From NCBI GenBank assembly GCA_903946925.1, contig CAJAXK010000103.1, positions 1 through 64,000 on the forward strand: DNA of 64,000 bases, read 5' to 3'. This stretch comes from an uncultured Bacteroidales bacterium (GTDB taxonomy: Bacteria > Bacteroidota > Bacteroidia > Bacteroidales > UBA4417). Shown in pieces: positions 1-64,000 of this stretch. The position numbers and the translations under genes were made by a program. Numbering within the stretch: the stretch's first letter is position 1; every line of letters begins with the position of its first letter. The notes beneath the pieces are model-generated. The model was not told where the DNA came from. It made no database searches and was given only the letters and a program-made list of their open reading frames with translations.

Positions 1-461
1 CCCCAAATGGCCTGTGCATAAAGCATATTGGGATTCATCAGGGTATTGGTGTCCACAAACCAGGCATCGAGGTGTTCCAATGCTTTGTTCGAATATTTTT
101 TGTCGCCGGTAAGCAGCCATGCCGAGGTTAAAGTTGCAGTAATTTCGCTAAAGCGAACCATCGCATGACGGTGTTCGGAGAAATTATCCGGATTGGTTTC
201 ACCATCTTTTTGAATGTACGGTCCATCGGGTTTTGCGGGGTCTGGCCACCAGTAATCGCCTTCGGAATAGTAATCGTGCAAACCTCCAACACTCCGTTTG
301 CATGAAGATGATGTTACTGTTAAAGGTTTCTCTGACATCATTAAATCAGCCCGCTTTATCGTTTCATTCCGGATACTATTAATGACATTATCTTGAGCAT
401 ACAGGCAGCTCGAAAAACAAAACCCCAGAATAACCAAACCAAGTGAAATTATCTTCTTCAT
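1..461 (-). CDS. Alginate-lyase superfamily protein (PL38/PL5-like), C-terminus cut by window edge
   Basis: The reading frame starts at an ATG at 459-461 and runs off the left edge, giving 153 visible residues. A Sec signal peptide (MKKIISLGLVILGFCFSSC...) is followed by the conserved block HDYYSEGDYWWPDP, then KPDGPYIQKDGETNP, a helical repeat with SAWLLTGDKKYSNKA, and MNPNMLYAQAI. These motifs are shared almost line by line with the full-length protein at 5568-6812, so this is its paralogue. The family is the alpha/alpha-toroid 'alginate lyase' type (Pfam Alginate_lyase; PL38 or PL5 in CAZy terms), which cleaves beta-linked uronans by elimination. The catalytic Asn-His and Tyr segment lies outside the window. 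It sits 3 bp downstream of the 465-1559 gene, so it is probably co-transcribed with the sulfatase/lyase run. Whether it cuts mannuronan, glucuronan or something else cannot be read here. Confidence 0.8.
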   Translation of the reverse strand, partial: MKKIISLGLVILGFCFSSCLYAQDNVINSIRNETIKRADLMMSEKPLTVTSSSCKRSVGGLHDYYSEGDYWWPDPAKPDGPYIQKDGETNPDNFSEHRHAMVRFSEITATLTSAWLLTGDKKYSNKALEHLDAWFVDTNTLMNPNMLYAQAIW

Positions 462-464
462 GTA

Positions 465-1559
465 TTAGTTGTTGATGCAAAGTTTTACGGACTGCTTGAA
501 ATTGTCGGAAGAAAGGCTCACAACATAAAGGCCTTGCTTCATGCCGGATACATCAATCACAAAATGATTGCTTCCCTTAGGTTGTGGTTGGTGGCTGATA
601 AGCGACTTTGTTATTGAGCCATCGAGATTATATATAACAAGATCAACATCAGCAGATTCAGTCAGATTGTAGGAAATGGTTACTTTTTTCGATACCGGAT
701 TTGGGAACAATTGCAAACCCGTTTTTTGCAATTCAGGAGATAATTCTGCTGTAGCGGTAACGTCTTCCGAAATGGAAAAACCTGCAAAACGCATGGCTTC
801 ATCACGAAGCGAAGAAGCAGAATTCAAGCTCCTGTATATCCCCCATTTTGGGCGGATAAACTCGTTGTCGGAGCGGATTGTCATCAAATCATTGTTGGTA
901 TAAGATAAAATTGTGCTCCCATTGCTCACTTTTTTTATGGTGATGGAATACGTTCCGTGGAGGTTGTCAATTTTTATTTTCTCTGTTGCTTCCACCCAAA
1001 TTCCTTCGAACAGGGACAGGTTTACGGTTGCCACCTTTGTTGTATTATCATGGATCAACTCCATTTTATCCGGGTTTCCTGCACGTGGCGTTAAGGTAAA
1101 TATTGGCATTTCGTCGTCGCCTCCAACGGCTTTTATCTGATGGATATGCGTGAAATTGGATGACGGTTGAAAACCCGAAGGAACTTTAAACTTCCACTTG
1201 TAAATAACAGTCTCACCAGAAACGCCTTTCAACTCTTCGGGCGAAGGTTCATAGGTTTTAATTTCGGTGCGCTCCCTGTCGAAATTAATACATCGGTCGT
1301 TGTCGGGTGTAACATGGCTATAAAACACAAATACAAATTGGTTCAGTTCGCTGTCCCACACTTCGGCAATATGTCTTCCAAATTCAGGATGCACGCACTC
1401 CGGATTTTCAACAACATTATAGCCAGGAGCCAAAACACTGTTGATTAATTCATATGTATTCCCTGGCCCATCGGCTTCAAGAACAGTTTGCGCGACAACG
1501 TAACCTGGACTGAGAAGCAGTAGGACAATCAGAAATTGTATAAAAGGGCAGAAATTCAT
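465..1559 (-). CDS. Secreted jelly-roll polysaccharide lyase candidate with T9SS sorting domain
   Basis: The 364-residue protein has a signal peptide (1-24), a catalytic-type domain (about 25-265) and a C-terminal Por/T9SS sorting domain (about 280-364: LQLFPNPVSKKVTISYNL to the end). Motifs resemble concanavalin-like jelly-roll lyases (PL7/PL13/PL20 group). RERTEIK at 95-101 and HIHQIK at 138-143 supply the Arg, His and Gln usually found in the cleft, and KWGIYR at 238-243 resembles the late beta-strand that carries the catalytic Tyr. I cannot assign a CAZy family, and a carbohydrate-binding role is possible. It lies between the partial lyase and a beta-helix protein (20 bp away) in a same-strand run, which supports surface degradation of a uronate polysaccharide. 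Being a real secreted CDS is near certain; the lyase call is moderate. Confidence 0.6.
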   Translation of the reverse strand: MNFCPFIQFLIVLLLLSPGYVVAQTVLEADGPGNTYELINSVLAPGYNVVENPECVHPEFGRHIAEVWDSELNQFVFVFYSHVTPDNDRCINFDRERTEIKTYEPSPEELKGVSGETVIYKWKFKVPSGFQPSSNFTHIHQIKAVGGDDEMPIFTLTPRAGNPDKMELIHDNTTKVATVNLSLFEGIWVEATEKIKIDNLHGTYSITIKKVSNGSTILSYTNNDLMTIRSDNEFIRPKWGIYRSLNSASSLRDEAMRFAGFSISEDVTATAELSPELQKTGLQLFPNPVSKKVTISYNLTESADVDLVIYNLDGSITKSLISHQPQPKGSNHFVIDVSGMKQGLYVVSLSSDNFKQSVKLCINN

Positions 1560-1579
1560 AGTTAGGAAGCTTGTTACAG

Positions 1580-3388
1580 CTAATCAGTAGTTTGTTTTTG
1601 AATAATTAGTTTAGAGTTTACAGCGTAGCCGTCAACCAACAGGCGGGCAAAGTAAACTCCTGGGATTAATCCTGACACATCAAAAGCATAATTGTGAGGA
1701 CCAGTAGGCTGGAATTCTTTGGAAATCAAACACTTTACGCTTCTACCCTTACAATCGTAAACATTGAGTTCAACTGAAGATTTCTTACCGAGAGTATAGG
1801 CAATCTGAATTTGCTGTGTTACAGGGTTTGGAAAGACTCTATAAGTGAATGAATCAGTTTTTAGTGCCTCCGAAGAGGAAAATATCGTTGCCAATCTTTC
1901 GTTTAGCTGAGCCAAAAACAGGCTTGGAATTGCCTCAATATGTATGCCCTGGGATTCGACAATTCCTAATGGATGAGTAGTCCACTGCCCAACATTGGTG
2001 ATTGGACCGATACAACCAATTGCCCAGTTGCAATGGTACGATTGCGGATCCTGGACAACCATATCCGTTGCCTCGCAATTCCAGAACATGATTTGCGAAC
2101 CCGACCACCCATGACCGGAACCTGAATCAGCCCTATCCTGAATACGTAGTTGTCCATCGCCAACGATATTATCGAACAGAATCCCCGTTGACCAGCGGTG
2201 ATGCGGACCCATATCGGCATGTTGCTGGGTTGCCGAACAATTGTAAAATACTGTTGGGCCAGGAGTCCGGCTTCCGTCCACATAATCGTGCCTGCCATTG
2301 CGTGTGGTACAATTTTTTACCAGGCACCTTTGTCCATCCACATTAAACGAATACCTGCGCCCCCCTTCAATCTGCGAAACCGGATCAAGCATCGAACAGT
2401 TGTCAACAGTTACAAATGCTGCACCATCAGCAATATTAACACACGAATAACCAAAGTCGGTTGCAACCACATCCTTTGCCCAGCAGTTTTGCGCATTATC
2501 AATAAATACCGCATTCCAGCCATGGTCTTCATCAGTTGGGGAAGTGTAAGTTGAACTCATTTTCAGGTTCTCGACCCCACAATTCTGGATGCGTGAAGAT
2601 GAAAATTTTACCACATATCCGTTGGCATATTGAGGATCAATCAAATCCATGACCGGCGCATCAAAAGTGAGCGCATTCCCCTGGATGGCAACAATTTGCC
2701 TTTCGTAACTTATTTTGTAGGCCGAAGCTGTCCAGTTTGTGGCAGTAGGATCATAATTTGTTAGCAAATCCATGCCAAGCATATGGATCCATGCATCATT
2801 GGGTTCGCGCCGCAAATGAACCCAGTCGCCAACAACAAAGGAATGTCCGGCTTCAACGCTAACCGTTTTTGCTCCTATTGGCACAAAAGCGTCGGTAATT
2901 TTTTTCTGGGTTGCAGAAAATTCATTTTTACCTGAACTTCCTTTTATGATAATCAAACTGTATTGGGTAGTTCCGGTTGCCCTCAGATTGGTGGATATTC
3001 CTTCGCCACGCAATACAATACCACTTGCCGAAACTTTAATGGACTGGCTAATCTGATATGTTCCACTTTTAAACAAGATTGCTCCCCTTAAGCCATTTGC
3101 CAGGAGAGGCATTGCCGCCACTTCGTTGATAGCAGCCTGAATATTTGCGTAATTATCGCCCGAAACTGCATTTATGGTTTTAACAACCTCGACTTCTGGA
3201 ATTTCAGACTCACCATTTTTGTATCCAACACCACTAAAGTCGGGTATTCTGTTGCCTTTTTCATCCGACTGATATACCAGTTTCCCATTAGAATCTAATG
3301 AAACCAAAGTAGAAGTTTGTCCCAATACAAATTCGGATAAGCCTACAAAGCAGATTAGTAAAATAATTATGCTACCTAGTTTTGTCAT
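1580..3388 (-). CDS. Secreted right-handed parallel beta-helix protein with T9SS sorting domain
   Basis: The 602-residue protein has a signal peptide (1-23) and a Pectate_lyase_3-like opening (NYANIQAAINEVAAM ... GAILFKSGTYQIS, about 78-115). A long series of beta-helix rungs follows (IQNCGVENLKM, NCWAKDVVATDFG, CLVKNCTTRNGRHDY), and a T9SS domain closes the protein (about 515-602, YRVFPNPVTQQIQIAYTL). Such folds are used by polysaccharide lyases, GH28 hydrolases and epimerases. No catalytic signature I trust is visible, though the His-rich stretch QQHADMGPHHRWSTG is a candidate active-site or metal region. Neighbours (lyases, a deacetylase-like protein, sulfatases) suggest action on the same extracellular polysaccharide. 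It may be a new lyase or glycoside hydrolase family or a binding protein. Confidence 0.6.
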   Translation of the reverse strand: MTKLGSIIILLICFVGLSEFVLGQTSTLVSLDSNGKLVYQSDEKGNRIPDFSGVGYKNGESEIPEVEVVKTINAVSGDNYANIQAAINEVAAMPLLANGLRGAILFKSGTYQISQSIKVSASGIVLRGEGISTNLRATGTTQYSLIIIKGSSGKNEFSATQKKITDAFVPIGAKTVSVEAGHSFVVGDWVHLRREPNDAWIHMLGMDLLTNYDPTATNWTASAYKISYERQIVAIQGNALTFDAPVMDLIDPQYANGYVVKFSSSRIQNCGVENLKMSSTYTSPTDEDHGWNAVFIDNAQNCWAKDVVATDFGYSCVNIADGAAFVTVDNCSMLDPVSQIEGGRRYSFNVDGQRCLVKNCTTRNGRHDYVDGSRTPGPTVFYNCSATQQHADMGPHHRWSTGILFDNIVGDGQLRIQDRADSGSGHGWSGSQIMFWNCEATDMVVQDPQSYHCNWAIGCIGPITNVGQWTTHPLGIVESQGIHIEAIPSLFLAQLNERLATIFSSSEALKTDSFTYRVFPNPVTQQIQIAYTLGKKSSVELNVYDCKGRSVKCLISKEFQPTGPHNYAFDVSGLIPGVYFARLLVDGYAVNSKLIIQKQTTD

Positions 3389-3417
3389 TTAGTCAGGAAG
3401 TCGGCTTTTAGTTGTTT

Positions 3418-4170
3418 TCACTTTGTTTGATGGTTCAGGCTCTGGCAATATTCGTAAGACAACACAAATTCACAACCTTCAGAAATCAGAAATTCGATGA
3501 TTTTGTTAAATTGCTCCAGCTTTTCGGGTGTCCACTTATTGGGATGACCTTGTAAAATCATGTAATCCGTGAACTTATCTTTGTTTTTGGTGTAATTTTC
3601 TTCGAAATATCCGAACTCGGGGTTTCCTGTTCCATTTTCGATTTTTACCCGATTATCGAGGCATAAAATTCCATTCTTTTCATTCGTAGTTTTGCCGCCA
3701 AACAGAAAAACCTTGTAGTTTGGGTTCTCAATTAAAACCCGGTTGGTAACAGAATCGCCATTATTGTAAGGAGTTCCGAATGTGTGCATTTGTATGCCCA
3801 ACAGCTTTTTTACCAATTGATCAGCTTCTTCAAAATGGGATTTTTGGTATTCGTAAGCCGTTCCCATAAATTCAGGCCTTACATGATCCAAGCCGTGATG
3901 CCAGATTTCGAAAAGGCTTTCCCCTTTTGCATTTTTCGCATTCAGGTAAGGGTTTAAAATCTTAGCTGCACTGCTATCGTTACGATTGGCAATTATTCCA
4001 AGTCCGGCTTTGATTTGATTCTGTATCAAATAATCTAGCGTTGGCACAAATTGGCATATTCCCTCTTTGACGGATAAATCATCCAGTTTGAGAATGATTT
4101 TTGGGGAAGCTGTCGAAAAGTTTAACCCCCAAAAAACGATAAATAGTAGCAGTGCTGCAGTTATTCGCAT
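3418..4170 (-). CDS. Polysaccharide-deacetylase-like protein, exported
   Basis: The 250-residue protein has a signal peptide (1-22) followed by a compact NodB-like barrel. The expected CE4/DUF2334-type motifs are present: LKLDDL (Asp30-Asp31, catalytic base and metal ligand), WHHGLDH (His92 and His96, metal ligands), TFGTPYN (motif 3) and LQGHP near the C-terminus. This supports a metal-dependent de-O- or de-N-acetylase that removes acetyl groups from the polysaccharide or its oligomers; the substrate is not deducible. Its start codon overlaps the stop of the upstream sulfatase by one base (TAATG arrangement), which indicates translational coupling within the operon. No T9SS tail is present, so it is probably periplasmic. 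Confidence 0.72.
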   Translation of the reverse strand: MRITAALLLFIVFWGLNFSTASPKIILKLDDLSVKEGICQFVPTLDYLIQNQIKAGLGIIANRNDSSAAKILNPYLNAKNAKGESLFEIWHHGLDHVRPEFMGTAYEYQKSHFEEADQLVKKLLGIQMHTFGTPYNNGDSVTNRVLIENPNYKVFLFGGKTTNEKNGILCLDNRVKIENGTGNPEFGYFEENYTKNKDKFTDYMILQGHPNKWTPEKLEQFNKIIEFLISEGCEFVLSYEYCQSLNHQTK

Positions 4171-5555
4171 TATTCTTTTTTGTTTTTCTTTTTAGCTTCT
4201 TTATCCGCCTTGCTTTTAGCCTTATCCGCATGACGGCCGCTTCCATCACCGTTATCAATGTATCCCCCGGCAGGGTTCAAGCGGTCGAGTTCAGTTTGCA
4301 GGCTTTTTCGTGCATCAATGGCTTTTGGGTCTTTTGTATCAACAGGAATCAGAATTTCTTCAAAAGGCGCTTTACTCATATCGTATAATTCTCCGGTCTG
4401 ATTTAATTTGTAATCGACATTCCTAACATAATAGTTGTTGGCCAATTGAACAAAAATGGATGCTCGGGGATTTCCCTTTTCGCCATGCAACTGTGCGTTA
4501 AAACTTTGGCCATCAAGAATTTTATCTTTCGGAAGTTGAGCCCCGGCTATCTCGGCGAATGTGGGGACAAAGTCAACTGCACTTATTAAATCACCCGAAA
4601 CTTTTCCTTTTGGGGTAACACCAGGCCAATACACAATTAGGGGCTCAAGGCTTCCACCTTCCTGCATCGACCCTTTCTGCCCTATCAGTCTGCGCCCACC
4701 GATGGTTGCAGCGTTAGCCCTGCCTCCGGCGGTTCCATTATCGCCAAAGAAAACAATGATGGTATTATCGCTCAGTTTCAGTCGGTCGAGTTCAGATCTT
4801 AATTGGCCAACCAGTTTATCCATATAGGCTACGTTATCAGCATAAATGTTTTTGCTGTCGGCTTTGCTGTCGGGAGTAGGCAATATTTCGGTATGTACAT
4901 GCGACAGGGAATAGTACGCATAAAACGGTTTGTCCCGATTTTGAGTCATAAATTCAACCAGTCGTTTGTGCATCACATCCGGCATATATTCTTTATCGTT
5001 GAGTTCTGTCTCAACTCCGTTCAGGAGATACGTTTTGCCTTTGTCCTGAGTATTCCAATAAACCCCGCTTCCCTTAAATTTAAGATAATCATCGAATCCC
5101 CAATCAGATGGGCCGAGTGGAAGTTGTCCCCATTTGCCAATTGAGATGGATGCGTAACCTGCTTGTTTGAGGTATGCTGGCATCATGGTTTCTTCTGTTG
5201 GTTTCATCTGGCCAGTAGCATCCTGGTTGGTAGCGCCGGTTCGAAACAAATGCCTGCCTGTTAGGATGGTTGCACGTGAAGGACCACAAAGCGGGGCTGT
5301 AAAGGCATTCGTAAACCGGACTCCCTGACTCGCTAATTTGTCAATATTCGGAGTTTTATAATTGTCAGCTCCGTAGCAACCTACTTCGCCAATACCTAAA
5401 TCATCGGCAAGGATGAAAATAATATTGGGCTTCTTTTGCTCTTTTTTTTGCGCTTCAGCTATTGACGGATTCAGCGATGCTAAGATGACAGATAAGACTA
5501 TCAATACAATAGTCCTAAACAAATTGGTGTTCGGAATTTTCTTCATAATATTCAT
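4170..5555 (-). CDS. Secreted family S1 sulfatase (arylsulfatase type)
   Basis: The 461-residue protein has a signal peptide and the sulfatase N-terminal block PNIIFILADDLG (metal-binding Asp51-Asp52). The formylglycine site is CGPSRATILTG with Cys90, the classic C-x-P-S-R form. NTIIVFFGDNGT supplies the second metal-binding Asp/Asn pair. The usual GKWH motif reads GKWGQ. The C-terminus is an unusual Lys/Ala-rich tail (about 440-461). It removes sulfate esters from the polysaccharide or its oligomers after Cys is matured to formylglycine; no maturase gene is in the window. It differs in sequence from the three iduronate-2-sulfatase-like genes further upstream, so it probably acts on another sulfate position. 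The start may be the ATG three codons downstream. Confidence 0.9.
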   Translation of the reverse strand: MNIMKKIPNTNLFRTIVLIVLSVILASLNPSIAEAQKKEQKKPNIIFILADDLGIGEVGCYGADNYKTPNIDKLASQGVRFTNAFTAPLCGPSRATILTGRHLFRTGATNQDATGQMKPTEETMMPAYLKQAGYASISIGKWGQLPLGPSDWGFDDYLKFKGSGVYWNTQDKGKTYLLNGVETELNDKEYMPDVMHKRLVEFMTQNRDKPFYAYYSLSHVHTEILPTPDSKADSKNIYADNVAYMDKLVGQLRSELDRLKLSDNTIIVFFGDNGTAGGRANAATIGGRRLIGQKGSMQEGGSLEPLIVYWPGVTPKGKVSGDLISAVDFVPTFAEIAGAQLPKDKILDGQSFNAQLHGEKGNPRASIFVQLANNYYVRNVDYKLNQTGELYDMSKAPFEEILIPVDTKDPKAIDARKSLQTELDRLNPAGGYIDNGDGSGRHADKAKSKADKEAKKKNKKE

Positions 5556-5567
5556 GTAGTTATTGTT

Positions 5568-6812
5568 TTAATTTTTGTTGTTAAAATCAATCCAGAGCAA
5601 TGAGCTTTTAAATGACACTGATTCACTATTTTTATTGTTGCTGCTATTTTTGTCCAGAGATTTCCATAATTCAAACCATTGATTGTCATCCCCGGCCAAT
5701 GCTGCAAAAAGCATAAAATGTCGTGCTGAGGGTTTGTTATTCCAATGTGAAACATCTTTTTTATAAGGCCATTTTGTTTTATCATTTAAATAGGGCATTA
5801 TAAAATCTAATCCTTTCGTTAACCCACGTCCATCAGGAAGGGAATAATTCCAAACACTGAATGTTTTGTCGGAGAGAGACCAGGCAAGTGAAGCCATAGC
5901 ATCGAGATTGAAAAGTGAATATGAGTAGGGATTGGTTCTTTCCAATTCGAGGGGAAAACTTCCATCTGCTGCCATTTGGTTGGGCAATAAAGTATTTTTG
6001 TACTGATCCAGGCATTGTTGCAACACTTGTTCATCGCCTACCAAACGTGCATACACAGCTAATTGGGCATGCCACCACATACCGTGGTTGTTTTTTGCAT
6101 TCATCTCATCTATCCCATAAGGATGTGTGGTAAGCCAGGAAAGGAATTGTTTGAACCATTCTTTGATCGAAGCTATATCTTGGCTTGTCAAGGAATTTGA
6201 TTTCTCCAGAATCATAACCGAACGGGCAACATCCATCAACGGAACAGCATCAATAATTCCAACTCCTCGTCCAGTACAAATCCCTTTAATTGCTTGAGAA
6301 TATAGCATGTTGGGATTCATCAGGGTTGCAGTATCAATAAACCATGCTGTTAAATGCTTCATGGCCGATTTGGCATATTTTTCTTTGCCGGTTAAAAGCC
6401 ATGCTGAAGTTTCGGTACTTACAATCCGTGAAAAATACACTAGACATTTATCATGATCCTGGAAACGCTCAGGATTTCTTATTCCATCTTTTCTTATGTA
6501 AGGTCCATTTGGATTGGCCGGATCGGGCCACCAATAAGGCCCGTCAGAATGAAAATCATGCTTTCCGCCTATATTTCCAGGACTTGAAAATGAGGTGATT
6601 GTCTTGGGTTTAACATTCAGAAGTTTATTGGCTGTTCCAATTACCCTATCACGCTCAACTTCAATGATCTTCGTTACTAAAGAATCATAAGAAGTTTGAT
6701 TCTGATTGACTTCTGTGCCTTTTCCAATGTTCAGGGCAAAGCCTGTTGGGAAAGATACAAGAAGTATCAGTATTAGGATGAGTATTTTAAAACCTTGATT
6801 TAGCATTGCCAT
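5568..6812 (-). CDS. Alginate-lyase superfamily protein (PL38-like uronan lyase)
   Basis: The 414-residue full-length protein has a signal peptide (1-26), the conserved HDFHSDGPYWWPDP block (85-98) and an alpha-helical toroid. The catalytic segments of this superfamily are visible: NNHGMWW (Asn241-Asn242-His243) and ERTNPYSYSLF (Arg292, Tyr296/Tyr298), corresponding to the His and Tyr of PL5 alginate lyases. It should cleave a polyuronate by beta-elimination; I favour PL38, which has activity on mannuronan or glucuronan-type chains. It is a paralogue of the partial gene at 1-461. It lies 12 bp from one sulfatase and 3 bp from the next, so it is in an operon. No T9SS tail is present, so it is probably periplasmic and acts on imported oligomers. 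Confidence 0.82.
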   Translation of the reverse strand: MAMLNQGFKILILILILLVSFPTGFALNIGKGTEVNQNQTSYDSLVTKIIEVERDRVIGTANKLLNVKPKTITSFSSPGNIGGKHDFHSDGPYWWPDPANPNGPYIRKDGIRNPERFQDHDKCLVYFSRIVSTETSAWLLTGKEKYAKSAMKHLTAWFIDTATLMNPNMLYSQAIKGICTGRGVGIIDAVPLMDVARSVMILEKSNSLTSQDIASIKEWFKQFLSWLTTHPYGIDEMNAKNNHGMWWHAQLAVYARLVGDEQVLQQCLDQYKNTLLPNQMAADGSFPLELERTNPYSYSLFNLDAMASLAWSLSDKTFSVWNYSLPDGRGLTKGLDFIMPYLNDKTKWPYKKDVSHWNNKPSARHFMLFAALAGDDNQWFELWKSLDKNSSNNKNSESVSFKSSLLWIDFNNKN

Positions 6813-6815
6813 TTA

Positions 6816-8459
6816 TTATTTCCTTTTCACCTGGGTTGCCAAAAAGTTTAGCATTTTTTCATTCATATCTGCAACAGGAACTGAGTAATGTGGATCATCA
6901 GCCACATTAACAGTTTCATTAGGATCTTTCTGATAATCATATAATTCAGCTCCAACTATCAGTTTTTGATCAAAGGCCTGGCTGCTTCTGAAATTATCTT
7001 TCATCCAGATAGTATAACGGTAACGGTCTGTCCTGATTGAATACCCCATGCATTTCCCTACAGCATAACCCAGGCGTTCCGTCTCACCGCTTGAACCACT
7101 TCGAGGATACTGGCTCACGGAAAACTCCTTTACTTTTTTATTCGGCTGTTTCATTACCGGAACCTGACTTTTTCCATCAAGTTGAGTTGGAACCGGAACT
7201 CCGGCTAAATCGCACAAGGTTGGGAAAACATCAACAAATTCAGAAGGTGATGATGAAACGGATGGTTTAATTCCCGGCGATGAAATAATAAGTGGGGCAT
7301 GAGTTGCCTGTTCGAAGTTCGTGTGTTTACACCAGAGATTATGATCACCCAAGTGCCAGCCATGATCGCCCCATAAAACAATAATGGTATTTTCAGTTAA
7401 TTCTAACGAATCCAAAGTGTTTAATAAAACTCCTACCTGAGCATCGGTATACGAAACAGCTGCATAATAGCCATGAATAAGTTCTTTTTGTTTATCAAGA
7501 GGCAGTGTCAGCCCATAATCCATTTGGTCAGTGAATTCCAGTAATGCCGGGATATCAGAATAAGCACGAAGTTCGCCTGCATTGTGATAGGCAAGATCAG
7601 GACCGTTTTTCGATTTTTCCTGAAATTCAGCAACAGGCATTTCATCCCGATTATACATGTCCCAGTATTTTTTAGGAGCTACAAAAGGCAAATGTGGTTT
7701 TGAAAAACCTACTGCAAAAAAGAATGGTTTACCCTCCGTTTTCAGTTTCCCTAAAATCTCTTTAGCCCGCAATACATTTGCACCGTCATTGTAGGCATTA
7801 TCTGCAACATTGGCACACTCAACCGATGGTTTAACCAATTTTGAAACATAGGCATCAATTTCGCCTTTGGTAATTCCTTTATCCTTAGCTTCTTTGGTAT
7901 ATTTTTCCACCAATTCCTTGGTTTCGGGCGACTGGTATTGACCTAAAGATGGAAACCCTGTTTCCTGTGAATAATATTTTGCTTCTGTTTTAAAATAATT
8001 ATAATACGGCACGCTCCAGGATGGCGCATCCATTTGTTTGTCAACACATCTCGAATCATATATTTTACCAATCCCTTGGGTTGAATATCCCTGACTGATA
8101 AGGTATTGGGGTAAACTTAAAATATCAGGATTCACATCGCGCATCCTCGTTTTCAAGTCCCAAATCCCGGTATTATCCGGACGCAGACCTGTCATAATAC
8201 TGGCCCGTGTTGGTCCGCATACGGCCTGCTGGCAGTAATTTTGCATAAAAACTGTACCCATGGCTGCCAGTCGATCGATATTTGGCGTTTTAATCATTTT
8301 ATTGCCGTAACATCCAAGTATTGGTTTAAGGTCGTCTATTGCAATGAACAGGATATTAGGTTTGGCACTCTTCTTCTGCGAAAAAACAGGCGTTGTTAGC
8401 AAGCCAAGTAAAACAAGGATTACAATTTGATATACAGCTATGTTTTTAAACTTCATCAT
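6816..8459 (-). CDS. Iduronate-2-sulfatase-like sulfatase (S1_7 type)
   Basis: The 547-residue protein has a signal peptide (1-28), PNILFIAIDDLKP (Asp42-Asp43), and the sulfatase site VCGPTRASIMTG with Cys81. The residue after Pro is Thr rather than Ser, still fitting C-x-P-x-R. LWGDHGWHLGDH follows, then a Lys-His pair in CKHTNFEQATHAP, the layout of the iduronate-2-sulfatase branch. It is predicted to hydrolyse sulfate from a uronic acid or neighbouring sugar of the lyase products. Homologues of this branch act on several glycans, so iduronate is not assured. It is separated by 3 bp from the downstream lyase and by 35 bp from the upstream cupin-like gene. Confidence 0.88.
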   Translation of the reverse strand: MMKFKNIAVYQIVILVLLGLLTTPVFSQKKSAKPNILFIAIDDLKPILGCYGNKMIKTPNIDRLAAMGTVFMQNYCQQAVCGPTRASIMTGLRPDNTGIWDLKTRMRDVNPDILSLPQYLISQGYSTQGIGKIYDSRCVDKQMDAPSWSVPYYNYFKTEAKYYSQETGFPSLGQYQSPETKELVEKYTKEAKDKGITKGEIDAYVSKLVKPSVECANVADNAYNDGANVLRAKEILGKLKTEGKPFFFAVGFSKPHLPFVAPKKYWDMYNRDEMPVAEFQEKSKNGPDLAYHNAGELRAYSDIPALLEFTDQMDYGLTLPLDKQKELIHGYYAAVSYTDAQVGVLLNTLDSLELTENTIIVLWGDHGWHLGDHNLWCKHTNFEQATHAPLIISSPGIKPSVSSSPSEFVDVFPTLCDLAGVPVPTQLDGKSQVPVMKQPNKKVKEFSVSQYPRSGSSGETERLGYAVGKCMGYSIRTDRYRYTIWMKDNFRSSQAFDQKLIVGAELYDYQKDPNETVNVADDPHYSVPVADMNEKMLNFLATQVKRK

Positions 8460-8494
8460 TGTTTCTCTAATAAACCTGCCATCCTTTTAGCATG

Positions 8495-9166
8495 TTACTT
8501 CTGATTGTTTACCGGAACTTTAAACTCGATAACAATATTAAAAAGTGGGGTATCGGTGCTTAAGTTTTTCACAACATGAACCACTGGCTCGGCAAACTTT
8601 ACCGTATTCGGCACCTGAATGCCTCCTCCGGGACTTCCGTTTGGTTTGTTGCGAGGATCAGTAAGTTGTACTTCGTTTAGGCGAACCACAACCCGCTGAG
8701 CATGGCTGTGAAGTTCGCGTGTATCGCCAGGCGCGAGCTTTTCTTCGAAAACACGAAACTCATCATCTTCATAGACAATAGTGTTCTTTACAGGTTCGAG
8801 CCATTCATCCGGTCCTTTAACCGGAGGATGATTTTTCTTAAAAGCCACTTCAAAATACTCGCCACCAGAAACCTGGCAGGATTCTCCTGGCTGAAAAACA
8901 GCAATTTCACCTCGACTGAGAGTTTTATTGATTTTGCCGCTCCTTACATTTAATTGATTCAGTGCAACCACCACCCGTGTGCCAAAGAGTTTTTTATCGG
9001 AAGTATTTTCAACCGTTGAGTTTAGCATAACTCTCACATAACTATTTTCCAAAGCTACTGAATCAGTATTCTTTGAAAGATTTGGCATTCTGATTATTGC
9101 AGCTGATGAGGCCGAGACACCAATAGCAAGAATCAAATACGTTATTATAAGCGGTTTGTTGATCAA
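8495..9166 (-). CDS. Exported double cupin-like protein of unknown function
   Basis: The 223-residue protein has a signal peptide (1-22) followed by two related halves that look like tandem cupin beta-barrels, about 35-120 and 130-220. The second half has the clearer motif: EEKLAPGDTRELHSHAQR matches cupin motif 1 (G-x5-H-x-H), although the third ligand Glu is not obvious. The first half has lost the His pair. Roles of such proteins in sulfatase/lyase operons are not established; a periplasmic isomerase such as a KduI-type enzyme or a binding protein is conceivable. It lies between sulfatase genes with gaps of 35 and 88 bp and should be co-expressed with them. Confidence 0.6.
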   Translation of the reverse strand: MINKPLIITYLILAIGVSASSAAIIRMPNLSKNTDSVALENSYVRVMLNSTVENTSDKKLFGTRVVVALNQLNVRSGKINKTLSRGEIAVFQPGESCQVSGGEYFEVAFKKNHPPVKGPDEWLEPVKNTIVYEDDEFRVFEEKLAPGDTRELHSHAQRVVVRLNEVQLTDPRNKPNGSPGGGIQVPNTVKFAEPVVHVVKNLSTDTPLFNIVIEFKVPVNNQK

Positions 9167-9254
9167 TGTGAGATTTTTTTTTTAAAATTCAATTATCAGT
9201 ATGGATTCTTTGCTTACCCCGAAATTGCAATTTACTTTTTCCTTTCACTATTGT

Positions 9255-10835
9255 TTATTCCACCTCATTTCTATTGCTTTTCCCTGTTTTAATGTCTGTC
9301 CGAATCGGGGTTTTGAAATCAGCTATTTTTGCAAAATCGGTACAGCTCTTGTATTCGCGCTGCATTGTTTCAAGGAAGAGTTTTTCCATCCTTTTTTGTT
9401 CTTCAGCATATTCAGGCTTATCGATGACGCTCATTGTTTCCAGAGGATCTTTTTCGTAATCATACATTTCACGGGCCATCACATATTTTTTATCATAAGG
9501 CATGTTAGTCCTGTAGCTGTCTTTCATCCATTCGGTATAACGGAAACGACCGGTACGAACGGTATATCCCATCACTTTGCCATTCTCACGGGGATACTGG
9601 CTGAAGGTATATTCATGTAAATTGGCATCCGGTTTTTTAATTGCAGGAACTAGGCTTATTCCGTCAAGATAGTTGGGTACAGGGATATTTGTCAACTCGC
9701 ATAAGGTTGGAAAAACATCAGTAAACTCGCATAATGTAAGAGGCCTTAAACCTGGCTTTGTACCGGGAACACTCATCATCAGCAGTGTATGAGTAGCTTC
9801 TTCGAAATCGGTGTGCTTGTTCCATAAGCCATGATCGCCAAGGTGCCAGCCATGGTCGCCCCAGAGCACTATTATTGTGTTTTCGCGAATTCCGAGTTTA
9901 TCAAGTTCGTCGAGCAACTGTAAAATCTGGGCATCCATGTACGACATTGAAGCATAATAGCCGTGAATCAGTTCCCGCTGTTTGTCTGCCGGTAAATGAT
10001 CAAGTTCTTTTTCTGAATAGCTGTCGAAATCAGGAATATCAGAGTAATTTTTCAATTCGCCGGAGCGATGGTAGGCTATATTGGGACTGTTTTGGGCTTT
10101 TTGCTGGAAAGGTGCGAGTTCGAATTTGCTCCTGTCGTACATATCCCAATATTTCTTTGGTGCTACAAACGGAAGATGAGGCCTCAAAAAACCAACAGCC
10201 AGAAAAAACGGTTTTTCATTCTTGCTTAAGCTATCAAGCAATTCGATTGCCATCCCTGTTAGTTTACCATCATGATAAGTATTATCTGGAACATCGGCGC
10301 ACTCAACGGCTTTCCCTCTCCCTTTCTCATTCGGCACATAAGGAAGTGCATAAACAGGGCACTTGGCATCCCGATACGGAATACTCCACGATGGGCCATC
10401 ATGCCCTGGACCCGTACTGCCCATGTGGTAAATTTTACCCATTCCGGCAGTTTCGTATCCCATTGATTTAAAATACTCCGGAATTGTGACTGCGTTTGGA
10501 TTAACTTGCCTGAAATCAGTTACCAAATCCCAAACCCTGGTTTTATCGGGACGCATACCCGTCATGATACTTGCCCTGGTTGCAGCACAAATAGCCTGCG
10601 AACAATAACTTCTTTGGAAAACAACACCTTGGTTTGCGAGCTTATCCATCCCCGGAGTTTTTGCAATCATATCACCGTATGCAGCAATGTTTGGTTTAAG
10701 ATCATCTACGGCAATAAAGAGGATATTCGGTTTCTTAGGTTTGGGCACAGAATCAGTGGCAAAAAGCAGGAGAGGCACTAAAATTGTAAAAGCCAAACTA
10801 AGACTGATCGATTGAAAATAGTTGTTTGTTGTCAT
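9255..10835 (-). CDS. Iduronate-2-sulfatase-like sulfatase, tandem copy 1
   Basis: The 526-residue protein has a signal peptide and PNILFIAVDDLKP with Asp44-Asp45. The sulfatase site is ICAATRASIMTG with Cys83, so the motif is C-A-A-T-R: Ala replaces Pro and Thr replaces Ser, which keeps the minimal C-x-A-x-R accepted by some maturases. LWGDHGWHLGDHGLWNKHTDFEEATH carries the second metal and sulfate-binding residues. It is strongly similar along its whole length to the next gene (10879-12480), a clear tandem duplication, and less similar to 6816-8459. The gap to the duplicate is 43 bp. It is predicted to be an exported sulfatase of the PUL with a substrate position probably close to that of its twin. 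Confidence 0.88.
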   Translation of the reverse strand: MTTNNYFQSISLSLAFTILVPLLLFATDSVPKPKKPNILFIAVDDLKPNIAAYGDMIAKTPGMDKLANQGVVFQRSYCSQAICAATRASIMTGMRPDKTRVWDLVTDFRQVNPNAVTIPEYFKSMGYETAGMGKIYHMGSTGPGHDGPSWSIPYRDAKCPVYALPYVPNEKGRGKAVECADVPDNTYHDGKLTGMAIELLDSLSKNEKPFFLAVGFLRPHLPFVAPKKYWDMYDRSKFELAPFQQKAQNSPNIAYHRSGELKNYSDIPDFDSYSEKELDHLPADKQRELIHGYYASMSYMDAQILQLLDELDKLGIRENTIIVLWGDHGWHLGDHGLWNKHTDFEEATHTLLMMSVPGTKPGLRPLTLCEFTDVFPTLCELTNIPVPNYLDGISLVPAIKKPDANLHEYTFSQYPRENGKVMGYTVRTGRFRYTEWMKDSYRTNMPYDKKYVMAREMYDYEKDPLETMSVIDKPEYAEEQKRMEKLFLETMQREYKSCTDFAKIADFKTPIRTDIKTGKSNRNEVE

Positions 10836-10878
10836 TCTTTAATCGTATTTCAAATTGCATTTACTCAAATTCCCGGAA

Positions 10879-12480
10879 TTAATCTTCGCTTTGCACTTTC
10901 ACCTTCACTTTGCCTTTTTTATTTTTGCTCTTATCTGATCCGGTTGGAATAGGTTCTTTAAAATCGGCAATTTTTGAGTATTCGATACAACTTGTGTATT
11001 CCTTCTTCATATTATCAATGAAAAGTTGTTCCATTTTTTTCTGGTCCTGCAGGTATTCAGGTTTGTCGATAATGCTGACTGTTTCATTCGGGTCTTTTTC
11101 GTAATCGTACATTTCGCGTGCCATTACATATTTTTTGTCATAAGGCATGTAGGTCCTGAAACTGTCTTTCATCCATTCGGTATAGCGGTAACGTGCTGTG
11201 CGGATGGTATATCCCATTACTTTACCTTTTTCGCGGGGGTACTGGCTAAATGCAAAATCGCGCAGTTGGGCATCCGGCTTTTTAATGGCAGGAACTAAGC
11301 TTATCCCATCCAGGTATTTGGGTGCAGGTATATTCATTAGTTCACAAAGTGTTGGATAAACATCAGTGAATTCGCACAAAGTCAACGGCCTTATCCCAGG
11401 TTTTGTACCCGGTACACTCATCATCAGTAGCGTGTGGGTAGCTTGTTCGAAATTGGTATGCTTGTTCCATAATCCGTGATCGCCCAGATGCCAGCCATGG
11501 TCGCCCCATACAACGATAATTGTGTTTTCACGGATTCCAAGTTTATCAAGTTCGTTGATTAACATTAGGATTTGAGCATCGGTGTATGATGTAGCTGCAT
11601 AATATCCATGTATCAGTTCCCTTTGTTTGTCAGCCGGCAAATGATCCAGATCGTTTTCCGAATAGCTCTGGAATTGCGGGATATCCGTATAGCTTTTTAA
11701 TTCTCCTGATACATGATAGGCTACATCCGGGCTGCCTTTTGCTTTTTGTTGAAAGGGTGCAAGCTCAAATTTGTTCCTGTCGTATAAATCCCAGTATTTT
11801 TTAGGCGCAACAAAAGGCAGATGAGGCTTGCGAAATCCAACAGCCAGGAAAAATGGCTTACTGCCTTTGCTTAATTTCTCAAGGGAAGCAATGGCCAATT
11901 TTGTCAGCGCACCGTCAGCGTAAGTATCATCAGGAACATCGGCACATTCAGTTGCTTTGCCTTTGCCTTTTTGATTAATCTGGTTGGGCAATGCATAAGT
12001 GGGGCGTTTGGCATCTTCGAAAGGGACACTCCATGAGCGTGCATCGTGGCCGGGACCAGTACTGCCTATATGGAAGATTTTACCCATTGCGGCTGTTTCA
12101 TATCCCATCGATTTGAAATATTCTGGCATGGAAACCGCATTTGGGTTAACCTGGCGAAAATCGGTTACCAAATCCCAAACCCTGGTTTTGTCAGGACGCA
12201 AACCTGTCATTATACTTGCCCTGGTAGCAGCGCAAATGGCCTGCGAACAATAACTTCTCTGAAAAACGACCCCTTCATTGGCCAGCCGGTCCAAACCCGG
12301 GGTTTTGGCATTCAAATCGCCATAAGCGCCCACGTTTGGCTTGAGATCATCAACCGCAATAAACAGGATATTCGGTTTTTTCGGTTTCGGTTCAGGACTT
12401 GTGGAAAATTGCAGGAAAGATGCAAAACCGATCAAAACCAGACTGAGACTAATAGTTCGAAGAATTTTCTTTTTCATCAT
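10879..12480 (-). CDS. Iduronate-2-sulfatase-like sulfatase, tandem copy 2; first gene of the run
   Basis: The 533-residue protein has a signal peptide (1-28) and DDLKP at 44-48. The formylglycine site Cys83 lies in CAATRASIMTG, identical in motif to its tandem twin, and VWGDHGWHLGDHGLWNKHTNF follows. It ends in a charged Lys-rich tail (about 510-533) absent from the twin. The two share long identical blocks (for example KTRVWDLVTDFRQVNPNAV), so the duplication is not ancient. As the 5'-most gene of the 1-12480 run it is preceded by a 420-bp intergenic region that carries a degenerate copy of the regulatory block found before susC. That block is the probable control region for the whole lyase/sulfatase transcript. 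Confidence 0.88.
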   Translation of the reverse strand: MMKKKILRTISLSLVLIGFASFLQFSTSPEPKPKKPNILFIAVDDLKPNVGAYGDLNAKTPGLDRLANEGVVFQRSYCSQAICAATRASIMTGLRPDKTRVWDLVTDFRQVNPNAVSMPEYFKSMGYETAAMGKIFHIGSTGPGHDARSWSVPFEDAKRPTYALPNQINQKGKGKATECADVPDDTYADGALTKLAIASLEKLSKGSKPFFLAVGFRKPHLPFVAPKKYWDLYDRNKFELAPFQQKAKGSPDVAYHVSGELKSYTDIPQFQSYSENDLDHLPADKQRELIHGYYAATSYTDAQILMLINELDKLGIRENTIIVVWGDHGWHLGDHGLWNKHTNFEQATHTLLMMSVPGTKPGIRPLTLCEFTDVYPTLCELMNIPAPKYLDGISLVPAIKKPDAQLRDFAFSQYPREKGKVMGYTIRTARYRYTEWMKDSFRTYMPYDKKYVMAREMYDYEKDPNETVSIIDKPEYLQDQKKMEQLFIDNMKKEYTSCIEYSKIADFKEPIPTGSDKSKNKKGKVKVKVQSED

Positions 12481-12617
12481 TCTTATTTCGTTTTTTGTGT
12501 TTACAAATTTTGACTTTAAATCTTTAATCTGGTTTAATTTTCAGCACATTAATTTCTGATTAAGAGCAAACAGCATTTTACCTACTCCCTTCTCAAAATT
12601 GCCTTTACTATCTTATT

Positions 12618-12721
12618 CTATCTCAAAAATACCTTGAAGCAGGGTTACACACTACACATTATATGGCTTATTCTTCAAAAAATCGGTCATAATACAAATC
12701 ATCAATCAAAATGATGTAATA
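12618..12721 (-). promoter_or_regulatory. Degenerate fourth copy of the HTCS-type regulatory block
   Basis: Aligned to the blocks before susC and the two adhesin genes, 12659-12688 matches the 30-bp TTATCAGCC...GGTC segment at 23 of 30 positions by eye. The site at 12699-12721 keeps ATCAATCAAA followed by TGAT in the palindrome position. The 40-bp spacing between the two is the same as in the strong copies. The promoter-proximal AT-rich part is only about half conserved and contains a TATTTTTG box at 12624-12631. It lies 138 bp upstream of the 12480 start. Role as the promoter of the sulfatase/lyase operon is inferred. Confidence 0.5.
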
Positions 12722-12874
12722 ATGAAAGCACAAAGCGAACACTTTATAATTAACCTTCATTATTGTATGCATAATATCATTATCCTGCCTCCTAAAAGTT
12801 CCTTACAATCAAAAACAATTGAGGGAAAAACCGAAGGTTTGCAAAAGAATTGGATAATGTAATAATCTGTTAAG

Positions 12875-12888
12875 TCCGCTTCAGCGGA
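12875..12888 (-). terminator. Short hairpin after the PL6 lyase gene (possible terminator)
   Basis: TCCGCT at 12875-12880 pairs with AGCGGA at 12883-12888, directly downstream of the minus-strand gene ending at 12901. No clear U-run follows, so it may only stabilise the 3' end. Confidence 0.3.
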
Positions 12889-12900
12889 AAACGCAATTAT

Positions 12901-14373
12901 TTAAATCTCTAAAAAGGTAGCACCCACCGAATCTTTACTAGGAGCATCAAGGCTGGTTTCGCCAGAAACCTGGCTGGCTCCAGGCAACTTATATCCGGCT
13001 CTGCTCCTTCCCCTTATGTCTTGGGTAATTTCAGGGTAATCACTAGTTATGTATGCTGACAAACCTGTCTTTGCTCCCGGTTCGTAAATATTTGGACTTG
13101 TGCCGACTTGTATCATTTTCGGGTCAATACCTGTAATTACCTGATTTTCTGAAAATCTGAAATTTTCATATTTCCCCTGGTTCATAAGGTTGTTTTTCCA
13201 TTTTACATCCATATCGGCACCCGAAATCTTATCGATTTCAACATTGGTTTTGGTTGAAGAAGTATTGTAAACATGATTAAAGGCAATCACCGATCCGATT
13301 GGTGGCAATTTGAATGAAGAATTGTTGTAGTTGATACTGAACGATTGTGAACAATCAACCATGGTATTAAAAGCTACAAGTGCATTTTTAACCTGAAAAT
13401 ACTCGTAAGCCTCTGAGTTTTCTTTGCCCCGCACCAGGCAAATTGCAGCACGGAAATCAGTTCCATTCAGGTTTTCGAAATAATTGTTGTAAACTTTATG
13501 ATTTTCGCCGATAATGCGCACACCACCAGTTCCCGGAACGTTGTTGCCGATAAAATAGTTGCCATCCACCGTACAGTTGTTGCCATGGCGGAGTGTAAGC
13601 GTTCCTTTGCAAGCAACAAAAATATTGTTCGAATAATTATTACCGCACGATTTGTTTGAGATGATCTCTGTTTCGCCATTACAATCTTCAAAAAAATTGC
13701 CTTTGACGGTTACTCCGGCAGTTTGCATCGAAGTGTGGCTATCGCCAATGCGAATAATTTCCTGGCCATTCAATTCCTTTCCAGATTTATCTTTGTTCGG
13801 ATTCCGGTAACCAAAATAATTGCCTTCAATGATGTGGTTGGGTATAACATCCTTATCCAACCAAACCACAAGCAGTGTTCCTGAATTGGTTTTATTCGCA
13901 AAAGTACAATTGGCCACAATGTTGTCCTTTCCGTACATAGAAACCCACTTGTTGTCAACGGTTTTCTCTGCCGGGTTACAGCTTACGATGGCTGTATTAT
14001 ATAAACTACAGTTTTCAGCAATGGATGTGGTTGAGGTTCGGAAGGATATAATATCTTTATCCTTTAGTGTTCCGTTATAAAAATATAACCCGGAGATTTC
14101 GAGGAAACTCCCTGAAAAACTTAGCGATGAATTGCCAGTAAGGATAACTTTCCCCGGTGTTTGAGCCAATAACACAACTGGGTGTAATTTCATTCCAACC
14201 CCTCTGAAAACTATGTTCTGATCAATCCAATTTCCATTTTTCATAACAATAGTATCGCCCGACGACCATTTTTTTAGGTTAATCTCCGCTGCGGAAGAAA
14301 CCAGCAAATATTTTGCGCTGACCATGTTAACTGAACAACAAAGACATAATATGAATGATATGTATTTTGTCAT
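12901..14373 (-). CDS. PL6-family polysaccharide lyase (chondroitinase B / alginate lyase fold)
   Basis: From the ATG at 14371-14373 the product is 490 residues. I prefer this start over the ATG at 14454: a clean signal peptide begins here (MTKYISFILCLCCSVNMVSA), an AGGA-type ribosome site lies just upstream, and the longer form would overlap the neighbouring gene. A beta-helix carries the PL6 signatures NGETEIISNKSCGNN (catalytic Lys241) and LTLRHGNNCTVDGNYF (catalytic Arg262), with the GGVRIIGENHKVYNNYF rung after them. Lys and Arg in this spacing are the PL6 base and acid, with a Ca2+ site from nearby Glu/Asn. Family members cleave alginate or dermatan sulfate. No T9SS tail is present. It is downstream of a second PL6 gene and likely co-transcribed with it. 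Confidence 0.88.
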   Translation of the reverse strand: MTKYISFILCLCCSVNMVSAKYLLVSSAAEINLKKWSSGDTIVMKNGNWIDQNIVFRGVGMKLHPVVLLAQTPGKVILTGNSSLSFSGSFLEISGLYFYNGTLKDKDIISFRTSTTSIAENCSLYNTAIVSCNPAEKTVDNKWVSMYGKDNIVANCTFANKTNSGTLLVVWLDKDVIPNHIIEGNYFGYRNPNKDKSGKELNGQEIIRIGDSHTSMQTAGVTVKGNFFEDCNGETEIISNKSCGNNYSNNIFVACKGTLTLRHGNNCTVDGNYFIGNNVPGTGGVRIIGENHKVYNNYFENLNGTDFRAAICLVRGKENSEAYEYFQVKNALVAFNTMVDCSQSFSINYNNSSFKLPPIGSVIAFNHVYNTSSTKTNVEIDKISGADMDVKWKNNLMNQGKYENFRFSENQVITGIDPKMIQVGTSPNIYEPGAKTGLSAYITSDYPEITQDIRGRSRAGYKLPGASQVSGETSLDAPSKDSVGATFLEI

Positions 14374-14444
14374 GTTTCCTGTATTTGATTTCTTAAAGCT
14401 GGCTGAACCGTAACATTTCCTGCTAAAATATTTTTTCAGCCTTA

Positions 14445-16124
14445 CTATTTGCACAACACAAACTTTGTGGTTTTTGTGAATTTATCGGTTTTTAAAATGG
14501 CAACATACATTCCGCTTTTCAAACCAGAAATATCCACTACCTGCTCTTGCTTTCCGGCTGATTGATTTATGTGATTGAGTACTTTTTTCACAGTAATGCC
14601 ATTAGTATTGATTATGCTAAGGCAAACGTTTGAGGCTGAAGCAAGATCATAAATAATATTTATGGTGTTACTTGATTGATTTTGAAGTACTTTCAACTCA
14701 AAACCCTCAACTTTCGTGTTGTCATTACTTGCTGAAGTTTGAATCAAATATGACGGTCCAACTTCAGATAATTTCAGTGGATGATTTGTAGAAGCACCGG
14801 TGGTATATTCATCGCAACCCACATCCTTTAATGTAACTAAAACAGGTCTTGGCTGTCCGCTGATATCCAGAAGCAAAGCCGGATCATCATCTACATTTGT
14901 GATATCAAGGATTGCGGGGTAATTGGCACTTGCTGCATCAATGGCTGGGCTTGATGCTGTTAAACCATAAAACCCATCTGTGTTCAAGGCAAGTGCCGGA
15001 TCAACTTTGGTCATTCCCGATGGAATTGAAACCCCTAAAGTTCCGTTATAAATATTTCCAGCCCAAGCTATTCCAAGAGTAGAGCCTGTGAAAATATCTC
15101 CCGAATTTTTTTTGAAAATATTGTTCGCCCAGGTATTGTCGGTAGCACCATGGTCAAGATCAATATCCCCACATTCGACGAAGGTGTTGTGGATAAAATT
15201 AATATTGTTCAAAATATTAGTAGTGTTAGCGGTGTAATAAACATAAGTAACTGCATCAGTATTACCGCCAATACCCGAACGTTCGAAGTAATTATTGTAA
15301 CAGTAAATATTGTTTGCTTCCTTCACCCTTATGCCGCCGGCACCGATAAAAAAGTTGCCATAAGCAATGTTGTTATCGCCATTTCGGAAACAAAACATGG
15401 CTTTTTGATTGTTGACCGAAGTGTTGTAACGCAATATATTTTCCCTGCATTTTACCGAAATAGCCTCACTATCACCTAATCCTGTATTGCTGAAATAGCA
15501 GAACTCAACGGTTGTTCGGGAAACATAAGTGGAAGTTGAGCCATTGCTGATGCGGATACATTCGTTTCCATTGTCGCCGCCAGCACCCGGCATATTCTGG
15601 AAAGAGCAATACCGGATAATGTTATAACCAGGTAAAGTTTCGTCAGGAGCAATGTGGATGAGGTTTCCTGAAGGTGCGCTGGCAGGCTTATTTTCAAAAT
15701 TACAAAACGAAATTTCATTGTAACGCCCCGCCAAATTGATGTATTTCTGGGCTGAATAGCCTTTGAAATTTAATTCCGTCAGTGTATTATGGCTTCCGTA
15801 TACGTTTGTTACCACTCCGCCAATAGTACCTGTGGTGAACTGAAAACCGCTTAAAGTAATATAATTGCCCGTGATTTGAATGTCATTTGTTCCACTCAAA
15901 AACACACCTCCGGGCGTTGCTGCCTTTACCGTGATATTATTGGTGCTAATTATTAATGTTGAATTGAAATATGTACCATTGGCGAGTTTTATGGTATCGC
16001 CTGATGAAGCATTGTCAATAGCTGATTGTAACTGTGGGACAGAAAAAACCAGAACTACATTTTGTGTAAACACTAGAAAAGGAAGCTGAAAAAGGGCTAT
16101 CAGTACTATTATCCGTAAAGTCAT
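14445..16124 (-). CDS. PL6-family polysaccharide lyase with T9SS sorting domain
   Basis: The 559-residue protein has a signal peptide (1-20) and a beta-helix with PL6 motifs: GDSEAISVKCRENILRYN (Lys225) and KAMFCFRNGDNNIAYGNFF (Arg247), then GGIRVKEANNIYCYNNYFE. A distal region (DVGCDEY) typical of surface beta-helix proteins comes next, and a T9SS-like sorting domain closes it (about 475-559), although the usual FPNP start is degenerate (VLQNQSSNTINIIYDL). Compared with the neighbour at 12901 it is divergent, so the two probably have different linkage or endo/exo preferences, one cell-surface and one periplasmic. It is the first gene after the terminator at 16330-16381, so it needs its own promoter in 16125-16330; none is obvious. 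Confidence 0.88.
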   Translation of the reverse strand: MTLRIIVLIALFQLPFLVFTQNVVLVFSVPQLQSAIDNASSGDTIKLANGTYFNSTLIISTNNITVKAATPGGVFLSGTNDIQITGNYITLSGFQFTTGTIGGVVTNVYGSHNTLTELNFKGYSAQKYINLAGRYNEISFCNFENKPASAPSGNLIHIAPDETLPGYNIIRYCSFQNMPGAGGDNGNECIRISNGSTSTYVSRTTVEFCYFSNTGLGDSEAISVKCRENILRYNTSVNNQKAMFCFRNGDNNIAYGNFFIGAGGIRVKEANNIYCYNNYFERSGIGGNTDAVTYVYYTANTTNILNNINFIHNTFVECGDIDLDHGATDNTWANNIFKKNSGDIFTGSTLGIAWAGNIYNGTLGVSIPSGMTKVDPALALNTDGFYGLTASSPAIDAASANYPAILDITNVDDDPALLLDISGQPRPVLVTLKDVGCDEYTTGASTNHPLKLSEVGPSYLIQTSASNDNTKVEGFELKVLQNQSSNTINIIYDLASASNVCLSIINTNGITVKKVLNHINQSAGKQEQVVDISGLKSGMYVAILKTDKFTKTTKFVLCK

Positions 16125-16329
16125 AACTACATTCTTAATTGAGTCTGTCCATAAAGCTAAATCTTATTAAATCTCGCTGTGATTATTGGGATTGACAAAT
16201 AACTCACTAAAAAAAAAGCCGCAATTTGCAAATCGTACATTTTAAATTTCATCACTATCGCGTTATAAGACATAAATCTTTCTTTAGTAGTCTGAAGAAG
16301 ATCAATGTTCCCAAGTTGGAATTTGAAAG

Positions 16330-16381
16330 AAAAAAAACCTGCACAGTTATCATAGATTTTTCGAAATATGATTTGTGCAGG
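16330..16381 (-). terminator. Rho-independent terminator at the end of the susC operon
   Basis: On the minus strand, a stem of 8 bp (16374-16381 with 16338-16345, CCTGCACA/TGTGCAGG) is extended by ATCATA/TATGAT (16349-16354 with 16367-16372). It is followed by eight U residues (A-run 16330-16337 on the plus strand). It lies 43 bp after the stop of the gene at 16424. Confidence 0.85.
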
Positions 16382-16423
16382 CTCAACCCAATTATTAATC
16401 AACCAAATCTTCTGTTCAATCCA

Positions 16424-17242
16424 TTATTTCACTACATGTTCCCATCTGTTGCTAAAACGCAAACCGGCAATTTTACCCCCGAGATTGGGACGCTGGCGGA
16501 TGTAGATACTTCTGATTCTTTTAAGATCAGCATTACCCGTAACACTGGCTATTGCTGTCTCCCCTGATTCTTTTCCCCCAATTTTGGGGTTGATATACAA
16601 AGAAGCAGATTCAGCGCCTTTGGCTGAAGGGTTTACTTTAACAACAACAAAAACTGTTGTTCCGTAAGGAAAATCAGGTGACCAGGTTGTAGTAGTTTCT
16701 TTCCATCCCAAACCCAGGTTATAAAAGCCTTTATTTTCTGAAGATCTCACGCAAACACGTCCACGCTGCTGATTTCCTGTATAATTTCCATCAAGCGATA
16801 GAAACTGATCACCCGAATTTGATGCTTTGGTAATATTAACTAAGGCACCCAGATAAAATACTTCGTCGGTGTAGTCGCTCGATGATGTAAGGCTATAAAT
16901 GGATGCCCGAACGGCAGCAGTTTCCGGATTGAGGATAATGGCTTTTCCCGCATTATTATCCACGTAAGTAGAAAAACTTAATTTACTTGGTTCTAAAACA
17001 GGAGAAACAGTTGGAGCATCTGCGGGATTGATTTTACCGTTGCGGTTCCATTGATTTTCCTTAATCGGGTTCGTATCATCCTGTGTAGTATTTGTATATT
17101 CCCCCTTTTCCAACGATAACTCTGAGCCAACAGCTCCAACAGTAAATAAAGTTTTGTAGTCGATTGGTAATTTTTGAGGATACTGTGCACTGGCAATCAA
17201 GGTGGCCATGCAAAACATTAGGATTGTTATACTTTTTTTCAT
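16424..17242 (-). CDS. Exported protein of unknown function, distant relative of the shared N-terminal surface module
   Basis: I start this at the ATG at 17240-17242 (272 residues) because a Sec signal peptide begins there (MKKSITILMFCMATLIASAQ). The longer form from 17314 would add a non-signal extension. The body looks like an all-beta, lectin-like domain: TVFVVVKVNPSAKGAESASLYINP and SIYIRQRP...GLRFSNRWEHVV. The string VKxNxxxxxxxxASLYINP aligns with the VLKYDFATxTSSxFINP block of the proteins at 17430, 26549, 31046 and 34840. It has no T9SS tail. It is the last gene before the strong terminator of the susC operon; a surface glycan-binding or adhesion role is a guess from position. Confidence 0.55.
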   Translation of the reverse strand: MKKSITILMFCMATLIASAQYPQKLPIDYKTLFTVGAVGSELSLEKGEYTNTTQDDTNPIKENQWNRNGKINPADAPTVSPVLEPSKLSFSTYVDNNAGKAIILNPETAAVRASIYSLTSSSDYTDEVFYLGALVNITKASNSGDQFLSLDGNYTGNQQRGRVCVRSSENKGFYNLGLGWKETTTTWSPDFPYGTTVFVVVKVNPSAKGAESASLYINPKIGGKESGETAIASVTGNADLKRIRSIYIRQRPNLGGKIAGLRFSNRWEHVVK

Positions 17243-17429
17243 CTGTTTATTTTTTAATTTTTTACGGGTCAGATGGAATACGCCATGAGAATAATCATTT
17301 CGGTTGGTGAGCAAGTTTTCTGCTCATGGCTATTTCATACAATTTTTTTTATGCCCCATACTAATGACTGTGGGTTTTTGAAATACGAACAGCTTGCTAA
17401 GGCCAGTATTGTTAGTTATTATTGATTTC

Positions 17430-18485
17430 CTATTGGTTAATCAGTATTTTGAATGATTTAGTAACACCCCCTGCCGTAAACCGGGCTAAATATATCCCGG
17501 TTGTTAAACCCGAAACATCAAAGGATTCGGTATAACTTCCAGCCTCATGGCCAATGTTCTGAATCAAAGTATTGACAAATTGACCATTAATATTATACAG
17601 CACAAGGTTCACATTGGAGTTGTCAGTTAAACTATATTCCAGGTTTAAAGTAGTGGCTGATGGATTGTTGAAGATTTTGACCCTGTTTTTTGCTGTAACC
17701 AATTCTGATAAACCCACCTGGCTTACTTTCGCAACAGCATTTGCCCAGGAACTTGAAACCCTTGCACCGCTTACATTGAAATTAGCTTTATTATTGCCGT
17801 TTACCCTGAACCTTATAGAGCTTAGATCCGATTTTAAAGCCGAAGGGTTAGAAATATCATCAATAACATCGGGAATAGGTTCTGTAGTTGATCCTAAAGT
17901 TGGATTTATGAAAAGCGATGAAGTTTCAGTGGCGAAATCATATTTCAAAACCACAAGAATTACGGCAAGTGTATCAGTAAATTCGGGTGCTCTCCATTTA
18001 ACATCAGCACCCGTACCACTTCCCCTGGTAGTTCCCAATTTGAAGTTGGCAGTTACTGATCCCTTTCCTACCCAGACCTTTGGCCCTGAGTTTGCACTAT
18101 CGCCAAGCCCAATGACTTCAGACTGGCTTTGTTTCTGGGCGACTCCTGCCTTAAATAGAAAGCTTAAATATACAGTACTGGTAACCGGCGTTTCAGTAAA
18201 TAATTTATAACAATAGTAACCAGTTGCACCTGATAGGTACACATTGTTCATTGTTTTACCTTTATCGGAAAGCACGTAAGTACCATCAGTGGTTATGTAT
18301 GTCAATGGAGGTGTAACAATGTTTCGCACAGGTACAACGGCAGGAGCGGTTCCTCCGCTTGTCCAACCAGGTGCAAAATCAAGATCTGAAACTGAGTAAT
18401 CGAAAGTTTCATCCAGTAAAACCTGCCCTTGTGAAATCAGAAAAAATGAGCAAAGAGCAACAATTAAAGTGATTTTTTTATTCAT
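17430..18485 (-). CDS. Secreted protein: shared N-terminal module plus T9SS sorting domain
   Basis: The 351-residue protein has a signal peptide (1-20), then the module seen in three much larger proteins of this window. It starts QVLLDETFDYSV, continues YLSFLFKAGVAQKQSQSEV and KVWVGKG...LGTTRG, and ends around SSWANAVA (about 20-250). A T9SS sorting domain occupies about 265-351 (IFNNPSATTLNLEYSL...). This is the minimal form of the architecture, essentially module plus anchor. The module resembles a concanavalin-like beta-sandwich, so carbohydrate binding at the cell surface is plausible but unproven. It lies within the susC operon, 80 bp downstream of a beta-helix protein. Confidence 0.65.
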   Translation of the reverse strand: MNKKITLIVALCSFFLISQGQVLLDETFDYSVSDLDFAPGWTSGGTAPAVVPVRNIVTPPLTYITTDGTYVLSDKGKTMNNVYLSGATGYYCYKLFTETPVTSTVYLSFLFKAGVAQKQSQSEVIGLGDSANSGPKVWVGKGSVTANFKLGTTRGSGTGADVKWRAPEFTDTLAVILVVLKYDFATETSSLFINPTLGSTTEPIPDVIDDISNPSALKSDLSSIRFRVNGNNKANFNVSGARVSSSWANAVAKVSQVGLSELVTAKNRVKIFNNPSATTLNLEYSLTDNSNVNLVLYNINGQFVNTLIQNIGHEAGSYTESFDVSGLTTGIYLARFTAGGVTKSFKILINQ

Positions 18486-18565
18486 GGCGAATCAGGATTA
18501 GGTAAATTTTTGGTAAATCAATATAAAGCTGTTTCATAAACAACCACATAACCGGCCAAAGTCCT

Positions 18566-19945
18566 TTACTTGCTAACTACAAGCTTGATTGTTTGGGAAG
18601 AGCTGCCTAAACTAAGTCGTGCAAAATAAGATCCATTGTCAAGAGTCGAAACATCAATTGATTTCGAATAGTCTCCGGCATTTTGAAATTCGGAATTTAT
18701 TAGGTTTTTAACAAATTGACCATTGAGGTTAAACAAATCCATTTTCACAAGGGTATATGACTGCAGTTTGTATTCCAGGTTCAGGAATTGAGAAACAGGA
18801 TTTGGATAAACATGGAATTGAGCTTTTTGCATGAGTGGGGAGATGGATGCGTTGGATGAATAATAACGTGTATCGCCAACTGTAAGACCATCGCTTCCAA
18901 CAAAGAAACTCCTATTGGTCAAGCCAAAATTTAGGGTTGCGACATTCGTATAGATAGGAACAGTTGTTATAGTGTTAGTTCCTGTTGGGGGAACTGCAAA
19001 GCCAAGATAGCAATAGTCTTTAACCATTGGAGGGGCAGTCAGGTCAGGGTTTACAAAACTTAGGGTTAAATCAACCTGATCGAAAATACAGTTGGTTATG
19101 CTAATCAGACCCGACATCATCCTGAACCTGAAAATTTCATCGGAAGTTAATGTGATGTTATAGAAAGTACAATGATCGATGGTTGCATTTCTTCCTTTAG
19201 CCCAAACGCCACTTGTTGACTTGTAATGGATTACAGAGTTAGCGTTTCCAACACTGTTGACAATATTGGAAAACGTGCAATTTTTCAAGGTAATATCCCT
19301 ATTGGACACGGTGGTGATTTGGGTTGTTGAATTACCATCCTGAGTGTTAAAAAACAACATTCTTCCACTGCAATTATTAAATGTTGTTTCTTGAATGTCC
19401 ATGGAGGAGTTTGTGGCCTCAAGCCTTATGGTTCCATTTCCTGCTGCATTGTTAAAATCGTGAATGAAGCAATTTTTTATAATAATTGAACAATTTAATG
19501 CAGTTGTTGTGCTCCTCACCAAAATAGGCTGATTCCCTGTATTGGTATTTAAACCATTAAATTCAATGCCTTCGAGGTTTAAAACAAAATCTGGGGTATA
19601 AATCACAAAAATTGTTGCAGTACTGGATGCGCTTGTCCCACTTGCTGAAATAATCGGTTTGGAGAGAAGGCCCGCTTTTGCCCGGATGGTTGCACTTCTT
19701 CCTATGGAATCCAGTACGCTGCTTGTTCCCTGTATTACATATTCCCCACCTGATGTCGAAAGTTCGTAGATATCGAACAACCCACCTTTTAGGTCAGTCA
19801 ACAATTCAGCAACCTGGCTTACAGTATATTCTTTTGAAGTCTGAGCTTCAGAAGAAATGGGGTTAAAAAGCAAAACGCAGGATAGAAATCCTGTTATTAA
19901 GATTGCTTTCAATTTGAAATTCATAAAAGTAGAGTTCTGTTTCAT
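18566..19945 (-). CDS. Secreted beta-helix protein (DUF4957/DUF5123-like) with T9SS sorting domain
   Basis: The 459-residue protein has a signal peptide (an ATG seven codons in, at 19924, is an alternative start). Repeated rungs follow: IIIKNCFIHDFNNAAGNGTIR, DIQETTFNNCSGRML, DITLKNCTFSNI and ATIDHCTFYNITLTSDE. This pattern is typical of DUF4957/DUF5123 proteins encoded beside susCD in uronate PULs. The T9SS domain is at about 375-459 (FHVYPNPVSQFLNLEYKL). Lacking recognisable lyase residues, it is more likely a surface polysaccharide-binding protein than an enzyme. It sits 153 bp downstream of the lipoprotein gene, separated by a 15-bp hairpin. Confidence 0.65.
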   Translation of the reverse strand: MKQNSTFMNFKLKAILITGFLSCVLLFNPISSEAQTSKEYTVSQVAELLTDLKGGLFDIYELSTSGGEYVIQGTSSVLDSIGRSATIRAKAGLLSKPIISASGTSASSTATIFVIYTPDFVLNLEGIEFNGLNTNTGNQPILVRSTTTALNCSIIIKNCFIHDFNNAAGNGTIRLEATNSSMDIQETTFNNCSGRMLFFNTQDGNSTTQITTVSNRDITLKNCTFSNIVNSVGNANSVIHYKSTSGVWAKGRNATIDHCTFYNITLTSDEIFRFRMMSGLISITNCIFDQVDLTLSFVNPDLTAPPMVKDYCYLGFAVPPTGTNTITTVPIYTNVATLNFGLTNRSFFVGSDGLTVGDTRYYSSNASISPLMQKAQFHVYPNPVSQFLNLEYKLQSYTLVKMDLFNLNGQFVKNLINSEFQNAGDYSKSIDVSTLDNGSYFARLSLGSSSQTIKLVVSK

Positions 19946-20054
19946 AATTTAGGGGTTAGGTTAATTGGGTTGAATGGTTGATTATCTGTCATTCTTGAAG
20001 CACTATTGGTGTTCTAAAGTTTTGAAATATTTTTGGGATCCGGAAAAATTTAAT

Positions 20055-20092
20055 ATTTTTCATTGCCGGTTTTTTGTCCGGCAATGAAAAAT
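20055..20092 (-). terminator. Long perfect hairpin between the susCD-lipoprotein genes and the secreted proteins
   Basis: ATTTTTCATTGCCGG (20055-20069) is perfectly inverted at 20078-20092 with an 8-nt loop. It starts 7 bp after the lipoprotein stop at 20099. The A/T ends allow partial termination or 3'-end protection on the minus strand, which would let susCD be expressed above the distal genes. A third partial GCCGG repeat follows at 20092-20097. Confidence 0.6.
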
Positions 20093-20098
20093 GCCGGT

Positions 20099-20707
20099 TT
20101 ATTTTATAATAGCAGCCTCAAAAGTTTGCTTTGCTGTTGTGAGTATTGTTACACCTTCAGCAATTTGTCGGTCGATATTTGTGATTAAATCGCGTGTTTT
20201 TTTTGCATCGGCAATGGCTTTTGTAAAATCCGCCTTCGCAGCCTCCGAAACCTGGCCTGTTGCAGTACCAACTGCTGTTGATGCATTTAATAATTCGCAC
20301 TCCACAACCAAATCATTCAAAGGTCGTCGGTCCGAAATAAACAAGCTATTGTGGAAAGCCTGCCCTGGCACACCAAACGACTTATAGGTATCGGTGATGT
20401 TCTTCATTGTGATATTCGGCCTGACTACCAGCGCGAGAGCCGTATCCAAAACTTTGAGGTATGCCGCTTTCTGGCTGGCAAACTTGCTTGTACTTGCTAC
20501 CATGAAATTGCCTTTATCATAACCAATAACCGTGCTATCAACCATTGCTTTTTCGGTAGTTGCAAACAGGGTCAATTCCTGCCTGTGCTCTTCTACAGTT
20601 TTAGGTTGAGCGGCTTCTTCATCCTTTGTACATGAGCTGCCCCAAATAACCAGTGATACCATCAAAGGCAACCATATCATTCGTAAACCAAGATTTATCT
20701 TTTTCAT
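20099..20707 (-). CDS. Outer-membrane lipoprotein in the SusE/F position
   Basis: The 202-residue protein has a lipoprotein signal peptide ending VIWGSSC with Cys26 as the lipidated residue, followed by TKDEE, an acidic stretch that fits the Bacteroidota surface-export signal. The mature part is mostly helical: Ala-, Lys- and Asp-rich repeats such as SEAAKADFTKAIADAKKTRDLI and TAKQTFEAAI. It lies 18 bp after susD, the place usually held by a SusE/F-type glycan-binding lipoprotein, but the helical composition is unlike those beta-sandwich proteins. I do not recognise the family. Confidence 0.65.
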   Translation of the reverse strand: MKKINLGLRMIWLPLMVSLVIWGSSCTKDEEAAQPKTVEEHRQELTLFATTEKAMVDSTVIGYDKGNFMVASTSKFASQKAAYLKVLDTALALVVRPNITMKNITDTYKSFGVPGQAFHNSLFISDRRPLNDLVVECELLNASTAVGTATGQVSEAAKADFTKAIADAKKTRDLITNIDRQIAEGVTILTTAKQTFEAAIIK

Positions 20708-20725
20708 AAATTTTTCTTTTTTAGA

Positions 20726-22264
20726 TTAATAACCAGGGTTTTGAGGAATAACCATTTCGTTGTTGGCGTCAATTTCTGTTTGAGGAATTGGCAACAAAAG
20801 TCTTTCCCTTATGAACTGTGTTTCGTCGGGCAGTGGGATTTTATCGTATTGCGAATACAAATCGGTCCAGTCTGTCACGAATACATGTGTTTTGAGTATA
20901 TCAAGTGCTTTGTTAGGATTGCCATACGAGTTTGCCATGCGCAATAAATCAAACCATCGTTGATTTTCAAAGGCAAGTTCCAGCCGTCGTTCTTTATACA
21001 CCGCATCCAGGGCTTCCTCTTTAGAAGTAAAAGGTTGAAGAGGATCCATGCCTGCCCTTGCCCTTATTTTGTTCACTTCGATACTGGCTTCGCCAATCCG
21101 CCCGTCCTGTGCCATAATCTCGGCGTTTAGAAGTACCATATCGGCATAGCGAATAACTATCCAGTCATTTTCGCATTGTTCTGGCAGGACCATAGTTGGA
21201 TCAATATATTTTGAAATGTATTGTATTGTATCTGTGGTAGATTTGAGCCATATCCGAAAACTTGGATCTTTACGGGTATCCTTGGGATCTGCACGGAATA
21301 AGCGCATAAGTTCAGGTGTAGGATTGTTGTCTCCGCGCGGGGTGCCAACCTTGAGGAAGAGGTTTGCTGAATTGTCGGGGGCAAATATTCCCCAAAACGG
21401 AGAACCTAACCCGCTACTTCCACCCAGATACCTTACTGCAAAGATGATTTCCTTATTCATTTCCTTAGTAATATCGAATATTTGGGCAAAAGCACCTGTT
21501 CCAATCAATAAACCATGAGGCGAAGTATTCAAAACTGCTTCGATCAATGGTTTTGCTTTAGCCAGGTTTTCATTGCCGCCCTGCATCATATAAGCTTTGG
21601 CCAACAAACTCATTGCCGCCCATTTCGTGATGCGACCGGCATCGCTTGATGAATAAGTGGAAGGGGCTTGTTCGATTGCTTTAAGCAAATCAGGGATAAT
21701 AATGTCGTTATAAATCTCATTTACAGGCGATCTGGGGATTTTCTTTGCTTCCTCAGCACTTATTACCGAAGTAACTTTGAACATATCGCCCCATAGATTA
21801 ACCAGGGTATAATAATGGTAGGCTCTGATAAACAGTAACTCTGCTTCGTACTGCGCCCTTTGCGCTTCAACAGGAATGTAGGTATTGTCGGCTACCGAAG
21901 GTAATATTGCATTCACGTTCGAGATGTTCTGAAACAGTTTGTACCAGTACTGTTGCATCATAGGCAAACTGGTGGATGTTCGGAAAAAAGCCAGATCGCA
22001 ATAATCCACACGGTCAACACCTGAAGTCCCGGTTGAGGCCACGCAGGTATTATCACTCCTGATTTCTGTGTATCTCCATTCGTCCTTTAAGGCTGTAGCT
22101 ATTCCGGCATAACAACCCATAACCCCCTGATTGATACGTGCTGGAGTGGTATAAAAATTGACTTGAGTCAAAACTGAGGCAGGCTTGTCTTCCAAAAAAT
22201 CTTTACATGCCCCTAACAGTATCAGAGTGGTGAAAGCTATGAGTATATATACTTTATTTTTCAT
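20726..22264 (-). CDS. susD: SusD/RagB-family outer-membrane glycan-binding lipoprotein
   Basis: The 512-residue protein has a lipobox LLGAC with Cys20 followed by KDFLEDKP, the standard SusD opening. Helical TPR-like segments come next (FIRAYHYYTLVNLWGDMF, about 148-165). The late RagB/SusD block RYADMVLLNAEIMAQ...ARAGMDPL and RRLELAFENQRWFDLLR are textbook. It forms the lid over the SusC transporter at the cell surface and captures oligosaccharides. It lies 63 bp downstream of susC and is clearly co-transcribed. Substrate is not readable; the neighbouring PL6 lyases and sulfatases point to uronate-rich anionic oligomers. Confidence 0.95.
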   Translation of the reverse strand: MKNKVYILIAFTTLILLGACKDFLEDKPASVLTQVNFYTTPARINQGVMGCYAGIATALKDEWRYTEIRSDNTCVASTGTSGVDRVDYCDLAFFRTSTSLPMMQQYWYKLFQNISNVNAILPSVADNTYIPVEAQRAQYEAELLFIRAYHYYTLVNLWGDMFKVTSVISAEEAKKIPRSPVNEIYNDIIIPDLLKAIEQAPSTYSSSDAGRITKWAAMSLLAKAYMMQGGNENLAKAKPLIEAVLNTSPHGLLIGTGAFAQIFDITKEMNKEIIFAVRYLGGSSGLGSPFWGIFAPDNSANLFLKVGTPRGDNNPTPELMRLFRADPKDTRKDPSFRIWLKSTTDTIQYISKYIDPTMVLPEQCENDWIVIRYADMVLLNAEIMAQDGRIGEASIEVNKIRARAGMDPLQPFTSKEEALDAVYKERRLELAFENQRWFDLLRMANSYGNPNKALDILKTHVFVTDWTDLYSQYDKIPLPDETQFIRERLLLPIPQTEIDANNEMVIPQNPGY

Positions 22265-22327
22265 TTTTATTGGGTTTTAAATCATTATTGTGATGGTGTA
22301 TTTGTAATGATATTTTGCAAAAATGTC

Positions 22328-25300
22328 CTAGAATGTAACATCAACTCCAAAGGCAAATGTCCGGTTAATAGGGTAAACACCTCTTTGATATCCGTCAATT
22401 AAAGGGCTTGAATATGGGCCACTCGTTTTTCGTCCTTCTGGATTTACGCCATCATATTCATCAGACATCAGGTACAACAGGTTCTGTGCTGAGAAATACA
22501 CACGTAAAGCAGAAAGTTTTATGGAGCGTACAAACTTTTTTGGAGCGGTGTAACCAAAGGTTAAATCGCGAAGTGCTGTATATGATCCGTTTACAATACC
22601 ATAATCAGTAAGTAACAGGAATTTCCCGGCAGTATTGGTTCCATAAACGGTTTTGCCATCACCGGGGAAAGCAGGACTTACAAAACGGTTATCGGTATAG
22701 GCAGTATTAGTACGAAGCGTTTCATTGTAATTCATGTTACCATCAATAATATCAACACCCTGTACACCCTGGAAAAGAAAACTCAGGTCGAAATTCCTAA
22801 ATGTGAACGTATTTGTTAGCCCCCATGTGAAATCAGGGAAAGGGTCTCCAAGAACAACGCGGTCGTAACTATCAATCTGGTAGTCACCATTCTGGTTCAC
22901 AACTTTTAGTCCTCCAATAACAGGAGTAAAATCGCCCCAATTAAATGGCATTCCGGTTTCCGGGTCTTTCATAGCCTTGGCAGCAGCAACATCTTCAAAA
23001 GTGAGATATACGCCGGCTGACTGGAACCCAAAATACTGAATGGCCTGTTCGCCAACGATAGCCCTGTAAACTTCGTTACGTTCGCCAAAATTATCTTCGT
23101 GGTCTTTGTTTCCATAGCCCAAAAGCTCGTTTTTATTCGCCGAGAGATTGGCTGTCAAATTCCATTTGAAATTTTTCTTATCAATATTTACTGAGGAGAG
23201 TTCCAGTTCAATGCCATTATTGCTCACCTCACCAATATTATTCCAGTACGTTTGGTGTCCGGTGATGTACATTGATGGGGATTGCAACAACATTGCCTTG
23301 GTTGTTGAATTGTAATATTCAACCGAAAGGTTCAAACGGCTCTTAAAAAATCCAAGATCAATACCAAAGTTAGCCTCCTGGGTTTGTTCCCACGTAATGT
23401 CGGGGTTTCCCAAGGCTGTGTTGTTGGAAGCCAAACCTGGATGAAGGGTCCCTATACCGCTCCCTGTTGGGTAATTGCTGGTATTTAAATAATTCATGTA
23501 CGAATATTGGGGGATGTTGTTGTTCCCTGTCAAGCCGTAACTCACGCGCAACTTTAAATTCGTTAGCCAAACGATACCTTTCATAAACTGTTCTTCAGAT
23601 GCACGCCAACCAACGGAAGCAGCCGGGAAATTTCCCCATTTATGCCCTTCGGCAAACTTAGAGCTTCCATCGCTGCGGAAACTTGCCGATACAAGGTATT
23701 TTCCCTTATAAGAGTAGTTAATACGCCCTAAAGCCGAAACCATTGATTCGGTATAATAATAAGAAGTGGTACCAGGCAAATCCGGGCTGTCGAGGATAAG
23801 GGTTGAAGCCATGTTAAATGAAATAATTTCTTCGTCAGGAAAACCGGTGGCTACAATTGTATTTGCCTTGTTACTGATTTTTTGCGCTGTAAATCCCAGT
23901 AAAGCACCAAAATCGTGATTGCTTATTTTTTTTGCATAGTTCAAGGTATTTTCTGTCAACAAATCGGTCATGAATGTTCCTGTACGGGTAAGCTTATTTG
24001 GATCACCGGCTTTTGATGCTTCAGTTTGTAGTTTTTCATTGAATTCGCGATAAGTAACATAAGCGCCATTCGATGTTTTAAACTGAAGCCCTGGTATAAT
24101 ATCAATGGTCAGATACATATTGGATTGCATCCTGTAATCATCGGTCAGGATACTGGTACGGTCGCGTTGCGACACAGGATTATGCATTGAAGACCCGGAA
24201 GCACTGGCAGAAGTAACACTCCATATTTCGTTATTTAATCCCATCCCGCTTAAATCAAGCCGGCCATAATGATACGGATGAGCATAAGTGCCTACAGGCT
24301 GGCCAGTTATAGCAGACGTTGCCTCGGTATGAGCAATTGGCATCCAGGTTGGGAAACGCAGATAACTGGTAAGATCTACACCGGGTGTTTCCTTTTTGCT
24401 GTAACTTGGATTCAGGTTAAACCCTAAAGTAATGTTTTTGGAAAGCTTCATATCCACTTTTGCGCGAAAACTGTACTTGTCGTACGAACTGTTTTTCATT
24501 ATGCCGTCCTCGCTGTTGAAATTTCCTGAAATATAATAATTGGTTCCACTGCTTCCCCCCGAGGCACTTAACTGATAATTGTTTTTCATTCCATTTGGCC
24601 TAAGCGCTTCGGAAACCCAATCAGTTTCTTCACCAATATAGTTTATTAGCAAATATCCAAGCTGATCGCCTTCGTTAGTTAAATCGAAAGGCATTGTTGC
24701 CGAAGTTCCGTCAACCGAAGGATCCAATCTCCTCTGTTCAGCTTCCTGGGCGTACAGTTTCGTTTGTTCCGATTGGCTCAGAACCCCTGGCAATGTATAA
24801 GCACTTGTAATACCGCTATACATTTTAAAATTATATTTTGGTTTTTTGATGTTCCCCGATTTTGTGGTAATCAGTATAACCCCGTTTGCCGCGCGGGAAC
24901 CGTACAAAGCAGATGATGCCGCGTCCTTCAATACTTCAATTGATTCCACATCACCCATGCTAACCATCGACATGCCATCGGCAACCGGAAATCCATCCAC
25001 TACTACAAGCGGATCAATGTTTGTGCTAATTGATCCCATTCCACGCACCCGGATTTGAGGAGCTTCGCCTGCATAAGGATCAACATTTGCAACTTGCACC
25101 CCCGACATTTTCCCTTGCAAAGCCTGATCGAGCCTTGATACCGGAATTTCATCCAGTTTCTCAGCCTTTATGGAAGCGATTGAACCCGTTAAATGTGATT
25201 TTTTCTGTTTCCCATAAGCTACAACAACAAATTCGTCCAGTTTTTGGGCATTCTGTTTCAAGATAACATTAATAACTGACTGTGCTCCAACTTGTATTTC

Positions 25301-25642
25301 CTGAGTTACAAAACCAATAAATGAAAATACCAAGGTAGTGCTATCATCAGGAACATCAAGACTATAAGTACCATTGCTGTTTGATACCACACCCGAGGTA
25401 GTACCTTTAATGATAATGCTCACACCGGGTAAGGGTACCTGCTGTTCATCGGTGACAGTACCGGTTACATTTTTTTTAGAAACCATGGTTTCAGATGATA
25501 GCGGAACTGTTCCGGTAAAATTGCCTGCCTCTAGGTTTATACCATTAAGCAGCAGAAACAACGCTGTTAGTGCTCCAATCCATCGAAACTTAAAGGTTTC
25601 CATTTTTAGATAGGTTTTGCAATTCATCACATTTTTTTTCAT
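22328..25642 (-). CDS. susC: SusC/RagA-family TonB-dependent oligosaccharide transporter
   Basis: The 1104-residue protein has a signal region, a CarboxypepD_reg-like domain (about 58-135, TVTDEQQVPLPGVSIIIKG), the TonB-box-like DEFVVVAYGKQKK and a plug (LDQALQGKMSGVQV, then IRVRGMGSI...LVVVDGFPV and EVLKDAASSALYGSRAANG). A 22-strand barrel follows, ending in aromatic TF as expected for outer-membrane insertion. It imports oligosaccharides handed over by SusD, powered by TonB. The first ATG lies only 22 bp from the conserved regulatory block; starting at Met14 (25603) would give a 61-bp leader, like the 58-59 bp of the two other block-controlled genes, so Met14 may be the true start. It is the first gene of the transcript running to the terminator at 16330. 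Confidence 0.96.
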   Translation of the reverse strand: MKKNVMNCKTYLKMETFKFRWIGALTALFLLLNGINLEAGNFTGTVPLSSETMVSKKNVTGTVTDEQQVPLPGVSIIIKGTTSGVVSNSNGTYSLDVPDDSTTLVFSFIGFVTQEIQVGAQSVINVILKQNAQKLDEFVVVAYGKQKKSHLTGSIASIKAEKLDEIPVSRLDQALQGKMSGVQVANVDPYAGEAPQIRVRGMGSISTNIDPLVVVDGFPVADGMSMVSMGDVESIEVLKDAASSALYGSRAANGVILITTKSGNIKKPKYNFKMYSGITSAYTLPGVLSQSEQTKLYAQEAEQRRLDPSVDGTSATMPFDLTNEGDQLGYLLINYIGEETDWVSEALRPNGMKNNYQLSASGGSSGTNYYISGNFNSEDGIMKNSSYDKYSFRAKVDMKLSKNITLGFNLNPSYSKKETPGVDLTSYLRFPTWMPIAHTEATSAITGQPVGTYAHPYHYGRLDLSGMGLNNEIWSVTSASASGSSMHNPVSQRDRTSILTDDYRMQSNMYLTIDIIPGLQFKTSNGAYVTYREFNEKLQTEASKAGDPNKLTRTGTFMTDLLTENTLNYAKKISNHDFGALLGFTAQKISNKANTIVATGFPDEEIISFNMASTLILDSPDLPGTTSYYYTESMVSALGRINYSYKGKYLVSASFRSDGSSKFAEGHKWGNFPAASVGWRASEEQFMKGIVWLTNLKLRVSYGLTGNNNIPQYSYMNYLNTSNYPTGSGIGTLHPGLASNNTALGNPDITWEQTQEANFGIDLGFFKSRLNLSVEYYNSTTKAMLLQSPSMYITGHQTYWNNIGEVSNNGIELELSSVNIDKKNFKWNLTANLSANKNELLGYGNKDHEDNFGERNEVYRAIVGEQAIQYFGFQSAGVYLTFEDVAAAKAMKDPETGMPFNWGDFTPVIGGLKVVNQNGDYQIDSYDRVVLGDPFPDFTWGLTNTFTFRNFDLSFLFQGVQGVDIIDGNMNYNETLRTNTAYTDNRFVSPAFPGDGKTVYGTNTAGKFLLLTDYGIVNGSYTALRDLTFGYTAPKKFVRSIKLSALRVYFSAQNLLYLMSDEYDGVNPEGRKTSGPYSSPLIDGYQRGVYPINRTFAFGVDVTF

Positions 25643-25664
25643 AGTAAGGTTAGTATTGATGCCC

Positions 25665-25771
25665 GAATGATAAAATTATATAGATGGGCTTGCGTAATCT
25701 CTAAATTATCAGCCTTGTTTTTAAAAAAATAGGTCAAATTGAAACTTATCAGTCAGGTTGATTGATAATTG
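25665..25771 (-). promoter_or_regulatory. HTCS-type regulatory block, copy 1 (susC promoter)
   Basis: Three elements occur in fixed spacing: GAATGATAAAATTATA (25665-25680), a TTATCAGCC element from 25706, and an imperfect palindrome (25746-25768) whose right arm is TTGATTGATAA. Offsets are 41 and 40 bp, identical in copies 2 and 3. TTATCA direct repeats 40 bp apart plus an inverted TGATAA fit binding by an AraC-type dimer. The proximal AT-rich element reads TATAATTTTATC on the minus strand and is the likely -10 region. The HTCS encoded at 38708 is the obvious candidate regulator. Confidence 0.7.
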
Positions 25772-26371
25772 TTAAACACTTTTACTCAGGAAAAGGAAAC
25801 TTGATAATTACCTTTGGCTTGATAGATTCCCACAGACAAATAGTATCTAATATTGAGTTCTTTATTGGCTGTTGGGTAAAGTATGACGAGAAAAAAGTGG
25901 CAAGAATCTGGAGATAAACATTCCGTTTTGCTCTCCACAAAAATGTTTATCTAATTCTATCATGCTTTAATCCTTCAAATGAAAGGCAAATCGAATTTTT
26001 GAATATTTCAGGTTAGAAGCATCCTCAATCAGCTAATAAAACTGCTGTCTCCTCGGAATATTACATCCACAGATACACGCTATTCAAGTTCTGTGAGTTT
26101 ACGAAGCAATATTCAACAAGTAAACTTCTACTGGCAAATATACAGAAATCGAACGATTGCTTTGCAGGGTTTGAATAATTACAAAATATTCATTGCTTGA
26201 TAACAATGCTGAAGGTACTTAAAGTGTCTAAAAAACATAATGTCAAAGCATTAACAAACATCAAATTGCTAATTTTGTTAAAAACTGCTATCTGAAAATT
26301 TGAAAATTTGAATGAATGTTTACTCTTTTAAAATGTCGAAAGTCTGTTTTGTAAGGATAAAAATGTTGCAT

Positions 26372-26411
26372 AAAAAAAACACAGTTACCGGCATAAAGCA
26401 GATAACTGTGT
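26372..26411 (-). terminator. Rho-independent terminator after the 1478-residue surface protein
   Basis: ACACAGTTA (26379-26387) pairs perfectly with TAACTGTGT (26403-26411), followed on the minus strand by an eight-U run (26372-26379 on plus). Its stem is nearly the same sequence as the terminator at 34426-34464. Confidence 0.8.
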
Positions 26412-26548
26412 TGTGAATAGTTTGATTTACCGTTTACTGACTTCCAATAAAAATGGTCAAGGCTGGACAATTAAAGATAACCAACTAATTTCAATCGTTC
26501 TTTATCAATAATATCGTATTGAACGATTGGCTATTCCTGCTAAACAAT

Positions 26549-29500
26549 TTATTGTGTTACAACAACTTTTTGTGTTACGGTCAATTTTTTGGTAACCACT
26601 TTTACGATATAAACACCGCTTGCATTTGTGTACAATTTGGTTTCGCCTGAGTTTAGACTGGAACTTGCAACTAATTGGCCTGATGTGGAATAAACATAAA
26701 TATCACCTTCAGCAATCCCATCCTGTACAACATGTATGGTGCCATTAGCTGAGAAAGTGCGTATCCCCGAATTATCAAGCTCTTTGTTACTGGTAATTAC
26801 GGTAAACCATACTTTAAAACGGTTCTCTAAATCACCCGGTGCAGCGGTGAAGGAATATACTGGGTTTATCCGCAAATCTTGTACGCTACCCAATTTCAAA
26901 TCCTGAAGAAAAATTGGGACTGTAGGGTTGAAACTTTCGATACCTTCCGCCGAAATTGTATAAGTAGACGCGGCACCAACCATTAGTCCAAGAGGAACAT
27001 TTTGGCTTGTAACGTAGGAAGGCAAAGTATTTACAGCAGCTTTTGTATCCGTCAAGATCGAGTACATTTGAGGAGCCATAGTAATTCCAGCAAGTTTGTA
27101 TGCATCCAATGCCTGATCGAAACCCGTTGTTGAACCCGTAACAAAACGAATGTAAGCAACATCCGAATAACCGTTTCCATTCACGGTAAGTTTAAGCCTA
27201 TCCTGCAACGAAGCAGTATTCTTAAGGAAAGTTCCACCTAGCGTTTTTGATGCTGAAGTGAGTGTAAGGGAATTTGTAGCAGAACCGGTTCGTACAACGA
27301 ATCCTTGAAGCGATGCAATGATGCCGGGGAAATCGCTTGTACCAATCGAAAGTGGGTTATAATTTGCTCCGTTCCACACATAAGCAAATGCATTTAAATC
27401 GCCGCTGAGGGTACACAATTCCGGATTTATCCCCGAAGGATATGGGTTTCCAACCAAATGATAGCCCGATTCGTTGCCTGGAGGTGTGGTGGGATTAGTG
27501 TATGACAAATTGGTATAAGCTACCGGTGTTGGTTGCAAGGCTCCTACAAAACTTAAAGTGCGGGTATTTCCTGTTGGATAATTGATGCTATATCCTGTTA
27601 ATGGAAGTATTGGGTCATTGAGAACCAAACTTGCCCAGGTACCATTAGGCTCCAGGTATTTTTCTAAATTCGAACCATTGAACACCGATGTTGACGAATT
27701 GATAACATTGGTTGTAATTGGCGAAACAAAATGATGCTTTATTTCGGGTCCTGCAGTTATGTCACGTTCAATGGTAACATCGCCGGTAATGGTTCCATTA
27801 GTGATAAACGAAGCACCTGATGCAACTGTAAATGTTCCGGAACCAACGTTGATGCCACTATTAGTGCTAAAATTCCCTCCAATTGCAGCGGTTGCGCCTG
27901 TAGCAAAAGCAATATTTATTCCGCCTGCTACCTGAGCAATACTGAGTGCTGAACCTACCGGAACATCTAAATCAACTCCTGTTTCCCCCTTAATAGTTAA
28001 AGTTACTGGTGCTGAAGCTTGAAGTTCAAGGTTGGTATTGTTCGATAGCAACAATTGCCCTATGGTTTGATCAGGTACATTGGTAACAATTATATTACCT
28101 CCGCTATTAAACTCAAGTACATCGTTGATTTGTGGATTTGTACGTGTTGGCGACCAGTTACCAGGAATGGCCCAGGATGCAGTTCCGCTTTGATTCCAGA
28201 AATAGGTACCTGCCGGGGGCGCTAATGTGGTAGTAGTAGCTGTTGGGCTTGACACGGTGTAATAATTATAGGTCGCCGCATTTAATCCATCTGAATTAAC
28301 TGACATAATACAAAAACTATATGTCGAATTTGGTGATAGACCGCCAATAGAAAATGCTGCAGTTGTACCAGAACTGATATTCGCCGCTACAGATCCATCC
28401 CCCAATACAGTGCCTGCCGGATAAACAGTAGCGTCCATTGGGATTCCAGTTGGCGCTGATGAACCTTGTTTTTGCAAGATAAAATATCCATCGGCAGCCA
28501 CCGCCGTCCAGCTAAGTTCAACAGTTGTAGCACCGGTTGCAACAGCAGTAAAATTAGTTACCTGATTTATCGGTTCGTCGGCCAAGGTATAAAAATCGCT
28601 TTCTAAAGTCAAAGTTGTACCAACGCTATTGCTTGCATACGCTTTATAGAAAATATGCGATTTGGCAGGAAGCGGTGTGCGCACATGCGAAAAAACACCA
28701 ATTGAAGTTGAAGTGTCTGCCAGTTTATTATTGGTTATAGTAACCCCTGTTGATGTGTTCCAAACGGTTCCCCTTTCAATAATTGCATTATCTCCATCGT
28801 AAGTAATATTACCGCCCAATGTAGCCGAATTGTTTAGAACATTCGTGGCAGTTGGATCCTGTATTGATGGGGCAATTGGACTGAGAGTGGTAAACGGTGC
28901 TGAAGCTGCGGAAAGGTAAGAGTCGGCAAAATTCACAAAATTGTCACCTTTAGCCATAACCTTGTATGTGTATGTACTGTCAGGGATAAGCCCTGTTATG
29001 GCCAAAGCCGAAACAGCCTGACCAGTAGTGTTGGTTTTGCTGATAAGGCTTGTACGTTTGTAAAGGAATACCTCATAACCTGTTGCATTTGTTACAGGTG
29101 TCCAGTTTGCGGTAAATCCGGTACGGGTAATATCTGTTGCAATGCCTACAACCGGTGCTGGTAGTGTAACCGGATTTGTCAACCTGGTAATTACCTGAAC
29201 TACTGACATACCGCCTGAGCCATTGTTCCTCACCCGAAATTTAGTTGGAACTGCCCTGCTTATGGGTATAACATAAATAGAATCCAAACCTGAGGCTTTG
29301 CTTGCTGTGTTATACACATAAGTCCCGATCAAATCCCATACGCTTGTGGATGTATTATATTCTTCCAGCACAAAACTTCTTTCGGCCGTACCTGTATATG
29401 CGTGTATTTCAATTTGTTCAACCGAATTTATTTCCGGAAAAACGACAAGGCTGTTATATGAATTCTTATCCAGGTTAAAATCATTTATATGTTCTTCGCC

Positions 29501-30985
29501 CCTTCGATCTTTTTTGTTCGCTTCCCTAACCACCGCTTTTTCGAGGATAAAACCATTTATTGAATAGGATGGGAATGTTCCATTTGCAGGGGTTTCAGGA
29601 ACAGGTATACCCCAAGTTCCATCGCCGAGGTCAGTATGTATTGTATCTAAAATCACATAACTGGTAATAAAAACTGCTGAAGCTGCTGATGGGGTGGAAT
29701 CAAAATAGGTGGTCCCGTCGCCTTTGGCTATTACTACAAAAGTATAGGATGTGCCGAACGACAAGCCAGTTACGGCCAAACTTGAAGTTGCCTGACCCGT
29801 GGCATTGGATGTGCTTACAAGCTGAGTGCCAAGATATACCCTGACTTCATACCCTGTAGCATTGGCAACGGGAGTCCAATTTGCGGTGAAACCGCTTGCC
29901 GTAATATTCGTTGCAATTCCTACCACAGGCGGCAAAAGGCCTAAAGTTGTAAATGCAGTAGATTCAGCGGATGGGTCGGAATTTGTATAATTTATACCAT
30001 CCCCTACTGCTGTTACCTTATATGTATAAGTGGTACCAGATGAAAGCCCCGATATGGCAACGCTTTCGGTAACCTGCCCACTTGCATTGGTAGTATTAAC
30101 AAGAGTGGTTCCAGAATAAACTTTAACAATATACCCGGTTGCATTAGCTACCTGGGTCCAGTTTGCTGTAAAACCCGAGTTCGAAATTGCAGATGCTACG
30201 CCAACTATTGGCGATGGCAGTTTAGGTATCTGAACGGCTACTGCAGAAGCCCATGAGGTTGATACCCGTGCTCCACTAACATTATACTTTGAGACAGAGG
30301 TGCCATTTGCCCTGAACCAGAAGTTGTTCAAAGAAGTTCTTATTGTAGCCGAGGTATTATCAAAGACCTCAGGTGTTGTTGGTTCTGTGCCGGAAATTAT
30401 AGGATTTATATAGATTGATGAAGTTTGGGTTGCAAAATCATACTTTAAAACAATCAGAAAGACCTCGTTTACGTCTGCAAACTCGGTTGTTCCCCATTTG
30501 ATGTCAGCACTCGACTGGCTTCCCCTGGTTGTACCAAATCTGAAATAAGTTGTATTTATAGCACCTTTTCCAACATATACTTTTGCACCTGCATTTGTAT
30601 TTATTGCCATCCCAAAAACCTCTGATTGTGATTGAACCTGAGTAACCCCTGGTTTATATATAAAAGTTAAATATACGGGACCAGTTGTTACAGGTGTAGA
30701 GGTAAAGGGTTTTAAGGAATAATAAGCTGTGGCAGATGAAATATCGCAATTTATTGTTTTTCCTGCACCGGAAAGGAAATACGGGCCACCAGAATTTGAG
30801 TAGGTAAGTGCCGGTGATACAATATTTCTTCCTGTACCTGTGGTGAGTGTTCCAGCAGTTGTCCATGTAGGTTCAAGTGCCAGATTTGAAACTGTGTAGT
30901 CAAAGGTTTCATCATACAAAACCTGTCCTTTGGAGTTCAGAAATAAGGAACACAGTGCTAGTAAAAGTATTAGTATTTTTTTCAT
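26549..30985 (-). CDS. Giant secreted multidomain surface protein (shared module, fibronectin III repeats, T9SS domain)
   Basis: The 1478-residue protein has a signal peptide and the shared N-terminal module (about 20-250, LYDETFDYTVSNL...). Two fibronectin-III domains follow (about 253-440, GFTANWTQVANATGY type), then an unnamed module of about 160 residues (443-606, starting near LGDGTWGIP and including KDRRGEEHIND). A third FnIII is at about 607-700, two more FnIII-like domains at about 702-920, and a beta-helix-like stretch (about 922-1080) begins GTASWAIPGNWSPT. A T9SS sorting domain ends it (about 1413-1478). It has no catalytic motif, so I read it as a cell-surface adhesin or glycan-binding scaffold. 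It lies 60 bp downstream of the related 896-residue gene and shares its promoter. Confidence 0.72.
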   Translation of the reverse strand: MKKILILLLALCSLFLNSKGQVLYDETFDYTVSNLALEPTWTTAGTLTTGTGRNIVSPALTYSNSGGPYFLSGAGKTINCDISSATAYYSLKPFTSTPVTTGPVYLTFIYKPGVTQVQSQSEVFGMAINTNAGAKVYVGKGAINTTYFRFGTTRGSQSSADIKWGTTEFADVNEVFLIVLKYDFATQTSSIYINPIISGTEPTTPEVFDNTSATIRTSLNNFWFRANGTSVSKYNVSGARVSTSWASAVAVQIPKLPSPIVGVASAISNSGFTANWTQVANATGYIVKVYSGTTLVNTTNASGQVTESVAISGLSSGTTYTYKVTAVGDGINYTNSDPSAESTAFTTLGLLPPVVGIATNITASGFTANWTPVANATGYEVRVYLGTQLVSTSNATGQATSSLAVTGLSFGTSYTFVVIAKGDGTTYFDSTPSAASAVFITSYVILDTIHTDLGDGTWGIPVPETPANGTFPSYSINGFILEKAVVREANKKDRRGEEHINDFNLDKNSYNSLVVFPEINSVEQIEIHAYTGTAERSFVLEEYNTSTSVWDLIGTYVYNTASKASGLDSIYVIPISRAVPTKFRVRNNGSGGMSVVQVITRLTNPVTLPAPVVGIATDITRTGFTANWTPVTNATGYEVFLYKRTSLISKTNTTGQAVSALAITGLIPDSTYTYKVMAKGDNFVNFADSYLSAASAPFTTLSPIAPSIQDPTATNVLNNSATLGGNITYDGDNAIIERGTVWNTSTGVTITNNKLADTSTSIGVFSHVRTPLPAKSHIFYKAYASNSVGTTLTLESDFYTLADEPINQVTNFTAVATGATTVELSWTAVAADGYFILQKQGSSAPTGIPMDATVYPAGTVLGDGSVAANISSGTTAAFSIGGLSPNSTYSFCIMSVNSDGLNAATYNYYTVSSPTATTTTLAPPAGTYFWNQSGTASWAIPGNWSPTRTNPQINDVLEFNSGGNIIVTNVPDQTIGQLLLSNNTNLELQASAPVTLTIKGETGVDLDVPVGSALSIAQVAGGINIAFATGATAAIGGNFSTNSGINVGSGTFTVASGASFITNGTITGDVTIERDITAGPEIKHHFVSPITTNVINSSTSVFNGSNLEKYLEPNGTWASLVLNDPILPLTGYSINYPTGNTRTLSFVGALQPTPVAYTNLSYTNPTTPPGNESGYHLVGNPYPSGINPELCTLSGDLNAFAYVWNGANYNPLSIGTSDFPGIIASLQGFVVRTGSATNSLTLTSASKTLGGTFLKNTASLQDRLKLTVNGNGYSDVAYIRFVTGSTTGFDQALDAYKLAGITMAPQMYSILTDTKAAVNTLPSYVTSQNVPLGLMVGAASTYTISAEGIESFNPTVPIFLQDLKLGSVQDLRINPVYSFTAAPGDLENRFKVWFTVITSNKELDNSGIRTFSANGTIHVVQDGIAEGDIYVYSTSGQLVASSSLNSGETKLYTNASGVYIVKVVTKKLTVTQKVVVTQ

Positions 30986-31045
30986 ATAATATTGTTTTTA
31001 AGCGAATTACTGGATTGGTTGTTTTTTTTATTGAATATTCAGCTT

Positions 31046-33736
31046 CTAAGGCATTTTCTTACCGGCAAATCCAGTTGCATTTGCATTTATAAGTTGCAAA
31101 TCTGTTTCATTTACCATCCCATCCCCATTCACATCATTTGCAACATAACCGGTAACAAAGTTTGATGCATCGTTGTCAACAACAACCAAATCACCTGCAT
31201 CAACAATGCCATCCTGGTTTACATCGCCGGCATACATACCAAACACACCGCTTCCAAGGTCTTTCATGTTATTGCCAAATGCTTGTGAAACTGAGGTGCT
31301 GAAATTATAATCCATTGTGGTTCCTGCAAATGAAACCGGGACGGAACTCCAAAGTTCGACGCTGTTGCGATGTTTGATTACGATGTAGTAGGAACCAGAA
31401 GCAAGATATGAGATAGAGTCGATTGACAGAGTTCCACCTGTGCTTAAATCTATTGCATTAAAAGTAAAAGCGGTTGCGTAAGGCGCTGTTGAATTGTGCA
31501 ATTCAATGCTTACCTGATCAGCAATTTCAGGGGCAAATTGAGCAGCCGAACTCTTTTGAGCCTGGTTCATTGTATTGGATCCTGCGTAAAGACTTTCGAG
31601 GAAAACTGTGAGGTTGAGGGTTTTAACAGGTGGTGAAAGCAGGGTAAATGGTGCTGAAGCTACTGATAGATACGAGTCGGAGTAGTTTACAAAACCATCG
31701 CCTTTTGCAAGAACCTTGTACGTGTATGTTGAATCGGGGATAAGCCCTGTTATGGCAGCGGACGAAATGGTTTGACCACTTACGCTGCTTGTGTCAACTA
31801 AATTTGTACGCTTATAAACAAACACCTTATAGCCTGATGCATTGGTTACGGGTGTCCAGTTGGCAGTAAATCCAATATGAGTAATATCCGTAGCAGTACC
31901 TACTACCGGCGATGGCAGCGTGGCAGGATTTGTATGCCTGGTAATTACCTGTGCTATATTCATCCCGCCACCTCCGGTGTTTCTCACCCTGAACTTGGTT
32001 GGGACTGTTCTGGTGATAGGTATAACATATATGGAATCGAACCCCGAGTTCTTGCTTGCTGTGTTATATATGTAATTCCCAACTAAAACCCATGCACTTG
32101 TACCTGAATTATACTCTTCTACTGCAAAAGGTCTTTCGGCTGAACCTGTATATGCATGCAATTCAATTTGTTTCACTGAATCTACAACCGGAAACACAAC
32201 TGCGCCTGCATTGGAGAGATTGTCAAGAGCAATGTCGTTAACATGCGTTTCGCCTCTCCGGTCTCTCTTGGTAATAGCTCTGATAACAGATTTTTCCATA
32301 ACAAAACCGTTTATTGAACTTGATGGGAAAAAGCCGTTTGCAGGTGTGGAAGAAGCAGGTGTACCCCAGGACCCATCTCCAAAATCGGTGTGAATAGTAT
32401 TCACATTCATATAGCTTGTAATGAAAACCGGAGAAGCAGTTGAAGGTGACGAATCAAGATATGTTGCACCATCACCCTTTGCTATTATCACAAAAGTATA
32501 AGAAGTACCAAATGACAAGCCAGTAATCGCCAGACTTGCAGTTGCCTGACCGGGGGCATTTGTGGTGCTAACGAGAAAGGTCCCCAGGTATACCTTAATA
32601 TCATAACCACTAGCGTTAGCAACGGCTGTCCAGTTTGCAGTGAAACCGTTTGCTGTAATATTTGTTGCAACTCCAACTGTTGGTTGCGTAAGGCCCAATG
32701 TTATAAATGCAGCCGATGCTGCTGAAGGATCTGAACTGGAAAATGTTGTGCCATTGCCAATTGCTGTAACCGTATATGTATAAGTAGTTCCTGATGCAAG
32801 ACCAGATACGGTTACGTTCTCAGTAGCCTGTCCGCTGGCATTTGTTGTGTTTACAAGGGTAGCCCCGGAATAAACTTTAACCGTATACCCTGTAGCATCA
32901 GGTACCTGGGTCCAGTTAGCAGTAAAACCTGTAAGCGAAATTGAGGATGCTGTACCAACAATAGGTGAAGTTAGTTTAGGAATCGCAACAATCGCCACTG
33001 CATCAGTCCAAGAACTGGAAACTCTTGCACTACTTAGATTGAAATTTGCTTTATTATTACCGTTATATCTAAATCGAATTGTACTAAGTGTATTTTTGCC
33101 TGTTCCTGATACACTGTCAGCTGCGTTTGCAGCCGGTTGTGAAGAAGATCCTAATGTTGGAGTGATAAAAATCGATGAAGTTAATTTTGTAAAATCATAT
33201 TTTAGAACAATTATAAATACGGCATTCAAGTCAAAGTATTCTGTCACCCCCCATTTTATATCTGCACTGCCTGTATTGCCTCTGGTCGTACCGAACCTGA
33301 AACCAGTTGTAAGTCCCTTCCCAACCATTACTTTAGGCCCAGTGCTAGCTCCATCCCCGAGTCCAATTACTTCAGATTGACTTTGACCTTGAGCTACTCC
33401 GGCTTTGTATAAAAAGGATAAATATACTGATCCGGAATTAACGCTACCAAATGCTTTATAGCAAATATAATCGGCAGCCCCATTTGTATAATCACTATTT
33501 ATTTTTTTTCCCTGACCGGAAAGCAAATAAGTTCCATCGGTAGTTACATAAGTTAATGCAGGAGTAGCAATATTTCTTCCCGTGCCGACGACCGGGGGTG
33601 TTCCCGATGAAGTCCATGTTGGTTCTAGATCAAGTTTTGCAACACTATAATCAAATGTTTCATCCAGCAATACCTGTCCGAAAGTGCTCGTAATCAACGA
33701 GAACAGGGCAACTATTAAAGTAAAGTTTTTTTTCAT
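31046..33736 (-). CDS. Secreted multidomain protein with fibronectin III repeats and a dockerin-like C-terminus
   Basis: The 896-residue protein has a signal peptide, the shared module (about 20-250), two FnIII domains (about 250-438), the 160-residue module (440-605), a third FnIII (605-700) and a beta-domain (about 703-830). The last 65 residues carry two dockerin-like Ca2+ loops, DVNQDGIVDAGD and DVNGDGMVNETD, about 33 residues apart. There is no T9SS tail, unlike its two relatives. The first 700 residues are close to those of the 1178- and 1478-residue proteins, with near-identical stretches suggesting recent duplication or gene conversion. It is preceded by regulatory block copy 2 and heads a two-gene transcript. 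A role as a cell-surface or released glycan-binding scaffold is likely. Confidence 0.72.
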   Translation of the reverse strand: MKKNFTLIVALFSLITSTFGQVLLDETFDYSVAKLDLEPTWTSSGTPPVVGTGRNIATPALTYVTTDGTYLLSGQGKKINSDYTNGAADYICYKAFGSVNSGSVYLSFLYKAGVAQGQSQSEVIGLGDGASTGPKVMVGKGLTTGFRFGTTRGNTGSADIKWGVTEYFDLNAVFIIVLKYDFTKLTSSIFITPTLGSSSQPAANAADSVSGTGKNTLSTIRFRYNGNNKANFNLSSARVSSSWTDAVAIVAIPKLTSPIVGTASSISLTGFTANWTQVPDATGYTVKVYSGATLVNTTNASGQATENVTVSGLASGTTYTYTVTAIGNGTTFSSSDPSAASAAFITLGLTQPTVGVATNITANGFTANWTAVANASGYDIKVYLGTFLVSTTNAPGQATASLAITGLSFGTSYTFVIIAKGDGATYLDSSPSTASPVFITSYMNVNTIHTDFGDGSWGTPASSTPANGFFPSSSINGFVMEKSVIRAITKRDRRGETHVNDIALDNLSNAGAVVFPVVDSVKQIELHAYTGSAERPFAVEEYNSGTSAWVLVGNYIYNTASKNSGFDSIYVIPITRTVPTKFRVRNTGGGGMNIAQVITRHTNPATLPSPVVGTATDITHIGFTANWTPVTNASGYKVFVYKRTNLVDTSSVSGQTISSAAITGLIPDSTYTYKVLAKGDGFVNYSDSYLSVASAPFTLLSPPVKTLNLTVFLESLYAGSNTMNQAQKSSAAQFAPEIADQVSIELHNSTAPYATAFTFNAIDLSTGGTLSIDSISYLASGSYYIVIKHRNSVELWSSVPVSFAGTTMDYNFSTSVSQAFGNNMKDLGSGVFGMYAGDVNQDGIVDAGDLVVVDNDASNFVTGYVANDVNGDGMVNETDLQLINANATGFAGKKMP

Positions 33737-33795
33737 AACTTTTGGTTTAAATCGGTTTTATGGTTAGGTGTTTTGGTTTCTAAGTTTGGTTAGCG

Positions 33796-33902
33796 GAATG
33801 ATAAAATTATACAGAACATACTTGCTTTTATTGAAGTTATCAGCCTTGTTTTAAAAAAAATAGGTCAAAATAAAACTTATCAATCAAATTGATTGATAAT
33901 TG
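33796..33902 (-). promoter_or_regulatory. HTCS-type regulatory block, copy 2
   Basis: Same three elements as before susC: GAATGATAAAATTATA (33796-33811), TTATCAGCCTTG from 33837, and a perfect palindrome at 33877-33899 with 11-bp arms TTATCAATCAA and TTGATTGATAA around a single A. Spacings of 41 and 40 bp are identical to copies 1 and 3. It ends 59 bp upstream of the 33736 start codon. Confidence 0.75.
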
Positions 33903-34425
33903 AAAAGGTATTTATACCTAAAAAAGGGAATAGCTGGAATAGATAAATTTTTGTTGAAGATATTTCTAAATTAAACACGATAAAACCAAATTTGCAAAAA
34001 TGATCATCACAAAAGAGGTCGAATATAATGGTTTTTAAAGATAGCTTTTACATAAGACAACTCAATGGTTCAGGGTGATATGTGTTACCTCCCTTCAAAA
34101 TCGTGTTAAGTCAATCCTTGCAAAGGTTATTACAGTAACTCACCTACAATTGGGCATAACTTGATTATATTTTCGTTTTTGGACTTACTAGCAGGTTATT
34201 TTGAAAAACATATATGCTAAACAAACACTTTTTCACAGATTGTCAATGAATGCCTTTGTGTTACATTAGAATCTCTAAAATCGTTAGATGTTGTATCAGG
34301 CTTTTGCAAGATTCAAGAAAAAAAAATCTGCCCTGTAAATAAGCAGTTTGCTTTAGTTTGTTTTCTTAAGTGTTTTTGTGGAAAAGGCTGCATGATAGGT
34401 TCGGAAGGAGGAGTTGAAATTACAT

Positions 34426-34464
34426 AAAAAAACACAGTTACCCAAAATAAGCGGGATAACTGTG
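34426..34464 (-). terminator. Rho-independent terminator after the 79-residue gene
   Basis: CACAGTTA followed by CCC (34433-34443) pairs with GGG, a bulged A, and TAACTGTG (34453-34464). A seven-U run follows on the minus strand (34426-34432 on plus). It ends the 1178-residue protein transcript and is a near copy of the one at 26372-26411. Confidence 0.8.
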
Positions 34465-34502
34465 CTAATCATTCAACATGAGCCTTGAAGGGCAATCGTT
34501 AT

Positions 34503-34742
34503 TTATTCTCCGAAAGTATTTACACGCTCCCCGTGTACTTTTCTTACTCCATAAGCTATTGCTAAAGTTAACAATATTAATGTACCGTTACCGATTGGTG
34601 CGCTCGGGCCAACAGGATTGTTTGTTGGTCCACCAGGTGCATTTGGTGAAAAACCACCATTCGGATGAGGCTGTGCAAACATAAGCAGAGGTGCTGTTAT
34701 CAAAAAGGCTGCAATAACAGTTACCAGTATCTTTCTTTTCAT
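34503..34742 (-). CDS. Small exported protein with a PID-CTERM-like C-terminal segment
   Basis: The 79-residue protein has an N-terminal signal peptide (MKRKILVTVIAAFLITAPLLMFAQ), a short Pro/Gly/Asn-rich middle, then PSAPIGNGTLILLTLAIAYGVRKVHG. The tail is a short motif, one hydrophobic helix and a basic end, the layout of Bacteroidota tripartite sorting-type tails; I recall a family named PID-CTERM for similar P-[IL]-[DG] helix-RK ends. It follows the 1178-residue gene by 97 bp and precedes a good terminator, so it is probably the last gene of that transcript. Function unknown; it may be an anchored small surface peptide. Confidence 0.6.
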   Translation of the reverse strand: MKRKILVTVIAAFLITAPLLMFAQPHPNGGFSPNAPGGPTNNPVGPSAPIGNGTLILLTLAIAYGVRKVHGERVNTFGE

Positions 34743-34839
34743 ATCTTTTTGTTTTATTTTTGTTTCTAATCTTTACTTAAGGATTTTGGGGTCAGGGTTT
34801 TGGGGTTGTTGTGTTGCCCCTCACCCCTCGCCTTGTCTA

Positions 34840-37800
34840 TTAGTTAACAAACACTTTTTTAACCAACGTATTATCCTTGCTAATCACTTTTACTATATAA
34901 TTACCTGTTCGATTGAGGCCAATCTCATTCATGCCTTTTGCTGATGTTTGGGTCGAAATCAACTCACCTAGTACATTATAGACGAAAATATCGCCTTCAA
35001 CCCGGTCTTTGAAATTAACATAAACTGTTTTTCCGTAACTATATATAAGTGCAGTCGAACTTTCTATATCGTTTGTTGACAACGGGCCAAAATGTAGTAC
35101 AAAACGCTGCGCTGTTTCGCCTGGAATAAAGTTAAACGAATAGGAACTTTTCAACAAATCCGTAAGGATCCCAGTTTTAGTATCTTCCAGGGTTACCTTC
35201 GAAAACTCACCTGTTTTGGCAGCTTTGATACTAAAAAAACCTGCTTCAACTGCTGTAAATCCAACAGGAACATCGGATGTTGCGGGCAAACCATTAATTG
35301 CCAGTTTTTCACCCATTGGGGTTATTGAATAAATCTGCGGCAATTTAGAGTTTTTGGTGCTTATAATCTTATATGCATCAAATTGCCCATCATGCTCTAT
35401 ACCTGCTTGTTCATTGAAATAAACCAATGCCTGATCGGAGTAGTTTGATCCGGTTGCTTCGAGAATCAATAATTTCGGGTTCCCTGATTTGTAGAAATTG
35501 TTTGCTCCTGAATGTGAGCGTTGTGCATTACCCAGTTCAAATATCCCAGGTGCTGTTGCTTTTACAAAAAATCCTTGCATCGGAGGAACAAATTGCGAAT
35601 TGCTCTGACCTGGTATCCCTTTTATATAAGGAAGATAATTACTGGAAGCAGCATCAAGTACATAAACCACATTATCCATTCCTGCAGGGATAATAACATT
35701 TTCCCAATCCAGTGAAGACACAAATGGATTTCCCATCAAATTGTAACCGTCGCTACCAAAAGTGAATGACCTGGTTTTAGTTCCCAGGTTCAAGTCGCCG
35801 GTGAATGAAACAGTATTTGTAGTACTTAAGGTTGAATAAAGAGCATAGCCTTCCATTACGTTCAAAAGAGTAGCGTCACTTGTAATATCGGAAAACAAGG
35901 AAGAGGTTTCAGAGTAATTCTGCATGTACATACCCGAAAATACACCTGCTGTTGCAACCACAACAGGGGATGATACAAGATGCCAGTCATCGGTGCTTGG
36001 TGGAGGATCGCCAGTAAAATACCTTTGCACTGTTGCAGTACCGGATACGGTTAAAAATCCGTTATCCAGCAAAGTAGCAGTACCGGCAGCAGTTGACCCA
36101 AAAAGTATGTTATGACAGGTTCCGGCTGCCGAAAGTGTTGGATACCTTACTAATCCTGCTGGTATGGTTACATCAGTAAATGCGCCCGGTGTGGATGGGT
36201 TCCAGTTTCCAGGTATGGACCATTCGTTGCTTTCAGCACCTGTCCAGGTAGCAGAAGCAGGAGGTGAAAGTATTGTAACAGGTGTTGATGCTGAAGAGAG
36301 GTAGGAGTCGGCATAATTTACATAACCATCACCAGTAGTCCGCACTTTGAACGTATACGTCGAATCGGATATAAGCCCTGTTATGACTTTGGATGCTGTA
36401 GATTGGCCACTCACACTGGTTTGGCTGACGAAATTGTCGCGTTTGTAAACAAATACCTCATACCCTGTTGCGTTAAGTACTGGAGTCCAGTTTGCTGTAA
36501 ATCCGAAGCTTGTAATATCCGATGCCGCTCCTATTACAGGAACCGGAAGTGTAACCGGATTTGTAAGCCTTGTTATTACCTGGGCTATATTCATCCCACC
36601 ACCACCGGTGTTTCTTACCCTGAACTTGGTAGGGACAGACCTGCTGATAGGAATAACATATATTGAGTCATAACCCGAAGCCTTGCTTGCCGTGTTATAT
36701 GTGTATGTACCAATAGGAATCCATGTACTTGTACCTGCATTATACTCATCCAATGCAAAAGTTCTTTCGGCTGTGCCTGTATATGCATGCAATTCAATCT
36801 GTTCCACTGAATTTACTTCCGGAAAAACAACAACTCCTGCATTGGTGAGATTGTCGAGAGCAATATCGTTTATGTGTGTAAACCCTCTCCGGTCTTTTTT
36901 AGTAATGGCTCTGATAACTGCTTTTTCCATGACAAACCCGTTTATCGAACTTGATGGGAATAAGCCGTTTCCAGGAGTGGCACCTGCTGGAGTTCCCCAT
37001 GTTCCATCGCCAAAGTCGGTATGGATTGTATTTACAATACTATATGTCGTGATAAAAGTCGGCGATGCAGCTGAAGGTGACGAATCAAGGTATGTTACAC
37101 CATCTCCTTTTGCAATTACAACAAAAGTATAGGATGTGCCAAATGAGAGACCAGTAATTGCCAGGTTCGTGGTAGCCTGACCGGGAGCATTTGATGTGCT
37201 TACTAGCAATGTACCCAAATATACCTTAACATCATACCCAGTTGCATTGGCAACCCCAGTCCAGTTTGCTGTAAAACCGCTTGTTGTAATATCTGTTGCT
37301 ACTCCTACTGTTGGTTGTAAAAGCCCCAAGGTTGTAAATGCAGCCGATGCCGTAGAAGGATCTGAACTGGAATAACTAGTGCCATTGCCAATTGCTGTAA
37401 CCGTGTAAGTATAAGTAGTACCAGATGCAAGACCGGATATGGCCACACTTTCAGTTGCCTGCCCACTGGCATTGGTCGTACTTACAACTGTTGCTCCCGA
37501 ATAAACTTTAACGCTGTAACCGGTTGCATTAGCCACCTGGGTCCAGTTTGCAGTAAAGCCCGTAACCGCAATTGAAGATGCTGTCCCTACAACAGGCGAA
37601 GTGAGTTTAGGGATCTGTGTAAAAACTGCTTCAGCCCATGTTCTTGATACCCTGACCCCACCAATATTATATTTCATACTTGAGGTGCCTTGAGCCCTGA
37701 CCCACAAATTATTAAGGGAAGTTCTGGCTGTACCGGAATTGTCCGAAATATCGGCTACAGGTTCAGTACCGGAAATGATTGGATTTATAAAAATGGAAGA

Positions 37801-38376
37801 AAATTGAGTAGAAAAATCATATTTCAAAACTATAAGAATGACCTCATTAACATTAGCAAATTCGGTAGAAGCCCATTTAACATCACCACCTGACTGGCTT
37901 GATCGGGTAGTACCAAATCTAAATGAAGTAGTTGTTACAACCCCTTTACCAACATAAACCTTTGGGCCTGCACTAGTTCCGGTTGACATTCCAAAAACCT
38001 CTGAATTAGTTTGATTTTGGATTACACCGGCTTTATACATGAAAGTTAAATAAATCGGACCTGTTGAGATAGGAGTTGCAGTAAAAGGCTTTAAAGAGTA
38101 GTAGCTAGTGGCATTAGTAATATCGGAATTCATTATTTTTCCTGTACCAGATAGATAATATATTCCTCCCGAATTTGAGTACGACAAGGCTGGTGAAACA
38201 GTTGGATCTAGTATATTCCTTCCTGTTCCAGCAAGTAAAGTTCCTGAAGTTGTCCAACCAGGTGCAGAAGCCAGATTTGGAACTGTATAATCAAAGGTTT
38301 CATCCAGCAGTACTTGTCCGAAAGTACTCGTAATCAACGAGAACAGGGCAATCATTAAAGTAAAGTTTTTTTTCAT
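34840..38376 (-). CDS. Giant secreted multidomain surface protein (shared module, fibronectin III repeats, T9SS domain)
   Basis: The 1178-residue protein has a signal peptide and the shared module (about 20-250, LLDETFDYTVPNL and YLTFMYKAGVIQNQTNSEV). Two FnIII domains (252-440), the 160-residue module (445-605) and a third FnIII (605-700) follow. The C-terminal half opens WTGAESNEWSIPGNWNPS and continues as a surface-type repeat region (HNILFGSTAAGTATLLDNG, YNLMGNPFVSSLDW). A T9SS-type end covers about 1105-1178 (GDIFVYNVLGELISTQTS). No catalytic signature is visible. It is preceded by block copy 3 in the region divergent from the HTCS gene, so it is a strong candidate target of that regulator. 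Confidence 0.72.
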   Translation of the reverse strand: MKKNFTLMIALFSLITSTFGQVLLDETFDYTVPNLASAPGWTTSGTLLAGTGRNILDPTVSPALSYSNSGGIYYLSGTGKIMNSDITNATSYYSLKPFTATPISTGPIYLTFMYKAGVIQNQTNSEVFGMSTGTSAGPKVYVGKGVVTTTSFRFGTTRSSQSGGDVKWASTEFANVNEVILIVLKYDFSTQFSSIFINPIISGTEPVADISDNSGTARTSLNNLWVRAQGTSSMKYNIGGVRVSRTWAEAVFTQIPKLTSPVVGTASSIAVTGFTANWTQVANATGYSVKVYSGATVVSTTNASGQATESVAISGLASGTTYTYTVTAIGNGTSYSSSDPSTASAAFTTLGLLQPTVGVATDITTSGFTANWTGVANATGYDVKVYLGTLLVSTSNAPGQATTNLAITGLSFGTSYTFVVIAKGDGVTYLDSSPSAASPTFITTYSIVNTIHTDFGDGTWGTPAGATPGNGLFPSSSINGFVMEKAVIRAITKKDRRGFTHINDIALDNLTNAGVVVFPEVNSVEQIELHAYTGTAERTFALDEYNAGTSTWIPIGTYTYNTASKASGYDSIYVIPISRSVPTKFRVRNTGGGGMNIAQVITRLTNPVTLPVPVIGAASDITSFGFTANWTPVLNATGYEVFVYKRDNFVSQTSVSGQSTASKVITGLISDSTYTFKVRTTGDGYVNYADSYLSSASTPVTILSPPASATWTGAESNEWSIPGNWNPSTPGAFTDVTIPAGLVRYPTLSAAGTCHNILFGSTAAGTATLLDNGFLTVSGTATVQRYFTGDPPPSTDDWHLVSSPVVVATAGVFSGMYMQNYSETSSLFSDITSDATLLNVMEGYALYSTLSTTNTVSFTGDLNLGTKTRSFTFGSDGYNLMGNPFVSSLDWENVIIPAGMDNVVYVLDAASSNYLPYIKGIPGQSNSQFVPPMQGFFVKATAPGIFELGNAQRSHSGANNFYKSGNPKLLILEATGSNYSDQALVYFNEQAGIEHDGQFDAYKIISTKNSKLPQIYSITPMGEKLAINGLPATSDVPVGFTAVEAGFFSIKAAKTGEFSKVTLEDTKTGILTDLLKSSYSFNFIPGETAQRFVLHFGPLSTNDIESSTALIYSYGKTVYVNFKDRVEGDIFVYNVLGELISTQTSAKGMNEIGLNRTGNYIVKVISKDNTLVKKVFVN

Positions 38377-38707
38377 ACTTTTTGGTTTAATCGGTTTTAT
38401 GGTTGGTTGATTTGGTTTCTAAGATTACGTAGCAGAATAATAAAATTATACAGAATAAACCAGCTATTATAGAAGTTATCAGCCTCGTTTTTAAATAAAT
38501 AGGTCAAAATAAAACTTATCAATCAAATTGAATGATAATTGAAAAGGCATTTCCACCTAAAAAAGAGGAATAGCTGAAATAAATTGCTTATTTTTGAAAA
38601 TATTTCCGACTGATACCCGGTTCCTCAAATTTCAAGGAACAACTTTTGGACAAAAAGATCAGCTTTGCCCCTTCTTAAGGGCATTTTAGAACCCAAAACA
38701 CAAACAC
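38377..38707. other. Divergent intergenic region between the 1178-residue surface protein and the HTCS gene
   Basis: This 331-bp region holds regulatory block copy 3 at 38435-38541. The last 165 bp before the HTCS start show no clear promoter box. Confidence 0.6.
38435..38541 (-). promoter_or_regulatory. HTCS-type regulatory block, copy 3
   Basis: GAATAATAAAATTATA (38435-38450), a TTATCAGCCTCG element from 38476 and a near-perfect palindrome (38516-38538, one arm mismatch) recur with the same 41- and 40-bp spacings. It ends 58 bp before the start at 38376 and lies 167 bp from the divergent HTCS start, so autoregulation is also possible. Confidence 0.75.
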
Positions 38708-41700
38708 ATGCGAATACATATACTCCTGCTGGCCTTTATTTTTTCGTTTTGCGGCTTTTCGTTTGCAACCATTCCCGATAATATTAATTTTTCGTTTCGT
38801 AGGATTTCCCCTGTGGGCGGATTTACGTATGGGTCGATAAATTCCATCTGCGAGGATGCGAATGGCTTTATTTGGTTTGGCACAATTCATGGCTTATACC
38901 GTTACAATTCGGTTGATGTACAGAAATTCCTGCATAGCCCACAAGATTCTACCTCTATTCCCGACAATTCGATTCGCACCATTTTTCTTGATTCGTCGGG
39001 AACGCTTTGGATTGGTACTGCCCAAGGGGTTTGTATTTACGATAATGATAAAGACCAGTTTATTACACTCAAATTTAGGGATAAATCGGGGGAAAGCCTG
39101 GGGAATAATATCCGTGATATTTTTGAAGGCAAGGATAAAAACATCTACCTCCTTAGCAACACCATGTTGGGGAAATACAATAAGGAAACCAAAAAGTTTG
39201 AAAAAATAGTGGTTGCAAAATCCACAACTGAGAATTTTGCCTGTGCTAATTACGATTCGAAAGGGCGGTTTTGGATTGGTGGGGCTAACGGGACCGTTTG
39301 GATGCTTGAAGCAACAGACCAAAAATTACGTGTGTTTTGCCATCATCAGTCGGAATTGATACGGAAGTTATTTTCCGATGAAACAGGGCTTTGGATTGGA
39401 TATGATTTGTCGGGGCTTGATTTTGTTGGATTTCAGGGAAATTTGATACGGCATTATGGTAGCAATCCCAACGATACATATAAAATCAATCACAACCGTG
39501 TCCGCGATATCAATAAAGATGAGGCCGGGCGGATATGGATTTCGACATACAAAGGCATTTCGATTATCAATAATGGCAAAAGTTATAATATCCTTCCGAA
39601 AGAAATTTCCGGTTTGCCCTATAACAGTATCTATAAAATATTCCGCGATTCAAAAAACGGCATCTGGATTGGAACCTGGTCGGGTGGACTTGCTTACAGA
39701 TCCGATTTCGATAACCGGTTTTTTCATTTTCGAAAAGATCAGACCGATTCGGAAATGGAGGACGAATTTGTGAGTTCGTTTGCCGAAAAATCGGACAAAA
39801 CTGTTCTGATAGGAACCGAATTTGGTAACCTTAATCTTCTCGACCGGGAATCAAATAAAATGATCAACGTCCCTTTTAAAACAGAAAACGGGAAAAAATT
39901 TGAAAATATCAAGTCGTTGTACTTCGACAAGGAAACAGAAACCCTTTGGGTGGGCACATTTTTGGAAGGTTTGTGGTATCAGACTAAAAATGACAATACT
40001 TTACATGAACTGAAAAAATTTAATCAAGATAGAATAAGCATATATGCGCTTGCCAAATCAGGCATCAACTTGTGGATTGGCACTTTTGGCAAAGGACTAT
40101 ACCATTACAACACCCAAACAGGCATAATGAAACAGTATGTTCAAGTAGCACGTAATGCAAAGTCGTTAAGCAATAACCAAATACGCTCAATTATTAGCGA
40201 CAATGAAAACGGAATCTGGATTGGGACTAAAAATGGATTAAATTATTTCGACCCAAAAACCGCAGAATTTCAACGATTTATGAACTTGCCTAATGCCACC
40301 AATTGTATCAGCAACGACGAAATACTATCCTTGTATCAGGATCGCAAAGGTAAAATCTGGATTGGAACCAGTGGGGGCGGCTTGAACAAATACGATAAAA
40401 AAACAGGGAAATTCGAGTCGTTTGGGGTAAAGGATGGCTTATCGGGTAACGATGTGTACGGAATACAGGAAGACCAAAATGGAATACTCTGGATAAGTAC
40501 CGAAAATGGCATCTCAAGCATTGATCCGATAAAGAAAACGATACGGAATTTTTACAGGGAAGATGAACTTAAAGGCAACCAATTCAATCCGGGAGCGGTA
40601 TTTCAAACCAGCTCAGGCGAAATACTTTTTGGCAACACTAAAGGGTTCACGCTTTTTACTCCGGGGCAGATGAAAACCAACCCTATTCCACCAAAGGTTA
40701 TCCTAACCTCCCTATCAATCAACAATTTGGCTGTAACCAACCATACTGAAGGATCACCATTGACAAAATCACTTCAAAATGAAGACATCCTGAAACTTAC
40801 ATTCGATCAAAATTCGCTCACTTTTAATTTTGTGGCCAATAATTTTTTACTACCTGCCAAAAACCAGTTTAAATATAGGTTGATGAATTACGATAATAAA
40901 TGGGTGGAAGCAGGAACACAAAACTATGCGGCCTTCACTAAAATCCCTCCAGGGGATTATGTGTTCGAGGTAATTGCTTGTAACAACGACAATTTGTGGA
41001 GCAACACACCTACTCGTTTGAAGATCAGTATTTCGCCGCCTTTTTGGTTGGCGTGGTATGCCAAACTGATTTATATATTGGCCGTTTCCTTAGCTTTCTA
41101 TTATGTCCGCAAGGAAGTGGTTGCCCGTCAGAAGTTTAAAAAGGAACTCTTGCTCGAACGCCTGCGGCACGAATCGGAAGCCCAGTTGCAGGAAATGAAG
41201 CTAAGGTTTTTTACAAATATTTCGCATGAATTCAGGACGCCACTTACACTTATTTCGTCGCCAATAAACCTGTTGATCGAAAAATTCAAGCTGGAACCTT
41301 CAGTAAAGGAACATCTACTCACCATGCGGCGCAATTCGGACCGCCTGTTACGATTGGTGAACCAACTGATTGATATTCGCAAAATCGAATTGGGGAAAGC
41401 CGTTTTTCAGCCACAACACACAGATCTTATACACTTATGCCGAAACGTGATCAGTTGTTTCGAAATGGAGGCTGTTGACAAACAAATACGTTTGCTTTTT
41501 AATCCCGAAATTGAATTGTTGATCTTGCCTCTTGATGCAGAAAAGGCGGAAAAAATATTCTTCAATATCCTTTCGAATGCAATGAAATTTACTCCCGAAA
41601 AGGGGACAATCGGCATCACCGTTTATTCGACCCATTCAGATGAAAATGCTGACGAAAACCTTGTTGTAGGTGAACAAATTCAAGGTAATATGATTTGTGT

Positions 41701-42787
41701 CGAATTTTCGGACAACGGGCCTGGTATAGCACCGGAGGATCTCAAATTAATATTCGAACGCTTCGAACAAGGCAAAAAACACCAATCGTCAGGCACTGGG
41801 ATTGGTTTACACATTGCTCACGAGTACATAAAAATGCACAAAGGCAACATAAGGGTGAAATCAAAAATTGGGACTGGTTCAACTTTTACCATCAGTTTTC
41901 CGTTTAACGAAGAGCTTGATCCGAAAAAAGAATGGAAAGCAGCAAGTGATTTTAACCCTCAGTTTAATGTTCTGGCCGAACCAAACAGTTTCCGTCCACC
42001 ACATGAAGAAAAGGAAAAAACATATACCATCCTTATTGTTGAGGATAATTATGACCTTAGGAATTACCTAAAAAACCTGTTAAACCAGCAATACCATATT
42101 GTTACTGCGCCAAATGGCAAGCAAGGCCTCGAAACTGCCCTGACCATACTTCCCGAATTGGTTATTACCGATGTGATGATGCCACAGATGGATGGTTTGG
42201 AATTATGCCGGCAGCTAAAAGACAATATTTTAAGCAGCCATATTCCTGTAATAATGCTTACCGCCTTTAGCGATTCCGAAAAACAAATCGGTGGGTTGAA
42301 AACTGGTGCCGATGCTTATATCACCAAGCCTTTTGATGAAAATATCCTGATGGCGCAAATCGAAAATTTAATTTCATCGAGGGCAAAACTCAGGGAAGTA
42401 TTCTCTGTTTCCGATACTGCCTGGGCCGAAGGAATGGATGTGATGTTTTCGGATAAAATGCTGATTGAAAAAGCCACGGCTATTGTGGAAAAACATTTAA
42501 GCGACAAATCTTTTGTAATTGATAATCTTGCCTCTAACATTGGAATCAGCACAAGTTCCCTTTACCGGAAATTGAAAATGCTTACCAACCAATCGCCAAC
42601 CGAGTTTGTGAGGTATATCCGACTAAAGAAAGCAATCAAGCTTATGAACGATGGGAACACAAATGTGGATGAAATTGGTTTCGCAGTTGGTTTCAATTCC
42701 CACTCCTATTTTACGAGCAGTTTCAAGAAACAATTTGGGATAACACCTTCCGATTATATTATCGATCTGAAGACGAAAAAGAAATAA
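38708..42787 (+). CDS. Hybrid two-component system (HTCS) sensor-regulator of the PUL
   Basis: The 1359-residue one-protein phosphorelay has a signal peptide (1-20). A periplasmic two-bladed propeller made of Reg_prop repeats follows (many copies of the IWIGT type, about 40-640), then a Y_Y_Y domain (about 690-775: FKYRLMNYDNKWVEAG) and one membrane helix (about 780-800). The HisKA domain has His840 in NISHEFRTPLTLI, the HATPase carries NAMKFTPEKG, DNGPGIAPEDL and GTGIGLHIAHEY, the receiver has Asp1155 in ITDVMMPQMDG, and an AraC HTH lies at about 1255-1359 (GFNSHSYFTSSFKKQFGITPSDY). HTCSs bind the oligosaccharide directly in the periplasm and activate the PUL. It is divergent from the adhesin genes, and repeated operator-like blocks mark its likely targets. 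Confidence 0.95.
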   Translation: MRIHILLLAFIFSFCGFSFATIPDNINFSFRRISPVGGFTYGSINSICEDANGFIWFGTIHGLYRYNSVDVQKFLHSPQDSTSIPDNSIRTIFLDSSGTLWIGTAQGVCIYDNDKDQFITLKFRDKSGESLGNNIRDIFEGKDKNIYLLSNTMLGKYNKETKKFEKIVVAKSTTENFACANYDSKGRFWIGGANGTVWMLEATDQKLRVFCHHQSELIRKLFSDETGLWIGYDLSGLDFVGFQGNLIRHYGSNPNDTYKINHNRVRDINKDEAGRIWISTYKGISIINNGKSYNILPKEISGLPYNSIYKIFRDSKNGIWIGTWSGGLAYRSDFDNRFFHFRKDQTDSEMEDEFVSSFAEKSDKTVLIGTEFGNLNLLDRESNKMINVPFKTENGKKFENIKSLYFDKETETLWVGTFLEGLWYQTKNDNTLHELKKFNQDRISIYALAKSGINLWIGTFGKGLYHYNTQTGIMKQYVQVARNAKSLSNNQIRSIISDNENGIWIGTKNGLNYFDPKTAEFQRFMNLPNATNCISNDEILSLYQDRKGKIWIGTSGGGLNKYDKKTGKFESFGVKDGLSGNDVYGIQEDQNGILWISTENGISSIDPIKKTIRNFYREDELKGNQFNPGAVFQTSSGEILFGNTKGFTLFTPGQMKTNPIPPKVILTSLSINNLAVTNHTEGSPLTKSLQNEDILKLTFDQNSLTFNFVANNFLLPAKNQFKYRLMNYDNKWVEAGTQNYAAFTKIPPGDYVFEVIACNNDNLWSNTPTRLKISISPPFWLAWYAKLIYILAVSLAFYYVRKEVVARQKFKKELLLERLRHESEAQLQEMKLRFFTNISHEFRTPLTLISSPINLLIEKFKLEPSVKEHLLTMRRNSDRLLRLVNQLIDIRKIELGKAVFQPQHTDLIHLCRNVISCFEMEAVDKQIRLLFNPEIELLILPLDAEKAEKIFFNILSNAMKFTPEKGTIGITVYSTHSDENADENLVVGEQIQGNMICVEFSDNGPGIAPEDLKLIFERFEQGKKHQSSGTGIGLHIAHEYIKMHKGNIRVKSKIGTGSTFTISFPFNEELDPKKEWKAASDFNPQFNVLAEPNSFRPPHEEKEKTYTILIVEDNYDLRNYLKNLLNQQYHIVTAPNGKQGLETALTILPELVITDVMMPQMDGLELCRQLKDNILSSHIPVIMLTAFSDSEKQIGGLKTGADAYITKPFDENILMAQIENLISSRAKLREVFSVSDTAWAEGMDVMFSDKMLIEKATAIVEKHLSDKSFVIDNLASNIGISTSSLYRKLKMLTNQSPTEFVRYIRLKKAIKLMNDGNTNVDEIGFAVGFNSHSYFTSSFKKQFGITPSDYIIDLKTKKK

Positions 42788-42832
42788 TCCCTTTTAAGTA
42801 AATTAAGGGGTGTTTGAGTTTTTCAATGAGTA

Positions 42833-42860
42833 CCCTCCCCAACCTTGCTTTCAGGGAGGG
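42833..42860. terminator. GC-rich hairpin between the convergent HTCS and oxidoreductase genes
   Basis: CCCTCCC (42833-42839) pairs with GGGAGGG (42854-42860), 45 bp after the HTCS stop. No U-run follows on either strand, so this is only a candidate bidirectional terminator. Confidence 0.35.
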
Positions 42861-42999
42861 AGTAATTTGTACAATTTTGAAGTTCATTCAAATAATGAAA
42901 AATAATCCTTACCCCTTTCCTCCCCCTGATCCATATCGCTAACAGGACAAGGGAAGAGAGAGGGTGTAAAAAAGCAAAAGGATAAATTTTAAACCGTCA

Positions 43000-44358
43000 C
43001 TAAAATTTAAAAACCGTATTCCCGGCCATTACTTCCTGGTTCTTTTCGTAGAAAGTAACCTTTAGTCCGGTACGGAGTGCTGCGGTGGTCATTATATTAG
43101 CTATTGAATGATTGTAACCGGCCTCGATAGGAGCATTCGGGGTTTTGCGACTGCGAACACATTCCATCCAATTACGTACATGCGCTGCCGACATTGGATC
43201 GGCCGACATATTCGCAGCAGTAGCCGTTTTCATTCCTCTCGATGGCAGTTCAAATTCTTCCAGAAGGAAAGGCTGCATCCCCATGGCATCAGCATAATTT
43301 TTAGTTAACCCGCCTTCAGGAGTTATTTTATTGGTATCGAGGTTCAGCATTCCTCCATTCGAATAATACAATTCCTTAATTCCTCCTGCCGAATTATGCA
43401 TACGCGACGAATACACTACCTGGAAATCCTGCGTCGGGTCATTCATCTTTCCATATTCGAAAACAGCGGTCATGGTATCGGCATTTTTTCGTCCGTCGTT
43501 CCACATGTAAATACCTCCGTTGGCCACAACGCTTTTGGGATACGAAAGCCCTGTAAACCAGTGAACTGTATCAATCTGGTGCGACATCCACTGGCCTGGA
43601 ATACCGGAAGAGAAAGGCCAGAACAAACGGTATTCGCAATATATTCGTGGATCCCATTCTACCTTGGGGCGATTCAATAAGAAACGATTCCAGTCGATAT
43701 CTTCTTTTTGAATTTCCTGTATAAGTTTCGGTAGTCTCCATCGGCCGGGCTGATTCACATTCCACGACATTTCGACCATGGTTATTTTGCCGAATTTGCC
43801 CGATTTTATATACTCGTTGGCTGCAATGTAATTATTCCCGCTCCGGCGTTGTGAACCAATCTGTATGATTCGTCCCGAATTTTCAAAAGCTGCAAGCACC
43901 TGCCGGGCATCTTCCATGGTTTCGGCAAACGGTTTTTCAACATAGGCATCGCAACCAGCTTTTATTGCTTCGACGGTGTGAAGTGCATGTGCAAAGTCGG
44001 GTGTGCTTATAATTACTGCATCCACCATGTTTTTTGCATACAATTCTTCATTGTTTCGGGTTGTGATAATTTTTTTCTGGTAATTCTTTTCGAAATACGC
44101 CACGGCTTCGTCACGACGGCGGCTCCATAAATCCGATACTGCCACGATTTCGAAATTCAACTCATCGGCTACGCTCATGAAAGCGGGTATCAAGGTATCC
44201 TTGGCACGGTTCGAAAACCCAATAAGGCCAACACGTATTTTATCGTTGGCTCCGATCGGGTTTCGGAATAAGGGAGAACCCATTATCGATTCACTTAATG
44301 CAAAACCAATTGTTCCTATTCCGGCTTTTTTTATAAAATCTCTTCTTGAATTTTCCAT
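43000..44358 (-). CDS. Tat-exported Gfo/Idh/MocA-family sugar oxidoreductase
   Basis: The 452-residue protein starts with a twin-arginine signal (SRRDFIKKAGIGTIGFAL). An NAD(P) Rossmann domain follows (VGLIGFSNRAKDTL, 43-56), with the EKPFAET motif (Glu141-Lys142-Pro143) that carries the conserved catalytic Lys, and a C-terminal Gfo/Idh substrate domain. Tat export fits a folded, cofactor-loaded periplasmic enzyme. Family members oxidise or reduce sugars, often at C3. With the adjacent DUF1080 and isomerase-fold genes this resembles the 3-keto-glycoside pathways known in Bacteroides, where such an enzyme oxidises C3-OH of glycosides. It is 251 bp downstream of the DUF1080 gene, a gap partly filled by repeats. 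Confidence 0.85.
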   Translation of the reverse strand: MENSRRDFIKKAGIGTIGFALSESIMGSPLFRNPIGANDKIRVGLIGFSNRAKDTLIPAFMSVADELNFEIVAVSDLWSRRRDEAVAYFEKNYQKKIITTRNNEELYAKNMVDAVIISTPDFAHALHTVEAIKAGCDAYVEKPFAETMEDARQVLAAFENSGRIIQIGSQRRSGNNYIAANEYIKSGKFGKITMVEMSWNVNQPGRWRLPKLIQEIQKEDIDWNRFLLNRPKVEWDPRIYCEYRLFWPFSSGIPGQWMSHQIDTVHWFTGLSYPKSVVANGGIYMWNDGRKNADTMTAVFEYGKMNDPTQDFQVVYSSRMHNSAGGIKELYYSNGGMLNLDTNKITPEGGLTKNYADAMGMQPFLLEEFELPSRGMKTATAANMSADPMSAAHVRNWMECVRSRKTPNAPIEAGYNHSIANIMTTAALRTGLKVTFYEKNQEVMAGNTVFKF

Positions 44359-44450
44359 TTTCGGATGTTTTTATGTTTAAAGCACCAAAAGGTATAACTA
44401 CTAAAATCAGTACTTATTAGCGGTTGTTTTTAATCTTGATTCACTTAAAA

Positions 44451-44530
44451 TGTACGAATTACAAATTACGACTTACGATATTTTTTCAGCGAGTTAAACT
44501 TGTCAATCGTAATTCGTACATCGTAAATAA
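44451..44530. repeat. Intergenic ACGAATTAC-type word repeat with inverted ends
   Basis: TGTACGAATTAC (44451-44462) is perfectly inverted at 44509-44520 (GTAATTCGTACA). Variants of the word (AAATTACGA, CTTACGA, CGTAAAT) fill the flanks. It lies upstream of the oxidoreductase and may form a long-range hairpin; no promoter was recognised in the same gap. Confidence 0.6.
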
Positions 44531-44609
44531 AATTAAAACTTGACTCAACTGACAGCCTCTCACTAATTATTTAAATTTTCTTTCCGCCTGAACTTTCCAT
44601 AGAGTGAAT

Positions 44610-45971
44610 CTACAACTCCCTTATTTTCAAACTTCTGAACGACACTTTATTGCCATGATCCTGCAAAAGGATACGACCTTTATCTGCTTCCCCGAAACCG
44701 GGCCAGACTTTGTATTTGCTTGCAGCTACCAGTTCACGAAATTCCTTGCTTCCCCTTTCGTATTCCAGAACTTTCATTCCGTTCAACCAGTGTTCCACAT
44801 GGTTGTTTTTCGATACGATACGTGCACTATTCCATTCTCCTATAGGGTTTACCCTTTTGTTTTTTGCAGTAATTAGATCATAAAGCGACGACATGGTTCG
44901 GTTCCCATCGCGGCCCAACTTGGCATCAGGGTGATTTTTATCATCTAAAATCTGGTATTCGGGTCCGATAGCTGAACCCTGGTTGTTTTCTTTTTCAGTA
45001 ACAAAATATTTAATCCCGCTGTTGGCACCTTCGGTAATTTTGAAATCGGCAACGAGTTCAAAATCCGAAAACTCTTCAATGCTTACTATATCGCCGCCAT
45101 TGGCCGATTCGGTACCACCGGATGGGAGAACGACGAGTTCACCATCCTTTACTTCCCAACCTTTTTCAGGGAAAATTTCCTTGTAAGCTCCTCTCCAACC
45201 CTTTGTCGATTTACCATCGAACAGCAGTTTCCAGCCGTTTTTCTTTTCATAATCCGAAAGAGTATTAGGGATAAAATTAAGCTGCGCAATCTCTTTTGTC
45301 ACCTCTTTCCGGTTTTTAGCCAGGTCCTTCGTCAGTATCCGGATATTTTTCCATTTCACCTGGGTTCCAAGGGTCCAGGGTTTTTCACTGGCTTTGATAC
45401 TGTGAACCTGCAGTGCAATAAAACCTGATCCAACCGCATCATCAATAATATCGGCTGTAGGAATATCGTTAACCCAGGTTTTAATGCTATTTCCAATGGC
45501 TTCGATGCGGTATTTATTCCATTGCCCGTTTTTAAACGCAGGTTTTGCTTCGGTGTTCGACTCCAGCGTATAAAGCCAGCCGCGGGCTTGTTCGTCGTAT
45601 ATACCGCCGCTCCAGCCACGCTTCGACGGGTCGATTTCAACCTGGTAGCCGTGAACAACCCCGTTTCGATATTCAGGTATGCTAAGGCTACGGATTTGTA
45701 TGCCGGAATTCATTGACGTATCGACAAACAATTCCAGTTCGAGAATAAAATCGCCGTATTCTTTAACTGTACAAAGGAATGAATTTGGCGAATCCGGGAC
45801 AGTTTCGCCCACAATTACGCCGTCAACAACCGTGTACTTTGCATTTCCACCCTTTTGTACCCAGCCATCAAGGTTTTTATTATTAAATAAATTTTCCCAT
45901 TCATGGCTATTTTGCGCCAAAACGGGAAAGAAAGATAGCATGATCATGTAAATAAGCAGGTTTTTTTTCAT
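44610..45971 (-). CDS. Tandem DUF1080 (3-keto-glycoside hydrolase/hydratase-like) exported protein
   Basis: The 453-residue protein has a signal peptide (1-19) and two DUF1080 jelly-roll domains, about 22-215 and 240-453. Each opens with the family signature: HEWENLFNNKNLDGWVQKGG and WKLLFDGKSTKGWRGAY. Each carries the core strand pattern, DFILELELFVDTSMNSGIQIRS and DFELVADFKITEGANSGIKYFV. DUF1080 proteins in Bacteroides act on 3-keto-glycosides or their elimination products, cleaving glycosidic bonds without a classical hydrolase. It lies between an oxidoreductase and an isomerase-fold gene (89 bp), the usual cassette. Its duplication within one chain may allow two steps or better binding. 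Confidence 0.8.
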   Translation of the reverse strand: MKKNLLIYMIMLSFFPVLAQNSHEWENLFNNKNLDGWVQKGGNAKYTVVDGVIVGETVPDSPNSFLCTVKEYGDFILELELFVDTSMNSGIQIRSLSIPEYRNGVVHGYQVEIDPSKRGWSGGIYDEQARGWLYTLESNTEAKPAFKNGQWNKYRIEAIGNSIKTWVNDIPTADIIDDAVGSGFIALQVHSIKASEKPWTLGTQVKWKNIRILTKDLAKNRKEVTKEIAQLNFIPNTLSDYEKKNGWKLLFDGKSTKGWRGAYKEIFPEKGWEVKDGELVVLPSGGTESANGGDIVSIEEFSDFELVADFKITEGANSGIKYFVTEKENNQGSAIGPEYQILDDKNHPDAKLGRDGNRTMSSLYDLITAKNKRVNPIGEWNSARIVSKNNHVEHWLNGMKVLEYERGSKEFRELVAASKYKVWPGFGEADKGRILLQDHGNKVSFRSLKIREL

Positions 45972-46060
45972 GGTAAGGTTTTTACTTGTGGTTCATTACT
46001 TTATCAGCGAAACAGGACCCCATATTCCAATTGGAAATGCATCCGTTTCCTCTTAGAATG

Positions 46061-47005
46061 CTATTTAAATTCGGCGTCGTGTGCAATGCGTAATTCATTC
46101 ATCATTTGGGGAACTAGGACGAATGGATCGTAGGTTTTTTGTCTGCCGGCGAGTTTCAGGGTTTCAACAGGTAAATAGCCGCGGTAGCCACTTTTACTGA
46201 TGATTTTCATAAGACGTGGGAAATCAGTTCTCACTTCACTTTTGTTGCCAAAAACACTTTCTTTTACCTGCCAATTTACCGTATAAGGAATTACAGCCTC
46301 AATATCGGCATACGGATCCTCCACTTTAAAGTTCCCTGTATCCAGAATAATTCCCGCCCATTCAGAATTTACAGCTTTTACGATTTTTATGCACTGACCG
46401 GCAGTTTGAAGCATGTCGCCATGGTTTTGAATGCCGATTATCACCCCGTATTTTTCGCCATATACAGCGCATTCTTTAAAACAATCGACCATCCATCCGG
46501 CAACGGTATCCCATTTGTTCTCGTACCCCGGCGGGATTGCACCAGCAAACAGGCGTATTACCGGAGCGCCCAGTTTGGCTGCTACCACTATCCATTTTTT
46601 AGCCAGTTCAACATCTGCAGCACGAACCTTCGGATCGGGTGAAGCGAAATTATTGCGGATACCAGTGCCGCTTATATCAATCCCCAACCTGAAAGCTTTT
46701 TGTTTAAACCTGAATATATACTCATCTGATGGCACTTCGGGATAGCCCGGGAAATAATATCCGGTAGCATCGAGAGCTTCGATGTTTTGAGAAGCGCACC
46801 AATCCAGAAGATCCAGCAAGCTAAATGCAGGATATTTATCTGTATTATCCTTTCCGGTCAATACATCGTTGAACGAATATGCATTGAGTGAAAATTTTAC
46901 ATGAGCACCGGGTTTTCCGGTTTTTTCATCCTGTGCATAAAGTGGGTTCATTAACACTCCGCCAAGCAGGATAACAAGCAGTGTATGCAGTTGTAATACC
47001 TTCAT
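46061..47005 (-). CDS. Exported xylose-isomerase-like TIM-barrel (sugar isomerase/epimerase family)
   Basis: The 314-residue protein has a signal peptide (1-25) and an AP_endonuc_2/XylI-type barrel. The visible metal-site segments are FAGAIPPG, IGIQNHGDM, GIILDTGNF (Asp) and YLPVETL (Glu). The enzyme is presumably periplasmic and needs Mn or Mg. In 3-keto-glycoside cassettes this family performs the enolisation or elimination step that releases the aglycone, and that is my preferred reading next to the oxidoreductase and DUF1080 genes. An isomerase acting on a free sugar is an alternative. A 330-bp gap separates it from the MFS transporter upstream. Confidence 0.75.
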   Translation of the reverse strand: MKVLQLHTLLVILLGGVLMNPLYAQDEKTGKPGAHVKFSLNAYSFNDVLTGKDNTDKYPAFSLLDLLDWCASQNIEALDATGYYFPGYPEVPSDEYIFRFKQKAFRLGIDISGTGIRNNFASPDPKVRAADVELAKKWIVVAAKLGAPVIRLFAGAIPPGYENKWDTVAGWMVDCFKECAVYGEKYGVIIGIQNHGDMLQTAGQCIKIVKAVNSEWAGIILDTGNFKVEDPYADIEAVIPYTVNWQVKESVFGNKSEVRTDFPRLMKIISKSGYRGYLPVETLKLAGRQKTYDPFVLVPQMMNELRIAHDAEFK

Positions 47006-47335
47006 AGTTTTTTTCGAGGATAGCGTTTAAATTCAGTTAAATGTTATGATTTCATTTTACCTTAAGGTCAGATAGTGGGATGGAAGCTTTTATTCCTGTT
47101 CCAGAGAATAAACCAGCCCAGTAATGGCAACGGTTGTTGCTTCAACGTTTCTCCGAATCCTAGCCAGTTGCAGCGAAAAGCAGTTTTCATAGTAGGTTAA
47201 ACATTTAATTTGTTGGATGTATTAAAATCTGTTTCCAAATCCAGCCAGAGTGAGGAACCGGAACCAGGAATTAGATACCCCTCAGCCTGCCACGTGAATA
47301 TATGCAGGGCAAGCTTTAGGGTATTACTCCAATTA
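47006..47335. other. Intergenic region between the transporter and the isomerase-fold gene
   Basis: This 330-bp stretch has no recognisable promoter or repeat. A 40-codon minus-strand frame (47068-47190, ATG to TGA) exists but has no support and was not called. Confidence 0.5.
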
Positions 47336-48652
47336 TCAAATTGATTTATTCATCGGTTTAAGGTCATCATCCAGCGGAATCATTTTTGGCATCAGAAGTT
47401 GCACTATTCCCAAAACAATCAGGTAAAGGGTTCCTGCAATAAGGAATGCATAAAAATAGCCTTCTTTGCCCTGTGCATCAAGTATGGATCCCAAACTGAA
47501 GTCTGCAAGAATTCCAGCTACTGCTCCGATCATTCCCCCGATTCCTACCACTGAGGCAGTGGCTTTCTTTGGGAAAATATCGCTCACGAAAGTAAATACG
47601 TTTGCTGACCAGGCCTGGTGTCCGGCAGCTGCAATACCAATCAGGACAATAGCAATCCATTGGTTATCCGTTTTTGTGGCAAATGAAACCGGAAGAATAA
47701 TAACACCGCAAATCAGCATAGTTATTTTACGTGAGAAATTGATACTCCTGCCACTTTTTATCAATGCTGATGACAGATATCCTCCAAAGATGCTTCCAAA
47801 ATCGGCAAGTACATAAATTATAATCAGCGGTAATGCTAATGTTTTAATATTTATACCAAACTGATCAAACAGGAATTTCCCACCCCAGAATAAATAGAAC
47901 CACCAAACAGCGTCAAGAATCTTTGTAAGGCTGAATACCCATGTTTGTTTCAGCGGCAATACTTTAATCCAGGGGATTTTTTCTTTTGTTTCAACTTCTG
48001 AATCACTTAGAATATATTCAAGTTCAGTTTTGGATAATTTTTGATTTTCCTCAGGTCGCTTGTAAATTTTCAACCACATATACAACCATAATCCCGATAA
48101 AACTCCAGTGATAAGGAATGGATATCTCCACCCATCGCCATTCTCAGCAACTACGAGCATTACCACTATTGGTGCAAGAATTGCCCCTACACTGGTTGCA
48201 GCATTAAAAATTCCTGTTGCAAAAGCACGCTCTTTTTTGGGGAACCATTCTGCGACAGTTTTGATGCTTGCCGGAAAGTTACCCGATTCGCCAAACCCGA
48301 GTCCGAACCTTGCAAGTATAAATCCAGGTAACGCAAAACCTTTGGAAATGGTAGCGTGCAACATTCCAAAAATACTCCATATTAAAATGGAAAGGGAAAA
48401 TCCTTTTTTGGTGCCAAGCCTGTCGATAAGGCTACCCATAATCAGGAGCCCGATAGCATATGCTGCTTTGAAGGACATGTTAACCAAAGCATAGTCTTTG
48501 TTGGTCCATTCAAATAATTCCATCAGTTTTGGAGCCATAACCCCTAGTAAACTCCGATCGAAATAGTTAATGGTTAATGCGAAGAAAAGCATTGCTAATA
48601 TCCGCCAGCGGTAGTTACCGGATTTTGCTGTGGGTTGCAGGGGTTTATTCAT
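47336..48652 (-). CDS. MFS hexuronate transporter (ACS family, ExuT-like)
   Basis: The 438-residue inner-membrane protein has 12 predicted helices. RWRILAMLFFALTINYFDRSLLG opens helix 1, GSLIDRLGTKKG is the MFS loop 2-3 signature, and GFGESGNFPASIKTVAEWFPKKERA is the highly characteristic anion:cation-symporter hexuronate block. It probably takes up glucuronate, or galacturonate, by proton symport. It lies downstream of uxaC (249 bp, with word repeats between), so uptake and isomerisation genes are adjacent. In a SusCD-type system it would carry the monosaccharide released in the periplasm to the cytoplasmic pathway encoded upstream. Confidence 0.9.
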   Translation of the reverse strand: MNKPLQPTAKSGNYRWRILAMLFFALTINYFDRSLLGVMAPKLMELFEWTNKDYALVNMSFKAAYAIGLLIMGSLIDRLGTKKGFSLSILIWSIFGMLHATISKGFALPGFILARFGLGFGESGNFPASIKTVAEWFPKKERAFATGIFNAATSVGAILAPIVVMLVVAENGDGWRYPFLITGVLSGLWLYMWLKIYKRPEENQKLSKTELEYILSDSEVETKEKIPWIKVLPLKQTWVFSLTKILDAVWWFYLFWGGKFLFDQFGINIKTLALPLIIIYVLADFGSIFGGYLSSALIKSGRSINFSRKITMLICGVIILPVSFATKTDNQWIAIVLIGIAAAGHQAWSANVFTFVSDIFPKKATASVVGIGGMIGAVAGILADFSLGSILDAQGKEGYFYAFLIAGTLYLIVLGIVQLLMPKMIPLDDDLKPMNKSI

Positions 48653-48742
48653 TTTGGTCAGGGATTTGGGTTATAAGGGTTTCTTTTCTATGGTTCAAAT
48701 GTTCAATGCTGCGCGTTCAAGGTTCAATGGCTCGTGTGATCC

Positions 48743-48917
48743 CTTGTTCAAATATTCGTTTGTTCGCTTGTTCAATTGTTCGTTTGTTCAATTGTTCAAT
48801 TGTTCGATTGTTTGTTTGTTTGATCAATTATTCGTCTGTCCAACTATCAATAATATCATTCCCAAATCCTCACATCCCCAAATCTCCACATTTTCAAATT
48901 TTCAAATTTCCACATTC
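48743..48917. repeat. Intergenic short tandem word repeats (GTTCAATT and CAAATTTC types)
   Basis: 48743-48840 is built from TTGTTCAATTGTTCG-like units repeated about every 7-8 bp. 48860-48917 is a second array of CCAAATCT/CACATTTTCAAATTT-like units that runs into the 3' end of uxaC. Neither has coding support. Similar 'word' repeats occupy several gaps of this operon. Confidence 0.6.
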
Positions 48918-50317
48918 CAAAATGGAAAATAATTCCTTGCATTGTGATAACATATATTAGAAACCATTTTTCCGACCATTTCCATATCATCAGGAATTTC
49001 ACCTTTTGCCATTTCATTGCCTAAGATATTGCACAGGTTTCGACGAAAGTACTCGTGGCGCGGGAACGAAAGGAAGCTCCTCGAATCAGTCAACATGCCA
49101 ACAAACCTGCTAAGTAAGCCTAATGATGACAAAACATCAATATGTCGTTCAATGCCTGATTTCTGATCGAGAAACCACCAGGCGGCTCCCCATTGGATTT
49201 TTCCGGGAGTTGATCCATCCTGGAAATTGCCTATCATAGTGGCATATACTTCATTATCAGCGGGATTAAGGTTATACAGGATGGTCTTTGCCAGTTTATT
49301 ATCCTTGTTCAGGCTATCGAGAAAAGATGCCATGCTTTGTGCTACAGGTAAATCACCGATGGAATCGAAACCTGTATCCGGCCCAATTTTATTTAACATG
49401 GAAGTATTATTGTTCCTCAAAGGCCCGACATGGAATTGCTGAACCCAGCCTGCTTCCTGATCCATTACCGAGAAATAGTAGAGCATGGCCGATTTGAATT
49501 TTCGAATCTGGTCTGCATTCGGGTCTTTTCCTCCCTGAACTTTATCAAATATCATCCTGATTTCACTATCATTGAACTTTTCGGCATAAAAAGTATCCAG
49601 CCCATGGTCGGATAAACGGCAACCATTTTTATGAAAATATTCATGTCTGAGGCGAAGGGCAGAAATCAGATCGCTGAACTGGGAAATGCTAACTCCCGAA
49701 GATGCTTCTAATTTTGCAATATATTCATTGTACATCTCAGCATTTTCGATAGACATAGCCTTATCGGGACGCCATGCAGGAATTACTTTGATTTCGAAGC
49801 CATCATTTCTGATTTTTTGGTGGTGTTCAAGTGAGTCAACAGGATCATCGGTTGTACAAACCAGTTCTACATTCATTTTGCGAAGCAGGTTCCTGACTGA
49901 GAATTCCTTTGTGCGAAGTTTGGCGGATACTTCTAAGTAAATTTCCTCTGCAGTTTCAGCATTTAACAATTTAGTGATTCCGAAATAGCGCTGTAACTCA
50001 AGATGTGTCCAGTGAAAAAGTGGGTTGCGCAAAGTGTTGGGGACAGTTTCGGCCCACTTCAAAAATTTATCGTAATCCGACGCATTACCACTACAAAACT
50101 CTTCGCCAATTCCATTGGTCCGCATGGCCCGCCATTTATAATGATCACCATACAGCCATGCCTGAGTTATATTTTCGAATTGTGCATCCTCTGCAATGTC
50201 TTTCGGATTTAGATGGCAATGGTAATCAATAATGGGTAGATTTTTTGCGAATTTATTATACAATTCGGTAGCCTGATTGTTGTAAAGCAGAAAATCCTTG
50301 TCCATAAATGCTTTCAT
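48902..50317 (-). CDS. uxaC: Glucuronate isomerase (uronate isomerase)
   Basis: The 471-residue length is typical of UxaC. The N-terminal metal motif is DYHCHLNPKDIAED (His33-x-His35). YGDHYKWRAMRTNGIGEEFCSG and TTDDPVDSLEHHQKI are family blocks, and LTDSRSFLSFPRHEYFRRNLC ends the barrel. It isomerises D-glucuronate to D-fructuronate (or galacturonate to tagaturonate) in the cytoplasm. It follows gnd by 102 bp and precedes the hexuronate transporter. A second ATG four codons in (M5) is an alternative start. The last codons overlap the repeat array, but the frame is intact. Confidence 0.95.
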   Translation of the reverse strand: MKAFMDKDFLLYNNQATELYNKFAKNLPIIDYHCHLNPKDIAEDAQFENITQAWLYGDHYKWRAMRTNGIGEEFCSGNASDYDKFLKWAETVPNTLRNPLFHWTHLELQRYFGITKLLNAETAEEIYLEVSAKLRTKEFSVRNLLRKMNVELVCTTDDPVDSLEHHQKIRNDGFEIKVIPAWRPDKAMSIENAEMYNEYIAKLEASSGVSISQFSDLISALRLRHEYFHKNGCRLSDHGLDTFYAEKFNDSEIRMIFDKVQGGKDPNADQIRKFKSAMLYYFSVMDQEAGWVQQFHVGPLRNNNTSMLNKIGPDTGFDSIGDLPVAQSMASFLDSLNKDNKLAKTILYNLNPADNEVYATMIGNFQDGSTPGKIQWGAAWWFLDQKSGIERHIDVLSSLGLLSRFVGMLTDSRSFLSFPRHEYFRRNLCNILGNEMAKGEIPDDMEMVGKMVSNICYHNARNYFPFWNVEI

Positions 50318-50419
50318 GTTTTTTTGATTAGGTTTTGTTTAAAGTGTGCTGAAAGACGAGTCTGGTACGGATTGAATTTCGGAACCGATGAACCAACTGG
50401 TATTCAGATTTTGGAATAG

Positions 50420-51874
50420 TTACACATTATACGTTGACGACGAAGTATCGCCTCCACGCCCGGTCCAGTTGGTGTGAAAGAATTTGCCACGGGGTTGATC
50501 GAACCGTTCGTAGGTGTGGGCACCAAAATAGTCGCGTTGCGCCTGTAACAGGTTTGCAGGGAGGTATTCGGCTCGGTAACCGTCGAAGTAATTCAGGGCA
50601 GTTGATAATGTCGGGATTGGAATCCCATTGAGCTGGGCGGTAGCTACAACCTGTCGCCATCCGTTTTGCGACTTTTCGATTGTTTCAGTGAAGAAAGGAT
50701 CAAGCAAGAGGTTTGCCAACTCAGGGTTACGGTCGAATGCATCTTTTATTTTATTCAGGAATACAGAGCGGATAATGCAGCCACCGCGCCAAAGTAAAGC
50801 GATTCCACCATAATTCAGATCCCATTTATACTCTTCGGCGGCAGCACGCATCAGACTGTAGCCTTGAGCATAGGATATTATTTTAGATGCATACACTGCC
50901 TGTTTCAGATTTCCTATAAACTGAGTTTTGTCGCCGGTAAATAATGGTTTCGGACCAGATAGAATTTTCGAAGCAGCAACACGTTCGTCTTTGATAGCCG
51001 ATAAACAACGTGAAAATACAGATTCGCCAATAAGAGTGAGCGGAATACCCAGATCAAGCGCTGTGACGGCAGTCCATTTTCCGGTCCCTTTCTGGCCAGC
51101 GGTATCCACAATTTTATCGATAAGCGGTAAGCCATCAGCATCTTTAACTGCCAGTATGTCGCGGGTTATTTCAATCAGGTAGCTGTCTAATTCTCCTTCA
51201 TTCCATTCCTTAAAGACTTTGTGCATTTCATCGGCTGACATTCCGAGAAGATCCCGCATGATTTGATACGCCTCGCAAATAAGCTGCATATCACCGTATT
51301 CAATGCCATTATGAACCATTTTTACAAAGTGACCGGCACCATTTTCGCCAACCCAGTCGCAACAAGGTGTGCCATTATCAACTTTGGCTGAAATAGCCTG
51401 AAAAATTGGTTTTACAAATGGCCATGCAGCCTTTGAACCTCCCGGCATAATCGAAGGACCCAACAAAGCTCCTTCTTCACCACCTGAAACACCGGTTCCA
51501 ATATACAGAAGCCCTTTACTTTCAACATATTTTGTACGGCGATCGGTATCGGTAAATAGAGTATTGCCTCCATCGATAATGATATCTCCTGTTTCCAGAT
51601 ATGGCAAAAGCAAATCAATAAAATCATCTACCGCTTTACCCGCTTTAACCATTAGCATTACTTTTCTTGGGCGCTCCAGTTTTTTGACCAATTCCTCAAT
51701 GGAGTGAGTCCCAATTATATTTTTCCCTTTGCCACGTCCATTTACAAAGTTATCTACCTTGTCGGTCGAGCGGTTGAAAACGGTCACTGTAAAGCCTTTG
51801 CTTTCCATATTCAAAACCAGGTTCTCTCCCATTACAGCGAGTCCAACCAATCCAATGTCTGCTAATTTTTCCAT
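50420..51874 (-). CDS. gnd: 6-phosphogluconate dehydrogenase, decarboxylating
   Basis: The 484-residue protein has the NADP Rossmann motif GLVGLAVMGENLVLNM (8-23), the Lys/Asn catalytic segment GHFVKMVHNGIEYGDMQL, and the C-terminal tail ERFDQPRGKFFHTNW typical of the homodimeric enzyme. It converts 6-phosphogluconate to ribulose 5-phosphate, CO2 and NADPH. Its placement inside a hexuronate operon is unusual. With the LarA-like gene directly upstream and a PfkB kinase further up, it suggests that the uronate carbon leaves through gluconate and the oxidative pentose phosphate branch. A 162-bp gap with a 41-bp repeat separates it from the LarA-like gene. Confidence 0.95.
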   Translation of the reverse strand: MEKLADIGLVGLAVMGENLVLNMESKGFTVTVFNRSTDKVDNFVNGRGKGKNIIGTHSIEELVKKLERPRKVMLMVKAGKAVDDFIDLLLPYLETGDIIIDGGNTLFTDTDRRTKYVESKGLLYIGTGVSGGEEGALLGPSIMPGGSKAAWPFVKPIFQAISAKVDNGTPCCDWVGENGAGHFVKMVHNGIEYGDMQLICEAYQIMRDLLGMSADEMHKVFKEWNEGELDSYLIEITRDILAVKDADGLPLIDKIVDTAGQKGTGKWTAVTALDLGIPLTLIGESVFSRCLSAIKDERVAASKILSGPKPLFTGDKTQFIGNLKQAVYASKIISYAQGYSLMRAAAEEYKWDLNYGGIALLWRGGCIIRSVFLNKIKDAFDRNPELANLLLDPFFTETIEKSQNGWRQVVATAQLNGIPIPTLSTALNYFDGYRAEYLPANLLQAQRDYFGAHTYERFDQPRGKFFHTNWTGRGGDTSSSTYNV

Positions 51875-51928
51875 ATTAATTTGTGGTTTTATTAATTTTT
51901 ACAACATTTTTTTTCTTAGAAGCCAGTT

Positions 51929-52035
51929 TCAGACACCCGTTGGGCGTTAAGCCCAACTGTAAATCCGTGTCAGACACCCGTTGGGTGTTAAGCCCAGCTG
52001 GAAATCCGTGTCAGACACCCGTTGGGTGTGCAGAC
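51929..52035. repeat. REP-like 41-bp tandem repeat with nested hairpins
   Basis: Two full 41-bp units (51929-51969, 51970-52010) and a partial third (52011-52035) each start TCAGACACCCGTTGGG. Each full unit holds a hairpin of GTTGGGC-type paired with GCCCAAC-type arms and a smaller ACACCC/GGGTGT palindrome in copies 2-3. It sits between gnd and the LarA-like gene, 2 bp from the latter's stop, so it would be transcribed and could modulate mRNA stability or termination. Confidence 0.75.
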
Positions 52036-52036
52036 A

Positions 52037-53302
52037 CTAAAAGCGGTTTTTCCATGCCCATAATCCAAGAGCCGGATTGGAGATAAAAAATATTTTTTCT
52101 CCATCAACCATGTTAAATCCGTCCTTGAGCTTTTCAGGATTATATTTTTTCATCATTTCATCCAGATCGCCATAGCTGAAATTTACGCTTTCAATTTCTT
52201 CACGGGTAAGCTTTCCAGGACAATAGGTAACTTTGAACCTGTTTTCGTGTGAGCCATGGATAAGATGGGCGGCTGCACTCAGGTTTTCACGCAATTCAAG
52301 GTTGTTCTTAACCAAAGCCAGTATTTCGGGGGTTGTTAAATAGCCGTACTTTCGGATTAACCGGTCAATTTCCTTGTCTTCTCCAAATTCCTTCAATCCG
52401 GGAGCGAGAACAATCAGTTCCCCGTTATTGGCTAGAGCCATGCGCGTTCGATAAATACTTTTGTTTCCTAACCAGGTACTTTTAAACTCAGAAGGATCGA
52501 GGTAAACAACAACTTTCTCAAGCGGTTCATCAAGCAATTCGAAGTTCACCTTCAGCGATAATTCAGCGGCTCTATTAAAGCATTCACTGTCATTGCCAAT
52601 AAAAAGTCCCTTAACAGCCATTTTGCCATTTTCGTTGCGACCAACTACGGTGTGCGCATAAACTATGGGCAGGTGTGTTGCAAATTGTTCGGAAGCGTAA
52701 TTGAGGACTTTCCGTACCGGGTTATCTGCCCGTCCCATAATCCGTTCCATGCCGTAAGCTGCTCCAAGGAAATGGCTTTTATTTATTCCTTCTTTACCAC
52801 CTGTACCGACAAATATGTTCTTATTATAATTGGCCATGCCAATCACTTCGTGAGGTACTACCTGACCGATAGATAAGATCAGATCGAAATTTCCCTCCAC
52901 AAGTAGTTTGTTCACCTGTGCGGGCCATGAAAAATCCACCTGATTTTCTGAAACTTGCTGAACAAATTCAGCCGGAACTTCACCAAGAGTAACAATATCT
53001 GTCCTCCAGTTATGGACACGGAAAAGGGAATGGGGAATTTTACCAAACATTGTTGTGAGCTCCGTTTCCGACATGGCAACATGTGTACCCAGTGCGGGCA
53101 GAATATCAGTGACAGCATCGCCATAATATTCCCAAACCATTTCGGCCAGGATGCCAGCCTGTGAATGGAACCGTGTGAAATCGGGTGGCACTATCAGCAC
53201 TTTCCGCTTCGGGCCTAACTTATCCAAGGCTTCATAAAGCCCTATTCTAAGTTCTTCGTTACTCATTTCGGTAGCAACAGAACCCTGGTCGTAATAGATC
53301 AT
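52037..53302 (-). CDS. LarA-family (nickel-pincer) hydroxyacid racemase/epimerase, candidate mannonate/gluconate 2-epimerase
   Basis: The 421-residue protein has the LarA-type N-terminal fold: VPPDFTRFHS (compare the D-x-TR motif), LPALGTHVAMSETEL (GTH, His74), and VVPHEVIGMA (Pro150-His151) followed by GTGGKEGINKSHF (Lys170 and His177 as candidate cofactor and nickel ligands). The exact LarA spacing and the usual PG after the Lys are not conserved, so cofactor use should be checked. The superfamily includes lactate and malate racemases and a D-gluconate 2-epimerase. Between a PfkB kinase, an SDR and gnd/uxaC, interconversion of D-mannonate and D-gluconate is the role I favour. No larB, larC or larE is in the window. 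Confidence 0.7.
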   Translation of the reverse strand: MIYYDQGSVATEMSNEELRIGLYEALDKLGPKRKVLIVPPDFTRFHSQAGILAEMVWEYYGDAVTDILPALGTHVAMSETELTTMFGKIPHSLFRVHNWRTDIVTLGEVPAEFVQQVSENQVDFSWPAQVNKLLVEGNFDLILSIGQVVPHEVIGMANYNKNIFVGTGGKEGINKSHFLGAAYGMERIMGRADNPVRKVLNYASEQFATHLPIVYAHTVVGRNENGKMAVKGLFIGNDSECFNRAAELSLKVNFELLDEPLEKVVVYLDPSEFKSTWLGNKSIYRTRMALANNGELIVLAPGLKEFGEDKEIDRLIRKYGYLTTPEILALVKNNLELRENLSAAAHLIHGSHENRFKVTYCPGKLTREEIESVNFSYGDLDEMMKKYNPEKLKDGFNMVDGEKIFFISNPALGLWAWKNRF

Positions 53303-53358
53303 ATTTTAATGATTTTCAGCATTTATTGTCCAAATTTTTTTATCAGATAAATCTGGTA

Positions 53359-54438
53359 TTACCTTTTCACCCTTGCATTCCCTTGCCAGATACTCCATAC
53401 CATATCTTCGTCAGCAGGCTGGGCATAATCGGTTAAGAATGTTGTTGCCAGTGCACCGCTTGCCCAGCCAAATTGCATGCACTTTTCAGGAGTCCATTCT
53501 TTAAGGATGCCGTAAAGCAATCCGCCAACAAATCCATCGCCTCCGCCAATACGGTCGAGTACGTTAATCTCCCGTGGTTCAATCACATGCCAATTTTCGC
53601 CTTCGAGCATGATGGAACCCCAAAGGTGTTTGTTGGTGCTGATTACCTGCCGTAATGTTGTTGCAAAAACTGAAGCATCGGGAAATGCAATTTTTACCCG
53701 CTGAATCATCTTCTTGAAACTTTCAATCTTTGAATCAATATCTTTTCCTCCGGCTTCAGGCCCTTCAATGCCAAGGCAAAGTTGGAAATCCTCCTCATTC
53801 CCAACTAATATATCGGATACCGAAGCAATTTCAATAAAGATATCATGCAATTCTTTTTCACGGCCTTTCCAGAACGAAGCCCGGTAGTTCAGATCGAAAG
53901 AAATTCGGGTGCCGGCCTTTTTAGCAGCACGGGCCAATTCGAGGCAAAAAGTGCTGGTTTCGGGCGACAAGGCAGCAATAAGGCCCGAAAGGTGCATAAT
54001 CTGTACGCCTTCCTTTACGAAAATTCGTTCCAGGTCAAAATCCTGTACATTTAATGTGCGGCCAACTTCGCCTGCACGGTCGTTCTGCACCCGCGGACCG
54101 CGCGAACCGAAACCACTATCGGCAATATTGAACTGGTGACGGTAACCCCATGGATCGCCCTGTTCAATGTCTTTTCCTTCAAACGACATACGTCTGCCGG
54201 CCAGGTTACTTTTAATAAACTGAGCTATCGGACTGGCTTTCACGAAAGTAGTGAGTACTTTAACTGGTAAACCAAGATATGCCGGAATACTGGCAACATT
54301 GGTTTCGGCACTGGTAGCCTGCATTTTAAATGTATCGCTGCTATGGACTGGCTGCCCGTTTACAGGTGTTATCCGCACGCCCATGCTGGTTGGAACCAAA
54401 AGTGACCAAGTGAAATCTTTTTTAAGTTTTATGCCCAT
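53359..54438 (-). CDS. PfkB-family sugar-acid kinase (KdgK-like; possibly a gluconate kinase)
   Basis: The 359-residue protein has the PfkB core: AETNVASIPAYLG (substrate side), FDLNYRASFWK (182-191, typical of KdgK-type kinases), NEEDFQLCLG, and the anion-hole and catalytic-base motif GGGDGFVGG with Asp301. It is about 20-40 residues longer than usual, with a charged insertion near 85-125. It could phosphorylate 2-keto-3-deoxygluconate as in alginate pathways. In this operon, with a LarA-like epimerase and gnd but no KDPG aldolase, phosphorylation of D-gluconate is an alternative. It is 39 bp downstream of the SDR and 56 bp upstream of the LarA-like gene, so co-transcribed. Confidence 0.82.
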   Translation of the reverse strand: MGIKLKKDFTWSLLVPTSMGVRITPVNGQPVHSSDTFKMQATSAETNVASIPAYLGLPVKVLTTFVKASPIAQFIKSNLAGRRMSFEGKDIEQGDPWGYRHQFNIADSGFGSRGPRVQNDRAGEVGRTLNVQDFDLERIFVKEGVQIMHLSGLIAALSPETSTFCLELARAAKKAGTRISFDLNYRASFWKGREKELHDIFIEIASVSDILVGNEEDFQLCLGIEGPEAGGKDIDSKIESFKKMIQRVKIAFPDASVFATTLRQVISTNKHLWGSIMLEGENWHVIEPREINVLDRIGGGDGFVGGLLYGILKEWTPEKCMQFGWASGALATTFLTDYAQPADEDMVWSIWQGNARVKR

Positions 54439-54477
54439 GATATTATGATGTTGATTTAAACTAACAAATTTGTATCG

Positions 54478-55320
54478 CTAAACTCCACCGTAGGCACTAT
54501 AACCACCATCGACAGGAAGAATGATACCTGTAATAAATCCCGAAAGGTCGGAGAGCAAGAAAAGTGTGGCACCTTGCAAATCCTCAGGTTTCCCGTATTT
54601 GCCAACCGGAGTGTTTGATATAATTTTCAAACCACGTGGTGTTGGTGCGCCGGTTTTTTCATCGGTAAGCAAAAAGCGATTCTGGTTGGTGAGGAAAAAT
54701 CCAGGAGCGATGGCGTTAACGCGAATACCGGTTTTGGCCAGGTGAACCGCCAACCATTGGGTAAAGTTATTCACTGAAGCTTTTGCCGCTGAATAAGCAG
54801 GAATTTTTGTGAGGGGCCGGAACGAATTCATGGACGAAATATTCAGGATTACCCCTTTCCCTTTTTGTAGCATATCTGTTGCAAACACCATGCTTGGAAG
54901 GAGGGTACCGTTGAAATTCAGGGCAAAAACTTTGTCGAAACCATCCATTTCGAGACCAAAGAATGATTTTTCCAGATCGTTGATGTCGGTAAGTTGTTCA
55001 ATCTGGGTTGTAGCTTTGGGTGAATTGCCACCCGCACCGTTAATCAGTATGTCTATTGCCCCAAGTTTTTCATTAATTATTTTCTTGGCATCAATAAGCG
55101 ATTGTTTGTCGAGTACATTGGCTTCAACCCCAATGCAAACAATGTTATACTTTTCTGAAAGTCGGCTAGCAGAGTCTTCTGCAGCTTCCTTATTAATGTC
55201 GATGATGGCAGTTTTTATGCCCGTAGAAGCCATTGCTTCACATACCGCATAGCCAATAACCCCGGCGCCACCGGTAATTACGGCCACTTTTCCTTTCAGG
55301 TCCGAAAAATCAAAAGTCAT
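54478..55320 (-). CDS. SDR-family D-mannonate oxidoreductase (fructuronate reductase, UxuB-like)
   Basis: The 280-residue short-chain dehydrogenase has VAVITGGAGVIGYAV (Gly-rich NAD site, 16-23), the distinctive NGAGGNSPKATT block (94-105), Ser162/Ser163, Tyr176-x3-Lys180 (AYSAAKASVN) and a C-terminal PVDGGYSAYGGV. The NGAGGNxPKATT insert is the feature I associate with SDR-type D-mannonate oxidoreductases such as those in Bacillus and Bacteroidota uronate operons. It would reduce D-fructuronate from UxaC to D-mannonate with NADH. A DEH (unsaturated uronate) reductase is the main alternative in an alginate setting. It is 56 bp downstream of the LacI-family gene. Confidence 0.8.
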   Translation of the reverse strand: MTFDFSDLKGKVAVITGGAGVIGYAVCEAMASTGIKTAIIDINKEAAEDSASRLSEKYNIVCIGVEANVLDKQSLIDAKKIINEKLGAIDILINGAGGNSPKATTQIEQLTDINDLEKSFFGLEMDGFDKVFALNFNGTLLPSMVFATDMLQKGKGVILNISSMNSFRPLTKIPAYSAAKASVNNFTQWLAVHLAKTGIRVNAIAPGFFLTNQNRFLLTDEKTGAPTPRGLKIISNTPVGKYGKPEDLQGATLFLLSDLSGFITGIILPVDGGYSAYGGV

Positions 55321-55376
55321 TTTACAAATATTATTTTCGTTAGCAATTTGTTGTAGTTATGCGATTAAGCCGGAGC

Positions 55377-56453
55377 TTAAATCTTGAAGTTTTTGTAATA
55401 TTCTATATTCTCTTTCATGATTATGTCGATTGGGCTGAAGTTTAGCTTTTCGACAGTATGCTTCAGAAACAGGTGGTTAAAAAGCGCGAACACACTTTTA
55501 TATCCCTGTTCTTCAGGTTTCTGGCAAATTAAAAACTGGATTATCCCTTTTTCAATGTATTCAATATTTTCCTGCAATAAATCGTATCCGATTAAAATTA
55601 CATTTTTGATTTTATTCTTTTCGAAATAGCTGGCTACCAGGTGAACCCTGGAGTTTGCTACAAATAACCCTAAGGGTTTGTTGCTGCTTGCGAAAATGGC
55701 ATCCAAAGATTCATCCAAAGCGGCAGGCGACGAAATATCAACATCCATCGAATGAAGGATTGCCTGATCAGAATTTTCTTCCGAAAAATAAGACACAAAA
55801 CCCTTTTCACGCAAGTTTAAATGGTAAACAGGCGCTGATGGATTTAATGGCTTTACAATGTATATATGGCTGATTACCTGACTTATACTGAGGCTCATCA
55901 GCCTTGCGGCCAAATAACCACTTTGAGCTGAGTTTTGACCAAAATATGCCAGGTTTTCGCAGTTTTCGATAAACACATCAATAAAAACATAAGATAGTTC
56001 AAGTTGATCACACTTTTCGATCACCTTCAAGGAGGATTCATAAAAAACAGGGGCGAAGATGAAACCACTGGGATTTGATCCCAAAATTTGATTTGCTTTT
56101 TCTATGAAGCTGTTTTCGTTGCTGTAATCGAAAGTAGCAATCTGAAGCTCGAAGTTGAATTTTTTAATTTCGGCGGCGGCGGCCTTTATTCCAGCAAGAG
56201 GTTTTTCCCAGTAGGCATTGCTTTCAGGGTCGGGAATTAGGACGGAAATAGTATATTTAGTTTTGGAAGCCAGTGATTTAGCCAATAGATTAGGGGTGTA
56301 TCCCAATTCCTCAATAATACTCAGCACCTGTTCGCGGGTTGATTTAGCTACATCGCCACGGTTATGCAACACACGATCCACGGTGCCAATGGAAACATTT
56401 GCCTGTTTGGCAATGTCCTTTATACCAATTTTTAGTGCCGTTTCCTTTTTCAA
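55377..56453 (-). CDS. LacI-family transcriptional regulator of the uronate operon
   Basis: The protein has an N-terminal LacI HTH (IGIKDIAKQANVSIGTVDRVLHNRG...SIIEELGYTPNLLAKSLASK) and a periplasmic-binding-protein-like effector domain to the C-terminus. I start it at TTG 56451-56453 (358 residues). The ATG at 56516 lies inside a TATATTTG promoter box and its frame runs through an operator palindrome, so it is probably upstream of the transcript start. The protein probably binds CCGTTAACGTTAACGG-type sites (56528-56543 and 56486-56501) in its own promoter and so controls both itself and the operon downstream. A uronate or its intermediate is the likely inducer. Confidence 0.88.
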   Translation of the reverse strand: MKKETALKIGIKDIAKQANVSIGTVDRVLHNRGDVAKSTREQVLSIIEELGYTPNLLAKSLASKTKYTISVLIPDPESNAYWEKPLAGIKAAAAEIKKFNFELQIATFDYSNENSFIEKANQILGSNPSGFIFAPVFYESSLKVIEKCDQLELSYVFIDVFIENCENLAYFGQNSAQSGYLAARLMSLSISQVISHIYIVKPLNPSAPVYHLNLREKGFVSYFSEENSDQAILHSMDVDISSPAALDESLDAIFASSNKPLGLFVANSRVHLVASYFEKNKIKNVILIGYDLLQENIEYIEKGIIQFLICQKPEEQGYKSVFALFNHLFLKHTVEKLNFSPIDIIMKENIEYYKNFKI

Positions 56454-56485
56454 TGTTTGACGGATTTGTTGGACGCAATGAATTT

Positions 56486-56501
56486 CCGTTAACGTACACG
56501 G
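56486..56501. promoter_or_regulatory. LacI-type operator O2
   Basis: CCGTTAACGTACACGG matches the perfect operator O1 in all but two positions. It lies immediately downstream of the TATATTTG box on the minus strand, where a bound repressor would block initiation. Confidence 0.7.
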
Positions 56502-56509
56502 CAAATATA
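56502..56509 (-). promoter_or_regulatory. Candidate -7 promoter box of the lacI-type gene
   Basis: Minus-strand TATATTTG fits the Bacteroidota TAnnTTTG consensus and lies between the two LacI-type operators. No clean TTTG -33 box is found about 20 bp upstream. Confidence 0.5.
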
Positions 56510-56527
56510 TGAACATTTTTTAAAATA

Positions 56528-56543
56528 CCGTTAACGTTAACGG
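56528..56543. promoter_or_regulatory. LacI-type operator O1 (perfect 16-bp palindrome)
   Basis: CCGTTAACGTTAACGG is its own reverse complement. Its centre is 42 bp, four helical turns, from the centre of O2. It lies between the divergent lacI-type gene and the membrane-protein gene at 56687. Confidence 0.85.
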
Positions 56544-56572
56544 AAAATATTTTTAAACCCACAAAAACGCAT

Positions 56573-56580
56573 TACATTTG
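56573..56580 (+). promoter_or_regulatory. Candidate -7 promoter box of the membrane-protein gene
   Basis: TACATTTG on the plus strand fits TAnnTTTG and lies 30 bp beyond operator O1, so the LacI-family protein could affect both divergent promoters. The -33 region is only T-rich. Confidence 0.4.
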
Positions 56581-56686
56581 CAGTTAAAATGTGGTTGGGT
56601 AAGCCGCAAGATTTTTATCCCCTCCATTTACAGCATCAAAACCAGATAAAAGTTCCCTTTAACTCTCATTAACCAAAAACAATATT

Positions 56687-57205
56687 GTGGACACAGCAAC
56701 AATTCCTTCAAAATCATTCCGATACAACGCATTAATAACCGATATAGCAGCCTTGGTTTTTGTTGGCCTGGTTCCAGCGGCATCGCATTTGTTTAAAATC
56801 CCGGTTTATTATATCGAACCCATGCGCATAATGCTGGTATTGGCATTGCTATATTCTTCGCGGTGGAATGCTTATGCACTGGCCATTGTGTTGCCTTTAT
56901 TTTCATTCCTGGTTTCAGGGCATCCTGCGCCAATAAAAATGATGATCATAATGGCAGAACTCTTAGTTAATGCTTGGCTATTTCTTTATTTCTACAAAAA
57001 ATTCGAAAAACCATTCCTGAGTGCTTTTGGTTCCATTCTCATCAGCAAAGTGTTCTGTTATGCCATGTACTTTGTAGTGTTTTCGATGGCATTTGTAAAA
57101 GCCGAGGCACAAACGGCATTTTTAATCGCTCAGTTGACATTGACGATTTTATTAAGTGGAGTGGTATGGTTTATCAATTATCGAAGGAAATCAAGGGCTG
57201 TATAG
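56687..57205 (+). CDS. Small integral membrane protein of unknown function
   Basis: The 172-residue protein starts at GTG (56687); no earlier in-frame ATG is seen. It has about five or six hydrophobic helices: AALVFVGLVPAASHLF, MRIMLVLALLYS, YALAIVLPLFSFLVSG, IIMAELLVNAWLFLYFY, ISKVFCYAMYFVVFSMAF and AQLTLTILLSGVVWFI. It ends in a basic tail. The size and the HPAPIKMM-to-AELLVN segment recall S-components of ECF-type vitamin transporters, but this is a loose resemblance. It is divergent from the LacI-family gene and shares the operator region, so it may be a member of the same regulon. Confidence 0.7.
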   Translation: MDTATIPSKSFRYNALITDIAALVFVGLVPAASHLFKIPVYYIEPMRIMLVLALLYSSRWNAYALAIVLPLFSFLVSGHPAPIKMMIIMAELLVNAWLFLYFYKKFEKPFLSAFGSILISKVFCYAMYFVVFSMAFVKAEAQTAFLIAQLTLTILLSGVVWFINYRRKSRAV

Positions 57206-57384
57206 TTGATAGAAAACCAAATATTGTATCTGTTCAGTGCCTAAAGTTACGAGTGTTTAAAGTTCAATAATAATTTTAATTGCTTTATTAACCAAGTACT
57301 TAGCATTTAAAAGTTTGTACGAATTGGAGATTACTGTTAGCGCCATTTTTCTGAATTATGAAGATTAAAAGGTTCGAGGCATTA

Positions 57385-57420
57385 ACTTTAGGCACTTTAA
57401 GTACTTTAGGCACTTTAAGT
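57385..57420. repeat. Exact 18-bp tandem duplication
   Basis: ACTTTAGGCACTTTAAGT occurs twice in succession (57385-57402, 57403-57420), and related words occur around 57240. Function unknown. Confidence 0.8.
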
Positions 57421-57611
57421 ACTCTTCGATCATTAAAATTTCTGTTGGCCGAACAAGTACAATAAATTATTTGCCATACCTATCACTCGTAGGAGTATAT
57501 AATAAGTTTGTTTGCCTATACCTATCACTCTTAAGTAGTTATATACAAAAATATGCGACTTTCGCGTGTTTGCTTTCGACAACAAAATACTGGATTTGGC
57601 ATAAATAACAA

Positions 57612-57639
57612 TTGCCTATCCTGTTAAGCCTTATCTTTG
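57612..57639 (+). promoter_or_regulatory. Candidate sigma-ABfr-type promoter of the phosphofructokinase gene
   Basis: The -7 box TATCTTTG (57632-57639) fits TAnnTTTG. A TTG at 57612-57614 lies 17 bp upstream, slightly closer than the usual 19-21. Initiation near 57645 would place the ATG at 57663 about 18 nt into the mRNA. Confidence 0.5.
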
Positions 57640-57662
57640 CACCCGAATTAAAAACAAGAAAA

Positions 57663-58700
57663 ATGGCTCTATCAACTCGTGGAATGAAAATTGGAATACT
57701 CACCGCCGGCGGCGATTGCCCAGGGATAAATGCTGCCATACGTGGAGTTGGTAAAACCGCTATTACCGAGTATGGGATGAAAGTAATCGGCATTTCATCA
57801 GGTTTCCGTGGTTTGATTGAGAAGGATTACATCGAACTGGAAGAAAACCAGCTTTCGGGTATGCTAACCCTGGGTGGCACGGTTTTAGGCACTTCGCGCG
57901 ATAAACCTTTCAAAAATGACCCTGCAACAGGTGTAAATGTATCGAAAATAATAAAGAAAAACTATAAGGAAATCGGTTTGGATGCCTTGGTGGTGATTGG
58001 CGGCAACGGCACACAAAAAACAGCATCAAAACTTGCTGCCGAAGGCTTGAATATTATTGGTTTGCCAAAAACCATCGATAACGATGTGTATGGCACAGAT
58101 GTTACGTTTGGGTTCGACACAGCGGTAAGTATTGCCACCGAGGCTATCGACAGGCTACACTCAACCGCAAATTCGCATAAGCGCATCATGATCATCGAAC
58201 TGATGGGTCACCATGCCGGTTGGATTTCGCTGTATTCGGGCGTTGCCGGCGGGGGCGACATAATCCTTATACCCGAAATACCTTATGATTTAGACATTGT
58301 AGCTCGCCACCTCGAAAAGCGGGCCAAGAACAAAAAGCCATATTCCATTGTGGTTGTGGCTGAGGGTATTGCAAAGCCAAAAGGCGTTTCGGCAGCCTCA
58401 TTCATTTCGCAATCCATACGCGAAAGGACCGGCCTCGAAACCCGCGAAACCATACTTGGTTACGTGCAGCGCGGTGGTTCGCCCACAGCCATGGATCGCA
58501 TACTTGCCACCCGCTATGGTGCCCACGCCGTTGAACTTATTGCCGAAGGCAAATTCGGGCTTATGGTGTGCAAAGATGGCGAAACCATTACGTCAGTGCC
58601 ATTGGAACAGGTTGGCGGAAAGCTTAAACTCGTACCACCCGATCATTCCATTATAAAAAAATCACGCAAAATGGGAATTTGTTTTGGGGATGTGAAGTAG
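57663..58700 (+). CDS. pfkA: 6-phosphofructokinase
   Basis: From the ATG at 57663 the product is 345 residues; the in-frame TTG at 57612 lies within the promoter, so I reject it. Motifs: ILTAGGDCPGINAAIRGV, VVIGGNGTQKTASKL, LPKTIDNDVYGTDVTFGFDTA (catalytic TIDND), ELMGHHAGWISL and YVQRGGSPTAMDR. The enzyme phosphorylates fructose 6-phosphate in glycolysis. The phosphoryl-donor region is mixed: GGNGT (Gly at the position equal to E. coli 104, which favours ATP, with Asn instead of Asp103) and PKTIDND (Lys124-type). It appears to be a stand-alone gene. Confidence 0.92.
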   Translation: MALSTRGMKIGILTAGGDCPGINAAIRGVGKTAITEYGMKVIGISSGFRGLIEKDYIELEENQLSGMLTLGGTVLGTSRDKPFKNDPATGVNVSKIIKKNYKEIGLDALVVIGGNGTQKTASKLAAEGLNIIGLPKTIDNDVYGTDVTFGFDTAVSIATEAIDRLHSTANSHKRIMIIELMGHHAGWISLYSGVAGGGDIILIPEIPYDLDIVARHLEKRAKNKKPYSIVVVAEGIAKPKGVSAASFISQSIRERTGLETRETILGYVQRGGSPTAMDRILATRYGAHAVELIAEGKFGLMVCKDGETITSVPLEQVGGKLKLVPPDHSIIKKSRKMGICFGDVK

Positions 58701-58709
58701 GGATGTGGG

Positions 58710-58950
58710 ATGTGGGATTGGCGATGGCGGATTGCCCCTAATCCCCAAAACCCAAACCCAAAAACCTCTCTTTAAGATTGCGGATTGCAGATTGCAGATT
58801 GCCCCTAATCCCCAAAACCCAAACCCTAAAACCTCTCTTTAAGATTACGGATTGGCGATTGCGGATTGCGGATTGCCCCAAACCCCAACACCAAAAACCT
58901 CCCCAAAAGGATTGCAGATTGGCCCTAATCCCTAAAACCCAACCCAAAAA
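58710..58950. repeat. Degenerate tandem repeat: GATTGCG words inside units of about 67-74 bp
   Basis: GATTGCCCCTAATCCCC followed by AAAACCCAAACCC and CCTCTCTTTAAGATT recurs starting at 58730 and 58797, with degenerate copies near 58871 and 58917. Between them, 7-bp words (GATTGCG/GATTGCA) repeat in runs. Open frames through it are chance. Confidence 0.75.
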
Positions 58951-58961
58951 AACATTATAAA

Positions 58962-59009
58962 GCCCTGAAAGGGCGAAATATGACCAGCCGTGGGTGCAGC
59001 CCACGGCTG
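58962..59009. repeat. REP-like element with two palindromes
   Basis: GCCCT-GAA-AGGGC (58962-58974) is followed by a 10-bp perfect stem, CAGCCGTGGG (58985-58994) with CCCACGGCTG (59000-59009). Two GC-rich hairpins in an AT-rich gap resemble dispersed REP-type elements of Bacteroidota. No transposase is nearby. Confidence 0.6.
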
Positions 59010-59437
59010 AAGGAATGAAATATCCATTTTTACAATCCATGGATGAAAGAATGTAATTTCCCCATCAATATATGCAGCCATCCGAACATATCAACCTAAA
59101 AAGCTATTTCCCCTCCATTTTACAGTATATTTACCTGTTTTCGTCCCTTTACAATTCCTAATGTTATTTTTAAGCCGCTAATCCACACCTTTTTTTATCC
59201 AAACCCTATATTTTTCTTTCTGATTTATACTTAATTACTAATTTTACAAACTTATTTCTGCCAATGGGATTTCAACCAAACGGGATAGCCATTTGCTAAG
59301 AAACCGGCAAGCGAACATGATAATAACTTTATCATGGCCAACATACGGATTGCTGCCATTACCATACCACGGATATTATGTTAAAACCTGCTTTGGAAGC
59401 ACAATTCCAAGGAGACTTTAAAAATAGGAAAACCCGA

Positions 59438-62400
59438 ATGAGAAAAACATTACTGATATTTCTCCCCATATTTTTTGCTGCGTTTTCGCTGAAAGCCCAG
59501 GAAATTGTTGGCTCCAACGATACTACCATTTGCCATGGCAGCCCTGCTGAATTACATGCCTCACTAATAAATGGGAGTTATGGAACATCAAGTTATTCGT
59601 TTGAGACGTATGCTTACACACCCGAAGCGTTTACTGGAGGAACCCATGTTGCCTTTATTGGTGATCACGACGACAAAGTTTCTGGCCCGTTTAATATTGG
59701 GTTCAACTTTTGTTTTTTCAATCAAACCTATACCCAATTTTGTGTTGGCTCAAATGGATGGGTGGGTTTTACATATAACACGAACTGGACTGCTTACAAT
59801 GCTGAACTACTTCCAAATGCTGTCGGTGGGACACCACAGAATTGCATATTTGCCCCATGGCTCGATTGGTGGCCTGATAATCCAACAAATCCAACCTCTG
59901 GTGAACAGAACGTTTTTTATTATACAACCGGTACCGCCCCTAATAGAAAATTGGTTGTTTATTGGAAGAATTGCTCAATGTTTAATAACTCTTGTCAGAA
60001 TGATCCCGAAAAATATGGCACATTTCAAATTGTATTGAATGAGCAAAGCAGTGTAATTGATAACCATATCCAATATAAACCGATTTGTCAGAATGAAGTG
60101 GCCACCCAAGGAGTACAGAATTTGGGCGGAACCCAAGCATTTATTGCTACGGGTAGAAACCAAACAGTGTGGTCTGCTCAAAACGAAAGCACCCGTTTTG
60201 TCCCCAGCGGAATAAAGTGGTACACAGGCGGTTATCCCGGAGGAACAGTTGTTGGATATGGTGCCGTGCTGAATGTTTCCCCATCTGTTACAACAACCTA
60301 CACTGTAGTGGTCGAAACTTGTGCCGGCGGTGGTGCAATTACCAAGAATATTACAGTTACTGTAATACCACTGCCAACCGCCGATGCTGGTCCTAATATT
60401 GTAACTTGTATGCCGGGCACTGGTGCAGCCATTACCAGCACCGCAACCAATTATAGCACTGTTGCTTGGTCAACTTCTTCTACCACTGGCGGATATTTCA
60501 ATAACCCCAATACGCTTAACACAATTTACTATCCATCCCTGCCCGATATCGTTGCGGGTTCGGTTACTTTAACGTTAACAGCAACAGGTGCGCCGGGTTG
60601 CAACGCATTTGCCACAAGTTCGATGACACTTTCTGCCGCTCCTTATCCTATTGCCCTGGCAGGCATTGATGGTAGTGTTTGCTCAAATAGCAGTTATTCG
60701 TTGAATGGTTCTGCGTCTGGTTCCGGACTTACGGTTTGGACCAAATCAGGCGATGGCGGTTTTTTAAACCCAAACAGTCCGATTACACTATACACACCTG
60801 GCCCTAACGATATTTTAAACGGAGAAGTTGACCTTTACATAACCTCCAACGGATCAGGCCCATGTACTGGGTTTTCGGATGCAGATACAATTCACCTTAC
60901 TGTTATTCATACCCCATCGGTCTTTGCCGGCGATGATTTTCAGCATTGTGTTGGAACCGATGTTACCTTAAGCGGGGCAACTGCCGATTATTATCAGTCG
61001 GTGCATTGGTCAACTTCGGGAACAGGAACTTTTGTGGATTCAACCCTTGTACATGCGGTTTATCGTCCAAGCGCTGCCGATATTTTGGGCAAAACGGTTG
61101 ACCTTACTTTGCATATAGTGCCTACTTCGCCATGCGTAGCCATTTCGGACCATGTTCAGGTTACTTTGGTACGACCACCAACCGCAAATGCAGGACCATC
61201 ATCGGATGCCATCTGCGCATCAGGTTTTTACACCTTATCAGCATCGGACACAACCCAAAGCCCGGGAATTGTTTGGACAAGTTCTGGCACAGGCACATTT
61301 AGCGATGGCCTTGCGCTGCACCCGGTTTACACACCATCCACCGATGACACACTTGCTGGAACAGTAACGCTAACGCTCACGGCCTCAAGCAATGCGCCAT
61401 GCAGCGTGGCCGTTGATGATTTAGTTTTATCCATCAACCCATTGCCGGTGCCAACTGCGTTTGGGCCTCCTTCGGTTTGCCTCAATTCAACGGGTAAAGT
61501 TTACCTTTCGCAATCCGGAATGAACGGTTATTCGTGGGAAACTTCATCGGGTGGCATTATTACCGCTGGGGGGACGCCAACCGCCGATACGGCTATGGTA
61601 ACATGGAATACGGTTGGACCGCAATTCGTAAAAATAAATTACAGCAATGCTTATGGATGTTCGGCGGTAGCGGCAACCCAATTCCCTGTTATGGTTAACC
61701 CATTGCCAAACCCTAATGTTTATGGAAATAAATCGGTTTGTCTCAATACCAGCCATATCTATTTTACCGAAGAAGGCATGACCGACTACGAATGGAACCT
61801 TTCGCCTGGTGGCACCATAACGGCGGGAGTTGGGAACGACACCATAACGGTGCTTTGGTCGGGCGATGGTATTCAGATGGTAAATGTTAATTATGCCGAT
61901 GCCAATGGATGCAGGGCAGAAAACCCTACCTATTCCGATATTACGGTTCAAGCTTTGCCCGAACCAATTTTGGGTGGGCCGTCGCCCGTTTGTTTCAATT
62001 CCATTGATAACGAATATTCAACCGATGGCGCTATGACCGACTATATTTGGAATGTTACAGGTGGCACCATAACCTCGGGCGGGATTGGGACAAGCAACAA
62101 AGCAACCGTTCATTGGGATGGTGTGGGGCCTTATTCCGTAAGCGTAAACTACACCAACAGCGATGGATGTACAGCCGCATTGCCAACGGTTTATAATGTT
62201 ACGGTAAATACTTTGCCAATCCCCGATTTAAGTGGCCCAAACCCGGTATGCTTTAACTCAGAAGGAAATGTTTACACCACAAATTCAGCAATGACGGGCT
62301 ACATTTGGAATATTTCCGGTGGAACGATTTCGGAAGGAGGAACTTCGACCAGCAATACAGCAACTGTAAAATGGGATGGAACAGGGCCTCATTCCATAAA

Positions 62401-64000
62401 TGTAAATTATACCGATAATAACGGATGTAAAGCTGCCGTAGCAAGCACCTACAACGTAACCGTCAACTCCTTGCCAATCCCTGCTTTGGGAGGAATAAAT
62501 CCTGTATGTTTCAATTCATCCGGTAATATTTATACTACCGATGCAACAATGACAAACTACTTATGGAGCGTCAATGGAGGCACAATAACAGATGGGGGCA
62601 ACACGAGCAGCAACACCGCAACTGTGAAATGGGATGGATCTGGTCCACATTCAATTCAGGTAAATTACACCAACAGCGATGGCTGCACAGCCCCTTTGCC
62701 CAGCATCTATAATGTAACCGTTAATCCTTTGCCTGTTCCCGCTTTGAGTGGGAATTCACCGGTTTGTTTCAATTCGTCAGGAAATGTTTACTCCACCGAT
62801 GTAAATATGTCCAATTATTTATGGAGTATTTCGGGTGGTACGATTACATCCGATGGCACTTTAACCTCAAACACGGCAACAGTTACCTGGGACGGAACCG
62901 GCCCTTATTCGATACATGTAAACTATACCAATGGCGATGGTTGTACGGCAGCCTTGCCAAGTACCTTCCCGGTAACGGTAAACCCATTGCCAATACCAGC
63001 TTTGGGAGGCACAACCCCTGCTTGTTTTAACTCCACCAATAACGTTTATACTACCAATGCTTCCATGACCAATTATATCTGGGGAATTACAGGTGGGACG
63101 ATAACTGATGGAGGCACATCCACAAGCAATACAGCAACCGTGAAATGGGATGGAACTGCGCCTCATGCCATTACGGTAAATTATACCAACGAGAATGGTT
63201 GTGTCGCTGCGCAGCCGAGCAATTTCAACGTAACAGTAAACCCATTGCCGATTCCGGCTTTAAGCGGACCAACACCTGCTTGCTTTAACTCATCAGGAAA
63301 TATTTATACCACAGATGCCTCAAAGACCAATTATATTTGGAATATTTCGGGAGGAACGATCACAGGAGGTGGTACTTCAACCAGCAACACGGCAACAGTA
63401 AAATGGGATGGAACAGGTCCACATTCCATAAACGTAAATTATACCGATGCCAACCAATGTGTTGCGGCAGCCCCGAGTTCTTTTAACGTAACGGTTAATC
63501 CTTTACCAATTCCGGCTTTGAGTGGGACAACACCTGCTTGTTTTAATTCTTCAGGCAATGTTTATACCACCGATGAGCTTATGTCGAATTACGTTTGGGG
63601 AATTAGCGGAGGTACAATTATCGCAGGGGGAACCCTAACTTCCAACACAACAACTGTAAAATGGGATGGATCGGGTGTGCATTCCATAAATGTAAAATAT
63701 ACCGATGGCAATGGCTGTACGGCAGCTTCGGCAAGTGTTTTCAATGTTACGGTTAACCCTTTGCCTATACCTGCGCTGGGTGGGCCAAGTCCGGTTTGTT
63801 TTAATTCGGATGGGAATATTTATACCACCGATGCCGGTATGACAAATTATATCTGGAGCATTTCGGGAGGTACAATTACAACAGGAGGAACCGCAACAAG
63901 TAATACAGCAACAGTGAAATGGGATGGCGTTTCAGCCCACTCGATAAGTGTGGTTTACACTGATGCCAACGGATGTGTTGCTGCCAATCCATCGGTTTTC
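59438..64000 (+). CDS. Giant repetitive surface adhesin (PKD-like and 86-residue repeats), C-terminus beyond the window
   Basis: An open frame runs from the ATG at 59438 to the last base (1521 codons visible). It has a signal peptide (MRKTLLIFLPIFFAAFSLKAQ) and an N-terminal beta-rich domain with paired Cys (about 25-260). About four PKD-like repeats follow (VHWSTSGTGTF...YRPSAADI type, roughly 310-660). Ten copies of a second repeat then begin at CLNS/VCFNS, the last cut by the window edge. Copies 3-10 are close to VCFNSSGNVYTTD, then NYIWNISGGTI, TATVKWDGTGPHSI and NVTVNPLPIPALSG. A T9SS tail is expected but outside the window. Likely a very long cell-surface stalk or gliding-type adhesin. 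There is no link to the PUL beyond position. Confidence 0.85.
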   Translation, partial: MRKTLLIFLPIFFAAFSLKAQEIVGSNDTTICHGSPAELHASLINGSYGTSSYSFETYAYTPEAFTGGTHVAFIGDHDDKVSGPFNIGFNFCFFNQTYTQFCVGSNGWVGFTYNTNWTAYNAELLPNAVGGTPQNCIFAPWLDWWPDNPTNPTSGEQNVFYYTTGTAPNRKLVVYWKNCSMFNNSCQNDPEKYGTFQIVLNEQSSVIDNHIQYKPICQNEVATQGVQNLGGTQAFIATGRNQTVWSAQNESTRFVPSGIKWYTGGYPGGTVVGYGAVLNVSPSVTTTYTVVVETCAGGGAITKNITVTVIPLPTADAGPNIVTCMPGTGAAITSTATNYSTVAWSTSSTTGGYFNNPNTLNTIYYPSLPDIVAGSVTLTLTATGAPGCNAFATSSMTLSAAPYPIALAGIDGSVCSNSSYSLNGSASGSGLTVWTKSGDGGFLNPNSPITLYTPGPNDILNGEVDLYITSNGSGPCTGFSDADTIHLTVIHTPSVFAGDDFQHCVGTDVTLSGATADYYQSVHWSTSGTGTFVDSTLVHAVYRPSAADILGKTVDLTLHIVPTSPCVAISDHVQVTLVRPPTANAGPSSDAICASGFYTLSASDTTQSPGIVWTSSGTGTFSDGLALHPVYTPSTDDTLAGTVTLTLTASSNAPCSVAVDDLVLSINPLPVPTAFGPPSVCLNSTGKVYLSQSGMNGYSWETSSGGIITAGGTPTADTAMVTWNTVGPQFVKINYSNAYGCSAVAATQFPVMVNPLPNPNVYGNKSVCLNTSHIYFTEEGMTDYEWNLSPGGTITAGVGNDTITVLWSGDGIQMVNVNYADANGCRAENPTYSDITVQALPEPILGGPSPVCFNSIDNEYSTDGAMTDYIWNVTGGTITSGGIGTSNKATVHWDGVGPYSVSVNYTNSDGCTAALPTVYNVTVNTLPIPDLSGPNPVCFNSEGNVYTTNSAMTGYIWNISGGTISEGGTSTSNTATVKWDGTGPHSINVNYTDNNGCKAAVASTYNVTVNSLPIPALGGINPVCFNSSGNIYTTDATMTNYLWSVNGGTITDGGNTSSNTATVKWDGSGPHSIQVNYTNSDGCTAPLPSIYNVTVNPLPVPALSGNSPVCFNSSGNVYSTDVNMSNYLWSISGGTITSDGTLTSNTATVTWDGTGPYSIHVNYTNGDGCTAALPSTFPVTVNPLPIPALGGTTPACFNSTNNVYTTNASMTNYIWGITGGTITDGGTSTSNTATVKWDGTAPHAITVNYTNENGCVAAQPSNFNVTVNPLPIPALSGPTPACFNSSGNIYTTDASKTNYIWNISGGTITGGGTSTSNTATVKWDGTGPHSINVNYTDANQCVAAAPSSFNVTVNPLPIPALSGTTPACFNSSGNVYTTDELMSNYVWGISGGTIIAGGTLTSNTTTVKWDGSGVHSINVKYTDGNGCTAASASVFNVTVNPLPIPALGGPSPVCFNSDGNIYTTDAGMTNYIWSISGGTITTGGTATSNTATVKWDGVSAHSISVVYTDANGCVAANPSVF
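61478..64000 (+). repeat. Tandem 258-bp coding repeats in the adhesin
   Basis: The first Cys codon of each repeat lies at 61478, 61739, 61991, 62249, 62507, 62765, 63023, 63281, 63539 and 63797. The first two periods are 261 and 252 bp and all later ones exactly 258 bp (86 residues), so copies 3-10 are the most uniform. The array continues past the window edge. Confidence 0.9.

Follow-up and report, generated by a model that had tools for sequence, protein, structure and literature searches.

We identified a 107-bp block that recurs upstream of four operons of one PUL in the 64,000-nt stretch of DNA analysed here (the window), and we consider it quite probable that the block combines an activator operator with the core promoter common to these operons, its predicted binder being the HTCS encoded at 38708-42787 (+). 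The block, its fourth copy, the constrained spacing of its elements, its register with a -7 promoter box and its restriction to the PUL were computed directly. An earlier note on this DNA had proposed that a block under selection for protein binding delimits one regulon, and it had named the divergent HTCS as the natural candidate for the binder. At the level of sequence, the first proposal is supported by elements that are kept and a spacing that is fixed. The HTCS likewise appears to be the best candidate, as suggested by the restriction of the block to the PUL, the co-occurrence of block and HTCS in 2 of 16 genomes, and a geometry broadly like that of reported HTCS operators.

Copies and anatomy of the block

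The three copies that the earlier note had described are all present. Copy 1 (25665-25771, minus strand) lies upstream of susC (22328-25642, minus strand), which encodes a SusC/RagA family TonB-linked outer membrane protein, and of a probable operon that continues through susD (20726-22264, minus strand) down to 12901. Copy 2 (33796-33902, minus strand) precedes the gene for an 896-aa fn3/dockerin protein (31046-33736, minus strand), and copy 3 (38435-38541, minus strand) precedes that for a 1178-aa fn3 protein (34840-38376, minus strand) in the intergenic region that separates this gene from the divergent HTCS gene. susC, susD and the 896-aa and 1178-aa genes are proposed targets. In each copy, the start of the AT-rich element and TTATCAGCC are offset by 41 bp, and TTATCAGCC and the palindrome by 40 bp, as had been noted. 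The set of three was incomplete, since a fourth in-register copy (12618-12724, minus strand) had been overlooked; it lies upstream of a sulfatase operon whose first gene (10879-12480, minus strand) starts at 12480. A search that allowed mismatches and used part of the block led to 12680-12704 (minus strand), between this sulfatase gene and a lyase gene (12901-14454). With copy 4 held out, a weight matrix built from six sites (susC, 896 and 1178 in each of two genomes) gave the 68-bp core of copy 4 a score of 35.6 bits, compared with -19.6 for the next place in the window and -2.4 for the best score in 30 shuffled windows. Copy 4 would leave a 5' leader of about 140 nt (12480-12624), longer than at the other three promoters.

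The four blocks head successive gene runs (38376-34840, 33736-26549, 25642-12901, and 12480 downward), inside which the gaps are at most 299 bp, except for one of 795 bp (8460-9254) in the sulfatase run. This gap holds only a TTG-start ORF (8495-9166, 223 aa) and no block, and it is possibly an extra promoter or a degraded gene. The second run includes the gene for a 1478-aa fn3 protein (26549-30985), 60 bp downstream of the 896-aa gene.

In the orientation of the minus-strand genes, the block aligns in register and free of indels at all eight sites, namely four promoters in each of two genomes: the source genome (G000, 6.17 Mb) and G011, the deposited MAG KTt_bin-0938 of an uncultured Bacteroidales. 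Counted from the upstream end with the first base as 0, it consists of a left palindrome arm (3-13), a right arm that we call half-site A (15-25), element B (33-44), element C (55-65), a spacer (66-91) and a promoter box (93-100). In copy 2, which has a model score of 72.9 bits, these are a perfect 23-bp palindrome TTATCAATCAATTTGATTGATAA (33877-33899) whose right half is half-site A (33877-33887), element B TTTGACCTATTT (33858-33869), element C AAGGCTGATAA (33837-33847; TTATCAGCC in the earlier note) and a probable -7 box TAATTTTA (33802-33809) that ends 66 bp before the ATG, all on the minus strand. The corresponding minus-strand positions of half-site A, B, C and the box are 25746-25756, 25727-25738, 25706-25716 and 25671-25678 in copy 1; 38516-38526, 38497-38508, 38476-38486 and 38441-38448 in copy 3; and 12699-12709, 12680-12691, 12659-12669 and 12624-12631 in copy 4, where the box reads TATTTTTG. 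The consensus of half-site A is TTGATTGATAA and that of element C is AAGSCTGATAA. From A to B is 19 bp and from B to C is 21 bp, and the elements thus lie about two helical turns apart.

The three-element anatomy given earlier has to be revised, because one of its elements is probably core promoter and because it overlooked the invariant TTTGACCTATTT between the palindrome and the middle element. Element B is identical in the six susC/896/1178 sites and carries 2 mismatches in copy 4. The palindrome was correctly described as having 2, 0 and 1 arm mismatches in copies 1, 2 and 3; it is perfect in copy 2, but it is not evenly kept, with 5 of 11 arm positions mismatched in copy 4. Over the eight sites, the right arm shows 0-2 mismatches to the consensus and the left arm up to 5. 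Because the left arm decays while the right arm persists, the palindrome probably consists of one strong, directional half-site and an inverted partner that is weaker. The right arm (A) and the middle element (C) form a direct repeat 40 bp apart, which scores 11.3 where the 95% null maximum is 11.1. The 19-bp A/B repeat scores at most 8.8, within the null, the 21-bp B/C likeness is absent from the best-ranked pairs, and B resembles A and C in part each. The internal direct repeat of the block is therefore only moderate.

The AT-rich element of the earlier note is, on the transcribed strand, probably a Bacteroidetes -7 promoter box. Promoters of the primary sigma factor (sigma-ABfr) carry -33 TTTG and -7 TAnnTTTG (PMC7366714), and the match to the latter makes core promoter the best reading of this element: the column holds TAATTTTA in six sites, with one mismatch to the consensus, and TATTTTTG in the copy-4 sites of both genomes, an exact match. 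In the alignment of the sites, no TTTG is present where a -33 box would be expected. A -33 box was likewise not found in Flavobacterium johnsoniae (PMC7366714), so its absence does not disqualify a sigma-ABfr promoter. Between element C and the box, the spacer is constant in length, with 23-38% identity between the non-duplicated copies of the source genome.

Distribution of the block and other explanations

We searched whole genomes with a sequence-only model made from the eight 68-bp cores. The results show four strong matches in each of the two genomes (64-75 bits), all in one orientation and all at promoters of this PUL, instead of the many unrelated promoters that the earlier note had named as the outcome against its proposal. 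With opposite-strand self-matches of the palindrome set aside, the next best score is 15.8 bits in G000; in G011 it is 25.4 bits, for a match on contig C149 whose upstream half reads as signal-peptide coding sequence on the other strand and which was treated as a chance match. The genus sample comprises 16 genomes (the source genome and 15 congeners), and none of the other 14 contains a strong site. Orthologs of HTCS and SusC occur in 2 of the 16 genomes, the same two that carry the block, and 14 of the 15 congeners lack block, HTCS and SusC alike; the co-occurrence of block and HTCS is thus confounded by the absence of SusC from the same genomes. Among four local DNA matches inspected in other genera, three lie inside coding sequence and one at a gene edge without the rest of the block, and all were taken as chance. 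At 79 loci with other, mostly distant HTCS-type genes, the block was found only at the known ortholog, which indicates that the motif is not common to distant HTCSs.

The perfect 11-bp-arm palindrome of copy 2 is typical of homodimeric helix-turn-helix regulators, and a LacI-family regulator is encoded at 55377-56516 in the adjoining uronate-catabolism cluster (43000-56516). The palindrome could thus be the operator of another regulator, either this LacI protein or a global Crp-like factor, with only B and C belonging to the HTCS, but we regard this as unlikely. The palindrome has no other occurrence within 2 mismatches in the 6.17-Mb genome, no strong site of the block lies near the LacI gene itself or near the uronate-catabolism cluster, and the right arm is retained where the left arm decays (to 5 mismatches in copy 4). 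The palindrome is also unlike the published Crp-like consensus wwwTATGTTnTAnAACATAwww. LacI orthologs (78-82%) are present in 3 of the 14 congeners without the block (G008, G014 and G015), which makes LacI a poor candidate. As binder, it was rejected because of this distribution, together with a palindrome that is not symmetric in all sites and is absent from the LacI cluster. The LacI ortholog of G011 (L199, G011:C68:4029-5159) contains one in-frame TAG and may be a pseudogene or reflect an assembly error.

It is less likely still that the block is a promoter region copied by segmental duplication, its similarity reflecting recent descent and not selection for binding. A blastn search of the 6.17-Mb genome with 261 bp around copy 2 returned the other two copies of the earlier note at 87% and 82% identity, and one further match of 45 bp that is weak and unrelated. 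Similarity between copies 2 and 3 extends over about 260 bp (87%), gene starts and coding DNA included, and by this comparison they are partly a segmental duplication. The resemblance of copy 1 to copy 2, however, is limited to the block (82% over 107 bp), and that of copies 1 and 4 is confined to it as well, with the elements kept and the spacer randomised at constant length. The core is also better conserved between the two genomes than the flanking intergenic DNA: at the susC, 896 and 1178 promoters, the 68-bp core is 87-93% identical, compared with 53-74% for the adjoining upstream intergenic DNA. The fn3 proteins of 1478, 896 and 1178 aa are paralogous, with a nucleotide identity of about 70-79% across about 2 kb in a cross-genome comparison, and the 896 and 1178 promoters were duplicated along with their fn3 genes (26549-38376 of the window).

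The conservation in relatives that the earlier note had proposed to examine is found in G011, where the block lies upstream of the orthologous susC, 899-aa, 1178-aa and sulfatase genes and the HTCS ortholog is 89% identical. In the sulfatase part of the locus (7412-12753), identity between the two genomes is 92-97%, compared with about 85% for susC, the fn3 genes and the HTCS, and the sulfatase half was possibly exchanged recently. Because the sulfatase stretch shows such unusual similarity (94-97%), the conservation of copy 4 is weak evidence by itself, and together with the duplication of copies 2 and 3 it reduces the independent observations to fewer than eight. A transcribed RNA leader, riboswitch or mobile repeat would account for a repeated palindrome-bearing intergenic sequence at several loci, but it is highly improbable given that no Rfam match was found within the 64-kb window, that the palindrome leaves almost no loop, that the block occurs genome-wide solely at the promoters of one PUL and in one orientation, and that its 3' end is a -7-type box.

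The HTCS as the predicted activator

The preferred reading remains an activator operator joined to a core promoter, with the HTCS as its binder. The HTCS (1359 aa) combines the full expected set of sensor, kinase, receiver and AraC-type DNA-binding domains in one chain (Reg_prop repeats, Y_Y_Y, HisKA, HATPase_c, Response_reg and HTH_18/HTH_AraC); its best PDB matches are 4a2l for the sensor and 12aw for the receiver and DNA-binding domains (REC-DBD). Its gene adjoins susC/susD and degradative genes. The gene set contains several sulfatases, one of which has iduronate-2-sulfatases as its nearest counterparts among named solved enzymes, a PL6-type lyase that matches alginate lyases best among solved structures, and a glucuronate isomerase, and these suggest that the substrate of the PUL is a sulfated uronic-acid polysaccharide.

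In the following scheme, we infer the binder and its phosphorylation, the inducer, the start sites and the activating role. The HTCS would sense an oligosaccharide of the PUL in the periplasm and phosphorylate its own receiver domain, and its AraC-type domains would then bind the tandem half-sites A, B and C. Along the direction of transcription, the predicted order is inverted half-site, half-site A, element B, element C, a spacer of fixed length and free sequence, and the -7 box; the operator would lie upstream of the start site, with C just upstream of the would-be -33 position. The HTCS subunit proximal to C may recruit sigma-ABfr RNA polymerase to a promoter that would be weak without a -33 box. 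The four operons would together form the half of the PUL for depolymerisation and uptake, comprising sulfatases and lyases, susC-susD with PL6-type lyases, the 896- and 1478-aa fn3 genes, and the 1178-aa fn3 gene. These operons are probably sensor-controlled, and the uronate-catabolism cluster beside the LacI gene probably is not.

Near-palindromes are atypical for HTCS motifs, which makes a second factor possible. A rigid, extended HTCS operator of four half-sites, one inverted and the other three in tandem with spacings of 19 and 21 bp, bound cooperatively by two HTCS dimers, is a rather doubtful reading. If it holds, a membrane-tethered regulator would keep a promoter segment of about 65 bp at the inner membrane, and the operator architecture would go beyond the described two-site direct repeats.

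Relation to known operators and promoters

The earlier note had held that HTCS operators are rarely defined, but motifs have been predicted for 16 HTCSs (Ravcheev et al. 2013, PMC3878776). In Bacteroides thetaiotaomicron, the predicted motifs consist of direct repeats with a mean distance of 21 bp, interpreted as dimers on one helix face (PMC3878776). In vitro, DNA of predicted target promoters is shifted by the regulatory fragments of HTCSs (PMC5061871, PMC11253607). Most HTCSs are kept from binding until they are phosphorylated, through an inhibitory contact that the receiver makes with the DNA-binding domain (PMC11253607). The block is most likely a well-delimited further example of this known operator class, not a new type of switch, although judged by its elements the predicted array is somewhat longer than the described two-site motifs. 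It provides an HTCS from outside the genus Bacteroides with a candidate regulon that comprises four promoters, has element boundaries at the level of single bases, and includes a diverged natural variant (copy 4).

The block resembles B. thetaiotaomicron HTCS operators (e.g. those of HTCS_Hep/BT4663 and HTCS_Rgu) in its placement upstream of susC-like and enzyme operons with the HTCS gene alongside, in its putative direct-repeat half-sites, in conservation across orthologous PULs, and in several promoters per regulon. The comparison covers placement and spacing. The block differs in its length (68 bp, with three tandem elements and an inverted half-site), in its fixed register with a -7 box, and in its host, an uncultured Bacteroidales lineage. 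With sigma-ABfr promoters it shares the -7 box (TAATTTTA or TATTTTTG) at a fixed position, and it differs by lacking the -33 box, as expected of an activator-dependent promoter. In the E. coli araBAD promoter, which is activated by an AraC-type domain, araI1-I2 is a direct repeat of two half-sites at a distance of about 21 bp, of which the downstream one adjoins the -35 region. The block is like araI1-I2 in its putative direct repeats of about 21 bp and in activation by an AraC-type domain, which is predicted here, whereas it belongs to the Bacteroidetes -33/-7 promoter type, is assigned to a membrane-bound hybrid kinase, and carries an extra upstream half-site pair.
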